From positions 964,696 to 1,028,695 of the forward strand of contig NZ_JARPUQ010000001.1 of the NCBI RefSeq assembly GCF_029537735.1: a DNA stretch of 64,000 bases, in the 5' to 3' direction. This document shows positions 1-64,000 of this stretch, piece after piece (within the stretch, counting starts at the first letter, position 1; every line of letters starts with the position of its first letter). Both the position numbers and the translations under genes were made by a program. The stretch is from Robiginitalea aestuariiviva (GTDB lineage Bacteria > Bacteroidota > Bacteroidia > Flavobacteriales > Flavobacteriaceae). Below the pieces are notes generated by a model. The model was not told where the DNA came from. It made no database searches and worked only from the letters and a program-made list of their open reading frames with translations.

Positions 1-38
1 GAAGTGCGACAGCAAACAAGTCATTGTGCAGGACTGAT

Positions 39-482
39 ATGGAGATCCGGATCAAACGTTTTCAGGAATTAACCCCGGAGGAGTTATACGCCCTTTTGCA
101 ATTGCGAAGCGAAATCTTTGTGGTGGAGCAGGAGTGTATTTACCTGGATCCGGATGGGAAGGACCTCAAGGCCCTGCACGTTCTGGGGATGGAATCTGGC
201 AAACTCGTGGCCTACACCCGTCTTTTTGCACCTGGGGCCTATATGGAACAAGCCAGTATTGGCCGCGTGGCCGTTCGGATGGAAAACCGGGGGAAGGGGC
301 TGGCACGCCAGATTATGATCGCTTCAATGGATGCGATTGGGCAACATTACCACACGGCACACATCGCCCTGTCCGCCCAGCGTTACCTGGAGGATTTTTA
401 TCGGGACCTGGGCTTTGAAGCTACAGGGGAACCGTATCTGGAGGATGGTATCCCCCACATTGAAATGCATCGGGTGCCCTAA
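39..482 (+). CDS. GNAT family N-acetyltransferase, ElaA-like
   Basis: Encodes 147 residues, the usual size of an ElaA-type GNAT acetyltransferase. The early segment LLQLRSEIFVVEQECIY is the ElaA signature, and RMENRGKGLA at about residue 80 is the acetyl-CoA-binding R/QxxGxG/A loop. It should transfer an acetyl group from acetyl-CoA to an unidentified amine in the cytoplasm. The ATG at 39 is preferred over an in-frame TTG at 24 because homologues begin close to it. The gene converges on the next one and their ends overlap by 4 bases. The family is clear; the substrate is not. Confidence 0.88.
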   Translation: MEIRIKRFQELTPEELYALLQLRSEIFVVEQECIYLDPDGKDLKALHVLGMESGKLVAYTRLFAPGAYMEQASIGRVAVRMENRGKGLARQIMIASMDAIGQHYHTAHIALSAQRYLEDFYRDLGFEATGEPYLEDGIPHIEMHRVP

Positions 483-856
483 GTGATCTTTATGGGCTGC
501 TTGTTGTTCAGGTTCAGTTCCTGCAACAGGGTATGGGTAAACTTGTAATGCCCCCTGAAGGTGATGATGCGAAAGCGGTTCGATTTCATCCGGCTGAGCG
601 TATCGAGCAACAGCCACTTGGACTTCAGCAAGGTTGGCGCATCGGACTTCAGGCTCAGGTCAAAGAGGTATTTCCGACCGTTTTTTATAGCCGTGATATC
701 CGGCGTGACGGAATTCCCGGTACTTTGCTTGATAAAGGACTTGGGGGTTTCATACCCGTCCATATCCGCCTTGATGTTTTGAAAGCCGCGCGCTTCCAGG
801 TGTTCAATCGACTTCTCCAGTAGTTCCTGATGTTCTTCTTTTTGTGGCTTGATCAT
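479..856 (-). CDS. hypothetical protein, possibly degenerate nuclease fold
   Basis: Encodes 125 residues with no confident family match. The N-terminus is charged and helical (PQKEEHQELLEKSIEHLE). The centre reads TPDITAIKNG followed by KYLFDLSLKS, which resembles the PD...(D/E)xK core of restriction-like nucleases but has Ser where the second acidic residue would lie. It is a single cytoplasmic gene with no signal or membrane segment. Its 3' end overlaps the convergent acetyltransferase gene by 4 bases. The ATG at 854-856 is the only good start. Function unknown; the nuclease resemblance is a weak inference. Confidence 0.6.
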   Translation of the reverse strand: MIKPQKEEHQELLEKSIEHLEARGFQNIKADMDGYETPKSFIKQSTGNSVTPDITAIKNGRKYLFDLSLKSDAPTLLKSKWLLLDTLSRMKSNRFRIITFRGHYKFTHTLLQELNLNNKQPIKIT

Positions 857-943
857 AACGTATAAAATACAAATTCTCAGGTCATATCCAAATCTGACGA
901 AGGGATTAACATAAGATTATTGTATTCAGGGCCAGGAATTTAA

Positions 944-2008
944 TCAGAGATAGACCGTCTTCCCGCTGCGGGCGGAGGCATCGGCAGCCAGTACAATCTG
1001 CAGGCTGTGAACGGCATCGTTCAGGTGGTCTGTCAGATCCAGATCTTGCCGGATGGCCTTCAGGAAATATTCCTGTTCCAGGCGGCAAAGGCCATCGTGG
1101 TCCGGTTCGTCTGCCGTACTGACAATTTCATCCTCCCGCGCGAAGTTTCCATCGGCATCCAGCTGGCTGTGGTGCAGGCGCAGGCTCCCGGTTTTGGAGT
1201 GCCCTTCAATATCGTCCGAATCCCCTTTTTCAGAATCCTGTATGGAGACGCAGCCGCGCGGCCCGATCACATCCTTTACAAAAAAGGCGGTTTCGCTCAT
1301 CATAGGCCCCCAACCCGCTTCGTACCAGCCTACGGAGCCGTCTTCAAAGCGAACCTGCAGCTGGCCATAGTTGTACATGTCTTTATCGATTTCGTCGCTT
1401 AGGTGGGCTCCTATGGCGCTCACGCTTACCGGGCGCGAACGGGTCATCAGGCACATGATGTCTACGTAATGCACCCCGCAATCCACAATGGGCGACATGG
1501 ATCGCAGCAACTGTTTGTGGGTGTACCACTGCTGTCCCGAACTCTGTTGGTTCAGGTTCATGCGCATCACCAGGGGCTTTCCGAGTTCCCGGGCCAGGGA
1601 TACAAATTTTTCCCAGGCGGGGTGTACCCGAAGGATGTATCCCACCACCATTTTTTTGCCTTTTTCCAGCGCCAGGTTTACCAACTCCCGTGATTCGGCA
1701 ACGGTTAGCGCCAGGGGTTTTTCTACAAACACATGGCAATGGTGATCCAGGGCCTGGCGCACCAGGGCGGCGTGCGTATCCGGATAGGTGTTTACGGAAA
1801 CGGCATCTGCGGGTCCGTGGGCCAGTGCTTGGTCCAGGCTGGAAAAGGTGGGATATCCACCCAGTTCGGCCGAGAGCCTTTCCCGGCTTTCCGGGTTGCG
1901 GCTTACCAGGCCAACCAATTGAAAGCCGTCCAGCTGGTGGTAGGCGCGGGCATGGCTGGTTCCCATGTTCCCGCATCCCACAACGATGATTTTTATTGGG
2001 TTTTTCAT
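944..2008 (-). CDS. Gfo/Idh/MocA family NAD(P)-dependent oxidoreductase
   Basis: Encodes 354 residues, typical for the family. Residues 6-20 form the Rossmann dinucleotide loop (VVGCGNMGTSHARAY), followed by the EKPLALT motif near residue 100, whose Lys is the family's catalytic/cofactor residue. The C-terminal alpha/beta domain carries VDCGVHYVDIM with the conserved His. It probably oxidises or reduces a sugar, inositol or sugar derivative. Its ATG overlaps the stop of the PQQ-type dehydrogenase gene upstream by 4 bases (ATGA type), so the two are translationally coupled. This suggests both act on sugars. Substrate unknown. Confidence 0.9.
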   Translation of the reverse strand: MKNPIKIIVVGCGNMGTSHARAYHQLDGFQLVGLVSRNPESRERLSAELGGYPTFSSLDQALAHGPADAVSVNTYPDTHAALVRQALDHHCHVFVEKPLALTVAESRELVNLALEKGKKMVVGYILRVHPAWEKFVSLARELGKPLVMRMNLNQQSSGQQWYTHKQLLRSMSPIVDCGVHYVDIMCLMTRSRPVSVSAIGAHLSDEIDKDMYNYGQLQVRFEDGSVGWYEAGWGPMMSETAFFVKDVIGPRGCVSIQDSEKGDSDDIEGHSKTGSLRLHHSQLDADGNFAREDEIVSTADEPDHDGLCRLEQEYFLKAIRQDLDLTDHLNDAVHSLQIVLAADASARSGKTVYL

Positions 2009-4131
2009 GGTGAAGGGATATGAAAGGCGATAATGGTATTCCCGGCTGGGGTGCCCAGTTTTTCACCCCCGCAGGCCAGGGCAATGAATTGCTTACCCCC
2101 GGCTTCGTAAAGGGCAGGGGTGGCAAAAGCGGCTGCCGGGAGGGCAACTTCCCAAAGCAAGGCTCCCGTATGCCGGTTAAAGGCCCTGAAGTATCCATCT
2201 TTGGTGGCGGCGATAAACAGCAGCCCGTTTTCCGTCACTACGGGCCCCCCGTAATTTTCAGTCCCGGTGGGCGGATGCCCCTGCTCCCGTAGGGCAGGCG
2301 TGTCGCCCAGCGGGATGCTCCAGAGGTATTCCCCCTGGTTCAGGTCTATGGCATGCAGGGTGCCCCATGGGGGCGAGATGGCCGGCAGCCCATTGGCATC
2401 GAGGAATTTGTCATAGCCCTTGTGTTCAAAGGGGAGTTGAGGTACTCCGGATGGGGCAGACCCTACTTCCTGTTTGTCAGTGCCCTCCATCAGGTACGCG
2501 ATCAGGGCTTCTTTATCGGCAGGATCCAGGTTCGGGAACCCGGGCATCATCCCCTTGCCAGCCTGTAACAGGGTATGGACTTCTTCAATGGTCTTTCGCC
2601 GGTTCAAACCCAGCAGGGAGGGATACCCGCTCAGGGGGAGCCCGCTGCGGTCTGCCTGGTGGCAAACGGCGCAATTACGCGCGTAGGTGATTTCCCCGGC
2701 AGAGGCGTTTTCCGGGATGGTCGGTGCAGACATTTGCAGGAACCAGGCCATCTCGTTCGAATTCACGTACAGAATGCCGTTTTCCGGATCTGCCCCGGCA
2801 CCTCCCCATTCGGCCGCCCCATCGTACCCCGGCAACAGCAATACCGGTTCCAGGCCCGGGGGGGCATACTGCCTGCGGTCTGCCGCCCGAAAGCGCTCCA
2901 GCACCTCTTCCGGGTTGGGGGCATATGGGCTCAGGTCTGCCTCGGTCAGGTCCTGCACCTGCCGGGCAAAGGGAGCGGGTTTTACCGGCAGGGGCTGGGT
3001 GGGCCAGGCTTCTTCCCCCTCCAGGGTTGAAGGAGGCACCGGCACTTCTTCAATCTCAAACAACGGTTCTCCGGTTACCCGGTTAAAAAGGTAGACGTAT
3101 CCCTGTTTGGTCACCTGGGCCACGGCGGGAATTTCCTCCCCGTTGCGGGTTACGGTTAAGAGGTTGGGCGGTGCCGGGGGGTCCCGGTCCCACAGGTCAT
3201 GATGGGTAAACTGGAAATGCCAGAGGCGCTCCCCGGTGTTGGCATCCAGGGCCAGCAGGCAATTCGCAAAGAGGTTCTCTCCTAGCCGCTGCCCCCCGTA
3301 GAAGTCCGGGGCGGCAGAACCTGTGGGCACATATAATATTTCCCGCCCCTCATCCAGGGCCATTCCGGCCCAGTTGTTTGCGGCTCCCACCAGGCCTTTG
3401 CGGTAGGTTTCCGGATCTTCCCAGGTTTCGTACCCTGTTTCACCGGGGTGTGGGATGGTGTGGAAAACCCAGTTCAGGGCTCCGGTGCGGACGTCAAAAG
3501 CCATGATGTCTCCCGGGGCAGCCCCGGGGCCCTCGGATACGCGCAAGGGCATAATAATGTGGTTCTTAAAAATAGTTCCCGGGGTATTCGAGATCACAAA
3601 TTGATTCCGGGCGCTTTCCGGGAGGCCGGAGCGGAGGTCTACCTGCCCGCCTTTCCCAAAAGAGACCACGGGTTTTCCCGTAAGGGCATTCAGGGCCCAA
3701 AGGGATTCGCCCCGGGTGTAAAAAATGCGATGGTCCTCCCCGTCGCTCCAGTAACTCACCCCCCTGCTGGTAGAGTGCCAGGCCTTCAGGGAGTCCCCGA
3801 ACACCCAAACGGGCCGGCCGGTGCGCGCATCCAGTGCAAATACCCGCAGGGCTGCAGAGACGCCAAATAAAAGGGTATCGACTACCAGGGGGTTCATTTG
3901 CATTTGCCCGGCATCTGGCAGTTCGTAGGTCCAGGCCACTTCCAGAGCCGACACATTTTCCGGAGTAAAGGCGTCCAGTTTTGAGAAATGGCTTCGGCCT
4001 GCATCGCCCAGGTAACGGGACCAGGTATAAAAGGAAGCCTCTTCGGAACTCCTGGCGGGGGAGTGGGGCTCGCAGCCCGAAAGGGCGCATAAAACAACCA
4101 GGCCCAGCAGGGATAAACGGATAGGTGTCAT
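2005..4131 (-). CDS. PQQ-type quinoprotein dehydrogenase with internal cytochrome c domain
   Basis: Encodes a 708-residue exported lipoprotein: hydrophobic N-terminus with lipobox LSGC (Cys about 20). A PQQ-type beta-propeller (repeated W-containing blades such as VFALDARTGRPVWVFG) covers about 35-440. A cytochrome c domain follows at about 478-555 with CAVCH near 486, and the propeller resumes after it with the GTENYGGPVVT signature of membrane-glucose-dehydrogenase-type enzymes. It should oxidise a sugar or alcohol in the periplasm and pass electrons to its own haem. The ATG at 4131 is used; an upstream TTG at 4140 would spoil the signal. It lies in the same strand run as a PqqB-like gene. 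PQQ binding and substrate are inferred from family. Confidence 0.9.
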   Translation of the reverse strand: MTPIRLSLLGLVVLCALSGCEPHSPARSSEEASFYTWSRYLGDAGRSHFSKLDAFTPENVSALEVAWTYELPDAGQMQMNPLVVDTLLFGVSAALRVFALDARTGRPVWVFGDSLKAWHSTSRGVSYWSDGEDHRIFYTRGESLWALNALTGKPVVSFGKGGQVDLRSGLPESARNQFVISNTPGTIFKNHIIMPLRVSEGPGAAPGDIMAFDVRTGALNWVFHTIPHPGETGYETWEDPETYRKGLVGAANNWAGMALDEGREILYVPTGSAAPDFYGGQRLGENLFANCLLALDANTGERLWHFQFTHHDLWDRDPPAPPNLLTVTRNGEEIPAVAQVTKQGYVYLFNRVTGEPLFEIEEVPVPPSTLEGEEAWPTQPLPVKPAPFARQVQDLTEADLSPYAPNPEEVLERFRAADRRQYAPPGLEPVLLLPGYDGAAEWGGAGADPENGILYVNSNEMAWFLQMSAPTIPENASAGEITYARNCAVCHQADRSGLPLSGYPSLLGLNRRKTIEEVHTLLQAGKGMMPGFPNLDPADKEALIAYLMEGTDKQEVGSAPSGVPQLPFEHKGYDKFLDANGLPAISPPWGTLHAIDLNQGEYLWSIPLGDTPALREQGHPPTGTENYGGPVVTENGLLFIAATKDGYFRAFNRHTGALLWEVALPAAAFATPALYEAGGKQFIALACGGEKLGTPAGNTIIAFHIPSP

Positions 4132-4178
4132 ACGCCCCAAGGTAGCGAATTCACCCCGGATTCTTCAGGGCAGGCCGG

Positions 4179-5033
4179 TTAAAAGAGCTCCCGGCGCAGC
4201 CTAAGGACCGCGGGCAGGTAAGAGTTTCCGAAGAGGTTCAGGTGGGCCAGCAGGTAATAGAGCTGATACCACTGCTGGCGCACCTCCCAGCCTTCCTGTT
4301 GGGGTGCCAGGGCGTAGTACCCGTCGTAAAAGGCTTCCGGAAACCCACCAAAAAGCCGGCTCATGGCCAGGTCTACCTCGGCATGCCCCCGGTACACTGC
4401 AGGGTCGATCAGCACGGCATCCCCGTTCTCTGCGATCAGGAAATTCCCGCCCCAGAGGTCGCCGTGTAAGAGCGATGGAAAAACCTCCGGGGTGTGTTCA
4501 GCCATCTTTTGGCAGAGTTCTTCTGCCGTTGGGATTTCGGATTGTGCCATAAGGCCGGCAGCGATGGCCATCCGATATTGGGGCATTAGGCGGTGGTGGA
4601 CATAAAACGCGACCCAATCCGCTTCCCTGGGGTTTTTCTGGGGCAGGCGCCCCAGGAAGTTGTCCGAATCCCAGCCAAAAGCGGGAGCTTTCTGCAAGTG
4701 CATACGCGCCAGGTTGGCGCCAAAGGCCCGGCATTCCTCCGGGCTGCCAGGGCGGGAAGGGATCCATTCCATCACCAGGCAGGCCCCATTTTCCAGGGGA
4801 TACACCCCATCGACTTCGGGCGTGCGCAATACCCCTGCAGCCCCCAGGGCCTGTAGCCCCTCAGCTTCTGCCCTGAGCCCGGTATAGGCCGTGCCGCCGT
4901 CAAGGGTTTTCAAAAACCGGAGCCCATGGGGTGTTACCATCCGGAAAGCGCGTGCGGTATCGCCCCCGCCCAGGGGTTCCAGGGAAAGGACGGGGATGCC
5001 TGTGGCGTTTTGTAATCGGGCTTTGAAAGGCAT
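4179..5033 (-). CDS. fructosamine kinase family protein
   Basis: Encodes 284 residues, the length of bacterial fructosamine-3-kinase-like proteins (aminoglycoside phosphotransferase fold). The N-terminal segment SLEPLGGGDTARAFRM is the nucleotide-binding glycine loop, and LLHGDLWGGNFLI near residue 190 is the catalytic Brenner-type loop with HGD and the metal-binding Asn. VLIDPAVYRGHAEVDLAMS follows with the second metal Asp. It phosphorylates ketosamines formed by protein glycation, starting their repair. It follows the PqqB-like gene by 9 bases and is probably cotranscribed. The family is clear; the true substrate is inferred. Confidence 0.92.
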   Translation of the reverse strand: MPFKARLQNATGIPVLSLEPLGGGDTARAFRMVTPHGLRFLKTLDGGTAYTGLRAEAEGLQALGAAGVLRTPEVDGVYPLENGACLVMEWIPSRPGSPEECRAFGANLARMHLQKAPAFGWDSDNFLGRLPQKNPREADWVAFYVHHRLMPQYRMAIAAGLMAQSEIPTAEELCQKMAEHTPEVFPSLLHGDLWGGNFLIAENGDAVLIDPAVYRGHAEVDLAMSRLFGGFPEAFYDGYYALAPQQEGWEVRQQWYQLYYLLAHLNLFGNSYLPAVLRLRRELF

Positions 5034-5042
5034 CAGCAGGGG

Positions 5043-5966
5043 TTAAAGCCGGAACACCTGGCCCTGGCGGGCAATGTGGAATCCGGCAGCCTCCACAGCC
5101 TTTGACGCCTCGCTTTCCGGGTCCAGCAGGGGGTTGGTGTGGTTCATGTGAATAAAGAAGACCTTCTCTTTTTCGGCTTCCGGCAGGCGGGCAAACCGCG
5201 CCATACTTTCGGAAACAAAGGGGTGGGGGATTTCGGAAATGTCCCGGTAGCCTACTTCGGAGGCATCGAAAAAAGTGGCATCCAAGAAGGCGTAATCCAC
5301 AGCCCGGATATGCGCTTCAATATCGGTTTCCCAGCGTTCCCATTTATCGATGTCCGGGATAAAAAGCGCTGTTTTCCGGGGCCCTGCGATCAGGAAACCC
5401 ACCGTCTCGGAGTATTCGTCCCGGTGGGGTACCCGCACAGGGGTTACCTTCAGGTTGGGGCCCAGGCTTGCAGCCTTTCCGTCTTTCAGGGGCGCCAGGT
5501 GGATGTTCCCTGCGGAAACGAGCTGCCTCCATGGCCCGTTCCGGCGCAGGAAGCGGCTCATCCGGGGCATGGCATACACCGGGATTCCAGGGGCATTCAG
5601 GGCCTCTCGCCCCAGGAATTGCAGACCGGAATAGTGCCCGATATGGGCATGGGTCAGGAAGATGCCGGACGGCAGGGGTAAGCCTGTGGCCCGGTGTAAC
5701 GCATCCATTTGCGCCCCCAGGTCGGGCGTAGCCTCAAACAGGTAGGAGGTACCTTGTGCCGGGTCGGACAGGCCCAGGCATACCACGTGTCTGGGGGCCA
5801 TTTTTTCGGGTTCCGGCGAGGCACAACAGGCGCGCTGGCAGCCAATGTGCGGCAGCCCGCCGTCCTGTACGGTTCCCAGTACTATGAGCGAAACCCCTTC
5901 CTGCTGGGCTGTTGCGGTGCCGCCCAGCACAAGGCTGGTCCAAACCAAGAAAAGCAGACGACGCAT
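5043..5966 (-). CDS. exported PqqB-like MBL-fold hydrolase
   Basis: Encodes 307 residues with a cleavable signal peptide (MRRLLFLVW...ATAQQ). The body resembles PqqB: VLGTVQDGGLPHIGC, then cysteines at 43, 47 and 48, and ATPDLGAQMDAL. The metal motif reads HAHIGH (His106, 108, 111) with Gly110 where classical metallo-beta-lactamase folds have Asp. FIPDID and IHMNH supply later ligands. PqqB hydroxylates a PQQ precursor, but a secreted PqqB paralogue is unlikely to make cytoplasmic PQQ, so hydrolase or oxygenase activity in the periplasm is open. It sits 3 bases after the S41 peptidase gene and two genes upstream of a PQQ-type dehydrogenase. Confidence 0.8.
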   Translation of the reverse strand: MRRLLFLVWTSLVLGGTATAQQEGVSLIVLGTVQDGGLPHIGCQRACCASPEPEKMAPRHVVCLGLSDPAQGTSYLFEATPDLGAQMDALHRATGLPLPSGIFLTHAHIGHYSGLQFLGREALNAPGIPVYAMPRMSRFLRRNGPWRQLVSAGNIHLAPLKDGKAASLGPNLKVTPVRVPHRDEYSETVGFLIAGPRKTALFIPDIDKWERWETDIEAHIRAVDYAFLDATFFDASEVGYRDISEIPHPFVSESMARFARLPEAEKEKVFFIHMNHTNPLLDPESEASKAVEAAGFHIARQGQVFRL

Positions 5967-5969
5967 GGG

Positions 5970-7598
5970 CTAACGGAGGATTTCGGCGTAACGCTTAGGG
6001 CTGGACAGCAGCTCCCGGGCGGCCAGGATGGCCGTGTCACGGTTCAGGAAAGACTCGTAGAGCCCCTCCCGGTAGACGTACCGTTTAATGATTTCGTCCT
6101 CCAGGGCCTTGGTAAGCTCCGCGGAGTAGGTGTCCAGGGCGGCCAGCTTCTTTTTCTCCAGCTGCAGCAACAGGTCGCGGAATTCGCCTTCCAGGCTTTC
6201 GTCAAAAACGATGGATTCCCGGGCAGTCAGTGCCTCCCGCAGGGCATGTTCCGTCTTGGTTTCAAAATCGAAGCCGCTTTTCGCCACAAATTCCTTGAAT
6301 GCCCCATACTGGCTTGCCCCCAGGTGAAAACTACCCGGGTTTTCCAGCTGGTGGGTGTAGAAATACTGGGTGGCAAAGTCAAAAACCACGTGGTTGTCTA
6401 CCAGGGCGCGGGTCAGGTCATTGCTGCGCATGTCTGCAATTTCTACATCGGGCATCACCCCGCCCCCATCGGTGACCTTACGGCCATTGCGGGTGCGGAA
6501 TTCCTGGAATTCTGTATTGCGGACGGCGTTGCCGCTGGCATCCCGGTTCCAGTAATCCAGGGACTGAATGCAACGGCCGGAAGGGGTGTAATAGCGGCTG
6601 ATGGTCACCTTCAGCTGGGTGCCGTAGGTAAGTTTAAGGGGGCGCTGTACCAACCCTTTTCCAAAACTGCGGGCGCCCATTACTACGGCCCGGTCCAGGT
6701 CCTGCAGGCTGCCGGAAACGATTTCGCTGGCCGAGGCGCTGCGGTCGTTTACCAGCACCACCAGCGGGATTTCAGTGTCTTCGGCCTTGTTCCGCGTTTT
6801 ATAGGTTTGGTTGAACTTTTTGACTTTGGATTGGGTGGTGACAATCAGCTCGCCTTTGGGCACAAACAGGTTGGTGACGTTTATCGCTTCGGTCAACAAC
6901 CCTCCCGGGTTATCTCTCAGATCCAGGATGATCCGCTCTGCCCCCTGCCCTTTCAGATCCAATAAGGCTTCCCGGGTCTGGGCCGAGGCCTTGGCATTAA
7001 AGCGGGAGAGGACAATATACCCCGTTTTGTCGTCGGCCATCCGGTAAAAAGGGACGGCGTCTACTTCAATCCCCCCGCGGGAAACGTCGGCGGTCTGCAG
7101 GGATCCCTGCCGGCGGAAGGTAACAGTGACCGTGGAATTGTTAGCGCCTTTTAGGAGCTCTACGGCATCTTCCTGGAAGTCTGCCACGGACACATCCCCG
7201 ATCTTTACAATTTCATCGCCGGCCCGGAGCCCGGCCTGGTCTGCCGGATATCCCTTGTAGGGTTCCACAATAACCAAACGGTCTTTGTACGAACGAACCA
7301 GGGCTCCAATTCCGGAGTATTCTCCGGCATTACTGATTTTATAGGCCTCCACATCCTGTTCGTTCAAATAGACGGTATAGGGGTCCAGGTCCGAAAGCAT
7401 ATTTTTGATGGCGGTGTCCATCAGCTCGGCCGGGTTGGTCTCGTCCACATAATTCATGTTCAATTCCTTGAACAGGGTGGTAAAGATTTCGATCTGTTTG
7501 GCGACCTCAAAAAAGTCGTTTTTAAACGCGGTGGTCCCGAGGAAGATCAGGACGGCCGCCAGGGGGACCAAAACGCGGGTCTTCAGCAGCTTCTTCAT
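5970..7598 (-). CDS. S41 family C-terminal processing peptidase
   Basis: Encodes 542 residues. An N-terminal hydrophobic signal/anchor (residues 7-24) is followed by a flavobacterial CtpA N-domain (FFEVAKQIEIFTTLFKELN). A PDZ domain lies at about 85-165 and the tail-specific protease domain at about 190-370. SASASE carries the catalytic Ser and FGKGLVQ the catalytic Lys. It cleaves periplasmic proteins from their C-termini, in envelope quality control. The start is secure by homology, which means the first 77 bases lie inside the 3' end of rnpA in another frame. The C-terminal domain of about 170 residues is normal for the family. Confidence 0.94.
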   Translation of the reverse strand: MKKLLKTRVLVPLAAVLIFLGTTAFKNDFFEVAKQIEIFTTLFKELNMNYVDETNPAELMDTAIKNMLSDLDPYTVYLNEQDVEAYKISNAGEYSGIGALVRSYKDRLVIVEPYKGYPADQAGLRAGDEIVKIGDVSVADFQEDAVELLKGANNSTVTVTFRRQGSLQTADVSRGGIEVDAVPFYRMADDKTGYIVLSRFNAKASAQTREALLDLKGQGAERIILDLRDNPGGLLTEAINVTNLFVPKGELIVTTQSKVKKFNQTYKTRNKAEDTEIPLVVLVNDRSASASEIVSGSLQDLDRAVVMGARSFGKGLVQRPLKLTYGTQLKVTISRYYTPSGRCIQSLDYWNRDASGNAVRNTEFQEFRTRNGRKVTDGGGVMPDVEIADMRSNDLTRALVDNHVVFDFATQYFYTHQLENPGSFHLGASQYGAFKEFVAKSGFDFETKTEHALREALTARESIVFDESLEGEFRDLLLQLEKKKLAALDTYSAELTKALEDEIIKRYVYREGLYESFLNRDTAILAARELLSSPKRYAEILR

Positions 7599-7962
7599 GG
7601 GTTTGGATTTTTTGCAGCAATTCTTTTACACACCGGTGTATGGTAGGAAAGTCCGGCAGTTCTTTTCCAAGGTATAAAAATACCAACGCATAGCTTCCCT
7701 GTGTATTGTTAAAAAAGGCCTCCTTTTCCAGGCGGTAGGCTTCCCGCATCAGCCGTTTGGTACGATTGCGCTGGTATGCCTTTCGCAGGTTCCGCTTAGA
7801 AACCGCGAAGCCAGCCTGTGCCCGGACCCTGCCCGGCATGGGGGTTTTCAGGAAGGTGGCCCGCAGGGGGTAGGCCTTCAGGGAAACACCCCGGGCAAAC
7901 AGCTCTTCCCAGAGCCGCTGGCGTTTGAGTTTTTCGGATTTTGGAAAGCGTTGGCCGGCCAT
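7522..7962 (-). CDS. rnpA: ribonuclease P protein component
   Basis: Encodes 146 residues of the RNase P protein subunit, which binds the catalytic RNA to mature tRNA 5' ends. The family features are FPKSEKLKR at the start, PLRATFLK, FAVSKRN and the RNR box QRNRTKRLMREAYR. The basic protein is about 25 residues longer than usual because its C-terminus (EEAAEDPRFGPPGGRPDLPRD) reads through the start of the downstream S41 peptidase gene. The ATG at 7962 is chosen; an in-frame TTG at 7968 lies inside the -7 element. The transcript may be leaderless. Confidence 0.93.
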   Translation of the reverse strand: MAGQRFPKSEKLKRQRLWEELFARGVSLKAYPLRATFLKTPMPGRVRAQAGFAVSKRNLRKAYQRNRTKRLMREAYRLEKEAFFNNTQGSYALVFLYLGKELPDFPTIHRCVKELLQKIQTHEEAAEDPRFGPPGGRPDLPRDHRV

Positions 7963-7965
7963 GCC

Positions 7966-7973
7966 CAAAAATA
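7966..7973 (-). promoter_or_regulatory. putative -7 promoter element for rnpA
   Basis: On the minus strand TATTTTTG matches the Bacteroidota TAnnTTTG consensus and ends 3 bases before the rnpA ATG. Transcription would begin at or next to the start codon, implying a leaderless or almost leaderless mRNA. Confidence 0.5.
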
Positions 7974-8084
7974 GGAATAATTGGGGCCATCACAGGGGTG
8001 ACAATTATCATAAATCTCCGGGCCGGTGGCTCGTAACTTGCCGTGAGCCGGCATTTCAAAAGGACCGGCCCAAAAAAGAAACCC

Positions 8085-9941
8085 ATGGGAACCTTAGCCG
8101 TTAAACCCCTGCAGGGGGCTGCGGAGCGGGAGCGCTATTTCCATCGCCTGCTTACGGATATCGCCGCGCTGGAGCAAATGCTGCAACAGGACTGCTTTGA
8201 CCGGGAATGCATGCGGATTGGGGCGGAGCAGGAATTTTGCCTGGTCACCCGCAATTGGGAGCCGTCGGACCAGGCCGTGAATATCCTCAAGGATATCCAG
8301 GACCCGCATTTTACCTCCGAGCTCACCCGCTACAACCTGGAGGCGAACCTGGACCCCCTTCCCCTTAGCGGGAAGTGTTTTTCCCGTATGCACGAGCAGT
8401 TAAACAGTTTGATGGACCATGCCCAGCAGGTTGCCGAGCAACACGATAACCACATTATCCTTACCGGCATCCTCCCCACTATAGGCACCCACCACCTTTC
8501 CACAGACTACATGACCCCTGTGGAGCGTTATAAAATCCTGAACGAGGCCGTAAAGGGCGTACGCGGGGCAGATTTGGATATCCACATAAAAGGGGTGGAT
8601 GAGGTGAACCTGAACCACGACTCCATCATGTACGAGGGCTGTAACACCAGTTTCCAGGCCCACCTGCAGATTGACCCGGACCGGTTTGCCGACACCTACA
8701 ATTGGGCCCAGGCCATTTCCGGCCCTATCCTGAGCATCTGCACCAATTCCCCCATGCTAATGGGGCGCGAACTCTGGGAGGAAACCCGGATAGCTCTCTT
8801 TACCCAAAGTGTAGATACCCGCAAAAGTACCTTCCTGCTCAATGAACGGGAACCCCGGGTAGGCTTTGGCACTGCCTGGGCCAGCGGCACCCCGGCGGAT
8901 TTTTTCAAGAAATCCATCGTGCGCTTCCGCAGCCTGATCTCCACTGACTTTGAGGAGGCGAACAGCCTTGAGGTGCTCCGGGAGGGAGGGGTACCGCGCC
9001 TGGCGGCCTTAAACCTGCACAACGGCACCGTATACCCCTGGAACCGTCTTTGCTATGGGCGGGGCGGTGAAAAACCCCACCTGCGGATCGAAAACCGGTA
9101 CCTCCCTTCGGGCCCTACCACTGCGGACGAGATTGCAAACCTGGTCCTGTGGGTAGGGGTAATGAGCGGCAAGCCCCGGGCCTGGGAAGATATCCACACC
9201 AAAATGGATTTCCGCGATGCCAAAAAGAATTTCTTCAATGCAGCCCGATACGGGATGGCAGCCCAGTTTCACTGGGACGGGAAGATCATCCCTGCCCGCG
9301 AACTGCTGCGCGATTTCTTCCTCCCGATGGCCTATCAGGGCCTGACCCGACTTCAGGTAGACCGGGCGGATATCGAACGCTATCTTAAAATCATTGAAAA
9401 CCGCATTGGCAGCCACAACGGGTCCGAATGGATGGTACAGACCTACCGCGAACTCCGGCACACCCTGAATGCCCCGGAGGCCCTTCGGAAATTAACAGCC
9501 TGCCTCTTTGACCGCTCCTTTAAAGGATACCCGGTAGATGCCTGGAAAAAGACCTGCCATACGGAATCCCCCACCCGGTTTAAGCACCCCCGGGTGGGAG
9601 ACCTAATGAGCACCCGTATTGTCACGGCCCAGGAGGAAGACAGTGCGGCCCTGGTGGTAGAGATCATGAAATGGAACGGGTTTCACCACCTGCCTATCCT
9701 GAATGGACGCAATGAACTGTCTGGCCTGCTCAGCTGGACCGATGTGGCGGAGATCAGCGATAAGCCTGAAATATACCATACCGGGATACGGGCCCTGATG
9801 CGCACCGAACTGATTACTATTGGCCGGGAAGCTTCGGCCAAGAAAGCCCGGAAACTGATGAACCAACACCAGATCAATTGCCTTCCCGTGGTAGAGGGGC
9901 ATGCCCTGGTGGGAATACTGACCTCCAATGACCTCCCCTAG
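8085..9941 (+). CDS. glutamate-cysteine-ligase-like (GCS2) enzyme fused to a CBS pair
   Basis: Encodes 618 residues from the ATG at 8085. An upstream GTG at 8043 is in frame, but a promoter-like TAACTTGC lies at 8034-8041 and would place transcription start after it. Residues about 20-420 are a GCS2-type carboxylate-amine ligase domain with RIGAEQEFCLV (the metal/ATP-binding acidic motif) and RIENRYLPSGPTTADE. Residues about 505-618 hold two CBS motifs (MSTRIVTAQEED and MRTELITIGREAS), which normally bind adenine nucleotides and regulate the enzyme. It is predicted to join Glu or a similar acid to an amine. It overlaps the next gene by 14 bases, so the two act together. Confidence 0.85.
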   Translation: MGTLAVKPLQGAAERERYFHRLLTDIAALEQMLQQDCFDRECMRIGAEQEFCLVTRNWEPSDQAVNILKDIQDPHFTSELTRYNLEANLDPLPLSGKCFSRMHEQLNSLMDHAQQVAEQHDNHIILTGILPTIGTHHLSTDYMTPVERYKILNEAVKGVRGADLDIHIKGVDEVNLNHDSIMYEGCNTSFQAHLQIDPDRFADTYNWAQAISGPILSICTNSPMLMGRELWEETRIALFTQSVDTRKSTFLLNEREPRVGFGTAWASGTPADFFKKSIVRFRSLISTDFEEANSLEVLREGGVPRLAALNLHNGTVYPWNRLCYGRGGEKPHLRIENRYLPSGPTTADEIANLVLWVGVMSGKPRAWEDIHTKMDFRDAKKNFFNAARYGMAAQFHWDGKIIPARELLRDFFLPMAYQGLTRLQVDRADIERYLKIIENRIGSHNGSEWMVQTYRELRHTLNAPEALRKLTACLFDRSFKGYPVDAWKKTCHTESPTRFKHPRVGDLMSTRIVTAQEEDSAALVVEIMKWNGFHHLPILNGRNELSGLLSWTDVAEISDKPEIYHTGIRALMRTELITIGREASAKKARKLMNQHQINCLPVVEGHALVGILTSNDLP

Positions 9942-11169
9942 CCCTGCAATCGAACACCCATGTGCACAACGCACGATCACCGGGGAGCGGCTTATCGGCT
10001 GTTTCCACGGGAGGGTGCCCGGCCCTACCCTGATTTGCCTGGGGGGCATCCACGGGAATGAACCTGCCGGCGTACAGGCCCTGGATCGGGTATGCACCGC
10101 CTTGAAGCAGGGTAACGTGCCATGGGAAAAGGGGCATTTTTATGCCTTTCGGGGCAACCTGGAGGGCCTCAGGCGCCATGTGCGTTATATAGACCAGGAC
10201 CTGAACCGCATTTGGAGGCGGGAAAACATCCGGGATATCGAAAAGCGCCTGCCGGGAGAACGGACTTGTGAGGAGCGGGAATTGCTGGAACTCCACGGGT
10301 GGATCCGGGAAATTCTCTCCCGCCATACCCCCCCATTCTATTTCCTGGACTTGCATACCACCTCCAGCCAGACCCTGCCGTTTATCACCATTAACGACGC
10401 GGTCATTAACCGGAAGTTCGCCAGTCTGTTTCCCGTCCCGGTAATCCTGGGGATCGAGGAATACCTGGGGGGCCCGTTGCTGAGCTATATCAATGAACTG
10501 GGCTATGTGTCCATGGGGTTTGAGTCGGGCCAGCATGATTGCCCGCGGGCTGTGGACTACGCGGAGGACTTCCTTTGGCTGACCCTGGCGTATTCAGGAC
10601 TGCTCGCGGAATCGAATATCCCGGAATTCCAGCAGCGGCAGATCCGTTTGCGGGAAGGGGCCGAGGGAGACCACCATTTCTACGAGGTGTTCCACCGGCA
10701 TGGCCTTGAAGACCCCTCGGCTTTCCGGATGGTACAGGGTTATCGGAGTTTCGAGGAGGTGCCCAAAGGGCGGTTACTGGCGCACGACCATGGTACTCCC
10801 GTCTATATGGGTAAACCCGGGATGCTGTTTATGCCCCTATACCAGAAACAGGGGGAGGAAGGCTTCTTCCTGATCCGGAAAATCCCCTCATGGGCGCTGC
10901 GTTTCTCTGCCTGGTTGCGACGGTTCCGCTTCCAGGATGTCCTGGTACTTTTGCCGGGCATCCGATGGACAGAAAAAGGAAGCGACACCTTGTTGGTAGA
11001 CCTGCGGGTAGCGCGCTTTTTCAGCAAGCCGATATTCCACCTGCTGGGGTATCGCAGCCGCTTCAAGGACCATTCCCACCTGGTGTTATCCAACCGGGAA
11101 CGCCCCGCCCGCAACGCAGATTACCAGGGGTTGTTCTGGTTTGAACGCCGGAACACCACCCCGGGTTAG
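9928..11169 (+). CDS. succinylglutamate desuccinylase/aspartoacylase family protein
   Basis: Encodes 413 residues. The zinc motif LGGIHGNEPAG at about 32-42 (H, E ligands) and FLDLHTTSS near 136 (His ligand) place it in the AstE/ASPA branch of the M14-like hydrolases. These enzymes split N-acyl amino acids in the cytoplasm. The C-terminal 150 residues, rich in aromatic and basic residues, are an extension beyond the catalytic domain and resemble those of other flavobacterial members. It starts inside the 3' end of the GCS2-CBS gene (14-base overlap), so hydrolase and ligase are a coupled pair. Substrate unknown. Confidence 0.86.
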   Translation: MTSPSPAIEHPCAQRTITGERLIGCFHGRVPGPTLICLGGIHGNEPAGVQALDRVCTALKQGNVPWEKGHFYAFRGNLEGLRRHVRYIDQDLNRIWRRENIRDIEKRLPGERTCEERELLELHGWIREILSRHTPPFYFLDLHTTSSQTLPFITINDAVINRKFASLFPVPVILGIEEYLGGPLLSYINELGYVSMGFESGQHDCPRAVDYAEDFLWLTLAYSGLLAESNIPEFQQRQIRLREGAEGDHHFYEVFHRHGLEDPSAFRMVQGYRSFEEVPKGRLLAHDHGTPVYMGKPGMLFMPLYQKQGEEGFFLIRKIPSWALRFSAWLRRFRFQDVLVLLPGIRWTEKGSDTLLVDLRVARFFSKPIFHLLGYRSRFKDHSHLVLSNRERPARNADYQGLFWFERRNTTPG

Positions 11170-13016
11170 GGGGTGGGTTGCCAGCTGTTGTTTTCCGTGT
11201 CTATGTCCGCCATCAGGCCCGAGGGATCTATAACCACCGCCTGCACGGCACTAAACGGCATGTCGATCTCGAAGGTGTATGTGGGTTGTGCCCAGGGCCA
11301 GTCCGCCAGGACTGTCCGGTCAATGCCAGGGTAGGGATTGCCCTTTTCCCCCCGCATCATCCGCAGGGGCAGGTAATACCCTTCCCGGGAATTGTCCTTG
11401 CCTACCACCAGCAGGTCTACAGGCATGGGCATAAGCCCGATGCGCTTCAGGGTGATCCGGGTTTTGTCTCCCGCCGCTGCCACTTCTTCAATGGCGTAGT
11501 CTATAGTGTTGGTGGTCTGGGTCCAGTCTACAAGATACCATTCCAGCTCCATCCCACTCACTTTTTCGGCAGTCCGGATGATGTCGTTGGGCACCGGGTG
11601 CTTGAATTTAAAATCCCGGTAATAACGGCGCAGGGCTTCCATCAGTTTATCCTGCCCGATCACATAGCCCAGCTGGGCCAGGAACACCGCCCCTTTGCTG
11701 TAGGCCGAAATGCCGTACCCGGTATTGAAGGCATAGCGGTCCGCATGGGTGCTCATGGGCTGTTCCCGACCGGATTGGGCCAGGCGGTAGTACCCCATAT
11801 AAGACCCCCGGAAGGGGTTTTCCTGCCCCCGTTCCATAATGGTATTCATGCAGAGTGCGGAGATAAAGGAAGTAAAACCTTCGTCCATCCATTCGTGCCG
11901 GGCTTCGTTGGTGGCCAGTACGTGCTGGAACCAGGAGTGTGCCATTTCGTGTACCATAACCCCTACCAGGCTTTCAAAAGAGCGCTCGCCGGTAATCAGG
12001 GTGCTCATGGCATATTCCATCCCGCCGTCCCCGCCTTGTACCACGGAGTACTGCTCGTAAGGGTAGGGCCCGACGTTGCGGTTAAAAAAGCCCATGGCCT
12101 CGGCAGTTTTGGGCTGGAGGTTTTTCCAGTTTTCCAGCAATTCGGGCTTGTCCTTGTAGAAGAAATGGAGCACGGGCCCGTTTTCCATTTTTAAGGTGTC
12201 ATGGCGGTATTCCGGGTCTGCCGCCCACATAAAATCGTGGACCATGGGGGCTTTGAAGTGCCAGGTCAGGGTTTTCCCTTTGGGTTTGCGCACGGTGGTG
12301 CCAGGGGCCTCGTACCCATGGCCGATCTCCTGGGGGTTTTGCAGGTAACCCGTTCCACCTACTACATAGTCTTTGTCCAGTGTGAGTTTTACATCAAAAT
12401 CCCCCCATACCCCGTGGAATTCCCGGGCAATATAAGGGTCGGCGTGCCAGCCTTCAAAGTCGTATTCCGCCATTTTGGGATACCACTGGCTCATGGACAG
12501 GGCCACCCCTTCCCGGTTGTTGCGCCCGGATCGGCGGATCTGCAGGGGTACCTGCCCCTCGAATTGCATTAGGAATTCCGTGGTAGCCCCCGGCAGGACA
12601 GGTTGTGCCAGGTTTACCACCAGGACAGTGCCCTCCAGGGAATGGCTTACGGCCTGCCCGTCCTGGGTGAGGGAGGTGGCGCGCAGGTATCCGATTTCAT
12701 CCGGGCCCAGCGCAGCAATACGGCTTTTCCCGTCTTCGGTCATCCGGCCGTCCGGGTCTTCGATACTCTGCAGGCGCAGGTCCATTTCGCTCCCGGGTTG
12801 GAAGGCGTTAAAATACATGTGGTAGAAAACGCGGCTAAGGGTGTCCGGCGAATGGTTGGTGTAGCGCAGGATCTGGGTACCGGTATAGCGGTAGGTTTTT
12901 ACATCCATATCTACCTCCATGGTGTAGTCTGCGTGTTGTTGCCAGTAACTTGAGTTGCCCTGGGCAGCCAGTTGGAACCCGGCCAGCAGCAGCAACCCCC
13001 AAATGTGTCGAATCAT
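11166..13016 (-). CDS. M1 family zinc metallopeptidase
   Basis: Encodes 616 residues with an N-terminal signal peptide ending near LAAQG. The gluzincin site HEMAHSWFQH lies near residue 355, with the third ligand Glu in EARHEWMDEGF 18 residues on. The GGMEYAMST segment is the M1 substrate-recognition GxMEN-type loop, with Tyr in place of Asn. It is an aminopeptidase-like enzyme of the periplasm or outer surface. Last gene of a leftward cluster; 14 bases separate it from the S8 peptidase gene upstream. Its stop overlaps the end of the convergent desuccinylase gene by 4 bases. No C-terminal T9SS domain is visible. Confidence 0.93.
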   Translation of the reverse strand: MIRHIWGLLLLAGFQLAAQGNSSYWQQHADYTMEVDMDVKTYRYTGTQILRYTNHSPDTLSRVFYHMYFNAFQPGSEMDLRLQSIEDPDGRMTEDGKSRIAALGPDEIGYLRATSLTQDGQAVSHSLEGTVLVVNLAQPVLPGATTEFLMQFEGQVPLQIRRSGRNNREGVALSMSQWYPKMAEYDFEGWHADPYIAREFHGVWGDFDVKLTLDKDYVVGGTGYLQNPQEIGHGYEAPGTTVRKPKGKTLTWHFKAPMVHDFMWAADPEYRHDTLKMENGPVLHFFYKDKPELLENWKNLQPKTAEAMGFFNRNVGPYPYEQYSVVQGGDGGMEYAMSTLITGERSFESLVGVMVHEMAHSWFQHVLATNEARHEWMDEGFTSFISALCMNTIMERGQENPFRGSYMGYYRLAQSGREQPMSTHADRYAFNTGYGISAYSKGAVFLAQLGYVIGQDKLMEALRRYYRDFKFKHPVPNDIIRTAEKVSGMELEWYLVDWTQTTNTIDYAIEEVAAAGDKTRITLKRIGLMPMPVDLLVVGKDNSREGYYLPLRMMRGEKGNPYPGIDRTVLADWPWAQPTYTFEIDMPFSAVQAVVIDPSGLMADIDTENNSWQPTP

Positions 13017-13030
13017 CGTTTGCTGTAGTT

Positions 13031-14662
13031 TTAGAATTTAGTGGCCCCGCTGTTTACGCGATCGGCCAGAATAAGGGCGTTATAGAGGTTTGCAATGCGG
13101 CCGGAGCGGGAGATCTTGGCAAAATCCCGGGCGTTGGACGGGTCTCCGCCCAGGATCACCTGGCGGGATACCGGCAGGCCCGATTGCAGGATTATCTTCT
13201 TCACCTGGGAAGCCGTTAGCTTCGGGTACAGGGAGCGGATCAGGGCGGCAATGCCGCTCACCGCCGGGGCTGCCATGGAGGTCCCGCCCTGGAATTCATA
13301 GGTGCTGCCGGGCATGGTGGAGTAAATCTGCCCGCCCGGGGCAAAGACATCCACATTGCTGGCGCCGTAATTCGAAAAAGAGGCCACCATTTCGGACCCG
13401 TAGGTAGGGGCCAGGGCGCCCACGGTAATTACATTGTCCGCAATCTCATCGCCGGTGCCCACCTGGTCGTTCGGGTAATTGGGGTTTTGGGGCAGGTCCA
13501 GATCTTCGCTGTCATTCCCGGCAGCATGGACAATCAGCACATCGTTCTTGGCGGCATAGCGGATGGCGTCGTATACCCATCCGGCTTCCGGGGAATAGGA
13601 CTTTCCGAAGCTTGCGTTAATCACCCGGGCACCGTTGTCCACGGCATAACGGATGCCCAGGGCCACATCCTTGTCGTATTCGTCCCCGTCCGGGACCATG
13701 CGCACGCTCATGATCTGCACGTTGCGGGCAACCCCGTCCACGCCAATGCCATTCCCGCGTTCCGCCGCAATGATACCGGCCACGTGGGTGCCGTGGGATT
13801 CATCTTCTTCCCGGTTGCCAGGGTCTCCGTTCCCATACCCGGTGTCGGCGAGGTCGTAAGGGTTGTCCCCCACGCTTTCCCTGCCGTTAAACTCCACATT
13901 CAGGTGGTAGTTCAGCTGGTTGGTAAAATAGGTGACGCCTTCCTTGATTTCATCCAGGATTTCCGGGATGCTGTCTGCATAAGCATACATCTGCAGCAGG
14001 ATGCCCACGCTTTGCTGTAAGGCCGGGTCCTGGGTTTCGATGGCTTGCAGGTCCTCTTCGGTGTAAGCCTCTTTCCCCAGGTGTGCCTTTACGGTTTGGT
14101 CTGCCCCCTGTACAGCCTGCAGGATGCGCTCGTATTGTTGTTTGTTGGCCGTGGCTTCACCCACCTCGGCTTCCAGGTTGGCCCGTGCTTTTTGCTGCAG
14201 GGCGGCATCGCCCAGGCCCAGGCGCAGGATACGCGCCATTTCCAGTTGTTCGTGGTAGGATTCCCCCAGGAAGTTATAGCCGTGGATGTCGTCCACATAC
14301 CCGTTGTTGTCGTCGTCTTTCCCGTTCCCCGGGATTTCGTCCGTATTGGTCCAGATCACGTCGTCCAGGTCCTCGTGGTCCAGGTCAATCCCACTGTCCA
14401 GGACGGCAACCACCACGGTGCTGCCCTGCCGTTTCCCGATAATCTCGGTATAGGCCCTGTCCACACTCATGCCGGGAACGGTGTCCCGCATCAGGTCTTC
14501 GTGGCCCCAGTGTTTCAATTCCGCTTCGGAGAGTTCCGAAATCTTCAGGGGGACGGTGTCGATGTTTTCAATGGGGGTGCTCACCAGCTGTGTAGCACCG
14601 CAGCCCACCAGCAGCAGGGCCGCGGGGGCCCAGGACAATGTTTTCATTGCGATGTTTTTCAT
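13031..14662 (-). CDS. S8 family serine peptidase (subtilisin-like) lipoprotein
   Basis: Encodes 543 residues. The signal ends in lipobox LVGC (Cys near 21), so it should be lipid-anchored. The catalytic triad is visible: Asp in VLDSGIDLDHEDL (about 88), His in SHGTHVAGI (about 290) and Ser in GGTSMAAPA (about 460). The Asp and His are separated by about 200 residues, much more than in subtilisin, by an alpha-helical, glutamine-rich insertion (about 145-265). There is no long C-terminal sorting domain. Two bases separate it from the SMP-30-like gene upstream and 14 from the M1 peptidase gene downstream, so these are probably one transcript. Confidence 0.93.
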   Translation of the reverse strand: MKNIAMKTLSWAPAALLLVGCGATQLVSTPIENIDTVPLKISELSEAELKHWGHEDLMRDTVPGMSVDRAYTEIIGKRQGSTVVVAVLDSGIDLDHEDLDDVIWTNTDEIPGNGKDDDNNGYVDDIHGYNFLGESYHEQLEMARILRLGLGDAALQQKARANLEAEVGEATANKQQYERILQAVQGADQTVKAHLGKEAYTEEDLQAIETQDPALQQSVGILLQMYAYADSIPEILDEIKEGVTYFTNQLNYHLNVEFNGRESVGDNPYDLADTGYGNGDPGNREEDESHGTHVAGIIAAERGNGIGVDGVARNVQIMSVRMVPDGDEYDKDVALGIRYAVDNGARVINASFGKSYSPEAGWVYDAIRYAAKNDVLIVHAAGNDSEDLDLPQNPNYPNDQVGTGDEIADNVITVGALAPTYGSEMVASFSNYGASNVDVFAPGGQIYSTMPGSTYEFQGGTSMAAPAVSGIAALIRSLYPKLTASQVKKIILQSGLPVSRQVILGGDPSNARDFAKISRSGRIANLYNALILADRVNSGATKF

Positions 14663-14664
14663 GT

Positions 14665-15570
14665 TTATTCGGATCCTATGGGGTAAAGGGCGCCGGGGTA
14701 CGGGGCTTCAAACCATTCGAAGCATCCCCGGTCCGCCAGGGTTACATAACAGGTGCGGCCATCCGGGCCGCCAAAAGTTAAATTACTGGGCTTTTTGCCT
14801 TTCAGCCGGTATTCGCGCAGCATTTGGCCTGCCGGGCTGACCACGGCAACCGTGCCCTTGTCGTATCGGGCAATGTACACATTTCCCTGCACATCGCATC
14901 GCATGCCGTCCAGGCCAAAATCCGGGAATTGGATCAGCAATTCCCGATGCCCAAGGCTGCCATCGGCCAGTACGGGATAGCGCCAGACGCTGCGCTGCAC
15001 GGATTCATTTACGTACAGGGTGCTGGCGTCCGGGCTCAGGGTAATGCCGTTGGTGGTACCCAGGCCGGAGCGGAGCCGTTCGGTGCGCCCGTCCGGGGTT
15101 ACCCGCCACAGGTTGCCGGTGCTGTCCGCCCACTTGGGGTCGCTCAGGTAGAGGTTGCCGCTGGGGTGCACGCACAGGTCGTTGGGCTGGTTCATCTCCG
15201 GGTTTTCCGCAAAGACCTGCAGGGTGTCGGCCCCGGCGGGCTTGCGGTACACTTTATGACCCATGTAATCTGCGATATACATATCCCCCGCTGCATTGAA
15301 TTGGATGCCATTGCCGATGCTGCCTTCCGGGAGGCGGAGATACAGGGAGGCCTCCCCGCTTGGGCTTACGCGCCCTATGGTTCCTTCTTCGGCATAATTC
15401 ACGGCGTAGATATACCCGTCAGGGCCCGTGGCCGGGCCTTCGATACCCGGGGTAAATGCACCTTCTTCCAAAAGGTCGGTGCTGTCGGGCCCGGGGGTGC
15501 TGCAGGCAGCCATCAGGGAGAGGCCCAGCATCAGCAGCAGGGCCTTGGGGGAATCAGGAAAAACAGGCAT
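14665..15570 (-). CDS. SMP-30/gluconolactonase/LRE family lipoprotein
   Basis: Encodes 301 residues. The start at 15570 gives a lipoprotein signal ending in LMAAC, while an upstream in-frame start would put unrelated sequence before it. The body is a six-bladed propeller of the SMP-30/LRE type, with blades such as EGPATGPDGYIYAVNY, QPNDLCVHPSGNLYLSD and the metal/lactone-site segment GITLSPDASTLYVNES. Family members hydrolyse sugar lactones or organophosphates using a divalent metal. It overlaps the upstream MBL hydrolase gene by 17 bases. A role in periplasmic lactone hydrolysis is likely but the substrate is unknown. Confidence 0.88.
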   Translation of the reverse strand: MPVFPDSPKALLLMLGLSLMAACSTPGPDSTDLLEEGAFTPGIEGPATGPDGYIYAVNYAEEGTIGRVSPSGEASLYLRLPEGSIGNGIQFNAAGDMYIADYMGHKVYRKPAGADTLQVFAENPEMNQPNDLCVHPSGNLYLSDPKWADSTGNLWRVTPDGRTERLRSGLGTTNGITLSPDASTLYVNESVQRSVWRYPVLADGSLGHRELLIQFPDFGLDGMRCDVQGNVYIARYDKGTVAVVSPAGQMLREYRLKGKKPSNLTFGGPDGRTCYVTLADRGCFEWFEAPYPGALYPIGSE

Positions 15571-16414
15571 CAAAGGCAAAGGTTTGGTCCAGCCGCACGC
15601 CCTTCTCGGTATGTTTGAGGGTGCAACAGGGGTTATGGGCGTCGTGCTCCAGGAACAGCACATAGGAGGCGTCGGCAGCCCGTTTCAGGAAGGGTTCTTT
15701 TTCCGCCAGGGTAAGCAGGGGCCGGGTATCGTACCCCATCACATAGGGCAAGGGAATATGCCCTACGGTGGGCAGCAGGTCCGCCATAAAGACCAGGGTT
15801 TTCCCCTGGTAGCGGATGTGCGGGATCATCTGTTTATCCGTATGTCCGTCCACAAACAGGATGCCGAAACCCAGGGGGGAATTTTCCTGGAAGGCTTCCC
15901 CGGTGCGGGGTACAAAACGCAATTGCCCGCTCTCCTGCATGGGGAGGATGTTTTCGGGCAGGAATGAGGCCTTTTCCCGGGCGTTGGGTTCGGTGGCCCA
16001 TTGCCAGTGGGCCTCATTGGTCCAGAATACGGCGTTGCGGAAGGCGGGCTGGTACCCGGTGCGATCCCGGTTCCATTCCACGCTCCCCCCGCAGTGGTCA
16101 AAATGCAGGTGGGTCAGGAAGACATCCGTAATGTCGTCCCGGTGAAAACCAACCTGCGCCAGGGAACGGTCCAGGGTGTGGTCGCCCCAGAGGTAATAGT
16201 GGCCAAAGAATTTTTCGCTCTGCTTGTTTCCCATCCCGGTGTCGATCAGGATCAGCCGGTCCCCGTCTTCGATCAGCAGGCTGCGGGCCGCCAGGTCAAT
16301 CATGTTGTTGGCGTCTGCCGGGTTGGTCCGGGTCCAGAGGCTTTTGGGTACTACCCCGAACATGGCACCCCCGTCCAGCTTAAAATTCCCGGTTTCGATC
16401 GGATACAACTTCAT
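15554..16414 (-). CDS. MBL fold metallo-hydrolase
   Basis: Encodes 286 residues of a lactonase/glyoxalase-like MBL hydrolase. The motif HLHFDHCGG near residue 105 (HxHxDH) is intact, preceded by ILIDTGMG and followed by VDGHTDKQM with the next His and MADLLPT with the bridging Asp. No signal peptide, so it acts in the cytoplasm. The ATG at 16414 is chosen because upstream codons in the same frame are antisense to the antiporter gene. It starts the four-gene leftward run MBL > SMP-30 > S8 > M1. A -7-like element (16433-16440, minus) lies 18 bases ahead. An AHL- or quinolone-lactonase-like role is possible but unproven. Confidence 0.9.
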   Translation of the reverse strand: MKLYPIETGNFKLDGGAMFGVVPKSLWTRTNPADANNMIDLAARSLLIEDGDRLILIDTGMGNKQSEKFFGHYYLWGDHTLDRSLAQVGFHRDDITDVFLTHLHFDHCGGSVEWNRDRTGYQPAFRNAVFWTNEAHWQWATEPNAREKASFLPENILPMQESGQLRFVPRTGEAFQENSPLGFGILFVDGHTDKQMIPHIRYQGKTLVFMADLLPTVGHIPLPYVMGYDTRPLLTLAEKEPFLKRAADASYVLFLEHDAHNPCCTLKHTEKGVRLDQTFAFDACFS

Positions 16415-16432
16415 GGTATCGGTTTCAATTCC

Positions 16433-16440
16433 CGAAAATA
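16433..16440 (-). promoter_or_regulatory. putative -7 element for the MBL/SMP-30/S8/M1 cluster
   Basis: Minus-strand TATTTTCG differs from TAnnTTTG by one base and would start transcription about 14 bases before the ATG at 16414, a leader length seen repeatedly in this window. Confidence 0.4.
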
Positions 16441-16556
16441 CGAATTCACTGCGGGGATGCCGGGCGGGTTTGGGAAATTTTAAGGGAAATCCACAGCTGT
16501 GCATGCGGAAAAGACAAACAATCCCCGCCAGGGGCTTTCCGATCCCGGCAAATGTG

Positions 16557-16564
16557 TATTTTTG
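16557..16564 (+). promoter_or_regulatory. putative -7 element for the antiporter gene
   Basis: TATTTTTG is a full match to TAnnTTTG, 30 bases ahead of the ATG at 16595. It is divergent from the promoter of the MBL hydrolase cluster. Confidence 0.6.
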
Positions 16565-16594
16565 GTTTTCACCCTTAGGGGAAAACAGCACTGC

Positions 16595-18463
16595 ATGGTA
16601 GAACTGGCCGGAATAATCATACTGGGAATCTTTGCCCAATGGGTGGCCTGGCGGCTGAAGTTGCCCGCCATTCTCCCCCTGATCCTTATCGGTCTGATTG
16701 TGGGCCCGGTTGCTACCTTGTATACCGAAGATGGCAGTAAGCTGATCGAGCCCATCTGGAATGGGGAAGCCGGTCTGTTTCCCGGGGAAGGTCTCTACTA
16801 TTTTGTCTCCCTGGCCATCAGTATTATCCTTTTTGAAGGGGGGCTTACCCTGAAGCGCTCCGAGGTGTCGAATGTAGGCCCTGTCATCACTAAACTCATT
16901 ACCCTGGGGACCGTAGTCACCTTTTTCTGCGCCGGGGTTGCGGCCCACTTTATTTTCGGGATCAGCTGGCAGATGTCGTTTTTGTTCAGCGCCCTGATCA
17001 TTGTGACCGGCCCGACTGTGATTACTCCCATCCTGCGAAACATCCCCTTGAAAAAGGATATTTCCGCCATCCTGAAATGGGAGGGTATCCTCATTGATCC
17101 CATTGGCGCCCTGGTAGCGGTACTGGTCTTTGAGTTTATCAGTGTGGGGGAAGGCCATGCCTACACCAAAACCGCCCTGATCGAATTCGGGAAGATCCTG
17201 CTTTTCGGGTTTACCTTCGGGTTCACTTTTGCCCACGGGCTGGCCTTTGCGATCAAAAGGAATTTTATCCCGCACTACCTGCTGAATGTAGTTTCCTTAT
17301 CGGTGGTGTTGCTGGTATTTGTGGAATCGGACCTGTTTGCCCACGAATCGGGCCTGCTGGCGGTGGTTGTGATGGGGCTGGTACTCGGTAATATGGACCT
17401 GCCCAACATCAAGGAACTGCTGTATTTTAAAGAGTCCCTCAGCGTCTTGCTGATCTCCATCCTTTTTATCCTGCTGGCAGCCAACATTAACCTGGCAGAC
17501 CTGGAGCTGATCTACACCTGGAAAACCGCCCTGCTTTTTGGCATTATTGTGTTCCTGATCCGGCCGCTGGGGGTAATGCTCAGTACACAGGGCTCCGAGT
17601 TAAAGGTCAATGAGAAATTATTTATCGGGTGGGTAGGCCCCCGGGGGATCGTCGCCGCCGGGATCGCCTCCCTTTTCGGCTCTAAATTGCTGGCGCGGGG
17701 CGAGCCCGGGGCAGAATATATCACCCCCCTGGTCTTTACCGTGGTTCTGGGAACCGTACTGCTGAATGCTACCACGGCCCGGTTGGTCGCTAAGCTGGCA
17801 GGGGTCTTTTTGAAGAAATCCGAAGGTATCCTGATTGTGGGGGCATCCAAAGCCTCCCGCCTGATTGCCCAATACCTGCAGCGCAACGATCGCCACGTGG
17901 TGGTGATCGACAACAACCCGGCCAATATCGAAAAGGCCAAGGAACACGGCCTGGAGGCCTTTACGGCGAACATCTATTCGGACACGTTAACGGATAACCT
18001 GGAACTCACCGATGTGGGGTACCTGATTGCCATGACCGCCAACTCCGACATCAACAAATACGCCATCGAGAAATTCAGGGACCAGTTTGGTGAGAACGGC
18101 TCCTTCCGCATTGTGGATACAGACGAAATGGGGGACCCTGAGGTCAAGGGCCGGCAGGAGCTTTTTTCCCAGACAGACGACTTTGTGAAATTCATGGACG
18201 CGGTGCGCAAAAACCCGGCCATCCACGAGGCAGACCTAAAGGACGAGAACCAGTATCAGAAACTCTGCGAGCGCATCAATGCAGACGATGACATGGTACC
18301 CCTGTTTATTAAGGATACCGATGGAGAACTCCACATTATTCCCTCCTATGTGCGCGGGGGCGGTGCCATTCATGAAGGGTACAAGCTGGTGTATATGGGG
18401 AAAGCCCTGAACGCGGAGCGGGACGACACCCAGGTGGTGTCCCTGTACGGGAAACCCGTGTAA
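16595..18463 (+). CDS. CPA1-type cation:proton antiporter with TrkA-N domain
   Basis: Encodes 622 residues. Residues 1-400 contain about 12 hydrophobic helices with the CPA features LILIGLIVGP, SIILFEGGL and a core GPRGIVAAGIAS. Residues about 410-545 form a TrkA-N/RCK Rossmann domain (GILIVGASKASRLIAQYL, then VVVIDNNP), which binds nucleotides and gates transport. The protein exchanges Na+ or K+ for H+ across the inner membrane, for pH and salt homeostasis. The ATG at 16595 is used because the promoter lies just upstream and the first helix follows at once. The ion selectivity cannot be read from the sequence. Confidence 0.92.
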   Translation: MVELAGIIILGIFAQWVAWRLKLPAILPLILIGLIVGPVATLYTEDGSKLIEPIWNGEAGLFPGEGLYYFVSLAISIILFEGGLTLKRSEVSNVGPVITKLITLGTVVTFFCAGVAAHFIFGISWQMSFLFSALIIVTGPTVITPILRNIPLKKDISAILKWEGILIDPIGALVAVLVFEFISVGEGHAYTKTALIEFGKILLFGFTFGFTFAHGLAFAIKRNFIPHYLLNVVSLSVVLLVFVESDLFAHESGLLAVVVMGLVLGNMDLPNIKELLYFKESLSVLLISILFILLAANINLADLELIYTWKTALLFGIIVFLIRPLGVMLSTQGSELKVNEKLFIGWVGPRGIVAAGIASLFGSKLLARGEPGAEYITPLVFTVVLGTVLLNATTARLVAKLAGVFLKKSEGILIVGASKASRLIAQYLQRNDRHVVVIDNNPANIEKAKEHGLEAFTANIYSDTLTDNLELTDVGYLIAMTANSDINKYAIEKFRDQFGENGSFRIVDTDEMGDPEVKGRQELFSQTDDFVKFMDAVRKNPAIHEADLKDENQYQKLCERINADDDMVPLFIKDTDGELHIIPSYVRGGGAIHEGYKLVYMGKALNAERDDTQVVSLYGKPV

Positions 18464-18482
18464 TACGGTCCCTGTCCTGGAT

Positions 18483-18710
18483 CTAGTAAGGTTCGGTACG
18501 GTGCACCTTCACCTGCATGTCCGCCTCGGTAAGCGGAAATTCCTGCCCGGCAAGCAGCCTGAAGAAGGGAGTTGCCGCTTCCCTGCGGATTTTTTCCGAG
18601 AGCAGTTCCAGGTCTACTTCCCCGCTCTCCTGTTGCCAGACAAAAATGGAATTCTGCTGCACCTGCACAATGCGGTGGCTCGCTGTAAAATGGGCAATGT
18701 AGGTAGTCAT
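18483..18710 (-). CDS. hypothetical small protein
   Basis: Encodes 75 residues (MTTYIAHFTASHRIVQ...), soluble, without signal peptide or membrane segment. The sequence has alternating beta-like stretches (VQVQQNSIFVWQ) and an acidic helix (DLELLSEKIRREA). It stands alone between the convergent antiporter gene and lepA on the same strand, 67 bases downstream of the lepA stop. Codon use is like its neighbours. No family recognised; retained because the frame is open, compact and well placed. Confidence 0.55.
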   Translation of the reverse strand: MTTYIAHFTASHRIVQVQQNSIFVWQQESGEVDLELLSEKIRREAATPFFRLLAGQEFPLTEADMQVKVHRTEPY

Positions 18711-18777
18711 GGGCGGAAGCAGGCTAAACGAATCCGGGCAAATGTAGGCAAAACCCTACATTCTCAAAACACTTTTG

Positions 18778-20574
18778 TCAATCGTTCAGCTTGAGCACAG
18801 CCATAAAGGCCTGCTGGGGGATCTCCACATTCCCGACCTGCCGCATCCGCTTCTTCCCTTTTTTCTGCTTCTCCAGCAGCTTTCGTTTCCGGGAGATGTC
18901 TCCCCCGTAACACTTGGCGGTCACATCCTTGCGCAGGGCCTTTATGGTTTCCCGGGAGATGATTTTGGCACCGATAGCCGCCTGGATGGGGATGTCGAAT
19001 TGCTGGCGGGGGATAAGCTCCTTCAGCTTTTCGCACATCTTTTTCCCGATATGCTGGGCGTTGTCGAAGTGGACCAGGGCGGACAAAGCGTCTACCATCT
19101 GCCCATTGAGCAGGATATCCACCCGTACCAGTTTGGAGGTGCGCATCCCGATGGGGCTGTAGTCAAAAGAGGCATAGCCCCGGGAAACGGTTTTCAGCCG
19201 GTCGTAAAAATCGAAGACAATCTCGGCCAGAGGCATGTCGAAGTTCAGCTCCACCCGGTCCTGGGTCAGGTAGGTCTGCCCGGTGATTTGCCCCCGCTTG
19301 TCGATACAGAGGGACATGACGTTGCCCACATAATCGGCCTTGGTAATAATGGTGGCTTTGATATAAGGCTCTTCCACCCGGCTTAACGTGGAAGGCTCCG
19401 GCAGGTCCGAAGGGTTGTTGACCACCAGGGGGGTTTCCGGCTCCTTATTCGTATAGGCCAGGTAGCTCACGTTGGGGACCGTGGTGATCACGGTCATGTC
19501 GAACTCCCGTTCCAGGCGTTCCTGTATGATTTCCATGTGCAGCATCCCGAGAAAACCACAGCGGAACCCGAAGCCCAGGGCGGCACTGCTTTCGGCCGTA
19601 AAGACCAGGGAAGCATCGTTCAGCTGTAATTTTTCCATGGAAGACCGCAATTCTTCAAAGTCTTCCGTATCTACCGGGTAAATCCCGGCAAAAACCATCG
19701 GTTTTACGTCTTCAAAACCGGCAATGGCTACCGGGGAAGTGTTGGCGGCATCCGTGATGGTGTCCCCCACCTTGACTTCCCGGGCCTCTTTGATCCCTGT
19801 AATCAGGTAGCCTACGTCTCCCGTACGGATCTCCTGCCGGGGCATCTGCCGGAGCTTAAGCGTCCCGATCTCGTCCGCATGGTATTTCTTGCCGGTGGCC
19901 ACGAATTTGATATGCTGCCCTTTGTGGATCTTCCCGTTCATCACCCGGAAATAGGTTTCCACGCCCCGGAAGGGATTGTAGACGGAGTCAAAAACCAGGG
20001 CCTGCAACGGGGCTGAGGGGTCGCCTTCTGGGGCGGGGATGCGTTCAATAATGGCCTTCAGGATGGCGTCTACGCCCAGGCCGGTTTTTCCGCTGGCGGG
20101 GATCACCTCTTCGGGCTTGCACCCCAGCAGGTCTACAATATCGTCGGTAACTTCCTCGGGGTTGGCGCTCGGGAGGTCCACTTTGTTCAGGACCGGGATA
20201 ATCTCCAGGTCGTTTTCCAGGGCCAGGTAGAGGTTGGAAATGGTCTGCGCCTGAATGCTCTGTGCGGCGTCTACCACCAGCAGGGCGCCTTCGCAGGCCG
20301 CGATGGAGCGGGATACCTCATAGCTGAAATCCACGTGGCCGGGGGTGTCAATCAGATTCAGGATATAAGTTTCCCCCTCATAAACGTATTCCATTTGGAT
20401 GGCGTGGCTCTTGATGGTGATGCCGCGCTCCCGTTCCAGGTCCATGCTATCCAGCAACTGGTCCTGCTTTTCCCGTTCGGTAACCGAACCGGTGTGGTCC
20501 AGCAGCCGGTCGGCCAGGGTACTCTTGCCGTGGTCGATGTGGGCGATGATGCAGAAATTGCGGATATGCTTCAT
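18778..20574 (-). CDS. lepA: elongation factor 4 (back-translocating GTPase)
   Basis: Encodes 598 residues, the full length of LepA/EF4. The GTPase domain opens with [15 protein letters not shown] (G1), DTPGHVDF (G3) and NKVD (G4). The EF-G-like domains II, III and V follow, and the LepA-specific C-terminal domain begins near [18 protein letters not shown] and ends in basic [17 protein letters not shown]. It acts on stalled ribosomes. A clear -7 element (20594-20601, minus) lies ahead of the ATG at 20574 with a leader of about 15 bases. It appears to be a single-gene unit. Confidence 0.98.
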
Positions 20575-20593
20575 AATGCGTTGAAATTGGGGG

Positions 20594-20601
20594 CAAAGAT
20601 A
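20594..20601 (-). promoter_or_regulatory. -7 promoter element for lepA
   Basis: Minus-strand TATCTTTG, a full match to TAnnTTTG, 19 bases upstream of the lepA ATG. Confidence 0.6.
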
Positions 20602-20614
20602 CGTGATCGGGGCC

Positions 20615-21718
20615 TCAATCCTGCCATTCGGCTATAAACAAATTCGTATCCCGCGTGCCTCCGTTATTCCGGTTGCTGGCAAAGACCAGATATTTGCCGT
20701 TGTTGGAAAAGACCGGGAAGGCGTCAAAGGTCTTGCCGTGGGTAACCCGGGTGAGGTTGGTGCCGTCCGTCCCGATCATGTAGAGGTTGAAAGGGAAGCC
20801 GCCCTCGGCTTCAAAATTACTGGAAAACAGCACCTTGTCTCCATCCGGGTGAAAGAACGGGCACCAGTTGGCATTGCCCAGGTAGGTGAGTTGCCGCAAC
20901 CCGGACCCATCTGCATTGCAGATAAACAGCTCCATATTGGTGGGCTGCACCAGCCCCTGGGCCAGCAGGCCCTTGTATTCCGCTATTTCCTCAGGCGTTT
21001 GCGGGCGGGAAGCCCGGAAGATGATCTGGCTGCCGTCCGGGGAGAAAAAAGCGCCCCCGTCGTACCCGAGAGCATCCGTGATCTGGGTGACCCCGCTGCC
21101 GTCCAGGTTCATGGTGTAGAGCTCCAGGTCCCCGCTGCGGTCCGAGGTAAACACGATCTTATCGCCCTTAGGGCTCACGGTGGCCTCGGCATCGTACCCG
21201 GGAAGGTCTGTAAGTTGGGCCGTGATATTGCCCTGCAGGTCCGCCACAAAGATGTCGAAGGAATCGTAAACCGGCCAGACGTACTTCCCGTTCAGGCGCA
21301 GGGGGACTTCCGGGCAGAGACTATCCTGCAGGTGGGTGGAAGCGTATACGATGTGCTTGTTGTCCGGCAGGAAATACCCGCAGGTGGTGCGGCCCATCCC
21401 GGTGCTGACCATGGGGGGCTTGTTGTCCCGGAAGGTATCTGAGGCGTTCATCACAAACATCTGGTCGCACTCCAGCCCCCAGGATGCCGTGTTGGCCTGG
21501 AAGATCAGCTGCTGGTCGTCAAAACTCCAGTAGGCTTCGGCATTGTCGCCCCCAAAGGTGACCTGCCGGATGGACTTAAAGTGGGTCTCCCCAGGGTAGA
21601 TCAGGGTATCCGAGGCCATAGCCATGGGGCTTTCACCCTCACTTTGGACGGCTACTGTCCGGGTACAGGTGCACTTGCCAAGCAGGATAATGGGGATTAA
21701 CAGTGCCGGTATTCTCAT
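20615..21718 (-). CDS. TolB-like (PD40 repeat) beta-propeller exported protein
   Basis: Encodes 367 residues. A hydrophobic N-terminus ([17 protein letters not shown]) is a signal, possibly of a lipoprotein, though LGKC is an atypical lipobox. The remainder is a row of PD40/WD40-like blades, for example [39 protein letters not shown] and [18 protein letters not shown]. These TolB-like propellers bind peptides or other envelope proteins. The start at 21718 follows a divergent promoter by 18 bases. It is next to, but divergent from, an M28 peptidase gene. Exact function unknown. Confidence 0.85.
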
Positions 21719-21726
21719 GGGTTGTT

Positions 21727-21734
21727 TACTTTTA
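21727..21734 (+). promoter_or_regulatory. putative -7 element for the M28 peptidase gene
   Basis: TACTTTTA (one base from TAnnTTTG) would start transcription about 17 bases before the ATG at 21756. It lies 2 bases from the oppositely oriented element at 21737-21744. Confidence 0.45.
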
Positions 21735-21736
21735 GG

Positions 21737-21744
21737 CAAAAATA
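21737..21744 (-). promoter_or_regulatory. putative -7 element for the PD40 propeller gene
   Basis: Minus-strand TATTTTTG matches TAnnTTTG fully and would give a leader of about 14 bases before the start at 21718. It abuts the divergent promoter of the M28 gene. Confidence 0.5.
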
Positions 21745-21755
21745 TACGGAAAGCC

Positions 21756-22985
21756 ATGAAGTACGCACAACTTTTTCTGGGGACGGCCCTGGTTTTGGCC
21801 GCCTGCCGCACTGAAGCCCCTGTGGAAGTGACCCTGCAGGAGGATGTTGGCATCCTGGCCGCGGATTCCCTGATGGGCAGGGAAACGGGAACGGACGGGG
21901 CCCGGATGGCTGCCGATTATCTGGAAGGACGGCTCCGGAACATGGGGCTTAAACCGGCTGGTGCCCAGGGCACCTACCGCCAGACTTTTGTCTTTAAGCC
22001 GCGTCGGGACCCACATGCCCAGATTACCTTCGAAGAGGCAGATAGTGCCGGGATTGCCGGGATGAATGTTATGGGACTGATCGACAAAGGGGGCTCCCGC
22101 ACCGTGGTATTGGGCGCCCACTACGACCACCTGGGAATGGGGGGCGAGGGTTCCCTGCACCGGGGCGAGGCGGCCGTGCACAACGGGGCGGACGACAACG
22201 CCAGCGGGGTAGCGGTCCTGTTACACCTGGCGCAGGAAATCAATCGTTGGGAGGAAGCGCGGGACAACTACCTTATCCTCTTATTTTCCGGGGAGGAAAT
22301 GGGGCTTTTGGGCTCCAATTACTTTTCAAAAAACCCAACCCTGAGCCTGGACGAAGTGCCCTTTATGCTGAACCTGGATATGGTGGGCCGGCTGCGGCCG
22401 GACAGCACCCTCTCGGTAAGCGGTACGGGCACCAGCCCGATCTGGAACCAGGTGCTCAACAGCCAGAACCCCGGATTTAAACTGGTGTTGCAGGAATCCG
22501 GGGTGGGCCCGTCCGACCACACCTCCTTTTACCTGCAGGATATCCCCGTGCTCCATTTTTTCACCGGGCAGCACCCGGACTACCACCGCCCTTCGGACGA
22601 TGCCGGCAAGCTGAATTACGAAGGGATGGAAGCCATTTCGGCCTACCTGATGAAGGTGCTCCGAGCCATGGAAACCCAGCGGGAAGTGGCCTTCCGCAAG
22701 ACGAAAAACGAAAGCGAGGAAGTGCCTGCCTTTAAGGTTGCTCTGGGGGTGGTCCCGGATTACCTCTTTGAGGGGCCGGGCATGCGCATAGATGGGGTTA
22801 GCGAAGGCAAGGCGGCCCAGCAGGCCGGGCTGCAGAAGGGCGATGTGGTGTTGCGCCTGGGCGATAGCACCGTAACGGACATGATGAGTTATATGCGCGC
22901 CCTGGCCAGTTTCCAGCCCGGCGACTCTACTGAAGTGGTGGTGGGCCGGGGCACAGATTCCCTTCGGGTTTCGGTCCGGTTTTGA
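21756..22985 (+). CDS. M28 family zinc peptidase with C-terminal PDZ domain, lipoprotein
   Basis: Encodes 409 residues. The signal ends in LAAC, a good lipobox. The M28 metal ligands are seen in GAHYDHLG (about 125), GADDNASG (about 148), SGEEMGLLG (about 176), NLDMVGR (about 206) and a final His in LHFFTGQHPDYH. A PDZ domain occupies about 325-408 (PGMRIDGVSEGKAAQQAG, DVVLRLGDS). It should be an aminopeptidase of the envelope. The ATG at 21756 is chosen over in-frame starts lying inside the divergent gene. No second gene follows in the unit; the next gene has its own promoter. Confidence 0.93.
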   Translation: MKYAQLFLGTALVLAACRTEAPVEVTLQEDVGILAADSLMGRETGTDGARMAADYLEGRLRNMGLKPAGAQGTYRQTFVFKPRRDPHAQITFEEADSAGIAGMNVMGLIDKGGSRTVVLGAHYDHLGMGGEGSLHRGEAAVHNGADDNASGVAVLLHLAQEINRWEEARDNYLILLFSGEEMGLLGSNYFSKNPTLSLDEVPFMLNLDMVGRLRPDSTLSVSGTGTSPIWNQVLNSQNPGFKLVLQESGVGPSDHTSFYLQDIPVLHFFTGQHPDYHRPSDDAGKLNYEGMEAISAYLMKVLRAMETQREVAFRKTKNESEEVPAFKVALGVVPDYLFEGPGMRIDGVSEGKAAQQAGLQKGDVVLRLGDSTVTDMMSYMRALASFQPGDSTEVVVGRGTDSLRVSVRF

Positions 22986-23044
22986 ACGCTGAAATGGCGT
23001 AACGCCCCATCAGGAATACATAGTTGAGGGTAAGAAAATTTTTA

Positions 23045-23052
23045 TAGCTTTA
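23045..23052 (+). promoter_or_regulatory. putative -7 element for the TonB-dependent receptor gene
   Basis: TAGCTTTA (one base from TAnnTTTG) lies 20 bases before the GTG start at 23072. Confidence 0.45.
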
Positions 23053-23071
23053 CCCAAGTCCAACCCAACGC

Positions 23072-25483
23072 GTGAAAACCTACATCCTACTTATTCTGGG
23101 GCTGCTTCCCCTGGCCCTGACCGGCCAGCAATTCCAGATATCCGGTACCCTGAAAGACAGCGAAGGCAAAGCCCTGCCCTACAGCAATGTGATCCTGCTG
23201 CGCGCTGCCGATTCCGTGCAGGTAAAGGGGACCTCCGCCGACGAAAGCGGGATCTTTGTGCTACGGGATGTGCCAGGCGGCTCATATCTGCTGCAACCCC
23301 AGTATTTTGGGCATAAATCCCTGATTTTACCCCTGGAGCTCACCGCAGACCTGCAGTTGGGAGAGGTGGTATTGGAACTGGAGGGCAATGCACTGGACGA
23401 AGTGGTGATTACCGCTGCCCGCCCCATCATAGAACGCCTGGCAGACCGGCTGGTGTTCAAAGTGGAAAATACCGTGATCAGCGAGGGCACTACCTGGGAT
23501 ATCCTCAGGCGCACCCCCGGCGTAGTAGTGCTGGGCGACAACCTGGAAATCCGGGGGAAAAGCGTAACCGTATACCTGAACGACCGGAAGGTGCAACTGT
23601 CATCCGACGAAATCCTCGACTTGCTCAAAGGCCTGTCCGGGGATGTGGTGTCTGCCGTGGAAGTGATTGCGGATCCCCCCGCCCGGTACGAGGCAGCGGA
23701 CGGGGCCGTGCTGAACATCCGCACCCGCCAAAACATTGTGCCCGGATACAAGGGCAGCGTACAGGCGCGCTGGGAACAGGCTATTTTCCCCAAGTACCGC
23801 CTGGGGACCAGCCACTACTATAAGGGAAGGCAATGGGGCCTGTTTGCCAATTACAGCATCAGCCCAAGGAAGGAGTTCAAGCGGACGGATTCTTATGTGA
23901 ATTTCTTTGACCCGGCCCAAACCGTTTACGCCCGGTGGAATACCGACATGGAAAAGATAGGCCGTTCCCTGGCCCAGCAAGCCACCCTGATGCTGGATTA
24001 TTCCCCGTCCGAAAAGGACCAATTCAACCTGACCACCACCCTGAATACCTCCCCCAACAAGCGCAACGCCTACCTGCTGGCTACCGTGATGCGCAATGCA
24101 CAGGGGCAGGTAGATTCCACCCTGAGGACCTGGAGCAATGTGGAAGACGACATGCTGAATGCTTCGGCAAACCTCAATTATGAGCGCAAACTGGCCAGGG
24201 AAGGAGCATCCCTGAAGGCCAACGCCCATTACACCTACTACGAACTGCGTCGAGACCAGGTGGGCAACAGCGATTATTTCAACCCCTCCGGGGCCTTCCA
24301 GCGGAACTTCCGGTTTTCCACCGAGGCCTTCCAGGATATCCACATTACCACCGCCCAGGCCGATTATTATGCCCCGCAAAAGTCCGGGAGCTTCGAGGCG
24401 GGGGCCAAAGGTTCGTTTATCCGCAGCAACAGCCGGATCGATTACCTGGATGTAAACGATACCCAACCGCCTTTCGATATTGCCCTGTCGGACCGCTTTA
24501 CCTACGACGAGGCTGTGGGGGCGGCTTATATGACCCTGAACCGGGACTGGGACCCCTGGTCGCTGAAACTGGGTCTGAGGGCCGAACACACCGAGGTGCG
24601 GGCCCGCAGCCTTACCCTGGACGACATTACCCGCCAGAGCTACCTGGAGTTTTTCCCGTCCGTGTATCTGGGGCGTACCCTGGGCGAAGACAACAGCCTG
24701 AATTTTTCGTATAACCGGCGGCTTACCCGGCCCAATTACCAGGACCTGAACCCTTTCCGGTTCTTCCTGAATGAAAACGACTACGACGAGGGGAACCCCA
24801 ACCTGGTGCCCAACTTCAGCCACAACCTGAATTTGAACCTGACCCTGAAGAACACGGTTTTTATCGACTTCTATTATCGGGACAATGGCCGTTACATTAG
24901 CCTGCTAAGCTTCCAGGACAACGAGGCCCAGACCCTGTTGCAGATCATACAAAACGTGTATAAAAGCCGCTCCTACGGGGTGGATTTTACCGTGTCTGCC
25001 TCCCCGGCTTCCTTTTGGGATCTGTATGCCTATACCTCGGTCTTCCACGAGGCCGAGACCTTCCTGGCCGTTGAGAGCGACATAGAAACCTATACCAACC
25101 GGGTGAGCGGGTTTTACGGGTACTTCAACAATGCCTTTACGCTCTCCAAGGACCGCACCTTTACTGCAGACCTGACCCTGGTGTACCTGAGCGGCTTCCT
25201 CTATGGCACCTACAGGATGAGCGAAAACACCACCCTGAATGCGGGGCTGCGCAAGAGCCTCTGGAAGGGCAGGGCTATTGTATCCCTGGTAGCGGAAGAT
25301 ATCCTGCAGCGGGCCAACTCTACCTATACCACCCGCTATAATAACCAGGACAACGGGTATTACGGCCTGCCGGAAACCCGCTTTGTGCGCCTGGGCTTTA
25401 CCTATAATTTTGGGAATTATCGCCTGCAAAACCGGTCTGCGGACCTTCGGAAATCGGAGCTCCAACGCATTGAGGACGAGTAG
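23072..25483 (+). CDS. TonB-dependent receptor-type outer membrane beta-barrel protein
   Basis: Encodes 803 residues with a GTG start followed at once by a signal peptide (MKTYILLILGLLPLALTGQQ). Residues 20-100 are a carboxypeptidase-regulatory-like domain (SGTLKDSEGKALPYSNVILL), about 115-225 a plug domain (RRTPGVVVLGDNLEIRGKS), and the rest a beta-barrel rich in aromatic-ended strands. It matches the OMP_b-brl_3-type receptors of Bacteroidota. The C-terminus is charged (SELQRIEDE) rather than ending in Phe. It stands alone, with no SusD partner nearby. Its ligand is unknown; uptake of a siderophore, peptide or oligosaccharide is possible. Confidence 0.92.
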   Translation: MKTYILLILGLLPLALTGQQFQISGTLKDSEGKALPYSNVILLRAADSVQVKGTSADESGIFVLRDVPGGSYLLQPQYFGHKSLILPLELTADLQLGEVVLELEGNALDEVVITAARPIIERLADRLVFKVENTVISEGTTWDILRRTPGVVVLGDNLEIRGKSVTVYLNDRKVQLSSDEILDLLKGLSGDVVSAVEVIADPPARYEAADGAVLNIRTRQNIVPGYKGSVQARWEQAIFPKYRLGTSHYYKGRQWGLFANYSISPRKEFKRTDSYVNFFDPAQTVYARWNTDMEKIGRSLAQQATLMLDYSPSEKDQFNLTTTLNTSPNKRNAYLLATVMRNAQGQVDSTLRTWSNVEDDMLNASANLNYERKLAREGASLKANAHYTYYELRRDQVGNSDYFNPSGAFQRNFRFSTEAFQDIHITTAQADYYAPQKSGSFEAGAKGSFIRSNSRIDYLDVNDTQPPFDIALSDRFTYDEAVGAAYMTLNRDWDPWSLKLGLRAEHTEVRARSLTLDDITRQSYLEFFPSVYLGRTLGEDNSLNFSYNRRLTRPNYQDLNPFRFFLNENDYDEGNPNLVPNFSHNLNLNLTLKNTVFIDFYYRDNGRYISLLSFQDNEAQTLLQIIQNVYKSRSYGVDFTVSASPASFWDLYAYTSVFHEAETFLAVESDIETYTNRVSGFYGYFNNAFTLSKDRTFTADLTLVYLSGFLYGTYRMSENTTLNAGLRKSLWKGRAIVSLVAEDILQRANSTYTTRYNNQDNGYYGLPETRFVRLGFTYNFGNYRLQNRSADLRKSELQRIEDE

Positions 25484-25508
25484 TTTTCGCCAAATGGGGC
25501 CGAATTTG

Positions 25509-25516
25509 TACTTTTG
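25509..25516 (+). promoter_or_regulatory. -7 promoter element for dusB
   Basis: TACTTTTG is a full TAnnTTTG match. It covers an in-frame TTG codon at 25514, which therefore cannot be the translational start, supporting the ATG at 25538 with a leader of about 17 bases. Confidence 0.6.
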
Positions 25517-25537
25517 ACCCCCAAAATCCCGAGGCCC

Positions 25538-26530
25538 ATGCCCCGTATCGGCTCAATTGAACTCCCGGATTTCCCCCTGCTGCTCGCCCCTATGGAGGAT
25601 GTGAGCGATCCGCCCTTTCGCACCCTGTGCAAGGAACAGGGCGCAGACGTGATGTATACGGAGTTTATCTCATCCGAAGGCCTGATCCGCGATGCGGCCA
25701 AGAGCGTCATCAAACTGGATATTTACGAAAAGGAGCGCCCTATCGGCATCCAGATCTTTGGCGCCGAGATGGATTCTATGCTGCAGGCCGTGGATATTGT
25801 GACTGCCACGGGCCCGGATATTATCGACATCAATTTCGGGTGCCCGGTGAAAAAGGTGGTCTGCAAGAATGCCGGGGCGGGCATCCTCAGGGACATCCCC
25901 CTGATGGTAAAGCTCACCGAGGCTATGGTCAAACGCACCCACCTGCCGGTTACGGTCAAAACCCGCCTGGGCTGGGACCACGACTCCATTAAGATTGTGG
26001 AGGTGGCCGAGCGTTTGCAGGATGTGGGGATACAGGCCATTTCCATCCACGGACGCACCCGGGTACAGATGTACAAAGGACAGGCCAACTGGCGCCCCAT
26101 CGCAGAAGTTAAGAACAACCCGCGCATGCACATCCCCGTTTTTGGCAATGGGGACGTAGATACTCCGGAGGCGGCCGTGCGCATGCGGGACGATTATGGT
26201 CTGGACGGCGCCATGATAGGACGCGCCTCTATTGGTTACCCCTGGTTTTTCCGCGAAGTAAAACACTTTATGCAGACCGGAGAGCACCTGCCGCCCCCCA
26301 ATATGGAGGCCCGGGTAGCCGCTGCCCGCCGCCATCTGGAAATGGCCATTGCCTGGAAAGGGGAAAAACTGGGCGTACTGGAAACCCGCCGCCACTATAC
26401 CAACTACTTCAAAGGGATCCCCAACTTTAAGCCCTACCGCACCCAAATGGTGACCTCGGACGAGGCCGCAGAGGTGTTTGCCGCCTTCGACGCTGCCCTG
26501 GAAGCGTTTTCCGACTACGAATTTGCCTAG
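25538..26530 (+). CDS. dusB: tRNA dihydrouridine synthase B
   Basis: Encodes 330 residues. The FMN-barrel signatures are LAPMEDVSDPPFRTLC at the N-terminus, DINFGCPVKKVVCKNAGAG with the catalytic Cys near residue 100, and VKTRLGWD and HGRTRVQMYKG further on. It reduces uridines to dihydrouridine in the tRNA D-loop, using NADPH and FMN. The ATG at 25538 gives the family N-terminus (RIGSIELPDFPLLLAPM). Its stop overlaps the convergent permease gene by 4 bases. Monocistronic. Confidence 0.96.
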   Translation: MPRIGSIELPDFPLLLAPMEDVSDPPFRTLCKEQGADVMYTEFISSEGLIRDAAKSVIKLDIYEKERPIGIQIFGAEMDSMLQAVDIVTATGPDIIDINFGCPVKKVVCKNAGAGILRDIPLMVKLTEAMVKRTHLPVTVKTRLGWDHDSIKIVEVAERLQDVGIQAISIHGRTRVQMYKGQANWRPIAEVKNNPRMHIPVFGNGDVDTPEAAVRMRDDYGLDGAMIGRASIGYPWFFREVKHFMQTGEHLPPPNMEARVAAARRHLEMAIAWKGEKLGVLETRRHYTNYFKGIPNFKPYRTQMVTSDEAAEVFAAFDAALEAFSDYEFA

Positions 26531-27735
26531 AGGCCCAGCCGTTTTTTGCTGATCCGGTTGCTGGCAATGCGGGAGGCGAGCAGGCCCAGCACAAAAATGG
26601 TAGCCAGTACCAACCCGGCATTGGTCCATTGGAAGGCTACGGGATAGGCCAGGGAAGGCGTAATCTTAAGCCACCCGAAGGCGAGCTGACTCCCGATCAG
26701 CAGCCCGCCCATACATAGGCCGATCAGGCCCCCGGCTGCAGTAACCAGGATGCCCTGCAGGAAATAGATCCGCCGCAGCTGGCGTACGGAAAGCCCAAGG
26801 GCATACAAGGTTCGGATGTGTTGCTGCTTGTCCAGGATCATCATGATAATAGCTCCCACCACATTAAAGAGCGCGATGATGAGCACCAGGGTAAAAATCA
26901 GGTAGGTAGCCAGGTTTTCCGTGTTGAGCATGCGGTACAGGGTCTGGTTCAGTTCCCTGCGGTCCCGCAGTTCCACCTGGTTTCCCAGAATTTCGGAAAT
27001 CCCCCTGCGAACCTCCGAAAGGGCGTGGTCCGGGTGTACCCTGAAATTGATGCCCGATACTTCCGTGCTGTCCCGTTCCAGCAGGGCCTGTACCAGCTTC
27101 AGTTCCGCAAAGACGTATTTCTTGTCCAGGTTTTCCTCAATTTGGTATACCCCGCTCAGCACGGCGGGGAGCTGGTTGTACGGCTGGTCTCCCAATCCCT
27201 GGGGAGACAGGTTCCCACTGCCCGGCTTCGGGGCCAATACGATCAGGGGGCTGCGATAGTCCTGCACCGCTAAAGACAGCCGGCTGGCAATCGTAATACC
27301 GGCCACCACCTGCTGGTTTTCCAGGTCCCATAGCCCCAGGTATAGGGTGCTGTCTACATCGGTGACTTGCGGATATTGGGCGTCCACCCCTTTGATGTAG
27401 GCGATCATGCTTTTCTGCTGGTGGGTCAGGTAAACCCGCTCTTCCAGTTCGCGGGCATAGGAGGCCAGCCCACCCAGGGTGTCCAGGGCCAGTGCCTGTT
27501 CGGAGCTGAATTGAAAGGCTTTTCCCGTGGCCGGTACGGCTTTCAGGTCCGGGTCGAAGGTATTGCTGAAGGAGAGGCTGAAGGATTTCAGGCCGGAAAA
27601 ACCGGAAAGTACGATAAACAGGGAAGCAGACCCGATTACGGTTACGGCAAAGGTTACGGCGTTAATGATGTTGACCGCGTTGCGGCTGCTTTTGGAGCGG
27701 ATGTACCGGCGTGCGATGTACAGGGCAACATTCAC
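26527..27735 (-). CDS. FtsX-like ABC transporter permease (LolC/E type)
   Basis: Encodes 402 residues. One N-terminal helix (about 20-45) is followed by a periplasmic MacB-PCD-like domain (about 50-255) and three more helices (about 270-395), the LolC/LolE layout. IRTLYALGLSVRQLRRIYFLQG is the coupling helix region of FtsX permeases. It should work with an ABC ATPase encoded elsewhere to move lipoproteins from the inner membrane. The start is GTG at 27735, supported by the family N-terminus (ALYIARRYIRSK) and by a 1-base gap after rbfA. No partner ATPase gene is in the window. Confidence 0.92.
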   Translation of the reverse strand: MNVALYIARRYIRSKSSRNAVNIINAVTFAVTVIGSASLFIVLSGFSGLKSFSLSFSNTFDPDLKAVPATGKAFQFSSEQALALDTLGGLASYARELEERVYLTHQQKSMIAYIKGVDAQYPQVTDVDSTLYLGLWDLENQQVVAGITIASRLSLAVQDYRSPLIVLAPKPGSGNLSPQGLGDQPYNQLPAVLSGVYQIEENLDKKYVFAELKLVQALLERDSTEVSGINFRVHPDHALSEVRRGISEILGNQVELRDRRELNQTLYRMLNTENLATYLIFTLVLIIALFNVVGAIIMMILDKQQHIRTLYALGLSVRQLRRIYFLQGILVTAAGGLIGLCMGGLLIGSQLAFGWLKITPSLAYPVAFQWTNAGLVLATIFVLGLLASRIASNRISKKRLGL

Positions 27736-27736
27736 C

Positions 27737-28129
27737 TCAGGACTTTTTGCGCCGCACCAGCAGGTCCCGGTTTTCGATGGGGTTTTCCCCTCCTTTCAGG
27801 GACTTGTCGATTTGTTCAATATATTCCAGGGAATCGTCCAGGAAGAAGTGCAGTTCGGGCACCCGCCGGAGCTGGTGGCGGGTACGCCGCGCCAGTTCGT
27901 GCCGGATTTGAGGCCCGGCGGCTTTGATCCCGTTCATCAGGGGCGTGGCCTCCGGTACGGGAAAAATACTTACGTAGACCCGGGCAATCGAGAGGTCTGA
28001 CGTGACGTAGACCTTGGTCACGGAGAGTACCACCCCGTGGATGCCGCTATCCGTTGCAGCTCTCTGGAGGATGTCTGCCAGGTCCTGTTGCAGGACCCCG
28101 GCGATCTTTTTCTGGCGTTGGGTTTCCAC
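27737..28129 (-). CDS. rbfA: 30S ribosome-binding factor A
   Basis: Encodes 130 residues with the RbfA features QRQKKIAGVLQQDLADIL, VTKVYVTSDLSIARVYVS and the C-terminal RVPELHFFLDDS. RbfA binds immature 30S subunits and helps 16S rRNA 5' processing, notably in the cold. The start is GTG at 28129. A full TAnnTTTG element ends 4 bases before it, so the mRNA may be leaderless. It is followed after 1 base by the FtsX permease gene, a gene order seen in other flavobacteria. Confidence 0.95.
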   Translation of the reverse strand: METQRQKKIAGVLQQDLADILQRAATDSGIHGVVLSVTKVYVTSDLSIARVYVSIFPVPEATPLMNGIKAAGPQIRHELARRTRHQLRRVPELHFFLDDSLEYIEQIDKSLKGGENPIENRDLLVRRKKS

Positions 28130-28133
28130 GGTC

Positions 28134-28141
28134 CAAAAGTA
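28134..28141 (-). promoter_or_regulatory. -7 promoter element for rbfA, implying a leaderless mRNA
   Basis: Minus-strand TACTTTTG followed by 4 bases and then the GTG start of rbfA. With the first T at -12, +1 is the G of GTG. Confidence 0.5.
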
Positions 28142-28154
28142 CGCACAAATGCCG

Positions 28155-28162
28155 TATTTTCG
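28155..28162 (+). promoter_or_regulatory. putative -7 element for methylmalonyl-CoA epimerase gene
   Basis: TATTTTCG differs from TAnnTTTG by one base and would give a 13-base leader before the ATG at 28180. Confidence 0.35.
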
Positions 28163-28179
28163 CAGGACAAGTCAAAACC

Positions 28180-28584
28180 ATGCGTAAAATAGAGCATATC
28201 GGGATTGCCGTGGCTAACCTGGCCGCCTCCAATGCCCTGTTCGAAAAACTGCTCGGCAGCCCGGCTTACAAGACGGAAGAAGTAGCCTCCGAAGGGGTGC
28301 GCACTTCTTTTTTCAAAAGCGGCCCGAACAAGATCGAATTGTTGGAAGCCACCCACCCGGACAGCCCGATTGCAAAATTTCTGGAGCGCAAAGGCGAAGG
28401 CATCCACCACATTGCTTTTGATGTGGAAGACATCCGGGCGGAAATGGCCCGCCTGCGGGAAGAGGGCTTTACCCTGCTGAACGAGGAACCCAAGCGCGGG
28501 GCCGATAACAAATGGGTGGCTTTCCTGCATCCGAAAAGCGCCGGGGGGGTGCTGGTGGAGCTCTGCCAGGAGATTCCGGATTAA
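28180..28584 (+). CDS. mce: methylmalonyl-CoA epimerase
   Basis: Encodes 134 residues of the vicinal-oxygen-chelate fold: RKIEHIGIAVANLAAS at the N-terminus (His metal ligand), PDSPIAKFLERKGEGIHHIAFDVEDI in the middle, and HPKSAGGVLVELCQ at the end with the last Glu ligand. It interconverts the 2R and 2S forms of methylmalonyl-CoA, needed to enter or leave the propionate pathway. The start at 28180 gives the exact family N-terminus. It is divergent from rbfA, 50 bases apart, and stands alone. Confidence 0.95.
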   Translation: MRKIEHIGIAVANLAASNALFEKLLGSPAYKTEEVASEGVRTSFFKSGPNKIELLEATHPDSPIAKFLERKGEGIHHIAFDVEDIRAEMARLREEGFTLLNEEPKRGADNKWVAFLHPKSAGGVLVELCQEIPD

Positions 28585-28716
28585 CGGGCACGCACTTCCA
28601 TTCAACGGGCCATTGGCACCATCCGTCGACACCTACCTGCCATTGGTCGCCTGATGAAACGTAAAATACGCCTTACAGCGTTTTTTTGCAGGTTCTAAGG
28701 TAACTCCTCTCGCCCT

Positions 28717-29811
28717 ATGTATATCGCCGATTCTACCATTGACCAAATGGTGGCCCAGATCCTGGACCATGCCCAGGGAAAAACCTCATCCCTCCTGGTT
28801 GGGGAACACTCCTCGTTTAACATGGAGGAGCTCATAGACGCCCTGAATGCGGCTGGCGCCCGTTTCCTGGGGGGCATATTTCCCAAGGTGATACATGACA
28901 ATACCATATACGAAACGGGCATTGTTCAGAATACTTTTGAAAATGTAGAGGAAATTTTTACAGTTAAACACCTGGATACGGGAGATTTCACCATTCCCGA
29001 GTTTCATCGAGAAACCGGCAGGGAATACACCCTAATCACCTACGTGGACGGTTTAACCCAGGTAAAATCTGCCTATCTGCTGGAACTTTACAATCGTTTC
29101 GGGGCTGATGTGAACTACGTAGGCGGGGGTGCCGGAAGCCTGTCGCTGGAGCAGATGCCCTGCGTTTTTACGCACGAAGGGATCTTCCAGGACGCTGCGG
29201 TATGTGGCCTGGTGGCCATGGATGTTTCCCTGGCCGTGCGCCACGGTTGGGAAAAGATTGCCGGGCCTTTTATTGCCACCCGCACCAAAGGCAATGTGGT
29301 GCAAGAGCTCAATTGGCGGAATGCCTTTGAGGTGTACAAGGAGGTGGTGGAAGCCCGCAGCGGCAAGACCTTTACCGATTCCAATTTTTTCGATATCGCC
29401 AAGGGCCACCCCTTCGGGATTGTGCGGGAGCACACCGAGCGCATTGTTCGGGACCCCCTGGCCGTAAATGAGAAAGGCCATCTTATTTGTATAGGGGAGG
29501 TGGAAGAAAACACCTTTCTGGACATCCTGGAGGGGGAGAATGAAAATTTGATTGCCGCGGCGCGTACCGCTGTGGAGGAAAGCCTGGCCAAAGCGGCCGC
29601 CCCGAAGAAAGCCGTGATCATCGACTGTATTTCCCGCGGGCTATTCCTGGAGGAGGACATCCAAAAGGAACTGGATGGGGTAGTGGGCCCCCTCAAAGCG
29701 AAAAATCCTGATATTTCGATCAGCGGCGCCTTAACCCTGGGTGAGATTTCCTCCTTTGGCCAGGGGCTCATTCAACTCTTTAACAAGACCATTGTGATCG
29801 GGATCTTCTGA
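28717..29811 (+). CDS. FIST domain signal-sensing protein
   Basis: Encodes 364 residues. The N-terminal FIST domain covers about 25-200 (GARFLGGIFPKVIH, YVGGGAGSLSLEQMPCVF) and the FIST_C domain about 215-350 (NAFEVYKEVVEARSG, HPFGIVREHTERIVRDPLAV). FIST domains are thought to bind small ligands such as amino acids and feed signalling proteins. It ends 1 base before a histidine kinase gene, so it most likely supplies the sensory input to that kinase. No membrane segment or signal is seen, so sensing is cytoplasmic. The ligand is unknown. Confidence 0.87.
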   Translation: MYIADSTIDQMVAQILDHAQGKTSSLLVGEHSSFNMEELIDALNAAGARFLGGIFPKVIHDNTIYETGIVQNTFENVEEIFTVKHLDTGDFTIPEFHRETGREYTLITYVDGLTQVKSAYLLELYNRFGADVNYVGGGAGSLSLEQMPCVFTHEGIFQDAAVCGLVAMDVSLAVRHGWEKIAGPFIATRTKGNVVQELNWRNAFEVYKEVVEARSGKTFTDSNFFDIAKGHPFGIVREHTERIVRDPLAVNEKGHLICIGEVEENTFLDILEGENENLIAAARTAVEESLAKAAAPKKAVIIDCISRGLFLEEDIQKELDGVVGPLKAKNPDISISGALTLGEISSFGQGLIQLFNKTIVIGIF

Positions 29812-29812
29812 G

Positions 29813-30982
29813 ATGGACATCAGTAAAACCATTTCGGATATTCTACTGCTTTATGAGCTGTCCATGGCCATTGGCAAATCCGTAGACTACGACGAAAACT
29901 GTTCGAGCTTCCTGAAATTGTTTCTGGCCCGGAAGGGCCTCACTGCAGCCTGGATCCTCCGCAGGGATGAAGCCGGGTATGAATGCACCTACGCCATGCC
30001 GTTGGCCAGTTGCCGGACCACCCCGGGCAACGGCTACCTGGCCGGGCTGCCCGAGGACTTTGATGCTAAAATCCTTCCGGCCAACAGCGCCAAGCTGCAA
30101 TGGGTTACGCCGGTGCCGTATACGGACGGTAGTGTGACCATCTTTAACCTCCGCAACCAGGGGCTCCTATTTGTACACAGTATCCGGGAGGCGCCTTTTA
30201 CCGAGTTGGAGCTAAACCAGTTGCGACCCATTATCCTGAAGTTTTCCTATAGCCTGGAGGGGTCGTCCATTGTAGCCAACCAGCAGCAATTGCTCAAGCG
30301 CCTGGAGAGCCAGAACCGTCAATTAAACGATTATGCGCATGTAGTTTCCCACGACTTAAAATCCCCCCTGCACAATATTAATACCCTGGCCGGTTGGGTA
30401 CAGGACGACCATGCAGATACCCTTTCTGCGGAGGCCCTGAAGAAGCTGGACCTGATCCGGGAAAACACCGAGCGCATGGAAAAGCTCATTAGCGGCCTGC
30501 TGAACTATTCCTCGGTAAAAGAGGGCTCAGTAGAGCGGGAGGAAGTGGACCTTTACCAGACGGTTAAATCCGTCATCGGCATCCTCCCGATCACGAAAAC
30601 TACAAGGGTTCGCGTAGAACCGCTACCCATGGTCTATGGGGACCCGTTGCATTTCCAACAGCTCTTTCAGAACCTGATTGACAATGCGGTGAAAAGCCTC
30701 GATAAACCCAAAGGGCAGGTAGAAGTAGGCTGCGATTTTCAGCAAACCCCAGCGGTTTTCCATATCCGGGATAACGGGAAGGGCATTGACCGAAAGTACC
30801 ACGAGCGAATCTTCCAGATCTTCGAAAAACTCGATACAGAAGGCACCCGTTCCGGCATCGGGCTCTCCATTGTACAGCGCATCATTGAACACTATAAAGG
30901 CCGGATTTGGCTGGAAAGCCAGCCAGGCGAAGGCACAACCTTCTTTTTCACCCTGGGCACCACCGCAACCCGCCCCCGCTAA
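29813..30982 (+). CDS. cytoplasmic sensor histidine kinase
   Basis: Encodes 389 residues. The first 155 form a GAF-like sensory region with no membrane helix. A short coiled coil (about 158-175, QQLLKRLESQNRQLNDY) leads into HisKA with His180 in VSHDLKSPL. The HATPase domain has NLIDNAVKS (N box), IRDNGKGID (G1) and GIGLSIVQ (G2). It is a bacteriophytochrome-like or light-sensor-like kinase by its HisKA type. It is cotranscribed with the FIST gene just upstream. No response regulator gene is adjacent, so its output partner lies elsewhere. Confidence 0.92.
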   Translation: MDISKTISDILLLYELSMAIGKSVDYDENCSSFLKLFLARKGLTAAWILRRDEAGYECTYAMPLASCRTTPGNGYLAGLPEDFDAKILPANSAKLQWVTPVPYTDGSVTIFNLRNQGLLFVHSIREAPFTELELNQLRPIILKFSYSLEGSSIVANQQQLLKRLESQNRQLNDYAHVVSHDLKSPLHNINTLAGWVQDDHADTLSAEALKKLDLIRENTERMEKLISGLLNYSSVKEGSVEREEVDLYQTVKSVIGILPITKTTRVRVEPLPMVYGDPLHFQQLFQNLIDNAVKSLDKPKGQVEVGCDFQQTPAVFHIRDNGKGIDRKYHERIFQIFEKLDTEGTRSGIGLSIVQRIIEHYKGRIWLESQPGEGTTFFFTLGTTATRPR

Positions 30983-31032
30983 GCCCCTATAGTTTCTATC
31001 TCCCACCCCTTGTGATGCAGGGAAATAAACAC

Positions 31033-31040
31033 TAGTTTTG
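31033..31040 (+). promoter_or_regulatory. promoter for the tRNA gene
   Basis: TAGTTTTG is a full TAnnTTTG element, with TTG at 31010-31012 about 20 bases upstream as the -33 element. It lies 36 bases before the tRNA. Confidence 0.6.
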
Positions 31041-31076
31041 CATGCTCTGCGGATGGCTTTCAAGGCCCCGTAAGCC

Positions 31077-31150
31077 GGTCCTATAGCTCAGTTGGTTAGA
31101 GCATCTGACTCATAATCAGAGGGTCCCTGGTTCGAGCCCAGGTGGGACCA
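31077..31150 (+). tRNA. tRNA with CAT anticodon (Met elongator or Ile2)
   Basis: A full cloverleaf can be folded by eye. The acceptor stem is GGTCCTA with TGGGACC (one T-G pair), the D-stem GCTC/GAGC, the anticodon stem TCTGA/TCAGA around CTCATAA, and the T-arm CCTGG-TTCGAGC-CCAGG. The anticodon CAT is at 31111-31113. The stem lacks the three G-C pairs of initiator tRNA, so it is either elongator Met or the lysidine-modified Ile2; the two cannot be told apart here. The 3' CCA is not encoded. Confidence 0.95.
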
Positions 31151-31160
31151 CATCAAGCAG

Positions 31161-31191
31161 AATCCCCGCGGTAAAACCGCGGGGATTTTTT
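31161..31191 (+). terminator. Rho-independent terminator of the tRNA transcript
   Basis: An 11-bp perfect stem (AATCCCCGCGG with CCGCGGGGATT, loop TAAAA) runs straight into a T-tract, 10 bases after the tRNA end. Confidence 0.92.
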
Positions 31192-31293
31192 ATTTCCACA
31201 ACGCGCCAAGCTTGCTTGAGTGCGTAGGGGGAATAAAAAAGCCTTCAGCCTGCGAGGAGCAGGCTGGGGATTCTATTTGCAGGAGCGGGACTT

Positions 31294-31330
31294 CTCTGGT
31301 CGCTTCCGACAGGGGAGGAAGCAACCCAGG
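31294..31330 (+). repeat. 37-bp direct repeat, copy 1
   Basis: Runs from CTCTGGTCGC to AGCAACCCAGG and is identical to the copy at 31421-31457, whose start is 127 bases further on. Both lie in the non-coding stretch after the tRNA. Confidence 0.85.
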
Positions 31331-31420
31331 AGGATTTACCCCAACCTCGCCCACGCACCACCTGGCTCCTCGCCCCGATTACTATCGGGGGTCCACCGGA
31401 CCTTTTGCGGTCGCTCGGCC

Positions 31421-31457
31421 CTCTGGTCGCTTCCGACAGGGGAGGAAGCAACCCAGG
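31421..31457 (+). repeat. 37-bp direct repeat, copy 2
   Basis: Identical to 31294-31330. The flanking bases differ (gga versus gca after the repeat), so this is not a larger tandem array. Confidence 0.85.
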
Positions 31458-31536
31458 CATGCATTCCACAAAGTCTCATTCCTCTCACCACCTCTCCGTT
31501 CAAAAGAGTATCTTAAGTACCCAATAACCAGTCCCA

Positions 31537-31827
31537 ATGCCAAAAAACAGCACCTCCCGATCCTGGATAGACGTTCTGATAGAACTGGTGGAAGTGTTTT
31601 TTAAAAGCGCCCGCCAAAACAAGCGGGGAAGAACCTGGCACCAGCACGTGGTGCCCTATGAAGGGGGCTGGGCCGTAAAGCGGGAAGGGAACAAGCGAAT
31701 CACCTCCAAACACCGGCTGCAGGAGACGGCTATCAGGAAAGCGAAGCGTTTGGCCCGGAAATACAAGGCAGACGTAATCATCCACAGAGGGGACGGCAGC
31801 ATACGCGACCGGATCAACTTCGACTAG
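31537..31827 (+). CDS. DUF2188 domain protein
   Basis: Encodes 96 residues. The C-terminal part matches DUF2188: WHQHVVPYEGGWAVKREGN, then a helix (QETAIRKAKRLARKYKADVIIH) and the final GDGSIRDRINF. The N-terminal 25 residues (WIDVLIELVEVFFKSA) are an extra amphipathic helix. DUF2188 proteins are small, basic and of unknown biochemical function, sometimes near stress genes. It is a single gene, convergent with the SulP transporter gene. Confidence 0.8.
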   Translation: MPKNSTSRSWIDVLIELVEVFFKSARQNKRGRTWHQHVVPYEGGWAVKREGNKRITSKHRLQETAIRKAKRLARKYKADVIIHRGDGSIRDRINFD

Positions 31828-31894
31828 GGAATCGGAAAGTTCAGACCTTCTTTCTCCCATGGAATCAAACGATCCCCTGGGGCATTAATAGCTC

Positions 31895-33391
31895 CTATTC
31901 CCGAACATTCACGTTAATCACCTTGTCCGCCTTCAGCAAGAGCTTGTGGCTGCTGCTGGAGAGGTTGGTGAGGTAGATCTTCTTGTTAGCCTTGTGGTAG
32001 CGTTCCGTAAGCCGGTTTACTGCCTCTATGGCAGACATGTCCGCAATACGGCTTTCCCGGAAATCGATGATGACCACCTCGGGGTCCCCCGCCACGTCGA
32101 ACTTTTCCTGGAACATCTTGATGGAGCCAAAGAAGAGCGGGCCGTAGATTTCGTAGTGCTTTACCCCATCCTCGTCAATGCGTTTGCGGGCCCGGATGCG
32201 GCGGGCATTGTCCCAGGCAAAAACCAGGGCCGAAATCACCACCCCGATTATGACCGCCAGGGCCAGGTTGTGCAGCAGCACGGTAACGGCCATTACCATA
32301 AGCATCACGATAATGTCGGATACGGGGTACTTATTAAAGATCTTCACGCTTACCCATTCAAAGGTCCCGATGGACACCATGATCATAAGACCCGTAAGGG
32401 CCGCCATGGGCAATTGCTCAATCAGGGAGGACCCGAACATGATAAACCCGAGCAGCGCAATGGAGGCTACCAACCCGGAAAGGCGGGCGCGTGCCCCGTT
32501 GGAGATGTTGATCAGGCTCTGCCCGATCATGGCGCAGCCCCCCATCCCGGAAAATAAGCCGGAAGTCATGTTGGCAATGCCCTGGGCCACGGCCTCCTTA
32601 TTGGTCCGGCCCCGGCTTTCGGTAATCTCGTCAATGAGCTCCAGGGTCAGCAGGCTTTCGATGAGCCCCACCCCGGCCACAATGGCGGCATAGGGGAAGA
32701 TAATCCCCAGCGTCTCCAGGGTAAAGGGCACTTCAGGGATATGGAAAGGTGGGAACGTCCCGTTAATGGAGGCAATGTCCCCCACAGTTTTGGTCTCGAT
32801 CCCCAGGGCGGTAACCAGCAGGAAGATCGCAATAATAGCAGCCAGGGAAGCCGGGAAGGCCTTGGTCAGACGCGGCAGGCCCCAGATGATGAGCATGGTC
32901 AGGGCCACCAGGCCCAGAAGGCCATAGAGGGCCGGGCCGGTAAGCCACTCCCCGGAGGCGGTTTTAAACTGTTCCAGTTGGGAGAGGAAAATTATAATGG
33001 CCAGGCCGTTTACAAAGCCGTAAACCACCGGCAGAGGCACCAGGCGCATCAGTTTCCCCAGCCGCAAGAGCCCGGCCAGGATCTGCAGGAGCCCGGCCAG
33101 CACCACCGCCCCAAAGACGTATTCCACCCCATGGGTCTGGGCCAGGGCCACAATTACCACGGCTACAGCCCCGGTGGCTCCGGAGATCATCCCCGGCCGG
33201 CCGCCCAAAAGGGAGGTAACCAGCCCCATGGCAAAGGCGGCATAGAGGCCTACCAGCGGGGCCAGGCCGGCAATCAGTGCAAAGGCCACGGCTTCGGGCA
33301 CCAGGGCAATGGCCACGGTAAGGCCCGAGAGGATTTCGGTTTTGTAATCTACGGTTTGCTTAAAGTCAAACAAGCGAAAGAACTGCTTCAA
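31895..33391 (-). CDS. SulP family inorganic anion transporter with STAS domain
   Basis: Encodes 498 residues with about 12 transmembrane helices and the SulP signatures ALVPEAVAFALIAGL and GLFSGMGGCAMIGQS. A C-terminal STAS domain follows (about 410-495, VVIIDFRESRIADMSAIEAV). This shorter SulP subtype carries sulfate, bicarbonate or other anions across the inner membrane. A full -7 element at 33444-33451 (minus) gives a leader of about 48 bases. It has no palindrome of the kind found upstream of the second SulP gene at 39987, so it appears to be under different control. Confidence 0.93.
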   Translation of the reverse strand: MKQFFRLFDFKQTVDYKTEILSGLTVAIALVPEAVAFALIAGLAPLVGLYAAFAMGLVTSLLGGRPGMISGATGAVAVVIVALAQTHGVEYVFGAVVLAGLLQILAGLLRLGKLMRLVPLPVVYGFVNGLAIIIFLSQLEQFKTASGEWLTGPALYGLLGLVALTMLIIWGLPRLTKAFPASLAAIIAIFLLVTALGIETKTVGDIASINGTFPPFHIPEVPFTLETLGIIFPYAAIVAGVGLIESLLTLELIDEITESRGRTNKEAVAQGIANMTSGLFSGMGGCAMIGQSLINISNGARARLSGLVASIALLGFIMFGSSLIEQLPMAALTGLMIMVSIGTFEWVSVKIFNKYPVSDIIVMLMVMAVTVLLHNLALAVIIGVVISALVFAWDNARRIRARKRIDEDGVKHYEIYGPLFFGSIKMFQEKFDVAGDPEVVIIDFRESRIADMSAIEAVNRLTERYHKANKKIYLTNLSSSSHKLLLKADKVINVNVRE

Positions 33392-33443
33392 GGCTTCAGG
33401 GATTAGGCAGGGGGTTACGCCCCTGGTATTGAAAAAGAAGCCG

Positions 33444-33451
33444 CAAAAGTA
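33444..33451 (-). promoter_or_regulatory. -7 promoter element for the SulP gene at 31895
   Basis: Minus-strand TACTTTTG, a full TAnnTTTG match, 52 bases ahead of the start codon. Confidence 0.55.
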
Positions 33452-33457
33452 CGGGAT

Positions 33458-34414
33458 TTATTCGGAAGGGCTTGCGGGCCAGGGGATTTCCTGCATCAGG
33501 CGGCCGGAAGAAGTATAAACCCGGAATTGGAGCATGCCGGGGTGATCCGGGTCTGGTTCCCAGCTTAAAGAGTCTGTCCTAAAAAATGGGTATTCCTGTT
33601 GGCTCTTTTGTTCCAGCGAATCCAAAAAGGCAAGGGCTGCTGGAAAGGCCAGGCCTGCATCGCTCAGGCGTTCCAGCAACCGGATTTTCCCCTGGTTGTT
33701 TGCGGCAATGGCCTGGGCCCTTACCCGGGACGTATCACTTTTTTTGCTATTCATATCGGCCATTCTGCGAACTTCCTCGGCATATTTGGCCTGTAATACC
33801 GCATAGCCCACCCCGGCCAGCAACAGGGCAATCATCCCAATAGCCAGGTTTCGGATACGCATTAACCTGCGGTGGGCAAGGACTTCCTCCCCCGCCAGGT
33901 CTTTCGGGGCTTTTCCGTGGAGCTGGGCGGCCAGTTTCAGCACTTCTTTTTTAAAGATGGCATTGGTAAGGGTCAGGTCCTCCTGGGTCCGTAATTCCCG
34001 GAGGTCAATGTAAAAGGGGGATTCGCTAATGACCTCGCGGAGGTTGTGCGGCAGGGGGTCGGTAGCGGGATCGGGTTTTGAGGCATGCCCCCAGTTCACC
34101 TCCCCTTCCGTAAGGCCAATGATAAGGGTGTCCAGGGATTTGTGCTCCAGCCAGAAGGCCACTTCCTTTTGCACCCATTTGGATTGGGCCGCCCTGGGGG
34201 AGGCCATATAAATCAGGTACTCCGATTCCAGCAGCGCCTCCTGGATGTTGGACCACAATTTTGGGGTAACGGAAAGGTTGGCTTCGTCCCGGAAAACCTC
34301 CAGGTTGCGGACTTTATACCAGGGCTTGGCAAACTTTTCCAAGGCCAGCTGCAGGGCAGGCGCCAGCCGGCCATCGGCCCCGTGGGAATACGAGATAAAG
34401 GCATTGTACTTCAC
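33458..34414 (-). CDS. TIR domain protein with one membrane helix
   Basis: Encodes 318 residues with a GTG start (KYNAFISYSHGADGRLAP is the TIR beta-A/box 1). The TIR domain spans about 1-165 and contains VFRDEANLSV and SKWVQKEVAFW, in which Glu84 sits at the place of the catalytic Glu of TIR NADases. A single transmembrane helix lies at about 188-208, followed by a 110-residue region with a short coiled coil. Many bacterial relatives carry WD40 or other repeats after the helix; this one ends early. Defence or NAD-depletion function is possible, but no partner defence gene is adjacent. Confidence 0.85.
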   Translation of the reverse strand: MKYNAFISYSHGADGRLAPALQLALEKFAKPWYKVRNLEVFRDEANLSVTPKLWSNIQEALLESEYLIYMASPRAAQSKWVQKEVAFWLEHKSLDTLIIGLTEGEVNWGHASKPDPATDPLPHNLREVISESPFYIDLRELRTQEDLTLTNAIFKKEVLKLAAQLHGKAPKDLAGEEVLAHRRLMRIRNLAIGMIALLLAGVGYAVLQAKYAEEVRRMADMNSKKSDTSRVRAQAIAANNQGKIRLLERLSDAGLAFPAALAFLDSLEQKSQQEYPFFRTDSLSWEPDPDHPGMLQFRVYTSSGRLMQEIPWPASPSE

Positions 34415-34502
34415 CCAAACAGCATTTTTATAGGGGGATACCCCTGAAAGATACAGAAATTAAAAAGGCGGGAATCCTGAACGGCAATGTGGCCGGCCTC
34501 CG

Positions 34503-35921
34503 TTACCGGGCCAGGGAAGCATAATGTTCGTACCGTTCAAAGATCTGCTGCACGTACCGGTAAGGCTCCTCCCCCCGCACATATCCGTACCGCACCACTT
34601 CCCGCTGGTAGTTCTCGGGGGATTTCAGGGCCAGCAGCATGCTGTCTACATTTCGGTCCCAGGCGTTGCGGTCCAGGCCCTCCTCCTGGGCCAGGTTACG
34701 GGCGTCCTCTACGTGTTCATACCCGCAATTGTAGGCGGCCAGGGCAAATTTGATGCGCTGCAGGGAATCCTGTACCCCGTTAAAGCGGTTGTAGAGCTGG
34801 CGCAGGTACCGCGTGCCCCCGTCCAGGCTTTGTTCTGCGTCTGTACGGTCTTCTACCCCCAGTTCGGCGGCTGTTGCCGGCATGAGCTGCATCAGGCCCT
34901 GGGCCCCGGTCCAGGAGGTGGCTTCCGGGTCGAACCGGGATTCCTGATAGATCACCGAAGCCAGCAGGCGCCAGTCCCATCCCAGTTCCCGGGCCTCGGC
35001 CTTGATAGCTTCGTCAAAGGGGCTGATGCGGCCTTCGTTCAGGCTATAAAAAGGACTTTTCACCCGGCGGCTGAAGCTGCGGCGGTTCTTGAAGTATTTA
35101 TTGTAGATCACGTAATAGTCATTCTGCTTTTTTTCCCGGGCGATCCAGTTGTTGATGGCAGCCAGGAAGTGTGGGGCATCCCGGGGAACGGCCCAGGCGA
35201 TGCGCTGGGAAAAACTCACCGGCACACTCACATCCAGGATGGGGTAGTGGGAGGCATTGATGCGCGCCAGGTTGCGGTCGGCCACGGTGTATTTGATTTT
35301 CCGGTCCACCACCATTTTAATGATTTCGTCTGTGGAATAATGGCCCCCCAGCGTATCGATATGGATGGCCCCGCCAATTTCGCGGGAGAGGTTGTCCAGG
35401 CGTTCCAGGTAAGAGGAATTTTTTCGCACGCTAACCGTGTCCCCAATCAGTTCTACGGGGTCCTGTACCAGTTGCCCGCGGATCTGGTCCAGGTTGAGGT
35501 TCCGCCAATTCCGGGGTTTTCGCTGTACCAGCATTTGTTTGGTCAGGTACAGGTAGTCCGTAAAGGCCACATGCTTTTGCCGTTCCCGGGTAACGGCCAT
35601 CCCATGGGCAACCAGGTCTACCTCGCCCTTCTCCAGGATGTCCAGCATCTGATCCAGGTTATCTGCCACCTGCAATTCCAGTTCCAGGCCCAGGTCATTT
35701 GCCAGGCGTTTGAGCATTTCGTACTCGTACCCCATGGTTTGGCCGCGGTACAGGAAGTAGCTGGTGGCGCTGTATGCGATTAGGGCTCGGAGGGTGCCAC
35801 GGGCCTGTATATCAGGCAGGTCGGCCACAGGGGTCACAACCGGGGCAGGGGCCGTTTTCGGGTTGCGGCAACTGCCTGCCCAAAGCAGCATGCAGCTCAG
35901 TAAAACGGGAAGGTGCCTCAT
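34503..35921 (-). CDS. mltF: MltF-like lytic transglycosylase with substrate-binding domain, lipoprotein
   Basis: Encodes 472 residues. The signal ends in AGSC (lipoprotein). Residues about 35-275 are an SBP_bac_3-type domain (RGTLRALIAYSATSYFLYRG, GEVDLVAHGMAVTRER), and about 290-450 an SLT domain with ESRFDPEATSWTGAQGLMQLMP, where the Glu of ES is catalytic. MltF enzymes cleave peptidoglycan glycan chains, and the N-domain senses muropeptides. The protein is outer-membrane anchored. It stands alone. Its promoter is not obvious. Confidence 0.93.
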   Translation of the reverse strand: MRHLPVLLSCMLLWAGSCRNPKTAPAPVVTPVADLPDIQARGTLRALIAYSATSYFLYRGQTMGYEYEMLKRLANDLGLELELQVADNLDQMLDILEKGEVDLVAHGMAVTRERQKHVAFTDYLYLTKQMLVQRKPRNWRNLNLDQIRGQLVQDPVELIGDTVSVRKNSSYLERLDNLSREIGGAIHIDTLGGHYSTDEIIKMVVDRKIKYTVADRNLARINASHYPILDVSVPVSFSQRIAWAVPRDAPHFLAAINNWIAREKKQNDYYVIYNKYFKNRRSFSRRVKSPFYSLNEGRISPFDEAIKAEARELGWDWRLLASVIYQESRFDPEATSWTGAQGLMQLMPATAAELGVEDRTDAEQSLDGGTRYLRQLYNRFNGVQDSLQRIKFALAAYNCGYEHVEDARNLAQEEGLDRNAWDRNVDSMLLALKSPENYQREVVRYGYVRGEEPYRYVQQIFERYEHYASLAR

Positions 35922-35988
35922 AAAAACATACCGTATGGGGTCCTTTACAGGACAGGCCCCAGGCGGTCACCAATATGGGTTTCCAGCC

Positions 35989-36150
35989 TCAGGGAAGGGA
36001 GGTGTTCATGGAGATCATAAGCCTATGGGTGGCTTCATCCAGAAGACCGCCTTGTAAGGTCTGAACCGCCAGGACCAAAAGGGTGACGGCAAGGATCAGG
36101 AGCAGGCCTGCGCCCAGGCGCCCCAGGAAGAGTTTGGTTTCAACGTACAT
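35989..36150 (-). CDS. small single-helix membrane protein (hypothetical)
   Basis: A 53-residue reading frame, MYVETKLFLGRLGAGLLL... ending in ISMNTSLP. Residues 9-29 form one clean hydrophobic helix with flanking positive charges (K6, R11), as in small inner-membrane proteins. GAGAGG lies just before the ATG. It fills much of a 456-base gap between MltF and the large zinc protease, whose promoter region is divergent. No family recognised and no other support, so it is a candidate only. Confidence 0.4.
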   Translation of the reverse strand: MYVETKLFLGRLGAGLLLILAVTLLVLAVQTLQGGLLDEATHRLMISMNTSLP

Positions 36151-36377
36151 GGCCTCTCAAAGGTTGTTTGGTTTCCTAAATTTCGGAAATTCAGCCGAAT
36201 TAACAAAATTTTAAGAAGGCGGCACTTCTCCTTGTTACACGAACTCCTTGGGGTCATTGCCCTGATTCCGGGCCTTTCGCCTCCTATGCTGACTTGTTCA
36301 AATCGGGGTTGAATTCGTATCTTCCGGCGGTTCTTCAAACAACCTACCGCAAACCGTTTTTAATTATTCCAGACCAA

Positions 36378-38789
36378 ATGAGAATTCGCGCAATTTTGGC
36401 AGGCGTAGCCCTGCTGAGTTTTTCCGCTACCGCCTGGGCCCAGAAAGGAGCCGATGCAGGGGCTGACAAGAAAAAGGACAAGACCAAGAAATACGAGGAG
36501 GTGATTACCGATGCGGCGGTCACTGACGAAGGGTTTATTACCACCCACAAGGTGGACGACAAATACTATTTTGAGATCCCGCAGGACCTCTTTGAAAAGG
36601 AAATTCTGATCGTATCCCGCATTGCGGGCTATGTGAAAGACCTGTCCTTTGGGGGCGCCGGGATGAAATCCCGCCCGCAACAGGTGATCCGCTTCCAGCA
36701 ACGGGATAACCGGGTACTGCTTCGCAGCGTTTCCTACAACAGCGTAGCCAGTGAGGAAGACCCGGTTTACCGCAGCGTCCGCAACAACAATTTTGAACCT
36801 GTGGTCGAGAATTTTGAGGTGAGCACCTACGGCCCGGACAGCACTGTGGTGGTAGATGTAACCGGGTTCTTTACCTCGGACATCCCAATGATCGGGGCGC
36901 TTTCGGACCGGCAGCGGAAGAACTTCAAGATCAAAAACCTGGATAAGGGACGCAGCATGATTACCTCCATGAAGTCCTATCCCAAAAACCTGGAGGTACG
37001 CCACATCCTGACCTATAACGGGGACGAGCTTCCGGATAACCGCCTTACCGGGACACTCTCCCTGGAGATGAACCAATCCCTGATCCTGTTACCCGAAGAC
37101 CCGTGGATGCCTCGTTTGCATGACGAGCGCGTCGGGTTTTTCAGCGTGCGGCAGACCAACTACAGCCTGGACGAGCAACGGGCGGCCAACAAGCGCTACA
37201 TTACCCGCTGGCGCCTGGAGCCCAAGGACAAGGAGGCCTACATGCGGGGCGAACTGGTAGAGCCGGTCAAACCCATTGTGTATTACTTGGATCCGGGGAC
37301 GCCCCCCAAATGGGCCCCCTACATTAAAAAAGGGGTGGAAGACTGGCAAAAGGCCTTTGAAAAGGCGGGCTTTAAAAATGCCATCATTGCCAAAGACGCC
37401 CCCACCCCGGAAGAGGATCCGGAATGGAGCCCGGAGGATGTGCGGTATTCTGTGATCCGCTATATCACCACAGAGATCCAGAACGCCCAGGGGCCGCACG
37501 TACACGACCCGCGTACCGGGGAAATCCTGGAGAGCGATATCCTGTGGTACCACAACGTCATGAACCTGCTGCGCAACTGGTATTTTGTGCAAACCGCAGC
37601 GGTAAACCCGGACGCCCAGGGCTATAAATTTAAAGATGAAGTCATGGGGGAATTGATCCGTTTTGTGTCCGCCCACGAAGTAGGGCATACCCTGGGCTTC
37701 CCGCACAACATGGGGTCTTCTCCGGCATACCCGGTAGATTCCCTGCGTTCGCGGACCTTTACGGATACCCACGGGACGGCTCCCAGCATTATGGACTACG
37801 CCCGCTTTAACTACATTGCCCAACCGGAAGACGGGGTGCAGAACCTCCATCCGCAAATCGGGGAATACGACGATTGGGCCATTATGTACGGATACAAATT
37901 GAACCTGGAGGCCGAAACCCCTGAAGCCGATAAAAAGATACTGAATACCTGGATCGAGGAGCGGGCCGGTGATCCCGCCCTGCGCTTTGGCCGCCTGAAC
38001 GGGATTGACCCGTCTTCCCAGACCGAAGACCTGGGGGATGATGCCGTATATGCCAGCCAGCTTGGGGTGGCCAACCTGCAGCGGATTGTGCCTGCCCTCC
38101 GGAAATACACCACCGAGAACGATAAGGATTACGACGACCTCCGGGAGATGTACGGCCAGGTGTACGGGCAGTTCCGCCGGTATATCGGCCATGTGGGCCG
38201 CAACGTGGGCGGGGTGTACGAACAGACCAAATACTCCGACCAGGAAGGGGAAGTCTATGCCCATGTCCCCCGGGCCCGGCAGCAGGCTGCGGTGGGTTTC
38301 ATGAACCAGTATGTCTTTGCCACCCCCACCTGGTTGCTGGATGCATCCATCCTGAACCGCATTGAGGACGAAGGGGTAACCGACCGCGTTCGCGGGCTGC
38401 AGATCGCTGCCATGCGGATGCTTTTTGACGGGGCCCGGCTGGTGCGGGTTATGGAAAACGAAGCACTTAACGGGGCTGAGGCCTATTCCATGGTAAATCT
38501 CTTTGGCGATGTGCGCCGGGGGATTTTTAGTGAATTTGATTCGGGACGGCAGGTAGATCCGTACCGCCGCAACCTGCAGCGCACCTTTGTGGACCAGATG
38601 AAGGACCTGATGGCCATGGAGGACGGCAAAATGAATTCTTCCGATATCAAGGCCGTGGCTCGCGGTACACTGAGCACCCTGAAGAAGGATCTGGAGAAGG
38701 CGGCCTCCCGCTATCGGGACCAAACCTCCAAATTCCACGTACAGGATTTGGTGGCCCGCATCGACAATATCCTGGACCCCCAGGACTAA
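36378..38789 (+). CDS. zinc-dependent metalloprotease, DUF5117/DUF4953 type
   Basis: Encodes 803 residues with a cleavable signal (MRIRAILAGVALLSFSATAWAQ). A lysine-rich linker (about 26-38) is followed by the DUF5118/DUF5117-type N-domains. The metzincin-like site HEVGHTLGFPHN lies near residue 432, with three His ligands, and MDYARFNYI is the Met-turn equivalent. This Bacteroidota family is periplasmic or surface-bound. The start at 36378 is chosen because the signal begins there. A long imperfect hairpin (38832-38876) follows the stop. Substrate unknown. Confidence 0.9.
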   Translation: MRIRAILAGVALLSFSATAWAQKGADAGADKKKDKTKKYEEVITDAAVTDEGFITTHKVDDKYYFEIPQDLFEKEILIVSRIAGYVKDLSFGGAGMKSRPQQVIRFQQRDNRVLLRSVSYNSVASEEDPVYRSVRNNNFEPVVENFEVSTYGPDSTVVVDVTGFFTSDIPMIGALSDRQRKNFKIKNLDKGRSMITSMKSYPKNLEVRHILTYNGDELPDNRLTGTLSLEMNQSLILLPEDPWMPRLHDERVGFFSVRQTNYSLDEQRAANKRYITRWRLEPKDKEAYMRGELVEPVKPIVYYLDPGTPPKWAPYIKKGVEDWQKAFEKAGFKNAIIAKDAPTPEEDPEWSPEDVRYSVIRYITTEIQNAQGPHVHDPRTGEILESDILWYHNVMNLLRNWYFVQTAAVNPDAQGYKFKDEVMGELIRFVSAHEVGHTLGFPHNMGSSPAYPVDSLRSRTFTDTHGTAPSIMDYARFNYIAQPEDGVQNLHPQIGEYDDWAIMYGYKLNLEAETPEADKKILNTWIEERAGDPALRFGRLNGIDPSSQTEDLGDDAVYASQLGVANLQRIVPALRKYTTENDKDYDDLREMYGQVYGQFRRYIGHVGRNVGGVYEQTKYSDQEGEVYAHVPRARQQAAVGFMNQYVFATPTWLLDASILNRIEDEGVTDRVRGLQIAAMRMLFDGARLVRVMENEALNGAEAYSMVNLFGDVRRGIFSEFDSGRQVDPYRRNLQRTFVDQMKDLMAMEDGKMNSSDIKAVARGTLSTLKKDLEKAASRYRDQTSKFHVQDLVARIDNILDPQD

Positions 38790-38831
38790 AACGCAGAATT
38801 CCATGCCCTGATCGGGCTGGAAAAACCACCC

Positions 38832-38876
38832 AATGGCCCGGGAAATTGCAGTTGCCCTGCAATTGCCCGGGCCATT
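38832..38876. repeat. long imperfect inverted repeat (hairpin) after the protease gene
   Basis: Arms of about 20 bases (TGGCCCGGG...AATTGCAG against CTGCAATT...CCCGGGCCA) pair with one mismatch around loop TTGCC. Only a weak T-run follows, so it is a possible terminator or an RNA-stabilising stem. It ends 25 bases before the first Crp/Fnr-type operator. Confidence 0.7.
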
Positions 38877-38900
38877 CCTGTTTGAGCCCTTCCCGTATAC

Positions 38901-38945
38901 TGTAACCAAAGTCACAATAAGCAGCGGGCTTATTGGGTATCTTTG
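38901..38945 (+). promoter_or_regulatory. Crp/Fnr-type operator and promoter of the DUF983-crp-sulP operon
   Basis: Operator TGTAACCAAAGTCACA at 38901-38916 (centre 38908.5). -7 element TATCTTTG at 38938-38945, a full TAnnTTTG match. The centre-to-T distance is 29.5 bp, putting the operator at about -41.5. Because the operon encodes the presumed regulator, this predicts positive autoregulation. Confidence 0.8.
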
Positions 38946-38962
38946 GCCGAAAATTATAGTAC

Positions 38963-39361
38963 ATGTTCGCAAAAGGCAGTAAACTGTATAGCATCCTGGC
39001 CCTGAAATGCCCCCGATGCCATGAAGGGGAATTCCTCGAGAGCCACCCCTATAACCTGGCGAACATGAACCGGGTGCGGGAGTCCTGTCCCAAATGCGGC
39101 CTGAAGTATAAGATCGAACCCAGCTTCTATTACGGGTCCATGTATGTGTCGTATGCCGTAGGGGTGGCGGTTGCCGTCGCCGTCTATGTGCTTCTGCTTA
39201 TCTTTGGAATAGACCTTGGGGTAGGAGGCATTTTTGGCGTCATCGTGGGTGCCCTCGTGCTGCTGATGCCCTGGATTGGGGCCGTTTCCAAGGCCATCTG
39301 GGCTAGTTTTTTCTTCAAATACGACAAGGACATGGCCCGTAAAGCGAAAAGTACATTATGA
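38963..39361 (+). CDS. DUF983 family membrane protein with zinc ribbon
   Basis: Encodes 132 residues. Two CxxC pairs (Cys16/19 and Cys42/45) form a small zinc ribbon, and two transmembrane helices follow at about 58-80 and 83-108. This is the layout of DUF983 proteins, whose function is unknown. It is first in an operon with the Crp/Fnr gene (ATGA overlap, 4 bases) and a SulP transporter gene, and lies directly behind a Crp/Fnr-type operator. The paired cysteines could react with persulfides or bind metal; that is inference. Confidence 0.88.
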   Translation: MFAKGSKLYSILALKCPRCHEGEFLESHPYNLANMNRVRESCPKCGLKYKIEPSFYYGSMYVSYAVGVAVAVAVYVLLLIFGIDLGVGGIFGVIVGALVLLMPWIGAVSKAIWASFFFKYDKDMARKAKSTL

Positions 39362-39990
39362 TACAGGAACTCAGAGAAAGTTACGGGGCCCAGTTTGAAG
39401 AGGCGCTGCTGGCCGAAATTGCCCAGGTGGGCACCTACAAGGAAGTACAGGCCGGGCATAAGCTCATGGAGATCGGGGAGTACATCAAAGGGATGCCGCT
39501 TTTGATCTCGGGCGTAATCAAGGTGCTGCGGGAAGACTCCGACGGGGACGAACTGCTGCTCTACTACCTGGAACAGGGAGACACCTGTTCCATGACCATG
39601 AGCTGTTGTATGGGCCAGACCCGGTCCGAGATCCGTGCCATTGCCGAAACCGATGCCCGCCTGATCATGATCCCCATCCGGAAGATGGAGGAATGGACGG
39701 CCAAGTACCGCAGCTGGCGGAATTTTGTGTTCGACAGCTACAACAGCCGGCTCAACGAGATGCTGCAAACCATAGACAGCATCGCCTTTATGAATATGGA
39801 CGAGCGGCTGGAAAAATACCTGAAAGAAAAGGCGCGGGTAAACGATGAGCACATCATCCGGAACACCCATCAGGAGATCGCCTATGACCTGCATAGCTCC
39901 CGGGTGGTGATTTCCCGCCTCCTGAAGAAAATGGAGCAGCTGGGCAAGATTGAGCTGCACCGCAACTACATCAAAATCCTGGACCTTTGA
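39358..39990 (+). CDS. Crp/Fnr family transcriptional regulator
   Basis: Encodes 210 residues: a cyclic-nucleotide-like effector barrel (about 15-125), a long dimer helix (about 130-155) and a winged helix (about 160-208) with HTH NTHQEIAYDLHSSRVVISRLLKKM. The recognition helix has Arg at the positions of CRP Arg180 and Arg185 but Val in place of Glu181. Its only cysteines are Cys77, 83 and 84, clustered in the barrel (DTCSMTMSCCM), where a thiol- or metal-based sensor could sit; the cAMP-binding Arg-Ser pair is not evident. It lies between DUF983 and SulP in one operon with overlapping ends. It is the likely binder of the seven operators in this region. Confidence 0.93.
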   Translation: MIQELRESYGAQFEEALLAEIAQVGTYKEVQAGHKLMEIGEYIKGMPLLISGVIKVLREDSDGDELLLYYLEQGDTCSMTMSCCMGQTRSEIRAIAETDARLIMIPIRKMEEWTAKYRSWRNFVFDSYNSRLNEMLQTIDSIAFMNMDERLEKYLKEKARVNDEHIIRNTHQEIAYDLHSSRVVISRLLKKMEQLGKIELHRNYIKILDL

Positions 39991-41717
39991 AGCGCTTCTT
40001 CCCCATCCTGCAGTGGTTGCCTGCCTATAAGAAAACCTACCTTTCCGGAGATCTTTCTGCCGGCCTGACGGTAGGCATCATGCTCATCCCCCAGGGGATG
40101 GCCTACGCTATGATTGCAGGCCTTCCCCCAGTGTTTGGTCTGTATGCCGCCCTGCTCCCCCAGGTAATCTATGCGATTACCGGCACCTCCCGCCAGCTGG
40201 CGGTGGGCCCTGTGGCCATGGACTCCCTCCTGGTAGCCTCCGGTCTGGGTGCCCTGGCCCTGTCCGGGATTGAAGAATACATTGCCATGGCCATATTCCT
40301 GGCCCTGTTTATGGGAACCCTGCAGCTGGCCTTCGGGCTGCTGCGCATGGGGTTCCTGGTAAACTTTTTGTCCCGCCCGGTCATAAGTGGGTTTACATCC
40401 GCAGCGGCCATTATCATTGGGCTGAGCCAGCTCAAACACCTGCTTGGGACGGATATCGCCTCCAGCAACCAGATTCAGGTATTGCTGGTCAATGCCGCTT
40501 CCACTCTGGGGGATACCCACTGGCTTACCCTGGGAATCGGGGTGGTGGCTATCCTGCTCATCAAAGGCTTTAAGCGAGTGGCGCCCAAGGTGCCCGCTGC
40601 TTTGGTTGCTGTGGTCCTGGGCACGCTGGCTGTTTATTTTCTGGGCTGGCAGGAAGCCGGGGTCCGGATTGTGGGGGATGTACCCGGTGGATTACCCGGG
40701 TTCCGGCTCCCGGAGTTACAACCCGAACGTATTTCGGAGCTTTTCCCCATTGCCCTGGCCCTTTCCCTGATCGCTTTTATGGAAGCCATCTCTGTGGCCA
40801 AGGCCGTGGAGGAAAAACGGGGGGAAAACCGGGTGGACGCCAACCAGGAACTGGTGGCCCTGGGGCTTTCCAATATTGTAGGCTCCCTCTTCCAGTCTTA
40901 CCCCACCACAGGGGGGTTTTCCCGGACGGCGGTCAATGACCAGGCCGGGGCCCATACGGGGATGGCGGCCATAGTGAGCAGCCTGGTGGTCGCCCTTACC
41001 CTTTTGTTCCTGACCCCTGCCTTTTACTACCTGCCCAATGCGGTATTGGCGGCAATCATCATGGTGGCCGTGTTTGGCCTGATCGACGTGAAATATCCCC
41101 GTCAGCTCTGGAAAAACCGAAAGGACGAATTCGTGTTGCTGCTGACTACCTTTCTCCTTACCCTGGGGGTCGGCATCAAGGAGGGCATTTTGCTGGGGGT
41201 CCTGTTTTCACTCCTCTTGCTGGTGTACCGCAGCTCCAAACCCCACATCGCCATCCTGGGGCGCATCCGCGGCACCAATTACTTTAAGAACGTAAACCGC
41301 TTTGGGGAAGACATCGAGGAGTTCCCCTCCTTTTTGATCCTCCGCTTCGACGGGCAATTGTATTTTGGGAACAAGGATTATTTCCGGACCCAGCTGCGCA
41401 AGTATATGGCCCGGAAAGGGCCGGAACTGAAGTACGTGGTGCTGAATGCAGAAGCGATCCACTACATCGACAGCTCTGCCGTGTTCATGTTGCGTTCCCT
41501 GGTGCAGGAACTCCGGACCGAAGGGATCCGCTTCCTGCTGGCCGGCGCCATTGGCCCTACCCGGGATATCATCCACACCAGCGGACTCATTGACGACATT
41601 GGGGCAGACAACCTTTTTGTACGCACTTACGAGGCCTACGAGCACTGTGCAGATGCCGCGGCCAAATCCGAGGTGCAGCACAAAATCTCTACCCAGACTG
41701 CGCGGGGCCTTATGTGA
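39987..41717 (+). CDS. SulP family anion transporter with STAS domain
   Basis: Encodes 576 residues starting at TTG 39987, whose last two bases belong to the TGA of the Crp/Fnr gene. The N-terminus (KRFFPILQWLPAYKKTYLSGDLSAGLTVG) is exactly that of the family, so translational coupling is real. Residues 30-430 hold about 12 membrane helices with MLIPQGMAYAMIAGLPPV and QSYPTTGGFSRTAVN. The STAS domain lies at about 440-550 (IHYIDSSAVFMLRSL). It belongs to the long SulP/SulT type and probably moves sulfate. In this setting it may export sulfate made by sulfide oxidation, or import it. Confidence 0.94.
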   Translation: MKRFFPILQWLPAYKKTYLSGDLSAGLTVGIMLIPQGMAYAMIAGLPPVFGLYAALLPQVIYAITGTSRQLAVGPVAMDSLLVASGLGALALSGIEEYIAMAIFLALFMGTLQLAFGLLRMGFLVNFLSRPVISGFTSAAAIIIGLSQLKHLLGTDIASSNQIQVLLVNAASTLGDTHWLTLGIGVVAILLIKGFKRVAPKVPAALVAVVLGTLAVYFLGWQEAGVRIVGDVPGGLPGFRLPELQPERISELFPIALALSLIAFMEAISVAKAVEEKRGENRVDANQELVALGLSNIVGSLFQSYPTTGGFSRTAVNDQAGAHTGMAAIVSSLVVALTLLFLTPAFYYLPNAVLAAIIMVAVFGLIDVKYPRQLWKNRKDEFVLLLTTFLLTLGVGIKEGILLGVLFSLLLLVYRSSKPHIAILGRIRGTNYFKNVNRFGEDIEEFPSFLILRFDGQLYFGNKDYFRTQLRKYMARKGPELKYVVLNAEAIHYIDSSAVFMLRSLVQELRTEGIRFLLAGAIGPTRDIIHTSGLIDDIGADNLFVRTYEAYEHCADAAAKSEVQHKISTQTARGLM

Positions 41718-41757
41718 CAAAAGTCACTGTGGGCCAGGAGGCTGGCCGTTATCTTGC
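41713..41757 (+). promoter_or_regulatory. Crp/Fnr-type operator and promoter of the first MBL-rhodanese gene
   Basis: Operator TGTGACAAAAGTCACT at 41713-41728 (centre 41720.5), overlapping the SulP stop codon. -7-like TATCTTGC begins at 41750, one T short of TAnnTTTG. Spacing 29.5 bp, identical to the other six sites. Leader about 23 bases. Confidence 0.75.
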
Positions 41758-41784
41758 GGAAAAATTTCAAAAAAACCCAGCCTT

Positions 41785-43203
41785 ATGAAAGTTGAACAGA
41801 TCTATACCGGATGTTTGGCCCATGCCGCCTACTATATTGAAAGCAAGGGCGAGGCCGCAGTCTTTGACCCCCTGCGGGAAGTACAGCCCTATATTGACCG
41901 GGCGCAAATCGACAATGCGGAAATCAAATATGTCTTTGAGACGCATTTCCATGCAGATTTTGTAAGCGGCCACCTGGACCTGCGCAAAAAAACCGGGGCG
42001 GAAATTGTATTTGGCCCCAATGCCAAACCTGGTTATGAGGCCACGGTAGCGGAAGACGGACAGGTTTTCCGGGTAGGAGATTGCCAGGTAAAAGTAATCC
42101 ACACCCCCGGGCATACTATGGAAAGCACCACCTACCTGCTCATAGACGAGAAAGGCGAACAACACGGGATCATAACAGGCGACACCCTCTTTATTGGCGA
42201 TGTAGGCCGCCCGGACCTGGCCCAGCATGTGGTTTCCGAACTTACCGAAGAGAAACTGGCCGCCCACCTCTATGATTCCCTGCGCAACAAGATCATGCCC
42301 TTGCCGGACCACCTGATTGTATACCCGAACCATGGGGCCGGGTCTGCCTGCGGCAAAATGATGAGCAAAGAAACCACCGATACCCTGGGCCACCAGAAGG
42401 AGGTAAATTACGCCTTACGGGCAGACATGACCAAGGAAGAATTCATCAAGGAATTGCTGACCGGGCTTACCACCCCTCCGGGATATTTCCCCCAGAATGT
42501 GCTGATGAACATCAAAGGGTACGAATCCCTGGATGAGATTATGGAGCGGGGTACCCAGCCCCTGGACCCGGCTGCTTTTGAAGCTGCAGCAGAAGAGAGC
42601 GGTGCCCTGGTACTGGACACGCGCAAGGCTGACGATTTTGCAAAAGGCTTTATCCCGAACAGCATCAATATTGGCCTGGAAGGTAGTTTTGCCCAATGGG
42701 TAGGCGAAATGATCCCGGATGTGAAGCACCCTTTATTGCTGGTAACCGAAGCCGGTAAGGAAGAAGAAGCGGTCACCCGCCTCTCCCGTGTGGGATATGA
42801 CAATACCCTGGGATATCTGAAAGGGGGCTTCGAAGCCTGGAAGGCCGCAGGGAAGGATGTGGAAGAGACCCGCAGGATTACCGCAGCGGAACTCGAAAAA
42901 CAGGTCAATGCCGGCCACAGCCCAATGATCATCGATGTGCGCAAGCGCAGCGAATACGATTCCGAGCACCTGGTGGACGCGGTCAACATCCCGCTCAATG
43001 AGCTGAATAAGCACCTGGCGGAAATCCCTAAAGACAAGCCCTTTGTACTGCACTGTCAGGGCGGGTACCGGAGTATGATTGCCGCTGCCATGCTCAAACA
43101 GCGCGGTTGGGAAAACTTCACAGATGTCGATGGCGGGTTCGATGCCCTGAAGGAAACCGGCCTGCCCAGGACCGATTATGTGTGCCCTACCACGCTGCTG
43201 TAG
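41785..43203 (+). CDS. persulfide-dioxygenase-like MBL protein fused to two rhodanese domains (copy 1)
   Basis: Encodes 472 residues. An MBL domain (about 1-245) has THFHADFVSG (His54, His56, Asp58) and HTPGHTMEST and GDTLFIGDVGRPDL, the ETHE1-type iron site. Two rhodanese domains follow, about 270-360 and 370-468. Only the second has the catalytic Cys (Cys424 in HCQGGYRS); the first has no Cys at the active loop. These proteins oxidise glutathione or other low-molecular-weight persulfides to sulfite and pass sulfane sulfur to sulfite. It has its own operator and promoter. A terminator separates it from its paralogue. The ATG at 41785 is used. Confidence 0.9.
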   Translation: MKVEQIYTGCLAHAAYYIESKGEAAVFDPLREVQPYIDRAQIDNAEIKYVFETHFHADFVSGHLDLRKKTGAEIVFGPNAKPGYEATVAEDGQVFRVGDCQVKVIHTPGHTMESTTYLLIDEKGEQHGIITGDTLFIGDVGRPDLAQHVVSELTEEKLAAHLYDSLRNKIMPLPDHLIVYPNHGAGSACGKMMSKETTDTLGHQKEVNYALRADMTKEEFIKELLTGLTTPPGYFPQNVLMNIKGYESLDEIMERGTQPLDPAAFEAAAEESGALVLDTRKADDFAKGFIPNSINIGLEGSFAQWVGEMIPDVKHPLLLVTEAGKEEEAVTRLSRVGYDNTLGYLKGGFEAWKAAGKDVEETRRITAAELEKQVNAGHSPMIIDVRKRSEYDSEHLVDAVNIPLNELNKHLAEIPKDKPFVLHCQGGYRSMIAAAMLKQRGWENFTDVDGGFDALKETGLPRTDYVCPTTLL

Positions 43204-43224
43204 AGGGACATACCAAGCTTTATT

Positions 43225-43253
43225 GCCCCGGCCAACGCGCCGGGGCTTTTTTT
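43225..43253 (+). terminator. Rho-independent terminator between the two MBL-rhodanese genes
   Basis: Perfect 8-bp stem GCCCCGGC/GCCGGGGC (43225-43232 and 43239-43246, loop CAACGC) followed by seven T's. It ends the copy 1 transcript, so copy 2 depends on its own promoter. Confidence 0.9.
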
Positions 43254-43257
43254 GTTA

Positions 43258-43302
43258 TGTAACCGGAGTTACTGTATGCCCGGTTGGCCGCCGGTATTTT
43301 TG
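43258..43302 (+). promoter_or_regulatory. Crp/Fnr-type operator and promoter of the second MBL-rhodanese gene
   Basis: Operator TGTAACCGGAGTTACT at 43258-43273 (centre 43265.5). -7 element TATTTTTG at 43295-43302, a full TAnnTTTG match. Spacing 29.5 bp. Leader about 13 bases. Confidence 0.8.
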
Positions 43303-43319
43303 GGGAAAAGTTTGAAACC

Positions 43320-44732
43320 ATGCAAATTGAACAAATTTATACGGGCTGCCTGGCACAAGGCGCCTATTATATAGAGAGCAAAGGGGAAGCGGCCATTATT
43401 GACCCCCTGCGCGAAGTGGGCCCTTACCTGAAGCGGGCCCGCCAGGACGGTGCGGAAATCAAATACATTTTTGAGACGCACTTCCACGCAGACTTTGTAA
43501 GCGGCCACCTGACCCTGGCCGAGAAAACGGGGGCACCCATCGTTTACGGCCCCCTGGCGAATCCTAAATTTGACGCCATCATTGCCAAAGACGGGCAGGA
43601 GTTCCGGATCGGCGACCTTACCCTGATGGTACTCCACACCCCGGGGCACACCATGGAAAGCACTACCTACCTGCTCAAGGATGCCGAGGGGAAAGATCAC
43701 GCCATTTTTAGCGGGGATACGCTCTTCTTAGGCGATGTTGGCCGCCCGGACCTGGCCCAGAAGGCTGCAGACATGACCCAGGAACAACTGGCGTCCACTC
43801 TGTTCGACAGCCTGCGGAACAAAATCATGCCCCTGGCCGACGAGGTGGTGGTATATCCCGCCCACGGAGCCGGCTCCGCCTGCGGGAAGAACATGATGAA
43901 AGAAACCGTGGATACCCTGGGTCACCAAAAGGAGACCAACTACGCCCTTCGGGCAGATATGACCCGGGAGGAATTCGTGGCTGAGGTCACCGAAGGCCTG
44001 ATGCCACCCCCCAAATACTTCCCCCTGAACGTGAAGATGAACAAGGAGGGATACGAACATGTAGACGCCGTGCTGGAGCGGGGTACCCGCCCGTTACCGC
44101 CCGCCGCTTTTGAGGCCGTGGCCAACGAATCCGGCGCCCTGATCCTGGATGTACGCAAGGAAGAAGAGTTTGTAAAAGGCCACATCCCACGGGCTATTTT
44201 TATTGGCCTGGACGGCAGCTTTGCCCCCTGGGTAGGCGCCCTGGTAGCCGACACCGAACAACCCATCCTGCTGGTGGCCCCGGAAGGTCGGGAGGAAGAG
44301 GCAGTTATCCGCCTTTCCCGTGTAGGTTTTGACAATACCCTGGGTTACCTGGAAGGCGGTTTTGACGCCTGGAAAAAGGCCTCCTTTGAATACGACACCG
44401 TGAGCTCGGTAACAGCCGAAGACCTGGAGGAACTTATGGAAGAGGCCGAAGCCCTGCCGGTTTTTGACGTTCGCAAGAACAGCGAGTTCCTGTCCGAACA
44501 CCTGGTGGATGCCGAAAACACCCCCCTGGATTACCTGAATGACCACCTGGCCGAATTCCCTTCCGAGGAGGTGTTTTACCTGCATTGTGCCGGCGGATAC
44601 CGCTCTGTGATTGCAGCATCCATCCTCAAAAGCCGCGGGATCCATAACCTGGTAAACATCCTGGGTGGGTTTACATCCATCAAGGAAGCCGGGTTGCCGG
44701 TAACCGATTACGTTTGCCCGTCTACCCTCTGA
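43320..44732 (+). CDS. persulfide-dioxygenase-like MBL protein fused to two rhodanese domains (copy 2)
   Basis: Encodes 470 residues, collinear with copy 1 throughout. The same motifs appear: ETHFHADFVSGH near 52-63, HTPGHTMEST and GDTLFLGDVGRPDL in the MBL half, then two rhodanese domains. The first rhodanese again lacks its Cys (VAPEGREEEAV), and the second has Cys423 (HCAGGYRS). The paralogues should share the reaction, oxidising persulfide to sulfite with sulfur transfer, but differ in the linker and surface (EALPVFDVRKNSE). It is separately driven by its own operator. The ATG at 43320 gives the same N-terminus as copy 1. Confidence 0.9.
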   Translation: MQIEQIYTGCLAQGAYYIESKGEAAIIDPLREVGPYLKRARQDGAEIKYIFETHFHADFVSGHLTLAEKTGAPIVYGPLANPKFDAIIAKDGQEFRIGDLTLMVLHTPGHTMESTTYLLKDAEGKDHAIFSGDTLFLGDVGRPDLAQKAADMTQEQLASTLFDSLRNKIMPLADEVVVYPAHGAGSACGKNMMKETVDTLGHQKETNYALRADMTREEFVAEVTEGLMPPPKYFPLNVKMNKEGYEHVDAVLERGTRPLPPAAFEAVANESGALILDVRKEEEFVKGHIPRAIFIGLDGSFAPWVGALVADTEQPILLVAPEGREEEAVIRLSRVGFDNTLGYLEGGFDAWKKASFEYDTVSSVTAEDLEELMEEAEALPVFDVRKNSEFLSEHLVDAENTPLDYLNDHLAEFPSEEVFYLHCAGGYRSVIAASILKSRGIHNLVNILGGFTSIKEAGLPVTDYVCPSTL

Positions 44733-44766
44733 GGGAAAATGTTAAATTCCCGGAATTCGATGCTTC

Positions 44767-44811
44767 TGTAACCGTGGTTACTGACAGCAGGAGGGAAAGA
44801 TGGTAGTTTTG
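44767..44811 (+). promoter_or_regulatory. Crp/Fnr-type operator and promoter of a short structured transcript
   Basis: Operator TGTAACCGTGGTTACT at 44767-44782 (centre 44774.5). -7 element TAGTTTTG at 44804-44811, a full TAnnTTTG match. Spacing 29.5 bp, predicted start about 44816. The transcript meets a terminator at 44903-44937. Confidence 0.8.
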
Positions 44812-44815
44812 AGCA

Positions 44816-44937
44816 TATCGTCCGGGGAAGCCCCCGAGCATGGGAAGTTAAACTCCCGGGCCCACCCCGGAGGAAATGGTTGAGTTGATTGTTTTTAGTG
44901 AGGAAAGCGGCCGGTTTCAGGCCGCTTTCTTTTTTTA
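44816..44937 (+). ncRNA. candidate small RNA or attenuating leader
   Basis: About 120 bases from predicted start to terminator. A long interrupted stem is visible: TCCGGGG/CCCCGGA (44821-44827 with 44865-44871), then GCCC/GGGC (44830-44833 with 44858-44861) and GGGA/TCCC (44842-44845 with 44854-44857) with loop AGTTAAAC. A small reading frame with ATG at 44876 behind GGAGGAA is in frame with the downstream DUF3365 gene and runs through the terminator. It resembles no RNA family I recognise. It could be a free small RNA or a leader controlling the next three genes. Confidence 0.5.
44903..44937 (+). terminator. Rho-independent terminator ahead of the DUF3365 operon
   Basis: Perfect 10-bp stem GAAAGCGGCC/GGCCGCTTTC (44903-44912 and 44920-44929, loop GGTTTCA) then eight T's. 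It lies between the operator-promoter and the ATG at 44954, with no other promoter seen after it, so expression downstream needs read-through. Confidence 0.9.
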
Positions 44938-44953
44938 CCAAAACCGCATAGCC

Positions 44954-45517
44954 ATGAAAAAACTATTCTACGTATTTCTGTTGCTTACGGGGGTCTGGCA
45001 GTGCCGGCAGGCGGACCCTCCTGCCCTGACCGGCCCTGAAGCCCGGGAAATAGCTCTGGAAGCGCAAACTGCCCTGGGCCAGACCCTTAAGGCCAAGTTG
45101 CAATCCGAAGGTGCTGTTGAGGCCATTGGCTTCTGCAATGTGAACGCCATCCCCATTACAAAACGGGTAGCCGAAACGCGGGGCGTACGGCTGAAACGAG
45201 TTACCGACCGGCCCCGAAACCCCGAAAACCAGGCCACCCCTGCCGAAATCGCCATGATGTTACGCTTGCAGGAAGCCCCGGATACCACCCGTCTGCAACG
45301 GGAAGATATGGAAGGGATTCACTACTATACTCCCATTTACACGGCCAACCTTTGTATGCAATGCCACGGCCAGCCCGGAACGGAAATCCCACAAGAGGTG
45401 TTGGCGGTGCTCGCTAAAAAGTATCCCGCGGATGCCGCTACCGGGTATATGCCCGGGGAACTGCGCGGATTGTGGAAAATCACCCTTCCCTTAACTGATA
45501 AACCCCGGCAACCATGA
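44954..45517 (+). CDS. DUF3365 (Tll0287-like) haem-binding protein
   Basis: Encodes 187 residues. An N-terminal signal (MKKLFYVFLLLTGVWQC) may be a lipoprotein, although VWQC is an atypical lipobox. The Tll0287-like domain follows (FCNVNAIPITKRVAE, VKRVTDRPRNPEN-like), with a single c-type haem motif CMQCH (Cys134, Cys137, His138). Tll0287-like domains are periplasmic haem sensors or electron carriers. It heads an operon with the racemase and rhodanese genes and lies behind an intrinsic terminator. The ATG at 44954 gives the signal, but an in-frame ATG at 44876 would add 26 residues. Confidence 0.82.
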   Translation: MKKLFYVFLLLTGVWQCRQADPPALTGPEAREIALEAQTALGQTLKAKLQSEGAVEAIGFCNVNAIPITKRVAETRGVRLKRVTDRPRNPENQATPAEIAMMLRLQEAPDTTRLQREDMEGIHYYTPIYTANLCMQCHGQPGTEIPQEVLAVLAKKYPADAATGYMPGELRGLWKITLPLTDKPRQP

Positions 45518-46221
45518 AGACCCTCGGCATGATTGGCGGCACCTCCTGGCACGCCACCGAAGCGTATTACCGCATGATCAACGAAGGGGTTTCCCGCCAT
45601 ATCGGAACACAGGGCAACCCCGAACTCATCCTCCACAGCATCAATATCGAGGTGATGCGTTCCCGCGATGGAGACCGGATCAGGGCCAAATACCTGGAAG
45701 TGGCACGCCTGCTGGAACAACACGGGGCCCAGGGCATCCTGATTTGTGCCAACACCCCACATATGGTGTATGAACATGTGCAACCCCGGATAGGGATTCC
45801 CATTTTACACATAGCAGACGCTACGGGTGCTGCAGCGCAGGCACAAGGCTTAAAAACCCTGGGTCTTCTGGGGAACAAACCCACCATGACCGGGGATTTT
45901 ATCTCCGGCCGCCTGCAGCGGGAATTTGGCATCCGCACCCTGATCCCGGCCCTGGAGGGGCAGGAGCGCTCCAACCATTATGTTTCCAAAGAACTCACCC
46001 ATGGGAAGTTTACCCCGGAAGCCCGGGCATTTTTTACCGGGGAGATCCAAAAGCTGGCCGCAGCAGGCGCCCAGGGCATTATCCTGGGGTGTACGGAACT
46101 CCCACTGCTCATCCGGCAGGAGGAGGTAGATGTGCCGGTACTGGCCACCACGGACCTCCACGCCCGAATGGCGGTCGATTTTATCCTGGAAAGGGAACCG
46201 GGCACGCCCCCCGTTTTGTAA
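45514..46221 (+). CDS. aspartate/glutamate racemase family protein
   Basis: Encodes 235 residues, typical length. The two catalytic cysteines are seen in ICANTPHM (Cys78) and LGCTELPLL (Cys193), and the N-terminus MIGGTSWHATEAYYRMIN matches the YgeA-like branch of cofactor-independent amino-acid racemases. It would interconvert L- and D-amino acids. It overlaps the DUF3365 gene by 4 bases (ATGA) and lies 15 bases before a rhodanese gene, so it is cotranscribed with sulfur genes. The active-site thiols might be targets of persulfides, but its role here is unclear. Confidence 0.92.
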   Translation: MKTLGMIGGTSWHATEAYYRMINEGVSRHIGTQGNPELILHSINIEVMRSRDGDRIRAKYLEVARLLEQHGAQGILICANTPHMVYEHVQPRIGIPILHIADATGAAAQAQGLKTLGLLGNKPTMTGDFISGRLQREFGIRTLIPALEGQERSNHYVSKELTHGKFTPEARAFFTGEIQKLAAAGAQGIILGCTELPLLIRQEEVDVPVLATTDLHARMAVDFILEREPGTPPVL

Positions 46222-46236
46222 CTTCGCCCGCTCAAG

Positions 46237-46743
46237 ATGAAACTCAGATCCTCCTTATCCGTGCTTTTACTGGGCGTTTCTTCCCTTTGGGGAACCGCCT
46301 CGGCCCAGGAAGTAGGCAACAAGGCCTATGGGGTGCTGTTGAAGGGCCTGTTGTCCCGCAACGTACCCGAGGTAGATGTGGCCGGGGCACGCAAGCTGGA
46401 GGATGCCGTTTTCCTGGATGCCCGAACCCGGGAGGAATACGAGGTGAGCCACCTGCATTCGGCCCGCTGGGTGGGGTACGAAACTTTTACCCTGTCGCGC
46501 CTGGAAGGCTTGCCGAAAACTACCCCCCTGGTGGTCTATTGTTCGGTGGGCTATCGCAGTGAGAAGATAACGCGCCGCCTGCAGCGGGAGGGATATACCC
46601 GGGTCTTCAACCTTTATGGAGGAATTTTTGAATGGGTAAACCAGGGGCAACCCGTCAGGGACGAGCAAGGAGAAACCCAACGCGTACACGCCTACAATAC
46701 CCTATGGGGCGTCTGGTTGGAAACGGGGGAAAAGGTTTACTAA
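46237..46743 (+). CDS. exported single-domain rhodanese
   Basis: Encodes 168 residues with a cleavable signal (SLSVLLLGVSSLWGTASAQ). The rhodanese domain (about 45-150) contains FLDARTREEYEVSHL and the active Cys102 in VVYCSVGYRSEK. It transfers sulfane sulfur in the periplasm, perhaps accepting it from sulfide oxidation products. It is third in the DUF3365-racemase-rhodanese operon. A long inverted repeat (46745-46767) after its stop also serves the convergent desaturase gene as a bidirectional terminator. Confidence 0.92.
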   Translation: MKLRSSLSVLLLGVSSLWGTASAQEVGNKAYGVLLKGLLSRNVPEVDVAGARKLEDAVFLDARTREEYEVSHLHSARWVGYETFTLSRLEGLPKTTPLVVYCSVGYRSEKITRRLQREGYTRVFNLYGGIFEWVNQGQPVRDEQGETQRVHAYNTLWGVWLETGEKVY

Positions 46744-46744
46744 A

Positions 46745-46767
46745 AGGGGTAGCCGGCGGCTACCCCT
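46745..46767. terminator. bidirectional terminator-like hairpin
   Basis: AGGGGTAGCC/GGCTACCCCT (46745-46754 and 46758-46767). Four A's lie on the left, so the minus-strand transcript ends in a U-run; CTTTT lies further to the right. It separates two convergent operons and overlaps the stop of the desaturase gene. Confidence 0.65.
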
Positions 46768-47641
46768 CTGCTTTTGGTTTTGTAAATCCGTAAATATTCT
46801 GGTGGATAAAGTCCTTGGGAAATGCTTCATCCCCGGGGAACCCGATCGGGATAGTCCCGCTGTCTTCCGGCACGTAGTTGGTGCGGAACAAATAATCCCA
46901 AAGGCTCAGGCTGATTCCGAAATTCACACCGTAACTGCCGGCCGGCAGGTGATAGGCGTGGTGGTAGAGGTGCATCACCGGGTTGTTGAGGATGTATTTC
47001 AGCGGCCCCCAGGTGAGCTTGATGTTCGCATGGTTCAGGTGGCCTATGGAAATGGCGGCAAAATGCACAATATAGGCCTGCTCCGGCTCAAAGCCGCCCA
47101 GGATCATCACCCCAAAGGTCTTCAGGGGCTTGTACAGGACGTTTTCCATCCAGTGGTAGCGCAAATGCGCAGCAAAGCCCATTTCCTTCACGCTGTGGTG
47201 CACCTTGTGGAATTGCCAAAGCACGGGGTATTTATGCAGCAGGATGTGGGTAAACCACTGCACAAAATCCAGCACGATAAAGAATACCAGTAATTGCAGC
47301 CAGGCGGGCCAGGCGGCAATATCCACTATAGCCAGGCTTCGCGCGGTGACCCCGAACTCCCGGAACCCGAGTTCCAGCATCCGGTAGACCCCGCTGATGA
47401 TGATGGCAAAAAGGAAGAAATTAAAGAACATGTAAAAGGCATCCAACCAGAAATCCTTGCGGAAGATGGATTGGTTCTTGCGCCAGGGGAACAGGATTTC
47501 CAGCCCCCAGACCAGCAGGGAGATGGCAACCAGGCCCCAGAAGTAGTTGGTGTACCAGGGGACTTCAAAAAGGATGGACTTCCAGGTCCAGTTCAGGGTG
47601 CCCATAAAGGCACTGCCAAAGGCTTCCAGATATTTTTCCAT
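46760..47641 (-). CDS. sterol desaturase/fatty acid hydroxylase superfamily protein
   Basis: Encodes 293 residues with about 4-5 membrane helices and the eight-histidine di-iron motifs: HILLHKYPVLWQFHKVHH (near 130-148), GHLNHAN, and HLYHHAYH near 225. The family hydroxylates or desaturates lipids using O2 and electrons from a partner. Here it is last in an operon with sulfite-oxidase-like, cytochrome and sulfurtransferase genes, 2 bases after the sulfurtransferase. A lipid-modifying step tied to sulfur metabolism (for example sulfonolipid hydroxylation) is a speculative possibility. Confidence 0.87.
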   Translation of the reverse strand: MEKYLEAFGSAFMGTLNWTWKSILFEVPWYTNYFWGLVAISLLVWGLEILFPWRKNQSIFRKDFWLDAFYMFFNFFLFAIIISGVYRMLELGFREFGVTARSLAIVDIAAWPAWLQLLVFFIVLDFVQWFTHILLHKYPVLWQFHKVHHSVKEMGFAAHLRYHWMENVLYKPLKTFGVMILGGFEPEQAYIVHFAAISIGHLNHANIKLTWGPLKYILNNPVMHLYHHAYHLPAGSYGVNFGISLSLWDYLFRTNYVPEDSGTIPIGFPGDEAFPKDFIHQNIYGFTKPKAEG

Positions 47642-47643
47642 AG

Positions 47644-48591
47644 CTAATTAAAAATTTGGGTCAGACTGTCTTGTTGAATGGGGGCGTCCTCCCGCATGCT
47701 CCATTCCAGCCAGGAGCCGTCAAAGTTACGAACCCTGTTGTGGCCAAGCAATTGGGTGAGAACAAAATACGTATGCGCGGACCGCACTCCGGAATGGCAA
47801 TAGGCCACCACGTCGGCGGAATCGTTTTCCATGAGGAACCCGTAACGTTTATACAGGTCTTCCGGGCTTTTAAAGCGTTTATCCTGATTGTAATGGGTGG
47901 CCCCGGCCCAGTCGCGGTTCAGGCTGCCAGGGATATGGCCTGCGCGCACCGCCCCGCTTTTCTGACGAAGGCCGCTGTATTCTTCCGGGGTACGCGTATC
48001 CAGGATCACCAGGTCCGGCTCTCCCAGCCGGGCCAGGAGTTCGGAAGCCTGTATCCCGGAACCCGGATTCCCGGTTTCGGGAAAGCGAAAAGTTGCGGGA
48101 ACAGGTGTAGGGAGCTCTGTTGTCATGTCTTGCCCGGCTTCCGTCCAGGCCTGCACCCCTCCATTCAGCAGGCGAATGCGATCGTATCCGTGGGCCTGCA
48201 GTACCCACCAGAGCCGCGCAGCGTTACAGCCTGCTTCATCATCGTAGATAATCAGGGTATCCGTTTCGGCAATGCCCAGGCTGGAGAGCAGCGCCTCCAG
48301 GGCTTCTTTTCCGGCCATTAGCCCGGGTACAGCCCCTTCATGGTCCTCAATATCCGGGCGCCAGAGTTGTACGGCCCCGGGAATATGGCCTGCCTCAAAA
48401 GCAGGCTTTTTTCTAAAATCGACCAGCTTCAGGTCCGTGCGGCCCATGTTTTCCGCCAGCTCCCCTACTTCAATCAGGGCAGTGGGGTTGGCATAGGCCC
48501 AAACGGCAATGGCTTCCACCTCGGGTTCCGGGGTGCCTTTGCATGCCGTGAAGGCCATCAGCAGTGCGGCAAGGCTAATTCTCCAGGACAT
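47644..48591 (-). CDS. two-domain sulfurtransferase (thiosulfate/mercaptopyruvate type), lipoprotein
   Basis: Encodes 315 residues. The signal ends in FTAC (lipobox). Two rhodanese domains lie at about 40-160 (VDFRKKPAFEAGHIPGAV) and 180-305 (ILDTRTPEEYSG). The active Cys265 is in VVAYCHSGVRSAH; the loop CHSGVR resembles thiosulfate sulfurtransferases more than the CGSGVT of mercaptopyruvate enzymes. It moves sulfane sulfur from thiosulfate to a thiophilic acceptor in the periplasm. It overlaps the cytochrome gene by 17 bases. Confidence 0.91.
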   Translation of the reverse strand: MSWRISLAALLMAFTACKGTPEPEVEAIAVWAYANPTALIEVGELAENMGRTDLKLVDFRKKPAFEAGHIPGAVQLWRPDIEDHEGAVPGLMAGKEALEALLSSLGIAETDTLIIYDDEAGCNAARLWWVLQAHGYDRIRLLNGGVQAWTEAGQDMTTELPTPVPATFRFPETGNPGSGIQASELLARLGEPDLVILDTRTPEEYSGLRQKSGAVRAGHIPGSLNRDWAGATHYNQDKRFKSPEDLYKRYGFLMENDSADVVAYCHSGVRSAHTYFVLTQLLGHNRVRNFDGSWLEWSMREDAPIQQDSLTQIFN

Positions 48592-49063
48592 ACCATTCGA
48601 TGTTTTCCAGGTTCTGCCTGCGCCCCTTTTTCTGAGGGGCGTAGTTGGTTGCCAGGTAGTTCAGGATAATTTCTTCGTTATTTCCAAGGTCCCATAAGTT
48701 CTGGGTTTGTTGCATCCAACGGATGGTGGCCTCCCAACTTTCCCGCGACATCCGGTTTTGGGTTACCAGGCGGGCGGAATGGCAGTTGGTGCAATTGTTC
48801 ACCACGGTCATATACCCTTCCTCGGCCACAAAGCCCGTACGCACATGGATGCCATCTTCCACCTTGTCCCAGTCTTCCTCGGCAACTGCGTCTGCGGCCG
48901 CTGGCTCCACTACCACTTCAGGGGCAGCCTTGAAGGCGGTCAGGCCGGGGTCTACCATCAGATAGATAAGCAGGGAGGCAATTACCAGGAAGAACCCGAA
49001 GATCATCCGAAGCATGCGCGAGATGGCCTTGGCGCTTTTGTGAAAATCGTGTTGGGGCTCCAT
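48575..49063 (-). CDS. membrane-anchored c-type cytochrome (SorB-like)
   Basis: Encodes 162 residues. The ATG at 49063 follows the stop of the molybdoenzyme gene by 1 base; a TTG at 49072 is less likely. A transmembrane helix lies at about 17-37 and a single c haem site CTNCH at Cys91/Cys94/His95. By context it receives electrons from the sulfite-oxidase-like enzyme encoded just upstream, like SorB in sulfite dehydrogenase SorAB, and passes them to the respiratory chain. Only the haem motif and the gene pairing support this; the rest of the protein is not recognisable. Confidence 0.85.
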   Translation of the reverse strand: MEPQHDFHKSAKAISRMLRMIFGFFLVIASLLIYLMVDPGLTAFKAAPEVVVEPAAADAVAEEDWDKVEDGIHVRTGFVAEEGYMTVVNNCTNCHSARLVTQNRMSRESWEATIRWMQQTQNLWDLGNNEEIILNYLATNYAPQKKGRRQNLENIEWYVLEN

Positions 49064-49064
49064 C

Positions 49065-50285
49065 TTATGCAATCTTTATGGCTATACGGTGGCAGGCATT
49101 ATTCAGGTACCCCTTGGGGTTCCAGCCGGGCAGTACCATGGGTTGCGCGTTGCCCCGGCTGTCTGTAGCCCGGACCCACAGTTCGTAATACCCTTTTTTC
49201 GGGAAGTTGGCGTTGCCGGAAAAATGCTGCCAGGCCAGGCGGTTCGCCGGGGCCTCCAGCGCACAGGCCTTCCAGGTGCTTCCAAAATCAATGGAGTATT
49301 CCACCTTTGACACCTCCAGTTCGCCTGCCCAGGCATGCCCGCGGAACGACAGGCTGTTTCCGGGAGAAAGCGTTGCCCCGGATTTGGGGTAGGTAATCAG
49401 GGATTTTACGGGCATGGATTCGATAATGCACATGTCCTCATCGGCCACCTTGGCGCCGGGTTCTACCGGCTCGCAGGGTACGCGGTACGAACTGCCTGTC
49501 ATTTTCTCCCCATCGTGCACCCGGTCGCGGATGCTCAGTCCGGTTAGCCATTTCCCCGAAGTGGAGGCCGGCCATCCGCCGGCAATCAGGCGCAGGGGGT
49601 ACCCGTGGGCCAGCGGGATGTCCTTCCCATTCATCTGGAAGGCCACCAGGGTTTCGTCCTGCAGGGCTTTTTCGATAGGGATACCCCGGGAAATGGGTTC
49701 CTTGGTCGGGTCGCCGCTCAGGTGGGTGTCTGCGGCGTGGTACCCGATGTAAACGGCATTAGATCCAACACCCACATCTTCCAGCAGGTCGCGCAGGCGC
49801 ACGCCGGTCCAGGTGGCACAGGAAACCGCACCTATGGTCCATTGGTTTCCTTTGGCCGGGGGATCAAATTCACTCCGCCCGTTGCCGCCGCACTCCAGGG
49901 TAAGCTGGTAGGTGTGTTGCGGAAAGCGCGTCTTCAGGTCATTAAGCGTATAGGTTTTCGGGTTGCGGGCAGCCTCCCCGTCGAAGGAGAGGGTCCAGCC
50001 AGCCACATCGATATTTTCCGGGATCTTCCCATTGTTCCGGATAAACATGAATTTATTGGGCGTGATCTTGTCGTCCAGCAGGTGCGCCTGGGCTTCCATA
50101 TTCCAGGGCTTGTCGTTCAGCAGGACCATTTGCGGGTCCTTGTTGAACATCTTAAAGGGGTCCGGGTCCTGCAGCCCCAGCAGGGGCAAGCCTACGGGCA
50201 GGCGGTTGCCGAAGACAATTTCGGCGCCCAGCAGGGCACTTAGGGCGGTAAGCCCAGATTTCTGGACGAAATGACGTCTTTCCAT
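49065..50285 (-). CDS. sulfite oxidase family molybdopterin oxidoreductase (SorA-like)
   Basis: Encodes 406 residues. A twin-arginine-like signal (ERRHFVQKSG) directs folded export. The molybdopterin domain has Cys156 in AVSCATWTGVRLRDLL, the Mo ligand of the sulfite oxidase family, and the Mo-co dimerisation domain lies at about 300-400 (VSKVEYSIDFGSTW). It should oxidise sulfite to sulfate in the periplasm, with electrons leaving through the adjacent cytochrome. It is first in a four-gene leftward operon driven by an operator at 50339-50354. Cofactor biosynthesis genes are not in the window. Confidence 0.9.
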   Translation of the reverse strand: MERRHFVQKSGLTALSALLGAEIVFGNRLPVGLPLLGLQDPDPFKMFNKDPQMVLLNDKPWNMEAQAHLLDDKITPNKFMFIRNNGKIPENIDVAGWTLSFDGEAARNPKTYTLNDLKTRFPQHTYQLTLECGGNGRSEFDPPAKGNQWTIGAVSCATWTGVRLRDLLEDVGVGSNAVYIGYHAADTHLSGDPTKEPISRGIPIEKALQDETLVAFQMNGKDIPLAHGYPLRLIAGGWPASTSGKWLTGLSIRDRVHDGEKMTGSSYRVPCEPVEPGAKVADEDMCIIESMPVKSLITYPKSGATLSPGNSLSFRGHAWAGELEVSKVEYSIDFGSTWKACALEAPANRLAWQHFSGNANFPKKGYYELWVRATDSRGNAQPMVLPGWNPKGYLNNACHRIAIKIA

Positions 50286-50309
50286 ATACGTTAGGGTTTG
50301 AACATTTTT

Positions 50310-50354
50310 TAAACATAGTACTTTTTGAGAATTGATATTGTAACCAATGTTACA
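50310..50354 (-). promoter_or_regulatory. Crp/Fnr-type operator and promoter of the sulfite-oxidase operon
   Basis: Operator TGTAACCAATGTTACA at 50339-50354 (centre 50346.5), a perfect palindrome in its arms. Minus-strand -7 element TATGTTTA at 50317-50310. Centre-to-T distance 29.5 bp, as at the other sites, read on the opposite strand. Confidence 0.8.
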
Positions 50355-50445
50355 AAACCACAGGCTTCGCAGAAAAGCCCCTCTTGTGGAAAAGGGAGGA
50401 TAAATCTTGAAAATACCCGTAAAAAGGGGCGATTTCCCACAGAAC

Positions 50446-50490
50446 TGTAACCTCGGTTACACAGGCCTAAGGGTGGGTTGCGTACCTTTA
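50446..50490 (+). promoter_or_regulatory. Crp/Fnr-type operator and promoter of the SQR gene
   Basis: Operator TGTAACCTCGGTTACA at 50446-50461 (centre 50453.5), perfect in its arms. -7-like TACCTTTA at 50483-50490. Spacing 29.5 bp; leader about 19 bases. It is divergent from the sulfite-oxidase promoter, 107 bp between centres. Confidence 0.8.
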
Positions 50491-50513
50491 TATCGTCTTT
50501 AAAATACCTGACC

Positions 50514-51761
50514 ATGGACAAACATTTTGAAATTCTGATCATCGGCGGAGGCACCGCGGGGATCATGACCGCTGCAACCCTGCTCAACGCAGATCGGAAA
50601 TTAAAAGTAGGCATCATAGAACCTGCGGAAACCCACTACTACCAGCCCGCCTGGACCCTGGTAGGCGCAGGTACCTTCAGCTATAAAAAAACCGCCCGCC
50701 CCATGGCGTCGGTGATCCCCAAAGGCGCCACCTGGATACAGGATGCCGCTACCGGCTTTGATCCGGAGAACAATACGGTAACCACCCAAAGCAAAGGCGC
50801 CCTCACCTACGATTACCTGGTAGTGGCCCCGGGCCTGGTCTATGACAACAGCCTGGTTCCCGGCCTTGGAGATGCCCTGGATAAAGGGGTGGTCTGCAGC
50901 AACTACACCGACCCGGAACACACCTGGGAGGTAGTGCGCAATTTCAAAGGCGGCACTGCCTTGTTTACCCAGCCCACCACACCTATAAAATGTGGCGGCG
51001 CCCCCCAGAAAATCATGTATCTGGCGGAGAGCTATTTCCGCAAATCCGGAGTGCGCAGTAAAACCGATGTGGTTTTTGCCACCCCGGGCACTGTGATTTT
51101 CGGGGTGCCGGAAATCAAAAAAACCCTGCTGGAAATTGTGGACCGCAAGGATATCAACCTGCGTTTCGGCTATAAGCTGGTTAAGGTAGACGGACCCAAC
51201 CAGATTGCCTGGTACGAGTTTGCCGACCATATGCGGGAACACAACCACAAACACATCAAAACGGAGACCGATGGCAACCTGACCGGTATCCATTACGACA
51301 TGATGCACACGGCCCCGCCTTCAGTAGCTCCCGAATTCATTCAGAATTCCCCTCTGGTGAATGCCTCCAAGTGGGTGGATGTGGACAAACATACCCTGCA
51401 ACATACCAAGTATCCCAACATTTTCAGCCTGGGCGATGTAGCCGGTTTGCCCACGGCCAAAACCGGGGCGGCCATCCGCAAACAAGTGCCTGTGGTGGTA
51501 GACAACATCCAACTGCTGCGTTCCCGCAATATCCTCGGGAACAAGGCATACAACGGATATTCTTCCTGCCCCCTGGTAACGGATTACGGAAAAATGGTAT
51601 TGGCCGAATTTGATTATGACAACAATTTTACGCCCGACCCCAAGCTGAAGCAGATGCTGATTTCAGATTCCTCCAAGGAACACTGGCGGCTGTGGATGCT
51701 GAAAAAGTATGGGCTGCCTTACCTTTACTGGAATAAGATGCTCAAAGGCAAAGAGGTATAG
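50514..51761 (+). CDS. sqr: sulfide:quinone oxidoreductase
   Basis: Encodes 415 residues, a flavoprotein of the SQR family. It begins with the FAD loop EILIIGGGTAGIMTAATLL, and the second GxGxxG-like site TVIFGVPE lies mid-protein. Cys128, Cys160 and Cys352 (the last in YSSCPLVTDYG) correspond to the three conserved SQR cysteines that hold the sulfur and trisulfide. FSLGDVAGLPTAKTGAAIRKQ near 305-325 is the FAD/quinone site. It oxidises sulfide to a persulfide and reduces the quinone pool at the inner membrane. The ATG at 50514 is chosen. It is expressed from its own operator. Confidence 0.94.
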   Translation: MDKHFEILIIGGGTAGIMTAATLLNADRKLKVGIIEPAETHYYQPAWTLVGAGTFSYKKTARPMASVIPKGATWIQDAATGFDPENNTVTTQSKGALTYDYLVVAPGLVYDNSLVPGLGDALDKGVVCSNYTDPEHTWEVVRNFKGGTALFTQPTTPIKCGGAPQKIMYLAESYFRKSGVRSKTDVVFATPGTVIFGVPEIKKTLLEIVDRKDINLRFGYKLVKVDGPNQIAWYEFADHMREHNHKHIKTETDGNLTGIHYDMMHTAPPSVAPEFIQNSPLVNASKWVDVDKHTLQHTKYPNIFSLGDVAGLPTAKTGAAIRKQVPVVVDNIQLLRSRNILGNKAYNGYSSCPLVTDYGKMVLAEFDYDNNFTPDPKLKQMLISDSSKEHWRLWMLKKYGLPYLYWNKMLKGKEV

Positions 51762-51767
51762 TCCTTT

Positions 51768-51812
51768 TGTAACCCAGGTTACGGAACTCCGGGCAAAGCC
51801 CTTGTTTCTTTG
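51768..51812 (+). promoter_or_regulatory. Crp/Fnr-type operator and promoter of the YeeE/YedE pair
   Basis: Operator TGTAACCCAGGTTACG at 51768-51783 (centre 51775.5), six bases after the SQR stop. -7-like TTTCTTTG at 51805-51812, a one-base departure from TAnnTTTG. Spacing 29.5 bp. Confidence 0.75.
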
Positions 51813-51841
51813 CATCCTTAATAAACGAAACCCTTTATCTA

Positions 51842-52402
51842 ATGGATTGGATTTATGAACCCTGGCCGTGGTATGTCTCCGGCGCGGCCATTGCCCTGAT
51901 CATGCTGCTATTGCTGCTGGTGGGTAAGAACTTCGGAATGTCTTCGAACCTCAGAACCCTTTGCACCATCTGCGGGGCAGACCGGAAAGCCGAGTTTTTC
52001 CGCTTTGACTGGTCTGCGCAGAAATGGAACCTGATCGTGGTGCTCGGGGCCATTATCGGGGGCTTTATCGCCTCCTTCCTCCTGACGGCAGACCCGGCCG
52101 TGCACATTAACCCGAATACCGTCCAGGGCCTGCAGGCTCTCGGTTTTGAAAGCGCAGGCACAGCCTATCTGCCTTCTGAACTCTATGCCATGGACGTCCT
52201 GACCGACCCGAAAAGCCTGTTGCTACTGGCCATAGGTGGTTTCCTGGTAGGTTTTGGCGCCCGCTATGCAGGGGGGTGTACCTCCGGGCACGCCATATCG
52301 GGATTGAGTAACCTGCAATGGCCGTCTCTGGTAGCCGTTATCGGCTTTTTTGCCGGTGGCCTGTTTATGATTTATGTCTTATTCCCTTTAATCTTTTCGT
52401 AA
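51842..52402 (+). CDS. YeeE/YedE family sulfur transporter, N-part
   Basis: Encodes 186 residues with about five membrane helices. The family signature GARYAGGCTSGHAISGLSNL lies at about 140-159, with Cys146 as the conserved cysteine lining the thiosulfate path in YeeE/TsuA proteins. It probably forms a unit with the next gene, which supplies the other half of the fold. Together they import thiosulfate or move another sulfur species across the inner membrane. The stop TAA and the next ATG share bases (TAATG). Confidence 0.88.
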   Translation: MDWIYEPWPWYVSGAAIALIMLLLLLVGKNFGMSSNLRTLCTICGADRKAEFFRFDWSAQKWNLIVVLGAIIGGFIASFLLTADPAVHINPNTVQGLQALGFESAGTAYLPSELYAMDVLTDPKSLLLLAIGGFLVGFGARYAGGCTSGHAISGLSNLQWPSLVAVIGFFAGGLFMIYVLFPLIFS

Positions 52403-52815
52403 TGCGTACACTGAGCTATCTTCTTATTGGTATCGTTTTCGGAATTACCATGTTCAAATCCGAGGCGGCCTCCTGGTTCCGCATCTACGAGATGTTTAAG
52501 TTTGACGCCTTCCATATGTATGGTATCATCGGTACGGCCGTGGTACTGGGGGTGATCATCGTGGCGGCCATCAAAAAGTTTAAGATCAAATCCTTTTACG
52601 GGGAACCCATTGTTTTTGAACCCAAGGAAAAGCGTTTCTGGGGCTACGCCCTGGGGGGAGTGCTTTTTGGTCTGGGTTGGGCGCTGGCCGGGGCGTGTCC
52701 CGGGCCCATGTTCACCCTGGTTGGAGCCGGGTTCCTGCCCATTCTGGTGGTGATCGCCTTTGCCATTCTGGGCACCTTTGTTTATGGCCTTCTGCGGGAT
52801 AAACTGCCGCATTAA
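52402..52815 (+). CDS. YeeE/YedE family sulfur transporter, C-part
   Basis: Encodes 137 residues with about four membrane helices. The signature GWALAGACPGPMFTLVGAG contains Cys99, equivalent to the second pore cysteine of YeeE/YedE proteins. It starts at the ATG at 52402, inside the stop of its partner gene (TAATG). Split YeeE/YedE pairs beside sulfide oxidation genes are common. This is the last gene of the sulfur regulon in this window. Confidence 0.88.
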   Translation: MRTLSYLLIGIVFGITMFKSEAASWFRIYEMFKFDAFHMYGIIGTAVVLGVIIVAAIKKFKIKSFYGEPIVFEPKEKRFWGYALGGVLFGLGWALAGACPGPMFTLVGAGFLPILVVIAFAILGTFVYGLLRDKLPH

Positions 52816-52863
52816 CTCCTAACTTTCCCTATCTTGGGGAGAGGAAAATGACCTGCGTGCCAG

Positions 52864-52895
52864 GGCGGGTCCGGCTATTTTGGCCCGGACCCGCC
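52864..52895. repeat. 11-bp perfect inverted repeat in the GH144 gene leader
   Basis: GGCGGGTCCGG (52864-52874) pairs with CCGGACCCGCC (52885-52895) around a 10-base loop. No T-run follows, and the stem ends 23 bases before the ATG at 52919. It would form a strong stem-loop in the leader mRNA. Confidence 0.75.
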
Positions 52896-52918
52896 GGCCG
52901 TAGGCGAAGGCAGGTTCC

Positions 52919-54271
52919 ATGAAAACACTTTTGAGCCTGGCGCTGTTAGGCCTGTTGTCCTGCAGCCGGGGGGACACCCCTGCCGCGGAACAGACACCTG
53001 AACCGGCAGGAACCAGTCTGTCGGACGGGGAATTACTTTCCCTGGTCCAACAAACCACCTTCAAGTATTTCTGGGATTATGCGCAGCCCCACAGCGGGGC
53101 TGCCCGGGAGCGTTACCATCCGGCAAACCCGGCCCTGGATGCCCATGTGGTTACCACAGGGGGTTCCGGTTTTGGACTAATGGCACTGCTTGCGGGCATG
53201 GAAGGGGGGCTGGCTCCCCGCGAGGCGATCCTCACCCGCCTGGAGCAAATCCTGGACTTTTTTGAGCAGGCCGATCGTTACCACGGGGCCTGGCCCCATT
53301 GGCTGGACGGCCAAACCGGCAGGGTGATCCCATTTAGCCCCATGGATAATGGTGGCGACCTGGTAGAGACAGCTTTCCTGGCCCAGGGCCTGGTCTGCAT
53401 TGCGGAGTATTTCCGAACAGGGACGGAACGGGAACGGGCGCTTTCCGAAAAGGCCGAAACCCTTTGGAAGGGGGTGGAGTGGGACTGGTATACCCAGGGG
53501 CAGGAGGTGCTGTACTGGCACTGGAGCCCGGAATTTGGGTTTGCCATGGACCTTCCCCTGAAAGGCTATAACGAAACCCTGATTGCCTATATCCTGGCGG
53601 CCGCTGCCCCTCAGCACAGCATTTCCAAATCCATATACGATGCCGGATGGGCCTCAGGCGGGCAAATTGTTTCGCCTGCATCCGCCTATGGCTACCCGTT
53701 GGGCTTCCGACATGTGGGGGAGCCCGCCAATGGGGGCCCCTTGTTCTGGTCGCATTACAGCTTCCTGGGGCTCGACCCCAGGAACCTCTCGGATTCGTAT
53801 GGGGACTACGGGGCGGCGGTGGGTAACCACGCCCGCATCAATTACGCGTACTGCCTGGACAACCCGGGGCAGCACCCGGGGTACAGCGCCGATTGCTGGG
53901 GTCTTACGGCCAGTTATTCTCCCAACCCGGATGGTTCCCTGGGGTACGCCGCCCACAGCCCGGATTCGGACAAGGGGATCATTGCACCCACGGCAGCCCT
54001 GTCTTCCCTCCCGTATACGCCGGAAGCCTCCCTGAAAGCCCTGCGCTACTTTTATAGCCAGCGCGGCCGGCTGCTGGGGCCGGCCGGCTTTTACGACGCC
54101 TTCAGGCCCGGAGGGGATTTTTGGGTTGCCGAAGCCTACCTGGCCATAGACCAGGGACCTATAGTGGTGATGATCGAAAACTATCGGACCGGCCTCTTCT
54201 GGGAGCTCTTTATGCGGCACCCCGATATACAGGCCGGCCTGGACAAATTAGGATTCAGTTATGGGAATTAA
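52919..54271 (+). CDS. glycoamylase-like (GH144-type) exported glycoside hydrolase
   Basis: Encodes 450 residues. The signal ends in LLSC (lipobox). The body has the family features TTFKYFWDYAQPHSGAARER, VVTTGGSGFGLMALLAG and AAGNHAR-like HARINYAYCLDNP, ending FWVAEAYLAIDQGP. GH144 members are endo-beta-1,2-glucanases; related glycoamylase-like proteins have other activities. It acts on the cell surface or periplasm. It overlaps the EEP hydrolase gene by 11 bases. It is preceded by a leader hairpin at 52864-52895. GH144 assignment is by pattern, not by alignment. Confidence 0.85.
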   Translation: MKTLLSLALLGLLSCSRGDTPAAEQTPEPAGTSLSDGELLSLVQQTTFKYFWDYAQPHSGAARERYHPANPALDAHVVTTGGSGFGLMALLAGMEGGLAPREAILTRLEQILDFFEQADRYHGAWPHWLDGQTGRVIPFSPMDNGGDLVETAFLAQGLVCIAEYFRTGTERERALSEKAETLWKGVEWDWYTQGQEVLYWHWSPEFGFAMDLPLKGYNETLIAYILAAAAPQHSISKSIYDAGWASGGQIVSPASAYGYPLGFRHVGEPANGGPLFWSHYSFLGLDPRNLSDSYGDYGAAVGNHARINYAYCLDNPGQHPGYSADCWGLTASYSPNPDGSLGYAAHSPDSDKGIIAPTAALSSLPYTPEASLKALRYFYSQRGRLLGPAGFYDAFRPGGDFWVAEAYLAIDQGPIVVMIENYRTGLFWELFMRHPDIQAGLDKLGFSYGN

Positions 54272-55106
54272 AACACGCTTCAGTTGCGGGATACTCCTGC
54301 TAATGGCCGGGATCGCATCCGCGCAGGACCTCTCCGTGATGACCTACAACATCCGCTATGACACCTCAGCGGATGGCCCCAATGCCTGGAAGTTCCGGAA
54401 GGATTTCCTGATCCGGCAGGTGGCCTACCACGCCCCGGATGTGCTGGGGATACAGGAAGGGCTGGCCCATCAGGTGGAGGCCATGGATGCCGGCCTGCCC
54501 CAATACACCCGATTTGGGCGCGGGCGGGATTCCCTGCCTACGGCGGGGGAATTTTCGGCCGTGTTTTACCGGGAGGACCACCTGGAGTTGGAGGAATCAG
54601 GCACGTTCTGGCTATCTGAAACCCCGGAAGCCCCGTCCCGTGGATGGGATGCGGCCCTGAACCGCATCTGCACCTATGGCCGGTTCCGTCACCGGGAAAG
54701 CGGCCGGAGGTTTTACCTGTTCAACACCCATTTTGACCATAAGGGGGAAGTGGCACGGGCCCGGAGCGTTGCCCTGCTGCTGGAACGCATGGCGGCGGTG
54801 CAGACCCAGGGGTATCCCGTAGTCCTGACCGGAGACCTGAACCTGGAGCCGGATTCGGATCCTATCCTGTTGCTATCCGGCAAGATGCAGGATGCACATG
54901 CCGCTGCTGCGGACCGGGCATACGGCCTCCCCGGAACCTTTAACGGCTTTGATTGCGAATCCCCGGTTACCCGCCGGATTGACTACATATTTGTGAGCCC
55001 GGGAGACTTTGAGGTGGTGCGGCATGGCATCCTGAGCGCTACGCGGGAAAAAGGCTTCCCTTCCGATCATTTCCCGGTACTGGCGGATTTGCGCTTTACC
55101 GACTAG
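54261..55106 (+). CDS. endonuclease/exonuclease/phosphatase family protein, exported
   Basis: Encodes 281 residues. A signal (RFSCGILLLMAGIASAQ) precedes the EEP fold: LSVMTYNIRYDT at the start, DVLGIQEGL with the catalytic-metal Glu, VVLTGDLNLEPDS with Asp/Asn, and the C-terminal SDHFPVLADL with the catalytic His. It hydrolyses phosphodiester or phosphomonoester bonds in exported substrates. It overlaps the GH144-like gene by 11 bases, so the pair is cotranscribed, which suggests a phosphorylated or lipid-linked glycan. Substrate unknown. Confidence 0.9.
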   Translation: MGIKTRFSCGILLLMAGIASAQDLSVMTYNIRYDTSADGPNAWKFRKDFLIRQVAYHAPDVLGIQEGLAHQVEAMDAGLPQYTRFGRGRDSLPTAGEFSAVFYREDHLELEESGTFWLSETPEAPSRGWDAALNRICTYGRFRHRESGRRFYLFNTHFDHKGEVARARSVALLLERMAAVQTQGYPVVLTGDLNLEPDSDPILLLSGKMQDAHAAAADRAYGLPGTFNGFDCESPVTRRIDYIFVSPGDFEVVRHGILSATREKGFPSDHFPVLADLRFTD

Positions 55107-55861
55107 CGCAGCAACATCAGCACGGCGCCCAGGGCGGTGAGGATTAGGATCAATCGGCGGAAGATGCCTTCCCGGATGCGCTTTACCAGCCAGATCCCGA
55201 AGAGCAACCCCAGGATCAGGGCAGGCAGCAGCCAGAGGTTTACATGAAGCACGCGCAGGTCTATGGTTTTCCACACGAAGATGTGGAAGGGCAGCTTAAA
55301 GACGTTAATGATCAGGAATAACCAGGCCGCGGTGCCGATAAAGGCGTTTTTGGGCAGGCGCATGGCCAGGAAGTAAATATTGGAAAAGGCGCCGGCCAGG
55401 TTCCCCACCATGGTCGTAAAGCCGGCCAGGCTGCCGATGAAACCGGCAAAGGCCCAGTGTTTAGGGACCCGTTCGGATTTGCGCAGGTCCCACCAGGCCA
55501 TAATCCCCACACTGCCCAGAATAATGGCAGCCATGGCCCATTTGAAAACCGATTCGGGCAGGTCCTTCCCGGTCCACACCCCGATCAGGATACCCAGGAT
55601 CATCCAGGGGAGGAATTTCCAGATATAATTCCATTGGGCATGGCGGTGGTAGTAGATCACGGCAAAGACATCCCCGAAAATCAACAGGGGCACCAGCAGC
55701 CCTGTGGATTGCCTGGCACCCAGCGCAAGGGCCATCAGGGTAACCGAGAGTACGGCCGTCCCTTTGATCCCGGACTTGGAAAGCCCCTGGATAAAGGCCG
55801 CGCCAAGCGCCAGCAGCCAGGTGGTCAATGCGAGTTCGTCGGGGGCCGGGAGGGAGGTCAT
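55103..55861 (-). CDS. TauE/SafE family permease
   Basis: Encodes 252 residues with about eight membrane helices in two TauE repeats: GLSKSGIKGTAVLSVTLMALALG in the first and AGFIGSLAGFTTMVGNLAG in the second. The family exports sulfite, sulfonates or sulfoacetate, or imports unknown anions. It is convergent with the EEP gene and separated from the upstream SSS symporter gene by a divergent promoter. No Crp/Fnr-type operator is seen upstream, so it is not placed in the sulfur regulon despite its family. Confidence 0.88.
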   Translation of the reverse strand: MTSLPAPDELALTTWLLALGAAFIQGLSKSGIKGTAVLSVTLMALALGARQSTGLLVPLLIFGDVFAVIYYHRHAQWNYIWKFLPWMILGILIGVWTGKDLPESVFKWAMAAIILGSVGIMAWWDLRKSERVPKHWAFAGFIGSLAGFTTMVGNLAGAFSNIYFLAMRLPKNAFIGTAAWLFLIINVFKLPFHIFVWKTIDLRVLHVNLWLLPALILGLLFGIWLVKRIREGIFRRLILILTALGAVLMLLR

Positions 55862-55900
55862 AGGCAGGGGTGAGCGGGTTAAAGGTATCTTAAAAAATAA

Positions 55901-55908
55901 TATCTTTA
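55901..55908 (+). promoter_or_regulatory. putative -7 element for the SSS symporter operon
   Basis: TATCTTTA (one base from TAnnTTTG) lies 20 bases before the ATG at 55929, giving a leader of about 16 bases. Confidence 0.5.
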
Positions 55909-55928
55909 ATCCCTAACCCAACCAAACG

Positions 55929-57761
55929 ATGCAACTCAATACCTTAGACTACAGCCTGATTATCGGGTTCTTTAGCCTGGTGCTGCTGATCGGGATTCTG
56001 GTCTCCCGCAAATCCGGACAAAACACCACCGAATATTTCCTTTCCGGCCGCAGCATGCCCTGGTGGCTGCTCGGGTTCTCGATGGTGGCAACCACCTTTT
56101 CCACAGATACCCCCAACCTGGTTACAGACATTGTCCGCAGCAATGGTGTAGCCGGAAACTGGGTCTGGTGGGCCTTCCTGCTTACCGGCCTGCTCACCGT
56201 TTTTGTGTATGCCAAGCTGTGGCGCCGCTCCGATGTAACCACGGACATGGAATTTTACGATCTGCGTTATGGCGGCAAGCCTGCCCATTTCCTAAGGGGT
56301 TTCCGTTCGGTTTACCTGGGGATTGTCTTTAACATTATGGCCATGTCCGCAGTTACCCTGGCCGCCATCAAGATCGGGCAGGTCATGCTGGGCTTAAGCC
56401 CGGTGGAGACCGTGCTCATCGGAGGGGTAATCACCGTGACCTTTAGCGCCGTGGGCGGCTTCCGCGGGGTGGTCTATACCGATTTCATCCTGTTTTTTGT
56501 AGCCATAGCCGGGGCGGTGGGTGCTGCGATCTACCTGGTAAACCTGCCCGAGGTTGGGGGGGTAAGCCAGCTGATTGCCCACGAAAATGTAAGCGGAAAA
56601 CTTTCCATCCTGCCGGACTTCAGCGATACCGAAGCCCTGATCGGGCTGCTGATCATACCCCTGGCGGTACAGTGGTGGAGTGCCTGGTACCCGGGCGGGG
56701 AGCCTGGTGGCGGCGGTTATATTGCCCAGCGGATGCTGGCCGCCAAGAATGAAAGCCACGCCATAGGCGCCACGTTCTTCTTCAACATTATGCACTACGC
56801 CCTGAGGCCGTGGCCCTGGATCCTGGTGGCCCTGGCCTCCCTGGTGCTTTACCCTGATGTAGCCAGCATTCACGAGGCCTTCCCCAACGTAGAAGCGAGT
56901 AAACTGGGGAACGACCTGGCGTATTCGGCCATGCTTACCAAACTCCCTAACGGATTGCTGGGCATTGTCCTGGCCTCGCTCGGGGCGGCCTATATGTCCA
57001 CGATATCCACTCATCTGAACTGGGGGTCATCCTACGTAGTCAACGATTTCTACAAGCAACAGATCCACAAAGGGGCCTCGGAGAAGGAACTTGTAGCCGT
57101 GGGCCGGATCACTACCGTAATCCTGATGGTGTGCAGCGCCCTGCTGGCCCTGGTACTACAGAATGCCCTGCAGCTTTTTGACATCATCCTGATGTTTGGG
57201 GCGGGAACGGGATTGATCTTTATCCTGCGCTGGTTCTGGTGGCGCATAAATGCCTGGAGTGAGATTTCCGCCATGTTTGTATCCGGGATTGTTTCCCTGT
57301 TGTTCAACCTCACGGACCTTGGGACTACCCTGTTTGGGGGTGCCGACATGGCTGGAGAGGCGATCGCCGGGGTATTCCCTGGCTGGAGCCGCTTCCCGAT
57401 GGTGGTGCTGATCACCACCGTGGTCTGGGTGGTGGTCACCTTTGTGACCCCGCCTGAAACCACAGGGACCCTGAGACGGTTCTATAAGAAAACGAGGCCC
57501 GGTGGCCCGGGCTGGCGCAAAATTGTGGAGGAGGCCCAGGCAGATCAGGTAGAACTGGAAGAGCCTGGCAAGGCCTGGACCGTGCCCTACGGGGTGCTGG
57601 CCATGCTCATTGGCTGCGTCCTGGTCTACGGTGCCATGTTTGCCACCGGGAACTGGATTTACGGCAATTACGCCCTGGCTTCGGGCCTGACCGTTGCCGT
57701 GGTGGTGGCCGGGTTCCTGCTGCTGCGGGTTTGGAAAGAAATTAAAGGTGATATTCTCTAA
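55929..57761 (+). CDS. sodium:solute symporter (SSS family)
   Basis: Encodes 610 residues with about 13-14 membrane helices. SSS motifs include TTEYFLSGRSMPWWLLGFSM near the N-terminus, the FSAVGGFRGVVYTDFILFF sodium-site region and AYMSTISTHLNWGSSYVVNDFY. It imports a sugar, amino acid or organic acid with Na+. It is followed after 3 bases by the NagX-like gene, so the two form an operon that may take up and process a sugar such as an amino sugar. The substrate is unknown. Confidence 0.93.
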   Translation: MQLNTLDYSLIIGFFSLVLLIGILVSRKSGQNTTEYFLSGRSMPWWLLGFSMVATTFSTDTPNLVTDIVRSNGVAGNWVWWAFLLTGLLTVFVYAKLWRRSDVTTDMEFYDLRYGGKPAHFLRGFRSVYLGIVFNIMAMSAVTLAAIKIGQVMLGLSPVETVLIGGVITVTFSAVGGFRGVVYTDFILFFVAIAGAVGAAIYLVNLPEVGGVSQLIAHENVSGKLSILPDFSDTEALIGLLIIPLAVQWWSAWYPGGEPGGGGYIAQRMLAAKNESHAIGATFFFNIMHYALRPWPWILVALASLVLYPDVASIHEAFPNVEASKLGNDLAYSAMLTKLPNGLLGIVLASLGAAYMSTISTHLNWGSSYVVNDFYKQQIHKGASEKELVAVGRITTVILMVCSALLALVLQNALQLFDIILMFGAGTGLIFILRWFWWRINAWSEISAMFVSGIVSLLFNLTDLGTTLFGGADMAGEAIAGVFPGWSRFPMVVLITTVVWVVVTFVTPPETTGTLRRFYKKTRPGGPGWRKIVEEAQADQVELEEPGKAWTVPYGVLAMLIGCVLVYGAMFATGNWIYGNYALASGLTVAVVVAGFLLLRVWKEIKGDIL

Positions 57762-57764
57762 ATT

Positions 57765-58853
57765 ATGAAACAACGTATTCTCTCTGTAGACATTTTCCGG
57801 GGCCTGACCATTGCCCTGATGATCCTGGTAAATACCCCCGGTACCTGGCGCGCCATCTACGCACCCTTCCGCCATGCGGAATGGGATGGATACACCCCAA
57901 CGGACCTGGTGTTTCCCTTTTTCCTGTTTATTGTGGGCACCTCCATAGTCTTTGCCTATCGGAACAAGCAACCCTCGGCGGCTACTTACAAAAAAATAGG
58001 GGTCCGGGTGCTGAAATTGATTGCCCTGGGGATCTTCCTGGGGGCCTTTACCATTCAGTGGCCCTTCTTTGACCCCTTTGAAGAAATCCGGTTCCCCGGA
58101 GTGTTGCAACGCATTGGGGTAGTCTTTGGAATTGCGGCCCTGCTCTTTTTACACCTGAACTGGAAAGCCCTGGTCGGGGTGGCCGTAGCCCTGTTGCTCG
58201 GCTACTGGGTCTGGATGGGTTTTATCCCGCTGGACGGGCAGGCACCTACCCTGGAGCGGGCGGCCAACAACTGGGCCAATTACATCGACCTGAACGTTTT
58301 CGGCTCCCATATGTACAAGGACGACTACGACCCGGAAGGGCTGTTAAGTACCCTGCCGGCCATCGTGACCAGTTTGCTGGGGATTTTTACCGGCCTGCTC
58401 CTGGTTTCCGAAAAGGCACAGAAAGTGCGCAAGATGCTTCTGATGGGCGTAGGGTTGCTGGTTGCCGGAACGCTTTGGGACCTGGTATTCCCCATCAACA
58501 AGGCGCTTTGGAGCAGTAGTTTTGTCCTGGTTACCGCAGGGTGGGCCAACCTGGTCCTCGGGGGCATTTACTACCTGACGGATGTGAAGGGCGTTCAGTT
58601 TGGGAGCATTTTCCGCTATGCGGGTTCCAACGCCATCACCCTGTATTTCCTGTCCAGTTTTGTCTCCAGCCTCATGCACCAGATCCAGGTGGGTGACGGG
58701 CAAAGCGTGCACGGCTGGCTTTTCGACACCGTGTATGCCCATAACGGAATGCCCCTGGAATTATCTTCCCTGCTTTACGCGTTGTCCGTGATGGGCTTCT
58801 ACCTGCTGCTGGGCTGGTGGTTGTACAAAAAGGAGATCTTCATCAAGGTTTAG
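57765..58853 (+). CDS. NagX-like (DUF5009/DUF1624) acyltransferase-family membrane protein
   Basis: Encodes 362 residues with about 9-10 membrane helices. The N-terminus QRILSVDIFRGLTIALMILVNTPG and the next segment TPTDLVFPFFLFIVGTSI are the signature of the heparan-alpha-glucosaminide acetyltransferase-like family (NagX in N-acetylglucosamine loci). It is thought to acetylate or transport amino sugars at the inner membrane. It is cotranscribed with the SSS symporter gene. Its stop overlaps the convergent ribE gene by 11 bases. Exact activity unknown. Confidence 0.88.
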   Translation: MKQRILSVDIFRGLTIALMILVNTPGTWRAIYAPFRHAEWDGYTPTDLVFPFFLFIVGTSIVFAYRNKQPSAATYKKIGVRVLKLIALGIFLGAFTIQWPFFDPFEEIRFPGVLQRIGVVFGIAALLFLHLNWKALVGVAVALLLGYWVWMGFIPLDGQAPTLERAANNWANYIDLNVFGSHMYKDDYDPEGLLSTLPAIVTSLLGIFTGLLLVSEKAQKVRKMLLMGVGLLVAGTLWDLVFPINKALWSSSFVLVTAGWANLVLGGIYYLTDVKGVQFGSIFRYAGSNAITLYFLSSFVSSLMHQIQVGDGQSVHGWLFDTVYAHNGMPLELSSLLYALSVMGFYLLLGWWLYKKEIFIKV

Positions 58854-59442
58854 GCAGGTGGGGGGCCAGCAAGGCCGCCACGTACTTGCCGATCATATCG
58901 AATTCCAGGTTTACCCGGTCCCCGATGCGGTACCCCTTAAAGCGGGTATGCTCGTAGGTATAGGGGATAATGGCCACGCTAAAGCGGCCGGGGGAAGAAT
59001 CCACCACGGTCAGGCTAACGCCGTCCACTGTAATTGAGCCCTTCTCGATGGTCCGGTTTCCCCTGTCCGGGTCATACTGGAAATGGAAGCTCCAACTGCC
59101 GTTGTGTTCCCCGATTTCCACACAGGTTGCGGTCTGGTCCACATGACCCTGCACCAGGTGGCCATCCAGGCGCGCCCCCAGCACCATGGCGCGTTCCAGG
59201 TTCACCAGGCTGCCCACCTGCAGGTCGCCCAGGTTGGAACGTTTCAAGGTCTCTTCCACAGCCGTTACGGTATAGGTTTCCCCATCCACGGCCACCACGG
59301 TGAGGCATACCCCATTGTGTGCGAGGCTCTGATCGATTTTCAGGGCCTGTGCCAATTCCGATTTCAGGCGGATGTGGAGGTTAGTTCCGTCTTGTTCCAG
59401 GGCTTCCACCACCCCAAGGGTTTCGATGATACCGGTAAACAT
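58843..59442 (-). CDS. ribE: riboflavin synthase alpha chain
   Basis: Encodes 199 residues: two lumazine-binding barrels beginning FTGIIETLGVVEALEQ and GHLVQGHVDQTATCVEI. SLAHNGVCLTVV and ITVDGVSLTVVD contain the paired substrate-site residues. It dismutes two lumazine molecules to make riboflavin. A full TAnnTTTG element at 59485-59492 (minus) gives a leader of about 38 bases. No FMN riboswitch is apparent in that short leader. It is divergent from pdxA. Confidence 0.96.
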   Translation of the reverse strand: MFTGIIETLGVVEALEQDGTNLHIRLKSELAQALKIDQSLAHNGVCLTVVAVDGETYTVTAVEETLKRSNLGDLQVGSLVNLERAMVLGARLDGHLVQGHVDQTATCVEIGEHNGSWSFHFQYDPDRGNRTIEKGSITVDGVSLTVVDSSPGRFSVAIIPYTYEHTRFKGYRIGDRVNLEFDMIGKYVAALLAPHLPKP

Positions 59443-59459
59443 AGTAGCGCGAATTTGAG

Positions 59460-59467
59460 TACTTTTA
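59460..59467 (+). promoter_or_regulatory. putative -7 element for pdxA
   Basis: TACTTTTA (one base from TAnnTTTG), about 29 bases of leader before the ATG at 59501. Confidence 0.45.
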
Positions 59468-59484
59468 TGCCATTATAAGCGGTA

Positions 59485-59492
59485 CAAAGGTA
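59485..59492 (-). promoter_or_regulatory. -7 promoter element for ribE
   Basis: Minus-strand TACCTTTG, a full TAnnTTTG match, between ribE and pdxA. The two divergent promoters interleave within 33 bp. Confidence 0.55.
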
Positions 59493-59500
59493 CGTTATTC

Positions 59501-60577
59501 ATGCAGGAAGAAAGCCATAAACCAAAAGTAGGGATCTCGGTAGGGGACCTTGGGGGCATCGGGTGCGAGGTCATCCTGAAAACCTTTCAGGACAGCCGGA
59601 TGCTGGACTTCTGTACCCCCGTAATTTTTGCCTCTGGCAAGACCCTGTCCCACCATATGCAACAGCTGGACCTCCAGCTGAAATTCCAGGGGGTGCAGGA
59701 TGCTGCCTCGGCCATTGATGGCCGCATCAATGTGGTTAACATCTGGAAAGACCATCCGCTGGTCCCTGAAGGCAAAGCTACTGCCGAGGGCGGCACCTAT
59801 GCCATCAAATCCCTGCGTGCGGCCGTGAAGGCCCTTCGGGAAGGGGATGTGGATGTGCTGGTCACTGCCCCGATCAACAAAAAGAACGTACAGAACAAGG
59901 ACTTCCAGTTTCCGGGGCATACGGACTACCTGGCCCAGGAACTCGGGGGCGAAAGCCTCATGTTTATGGTGACCGATTCCCTGAAGGTGGGCCTGCTTAC
60001 GGACCATGTACCCGTGCGGGAGGCCCCGGAGCTGATCACCCAGAAACGGATTACGGCCAAACTAAAAGCCATGGAGGAGTCCCTGATCCGGGATTTTGCC
60101 ATTCGTAAACCCCGGATTGCGGTGCTCGGTATCAATCCGCACAGCGGGGATGAGGGAGTAATCGGAAAGGAGGACGACGAAGTCCTTAAGCCCGCCCTGA
60201 AAAAGCTCATAGATGCCGGCCACCTGGTTTTCGGACCCTACGCGGCAGACACCTTTTTTGCTTCGGACAATTACCGGAATTTCGATGCGGTCCTGGCCGC
60301 TTACCACGACCAGGGGTTGATCCCCTTTAAAACCTTATCTTTCGGGAAAGGCGTTAATTTTACCGCCGGGCTTTCGCGTATACGCACCTCCCCGGACCAC
60401 GGAACGGCCTATGATATTGCCGGAAAAGGGATGGCAGATTCCTCCTCTTTTACCGAGGCGGTGTTTTCGGCCCTGGAAATCTTCCGCAACCGGACCGAAT
60501 ATGAAGGCCTGACGAAAAACCCCCTGCAAAAGGTTCGCCTGAAGCGCAACACCAAGGGGAAAAACCGCGAGAAATAG
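59501..60577 (+). CDS. pdxA: 4-hydroxythreonine-4-phosphate dehydrogenase
   Basis: Encodes 358 residues. Family features are ISVGDLGGIGCEVILK near the start, TAPINKKNVQ, GHTDYLAQELG with a metal His, GINPHSGDEGVIG, AAYHDQGLIPFKTL and SPDHGTAYDIAGKG with the later metal His residues. It makes the aminoacetone phosphate precursor of pyridoxal phosphate in the DXP-dependent route, using NAD+ and a divalent metal. It is divergent from ribE and precedes the DUF177-rpmF block by 68 bases. Confidence 0.96.
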   Translation: MQEESHKPKVGISVGDLGGIGCEVILKTFQDSRMLDFCTPVIFASGKTLSHHMQQLDLQLKFQGVQDAASAIDGRINVVNIWKDHPLVPEGKATAEGGTYAIKSLRAAVKALREGDVDVLVTAPINKKNVQNKDFQFPGHTDYLAQELGGESLMFMVTDSLKVGLLTDHVPVREAPELITQKRITAKLKAMEESLIRDFAIRKPRIAVLGINPHSGDEGVIGKEDDEVLKPALKKLIDAGHLVFGPYAADTFFASDNYRNFDAVLAAYHDQGLIPFKTLSFGKGVNFTAGLSRIRTSPDHGTAYDIAGKGMADSSSFTEAVFSALEIFRNRTEYEGLTKNPLQKVRLKRNTKGKNREK

Positions 60578-60591
60578 TTTGCTCAACTATT
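60573..60591. repeat. 19-bp palindrome upstream of the DUF177-rpmF promoter
   Basis: AATAGTT-TGCTC-AACTATT, 7-bp arms, overlapping the pdxA stop codon. Its centre (60582) lies 30 bp before the T of the -7 element at 60612, so it could be an operator; a weak terminator for pdxA is the alternative, though no T-run follows. Confidence 0.5.
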
Positions 60592-60611
60592 GGGATTTAG
60601 CAAAAATTGGG

Positions 60612-60619
60612 TATCTTTG
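60612..60619 (+). promoter_or_regulatory. -7 promoter element for the DUF177-rpmF-fabH-acc block
   Basis: TATCTTTG, a full TAnnTTTG match, about 22 bases of leader before the ATG at 60646. Confidence 0.6.
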
Positions 60620-60645
60620 CCCGCCCTAAGCGTATGGATAGAAAG

Positions 60646-61179
60646 ATGAAGATCAGGGATTACGACATCCCCTTCTCGGGACTGAAGCTGGGGAAACATC
60701 AGTTTGAATATCAAATTGATCAAACGTTCTTTGACGCTTTTGGCTATGAGGAATTCAACGGCGCCAGCCTCCGGGCAGACGTCACCCTTGAGAAGATGAG
60801 CACCATGCTGGAGTTGGAGATGCAGGCTGCGGGCACGGTAAACGTGAACTGCGACATCACCAACGAGCCTTTTGACCTTCCGGTGGAAGGCGGGCTAAAA
60901 CTGGTGGTCAAATTCGGGGAGGAGTACAACGATGAAGACGACGAGGTCCTGGTGCTCCCGCACGGGGAACACCAGTTGAACATCGCCCAGTACCTGTATG
61001 AAATGCTGGTCCTGGCCGTGCCCTCCAAGCGGATCCACCCCGGGGTTGCGGACGGCACCCTGAAAAGCGAGATGCTGAGGAAACTCGAGGAATTACAGCC
61101 AAAAGCGCCTGATAACAAGACAGACAAGACGGACCCCCGATGGGACGCCTTACGAGATTTACTAACGGATAAAAAATAA
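60646..61179 (+). CDS. YceD family (DUF177) 23S rRNA accumulation protein
   Basis: Encodes 177 residues of the DUF177/YceD family. Its marks are [34 protein letters not shown] and [32 protein letters not shown]. The family is linked to 23S rRNA accumulation and always precedes rpmF. The ATG at 60646 is used; an ATG at 60634 is possible and would add 4 residues. It lies 5 bases before rpmF. Confidence 0.9.
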
Positions 61180-61184
61180 CGAGC

Positions 61185-61382
61185 ATGGCACATCCTAAAC
61201 GCAAAACCTCCAAGACGCGCAGGGACAAGCGGCGCACGCATTACAAGGCTTCTGCCCCTACGCTGGCCAAGGATCCTTCTACCGGAGAGGTGCACCTTTT
61301 CCACCGGGCCCATTGGCACGAAGGTAAGCTGTATTACCGGGGTCAGGTTCTGGTCGACAAGACGGAAGAGGTCTCTGCCTGA
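61185..61382 (+). CDS. rpmF: 50S ribosomal protein L32
   Basis: Encodes 65 residues: [25 protein letters not shown] is the universal L32 N-terminus. No CxxC zinc pair is present, so this is the zinc-independent form. It is encoded between DUF177 and the fatty acid genes, a widely conserved order. A terminator (61401-61431) follows, so the downstream fabH is likely to have its own promoter or depend on read-through. Confidence 0.97.
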
Positions 61383-61400
61383 GCCACCCTTTAACGCATC

Positions 61401-61431
61401 AAACTCCCGCTGCCCAGTTGGGAGTTTTTTT
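61401..61431 (+). terminator. Rho-independent terminator after rpmF
   Basis: AAACTCCC/GGGAGTTT 8-bp stem (61401-61408 and 61420-61427) with seven T's at 61425-61431. Confidence 0.88.
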
Positions 61432-61544
61432 ATGGCCCAAAAACAAGGAAAAGAAGTGCTTTTTGGAACCATGTGCCAAATAATCCTTAATTTTCACCAA
61501 TTTTGAGGCCTTTTTGAAGGTTTCTTGATCAAAACAGCAACGTA

Positions 61545-62540
61545 ATGAGTAGTATTACGGCAGCGATTACCGCTGTAGGGGCATACCTTCCCGACTACAA
61601 ACTGACGAATACCATCCTTGAAACGATGGTTGATACCACGGACGAATGGATCACCACGCGGACTGGGATCAAGGAACGCCGCATCCTCAAGGATGCCGAT
61701 AAAGGAACCTCATACCTGGCCATCAAGGCCGCTGAAGACCTGCTGCAGAAGAAAAACCTGGACCCGGCCGAGATTGACCTGGTGCTGGTAGGCACGGCCA
61801 CCCCGGATATGCCCGTGGCTTCCACCGCGGTTTATGTGGCCGCCCAAATCGGGGCGGTAAATGCCTTTGCCTACGATATGCAGGCCGCCTGTTCTAATTT
61901 CCTGTACGGCATGTCTACAGCCGCACGCTATATCGAATCCGGCCGCTACAAGAAAGTCCTGCTGATTGGGGCGGACAAGATGAGTTCCATTATCGATTAC
62001 ACCGACCGGACCACCTGCATTATTTTCGGGGATGGTGCCGGCGCCGTCCTGTTCGAGCCTTCCGAGGAAGGCTACGGGCTGAAGGACGAATACCTGCGCT
62101 CCGACGGGAAGGGCCGCGAATTCCTGAAGATCGAAGCCGGGGGCAGCCTGATGCCGGCCACGGAAGAAACCGTACGCAACAAGAAACACTTTGTATTCCA
62201 GGACGGCAAATCCGTTTTTAAATTTGCCGTGTCGAATATGGCCGATGTAGCCGCAAAGATCATGGAGCGGAACAACCTGAGCCACGACGATGTGGACTGG
62301 CTGGTGCCTCACCAGGCGAACAAACGCATCATAGATGCTACCGCCAACCGTATGGGCCTTGAGGCCTCCAAGGTCATGATGAATATCGAAAAGTACGGAA
62401 ATACCACTTCCGCCACTTTGCCACTGTTGCTCTTCGATTACGAGAAGCAACTCAAGAAGGGAGACAATCTTGTTTTTGCCGCCTTTGGGGGTGGCTTTAC
62501 CTGGGGAGCCATCTATCTCACCTGGGCATACGATTCTTAA
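61545..62540 (+). CDS. fabH: beta-ketoacyl-ACP synthase III
   Basis: Encodes 331 residues. The catalytic triad is visible: Cys in MQAACSNFLYGM (about 113), His in VPHQANKRI (about 255) and Asn in EKYGNTTSAT (about 285). WITTRTGIKERRIL and GAGAVLFEPS are other family marks. It condenses acetyl-CoA with malonyl-ACP to start fatty acid synthesis, or uses branched-chain acyl-CoA starters, which are common in this phylum. Two accessory genes accB and accC follow. Confidence 0.96.
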   Translation: MSSITAAITAVGAYLPDYKLTNTILETMVDTTDEWITTRTGIKERRILKDADKGTSYLAIKAAEDLLQKKNLDPAEIDLVLVGTATPDMPVASTAVYVAAQIGAVNAFAYDMQAACSNFLYGMSTAARYIESGRYKKVLLIGADKMSSIIDYTDRTTCIIFGDGAGAVLFEPSEEGYGLKDEYLRSDGKGREFLKIEAGGSLMPATEETVRNKKHFVFQDGKSVFKFAVSNMADVAAKIMERNNLSHDDVDWLVPHQANKRIIDATANRMGLEASKVMMNIEKYGNTTSATLPLLLFDYEKQLKKGDNLVFAAFGGGFTWGAIYLTWAYDS

Positions 62541-62567
62541 CGAAAGCAACTAACTAAACCGAGATCC

Positions 62568-63059
62568 ATGGATATTAAAGAAATTCAGAGCCTGATCAAG
62601 TTCGTGGCAAAATCCGGGGCCAGCGAAGTAAAGCTGGAGACGGATGAAATCAAGATTACGATCCGGACAGGTGCCGCGGGCAGGGAAGGAGAGACTACCA
62701 TCGTTCAGCACGTGCCCATGGCGCACGGCATGCCGGCCCCGGCCCCTGCGCCCCAGGCCGCCCCGGCCCCGGCCCCCGCTGCCGAAGCTCCGGCCAAGTC
62801 GGATGAGAATGACTCCAAGTACATTACCATCAAATCCCCGATCATCGGGACGTTTTACCGCAAACCGGCCCCGGATAAGCCTAACTTTGTAGAGGTTGGG
62901 GACAGTATCTCCAAGGGAGACGTGCTTTGTGTGATCGAGGCCATGAAGCTCTTCAACGACATCGAGTCCGAGGTGTCCGGAAAGGTTGTCAAGGTCCTGG
63001 TAGAGGATTCCTCTCCCGTGGAATTCGACCAGCCCCTGTTCCTGATCGACCCTTCATAG
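62568..63059 (+). CDS. accB: biotin carboxyl carrier protein of acetyl-CoA carboxylase
   Basis: Encodes 163 residues. An N-terminal IKEIQSLIKFVAKSGASEV is joined by an Ala/Pro-rich linker (about 58-82) to a biotinyl domain with VIEAMKLFND, where Lys127 is biotinylated. It carries the carboxyl group between biotin carboxylase and the transferase. It lies 27 bases after fabH and 59 bases before accC. Confidence 0.96.
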   Translation: MDIKEIQSLIKFVAKSGASEVKLETDEIKITIRTGAAGREGETTIVQHVPMAHGMPAPAPAPQAAPAPAPAAEAPAKSDENDSKYITIKSPIIGTFYRKPAPDKPNFVEVGDSISKGDVLCVIEAMKLFNDIESEVSGKVVKVLVEDSSPVEFDQPLFLIDPS

Positions 63060-63118
63060 GCCTGTTTAGGGCATGCGGCAAGGGAATTGTTTGAAAACCA
63101 ACAGCCAACTCACGCAAC

Positions 63119-64000
63119 ATGTTTAAAAAGATATTGATCGCCAACCGCGGAGAGATCGCCCTGCGTATTATACGCACCTGTAAGGAAATGGGCATCAAAA
63201 CGGTTGCCGTCTATTCCAAAGCCGACGAGGAAAGCCTGCACGTGCGCTTTGCCGACGAGGCCGTTTGCATCGGGCCCGCCCCGAGTAGCGAATCCTACCT
63301 GAAAATCCCCAACATCATTGCTGCGGCAGAGATTACCAATGCCGACGGCATCCACCCCGGTTACGGGTTCCTGTCCGAGAATGCCAAGTTCTCCCGGATT
63401 TGTGCCGAACACGACATCAAGTTCATCGGTGCCACCGGCGACCAGATCGAAAAGATGGGAGACAAGGCCACGGCCAAGGCTACCATGAAGGAAGCCGGAG
63501 TGCCTACCATTCCCGGGTCTGACGGCCTGCTGAAAGACCTGGAGCACGCCCGTAAAACCGCCAAGAAAATGGGATATCCCGTAATGATCAAGGCCACAGC
63601 CGGCGGTGGCGGGAAAGGGATGCGCGCCATCTGGAAGGAAGAAGACCTGGAAAAGAATTTTGAAAGCGCCGTAAAGGAGGCTACCGCAGCTTTCGGCAAC
63701 GGGGGCATGTATATGGAAAAGCTCATCGAGGAGCCCCGCCATATTGAGATTCAGGTGATCGGCGACCAGTTTGGCAAAGCCTGCCACCTTTCGGAGCGGG
63801 ACTGTTCCATACAACGCCGCCACCAGAAACTCACGGAAGAAACCCCTTCCCCTTTTATGACCGACAAACTTCGGGAAGAAATGGGGAAAGCGGCCGTACG
63901 GGCGGCCGAGTACATCAAATACGAGGGCGCGGGTACCGTGGAATTCCTGGTAGACAAACACCGGAACTTCTACTTCATGGAAATGAACACCCGGATTCAG
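63119..64000 (+). CDS. accC: biotin carboxylase subunit of acetyl-CoA carboxylase (partial, cut by window end)
   Basis: The frame opens at the ATG at 63119 ([21 protein letters not shown]) and stays open to the window end, 294 codons. It has [11 protein letters not shown], the glycine-rich ATP loop [27 protein letters not shown], and [11 protein letters not shown] at the edge. The complete protein would be about 450 residues, so about 150 are missing. It carboxylates biotin on AccB using ATP and bicarbonate. Only the missing C-terminus is uncertain. Confidence 0.96.

Follow-up and report, generated by a model that had tools for sequence, protein, structure and literature searches.

The window, the whole stretch of 64,000 nucleotides of Robiginitalea aestuariiviva DNA that was analysed, carries on its plus strand the genes of a DUF983 protein (38963..39361; PF06170, 7.2e-06), a Crp/Fnr-family regulator (39358..39990; PF00027, PF13545) and a SulP-family transporter with a STAS domain (39987..41717; TIGR00815, over cut-off). 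These genes form an operon behind the first of seven operators, in agreement with a preliminary description that had placed the regulator gene at 39358 in the first unit. Next on the same strand are a persulfide-dioxygenase-like protein with MBL-fold and double rhodanese domains (PDO1, 41785..43203; profile and homology search), a second MBL-fold plus rhodanese protein (PDO2, 43320..44732; profile search) and a Tll0287-like protein (44954..45517; PF11845), followed by racemase and rhodanese genes. The sulfite-oxidase unit occupies the minus strand and comprises a sulfite oxidase or SorA-like molybdoenzyme (49065..50285; NF052245, 222.6 bits, under the cut-off of 600), a SorB-like cytochrome (48575..49072; NF052246, 29.8 bits, under the cut-off of 93, and no match in a Pfam search) and a double rhodanese sulfurtransferase (47644..48591; profile search). 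The plus strand then encodes a sulfide:quinone oxidoreductase of the mitochondrial type (50514..51761; mitochondrial SQOR chain 6mp5 E, 2.4e-100) and the first (51842..52402; PF04143, 1.5e-20) and second (52318..52815; DUF6691, profile search) halves of a YeeE/YedE-type sulfur transporter.

The exact palindrome TGTNACN4GTNAC gives ten strand-hits in the window, at seven distinct places, compared with a mean of 0.23 and a maximum of 4 in 100 dinucleotide shuffles. At all seven, the gap between the 16-mer and a -7 element is exactly 21 nt: operator 1 of the regulator operon (38901..38916, plus strand, palindrome scan) has TATCTTTG (38938..38945, plus strand, spacing scan), operator 2 (41713..41728, plus) has TATCTTGC at 41750, operator 3 (43258..43273, plus) has TATTTTTG at 43295, operator 4 (44767..44782, plus) has TAGTTTTG at 44804, operator 5 of the sulfite-oxidase unit (50339..50354, minus) has TATGTTTA from 50317 on the minus strand, operator 6 (50446..50461, plus) has TACCTTTA at 50483, and operator 7 (51768..51783, plus) has TTTCTTTG at 51805. 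Scored over the six defined bases of TAnnTTTG, the match at 21 nt is at least 4/6 in 7/7 sites, at least 5 in 6/7 and complete in 3/7, the poorest being that of site 41713 (4/6); at other spacings from 0 to 60 nt, at most 2/7 sites have a match, and matches of 4/6 or better arise in the background at 0.027 per position. The second half-site is GTCAC in two of the sites. The seven palindromes of equal geometry put forward in the preliminary description are thus borne out. It had also noted the absence of strong -33 elements, and by eye no TTG was found at any of the seven sites in the interval from 12 to 25 nt ahead of the -7 box; this absence says little, because a rough collection of 219 further TAnnTTTG promoters from relatives likewise lacks a clear -33 peak. 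The dinucleotide TG follows the operator in 142/279 promoters; the idea that it closes a -33 element lying 20 nt ahead of the -7 box was considered and rejected, since TTG does not peak there (5 occurrences at 20 nt in the 219 rough other promoters, the highest count being 11 at 16 nt).

Elsewhere in the genome of R. aestuariiviva, four further places have equal or nearly equal operator/-7 geometry. The 14-bp core by itself is not enriched genome-wide, being rarer (35 places) than a reversed control pattern (70), and 25 of the 28 core places beyond the seven lack a -7 element matching in 5 or more bases at 21 nt, one of these 25 having a full -7 element at 22 nt. What is unusual is the clustering and spacing of the sites rather than the frequency of the core.

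Each site had been said to lie directly before a transcription unit of the region, but the one at 44767 leads into a predicted RNA that ends at an intrinsic terminator located between this promoter and the Tll0287 gene. The promoter at 44767 probably drives a regulated small RNA, to judge from the nucleotide sequence of the locus. This candidate (44816..44940, plus strand, ends inferred) consists of a 5' part that differs in sequence and length among loci, an invariant core of 23 nt (GGTTGAGTTGATTGTTTTTAGTG, 44878-44900) that is identical in seven loci, and the terminator. The core is present in seven of ten Robiginitalea genomes and absent from three, and among 249 family genomes only that of R. 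aestuariiviva itself matches; the interval 44816-44940 has no Rfam match at the gathering score. In the fold of the window's RNA the core is mostly unpaired, but the consensus fold has eight weak pairs in and beside it, mostly A-U and G-U. Promoter and intrinsic terminator are conserved together, as is characteristic of a trans-acting small RNA. It is quite possible, though less likely, that the RNA instead acts in cis, as an attenuator leader of the Tll0287 unit. Both in the window and in loci L070-L075 the gene immediately downstream of it is Tll0287, and in the R. aestuariiviva genome no 14-nt stretch outside the locus itself is complementary to the core, even with one mismatch allowed. Against a leader of this kind, the invariant core precedes the terminator with no conserved antiterminator partner seen, and the 5' part is variable in both sequence and length.

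The geometry of the sites is conserved in relatives. In 80 loci of relatives, an exact TAnnTTTG is found 22 nt past the 14-bp core (equivalent to 21 nt after the 16-mer) 133 times, compared with no more than two matches at each of the 61 remaining distances between 0 and 61 nt. Three control palindromes, which are rarer than the motif (72, 8 and 78 strand-hits versus 600), have at most four TAnnTTTG matches at any distance. On the better strand, the -7 element matches in 5/6 bases or more at 268 of 300 sites, leaving 32 where it does not, and positions left free in the search are nevertheless conserved (T1 94%, A4 93%, T13 83%).

Sites are found upstream of genes for sulfide:quinone oxidoreductase, persulfide-dioxygenase/rhodanese, sulfite-exporter, sulfite-oxidase and peroxiredoxin proteins and of the regulator operon. 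They precede 17/19 SQR, 44/51 PDO2, 40/67 PDO1, 29/35 TauE and 24/28 DUF983 open reading frames, but only 3/885 others, so the motif is not equally common before unrelated genes. Coverage is partial for SulP (13/41), fatty-acid hydroxylase (11/29), YeeE1 (8/19), Tll0287 (7/34), rhodanese (3/19) and cydA (3/11). Some of these partly covered open reading frames sit inside operons. The first target open reading frame is of a sulfur-oxidation, sulfurtransferase or sulfur-export type in 164 of 270 cases (PDO and rhodanese 93, TauE 29, SQR 22, SorA 9, YeeE 8, SoxA/TsdA-type 2, DsrE 1), and 44 more belong to the regulator's own operon. Further targets include cytochrome bd, HemN, TlpA-like and RND efflux genes. 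The designation of a sulfur-oxidation regulon therefore fits the targets, but the regulon is wider than described, since it takes in peroxiredoxin, cytochrome bd, TlpA-like and RND efflux genes.

The regulator has an N-terminal cNMP-binding-type domain (PF00027, 35.9 bits) and a C-terminal Crp-type helix-turn-helix domain (PF13545, 34 bits), both over cut-off, which place it in the Crp/Fnr superfamily. It falls far below the profiles of cAMP-responsive CRP (NF008732, 53.1 versus a cut-off of 266), FNR (NF008365, 22.2 versus 228) and the NtcA equivalog (TIGR03697, 38.4 versus 244.95). In CRP, cAMP is bound by Glu72, Arg82 and Ser83; Met79 of the regulator aligns with Glu72 and is Met in 126/138 loci, the position of Arg82 is occupied by R, K, Q, I and others, and Ser is mostly kept. 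The protein has just three cysteines, Cys77, Cys83 and Cys84, which align with the cAMP-binding region of CRP and are conserved in 138/138, 137/138 and 134/138 loci, respectively, of pooled locus sets that may overlap. Conserved cysteines of this kind are a mark of persulfide/sulfane-sulfur sensors, and because the three lie in the cAMP region of CRP, the signal may be sulfane sulfur sensed by thiols; the position of the residues is what suggests this mechanism.

The same activator and regulon could respond to low oxygen, the general thiol/redox state or NO, the sulfur genes then belonging to a broader redox response. O2 or NO is sensed by other members of the Crp/Fnr family, cysteines are able to sense thiols generally, and genes for cytochrome bd, peroxiredoxin, HemN and TlpA-like proteins would be fitting targets of a redox or oxygen response too. 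This signal is unlikely given the predominance of sulfur-type genes and the regulator's own operon among the first targets. Sensing in the manner of FNR, an oxygen sensor whose 4Fe-4S cluster has four cysteine ligands, three of them near the N terminus, is further disfavoured by cysteines that are too few for such a ligand set and differently placed.

In Flavobacterium psychrophilum, mapped transcription starts described in PMC9723704 place TAnnTTTG at -12 to -5; therefore, the operators would be centred at -41.5, which together with the constant spacing supports the class II position of about -41.5 that had been proposed. With starts taken from F. psychrophilum, the layout is that of an NtcA-like class II promoter (GTAN8TAC-type site near -41.5, about 22 nt to the box). 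Geometry by itself is no proof of activation, and the sites could in principle be operators at which a repressor blocks the promoter, as the persulfide regulators CstR and SqrR are repressors, although FisR activates (PMC9774590). Repression is nonetheless very improbable here, because a fixed geometry, kept in 268 of 300 sites, is expected for contact with RNA polymerase, whereas a repressor would presumably tolerate varied positions.

A search of 149 genomes of the family yielded the regulator in 118. A site with a -7 match of at least 5 is present at the best PDO locus of 14/20 genomes with the regulator and 0/18 without it (Fisher test, 4e-6), leaving six of the 20 PDO loci of regulator-bearing genomes with no good site; if one core mismatch is allowed, 2/19 PDO loci of regulator-less genomes yield a candidate site with a 5/6 box. 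A site lies within 900 nt upstream of the regulator at only 43 of 78 loci. Among phylum-level loci, a site near the regulator accompanies Val at helix residue 183 in 13/21 cases and Glu in 1/7; this covariation was dropped as support (Fisher, 0.077). In an alignment with NtcA, the recognition helix SSRVVISR lies opposite STRVTVTR. It is scarcely credible that a different Crp/Fnr paralogue, or a regulator of another family, is what recognises the palindromes, the neighbouring regulator being incidental: relatives may have paralogues, with 2 to 20 candidate regulators at first look per regulator-bearing genome, and the rarity of sites near Glu183 homologues would fit, but only two further R. aestuariiviva proteins exceed the HTH_Crp_2 cut-off, both with different recognition helices (TATETAIR and TATESCIR), PDO loci of the 18 regulator-less genomes have no exact site, and the regulator's helix and the DNA site are both NtcA-like. 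Spacing, target specificity, co-occurrence, recognition helix and mapped starts thus support the interpretation of the palindromes as the Crp/Fnr operator set of a sulfur regulon.

The protein encoded at 39358-39990 is quite likely a dedicated Crp/Fnr-type class II activator of sulfide genes that senses sulfane sulfur, as far as comparison of sequences can indicate. Its dimer would bind TGTAAC-N4-GTTAC(TG) centred at -41.5 and touch RNA polymerase with sigma-A on the TAnnTTTG -7 box, as in class II activation. In this way, it may turn on its own operon, the enzymes of sulfide oxidation (to persulfide, sulfite and sulfate), transporters of sulfur and sulfite, a peroxiredoxin, cytochrome bd and an RND efflux operon, and additionally, in Robiginitalea, the small RNA. 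The signal would be sulfane sulfur, in the form of persulfide or polysulfide, and would be perceived through Cys77 together with Cys83/Cys84 in the region of CRP's cyclic-nucleotide pocket. More tentatively, there may be a family-wide class of Crp/Fnr regulators in which a three-cysteine sulfane-sulfur switch replaces cyclic-nucleotide sensing in the same pocket, with NtcA-like recognition and a rigid -41.5 position, and in which a small RNA extends the sulfide response to other mRNAs in Robiginitalea.

Marine Flavobacteriaceae are common consumers of algal matter, and no description of their sensing and disposal of sulfide was found in the open PMC literature, among the matches listed. The titles and abstract beginnings of those matches likewise mention no Crp/Fnr regulator of a flavobacterial sulfide regulon, an absence that is no proof of novelty. 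With a single operator of fixed geometry, genes of the sulfide response can be predicted in many genomes, and the system offers an inducible class II promoter of natural origin for a phylum whose promoters are unusual. The regulator is also a test case of whether the cyclic-nucleotide pocket of Crp can become a thiol switch for sulfur.

Several known systems resemble this one in part. E. coli CRP acts with class II geometry and has the two Pfam domains in the same order, but its Glu72 aligns with Met79 of the regulator, in which the position of Arg82 is variable and the NF008732 score is 53.1 versus 266. In Acinetobacter baumannii, a Crp-like protein with 50% identity to Crp of E. coli is persulfidated when cells are exposed to sulfide, but no dedicated sulfur regulon is described in the portion of that report devoted to it (PMC7315123). 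FisR, SqrR/BigR and CstR use two or three cysteines to respond to persulfide or sulfane sulfur and control genes of sulfide detoxification (PMC9774590), but they belong to other protein families, none of them Crp/Fnr; FisR activates sigma-54 promoters, whereas SqrR and CstR repress. NtcA activates in the class II manner from a GTAN8TAC site at about -41.5, with 22 nt to the -10 box in the case described in PMC3898017, so that site, geometry and recognition helix all resemble those of the Robiginitalea regulator, which differs from NtcA in effector, targets and phylum (TIGR03697, 38.4 versus 244.95).

Seven palindromes matching TGTNACN4GTNAC, candidate operators of 16 bp that contain a 14-bp core, are present at 38901, 41713, 43258, 44767, 50339 (minus strand), 50446 and 51768, as the preliminary description had claimed (shuffle mean 0.23, far lower), and each is followed at exactly 21 nt by a TAnnTTTG-like -7 element (hereafter box). 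Among spacings of 0-60, box matches of at least 4 of the 6 defined bases occur at all seven operators only at 21 nt, the runner-up spacing giving 2/7. The only other exact core in the window lies at 57434, within a sodium:solute symporter ORF, and on neither strand does a box stand 21 nt from it (1/6 and 0/6). Both the palindromes and their reading as the probable operators of a Crp/Fnr sulfur-oxidation regulon are judged to hold.

The arrangement recurs in relatives. The core was counted at 300 places in 1.53 Mb of loci (the 80 best named of 134 confirmed places). An exact TAnnTTTG stands 22 nt past the core (21 past the 16-mer) in 133 cases; every other distance between 0 and 61 yielded two at most, and three control palindromes, rarer than the core, gave no more than four at any distance. 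A box of at least 5/6 is present at the fixed spacing at 268 of the 300 sites, and 77 of the 80 loci contain at least one such site. The profile of 279 site-strand cases is TGTAAC-N4-GTTACTG-N20-TAnTTTT(G/A), in which the core bases and the box were fixed by the search; T1, A4, T13, T16, G17 and T41, not fixed by it, are also conserved, and the spacer mostly is not. The downstream half-site of these promoters (loci L070-L149) is often GTTACTG (TG in 142/279), which breaks the palindrome. According to a study of F. psychrophilum, the sigma-A TAnnTTTG box occupies -12 to -5 (PMC9723704); an operator centre 29.5 bp before the first base of the box would thus lie at -41.5, in agreement with the position originally proposed.

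Named from Pfam, NCBIfam and PDB matches, the genes of the window encode, in order, DUF983, the Crp/Fnr regulator (39358-39990), SulP, two persulfide-dioxygenase-like MBL-rhodanese proteins (PDO1 and PDO2), a Tll0287-like protein, a racemase and a rhodanese; a minus-strand sulfite-oxidase unit (SorA-like, SorB-like, sulfurtransferase, fatty-acid hydroxylase family); and then sulfide:quinone oxidoreductase (SQR) and a split YeeE/YedE transporter. SorA and SorB score below NCBIfam cut-offs, and therefore their names rest on similarity. The top PDB match of SQR (50514-51761) is mitochondrial SQOR (2.4e-100); SQR is far nearer to this protein of known structure than to sulfide-quinone reductase 3hyv (4.4e-17) or the other listed matches.

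Downstream of sites with a box in the relatives, 265 of 270 first ORFs group into 15 recurrent clusters: PDO and rhodanese (93; 89 and 4, respectively), DUF983 (32), TauE (29), SQR (22), SulP (13), YgaP-type membrane protein (12), regulator (12), 1-Cys peroxiredoxin (11), fatty-acid hydroxylase family (10), SorA (9), YeeE (8), Tll0287 (7), cydA (3), outer-membrane efflux protein (2) and SoxA/TsdA-type cytochrome (2), those without a window homologue being named from one representative apiece. The remaining five are single cases, HemN and DsrE-like among them. Specificity with respect to unrelated genes was upheld: by mechanical ORF calls, a site precedes 237 of 522 target-family ORFs versus 3 of 885 others. 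Because some families are defined by having sites, the fairest rates are those of the window's own gene families: SQR 17/19, PDO2 44/51, PDO1 40/67, DUF983 24/28, SorA 9/13, SulP 13/41, fatty-acid hydroxylase 11/29, regulator 11/83, YeeE1 8/19, Tll0287 7/34 and rhodanese 3/19. The rate is zero for SorB (0/12), YeeE2 (0/17), racemase (0/8) and sulfurtransferase (0/6), all of which are unit-internal in the window.

When the organism's own genome (3.22 Mb) was scanned for the exact core, boxed sites were clustered, and the core alone was not enriched (35 places, 70 for the reversed control). Outside the seven operators, 3 of the other 28 core places have a box of at least 5/6 at 21 nt: C2:520739, upstream of a TlpA-like thioredoxin gene (box TATTTTCG; locus L031, C2:519000-523000), C3:226779, upstream of a peroxiredoxin, and C3:220102, upstream of an OEP-MFP-RND efflux operon. 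At C3:223352, upstream of cydAB, a perfect box stands at 22 nt, one base off. Gene names at these four places were read from sequence, Pfam having been run only on the peroxiredoxin, CydA and OEP of relatives. A second cluster of operator sites, in loci L039 (C3:219000-229000) and L225, thus lies upstream of a peroxiredoxin gene, of cydAB (where the spacing is longer by one base) and of an efflux operon.

Site and regulator were also compared across genomes, with flanks of up to 1.5 kb and a site counted anywhere in the locus. Twenty of the 31 family genomes lacking the regulator at E 1e-40 were examined, several of these assemblies being incomplete (66-99%); 18 possess a PDO homologue, and the exact core is absent from all 19 of their PDO loci. 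With one core mismatch allowed, a candidate site with a 5/6 box appears at 2 of the 19. In 20 regulator-bearing genomes, ranked next after the 30 with fetched loci (regulator identity approximately 58-66%), the best PDO locus has a good-box site in 14, a poor-box site only in two, and none in four.

The operators had been described as lying directly before transcription units, which stands except at 44767, where an intrinsic terminator separates the promoter from the Tll0287 gene, which starts at 44954. The terminator-ended RNA (44816-44940) is read as a candidate small RNA driven by the regulator; the rival reading is a leader attenuator. The window and six loci of relatives (L070-L075, four titled Robiginitalea and two that are metagenome bins titled Bacteroidetes) share an identical 23-nt core, GGTTGAGTTGATTGTTTTTAGTG, 76-119 nt downstream of the operator in each, and the spacer and the 5' part of the RNA vary. 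The terminator stem is conserved with a variable loop, covariation being slight (1/22 pairs changed on both sides). The fold of the window's RNA is better than those of 200 shuffled versions (z -3.4), and the consensus fold has eight weak pairs within and beside the 23-nt core. Of the 10 genomes of the genus, 7 carry this core, and a search of 249 genomes of the family gave no others; the putative small RNA matches no Rfam family.

The regulator is 91% identical to its Robiginitalea sediminis homologue, which makes that genus the most likely origin of the window. With E values limited to 1e-40, homologues were found in 118 of the 149 genomes of Flavobacteriaceae, a count that may include paralogues because identity falls to approximately 40%, and in 57 of 247 sampled across the phylum. 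Four phylum-level loci (L219-L221 and L223) retain TGTAACTAATGTTACA immediately past the regulator gene, and their boxes at 21 nt are weaker (3-5 of 6). The only cysteines of the regulator, Cys77, Cys83 and Cys84, are conserved in 138, 137 and 134 of 138 loci, respectively, from sets that may overlap. Their segment aligns with the cAMP pocket of CRP, Met standing at the position of the cAMP-binding Glu72. We infer from these alignments that the regulator would be a thiol switch sensing sulfane sulfur. A Crp-like protein of Acinetobacter baumannii is persulfidated in cells exposed to sulfide (PMC7315123). A pair of the Cys77/Cys83 type may extend beyond the regulator's family; cysteines of the solved Crp/Fnr structure 3dv8 align with these two.

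The regulator belongs to the Crp/Fnr superfamily and misses the curated cut-offs for CRP, FNR and NtcA; among PDB matches 3dv8, annotated no more closely than as a Crp/Fnr regulator, ranks first and NtcA second. Two other proteins of the genome exceed the HTH_Crp_2 cut-off, with recognition helices unlike that of the regulator, SSRVVISR, which resembles STRVTVTR of NtcA. The predicted DNA site of the regulator is of the GTA-N8-TAC type, the consensus of NtcA. In NtcA promoters the site is centred near -41.5, and in one case described 22 nt separate it from the -10 box (PMC3898017).
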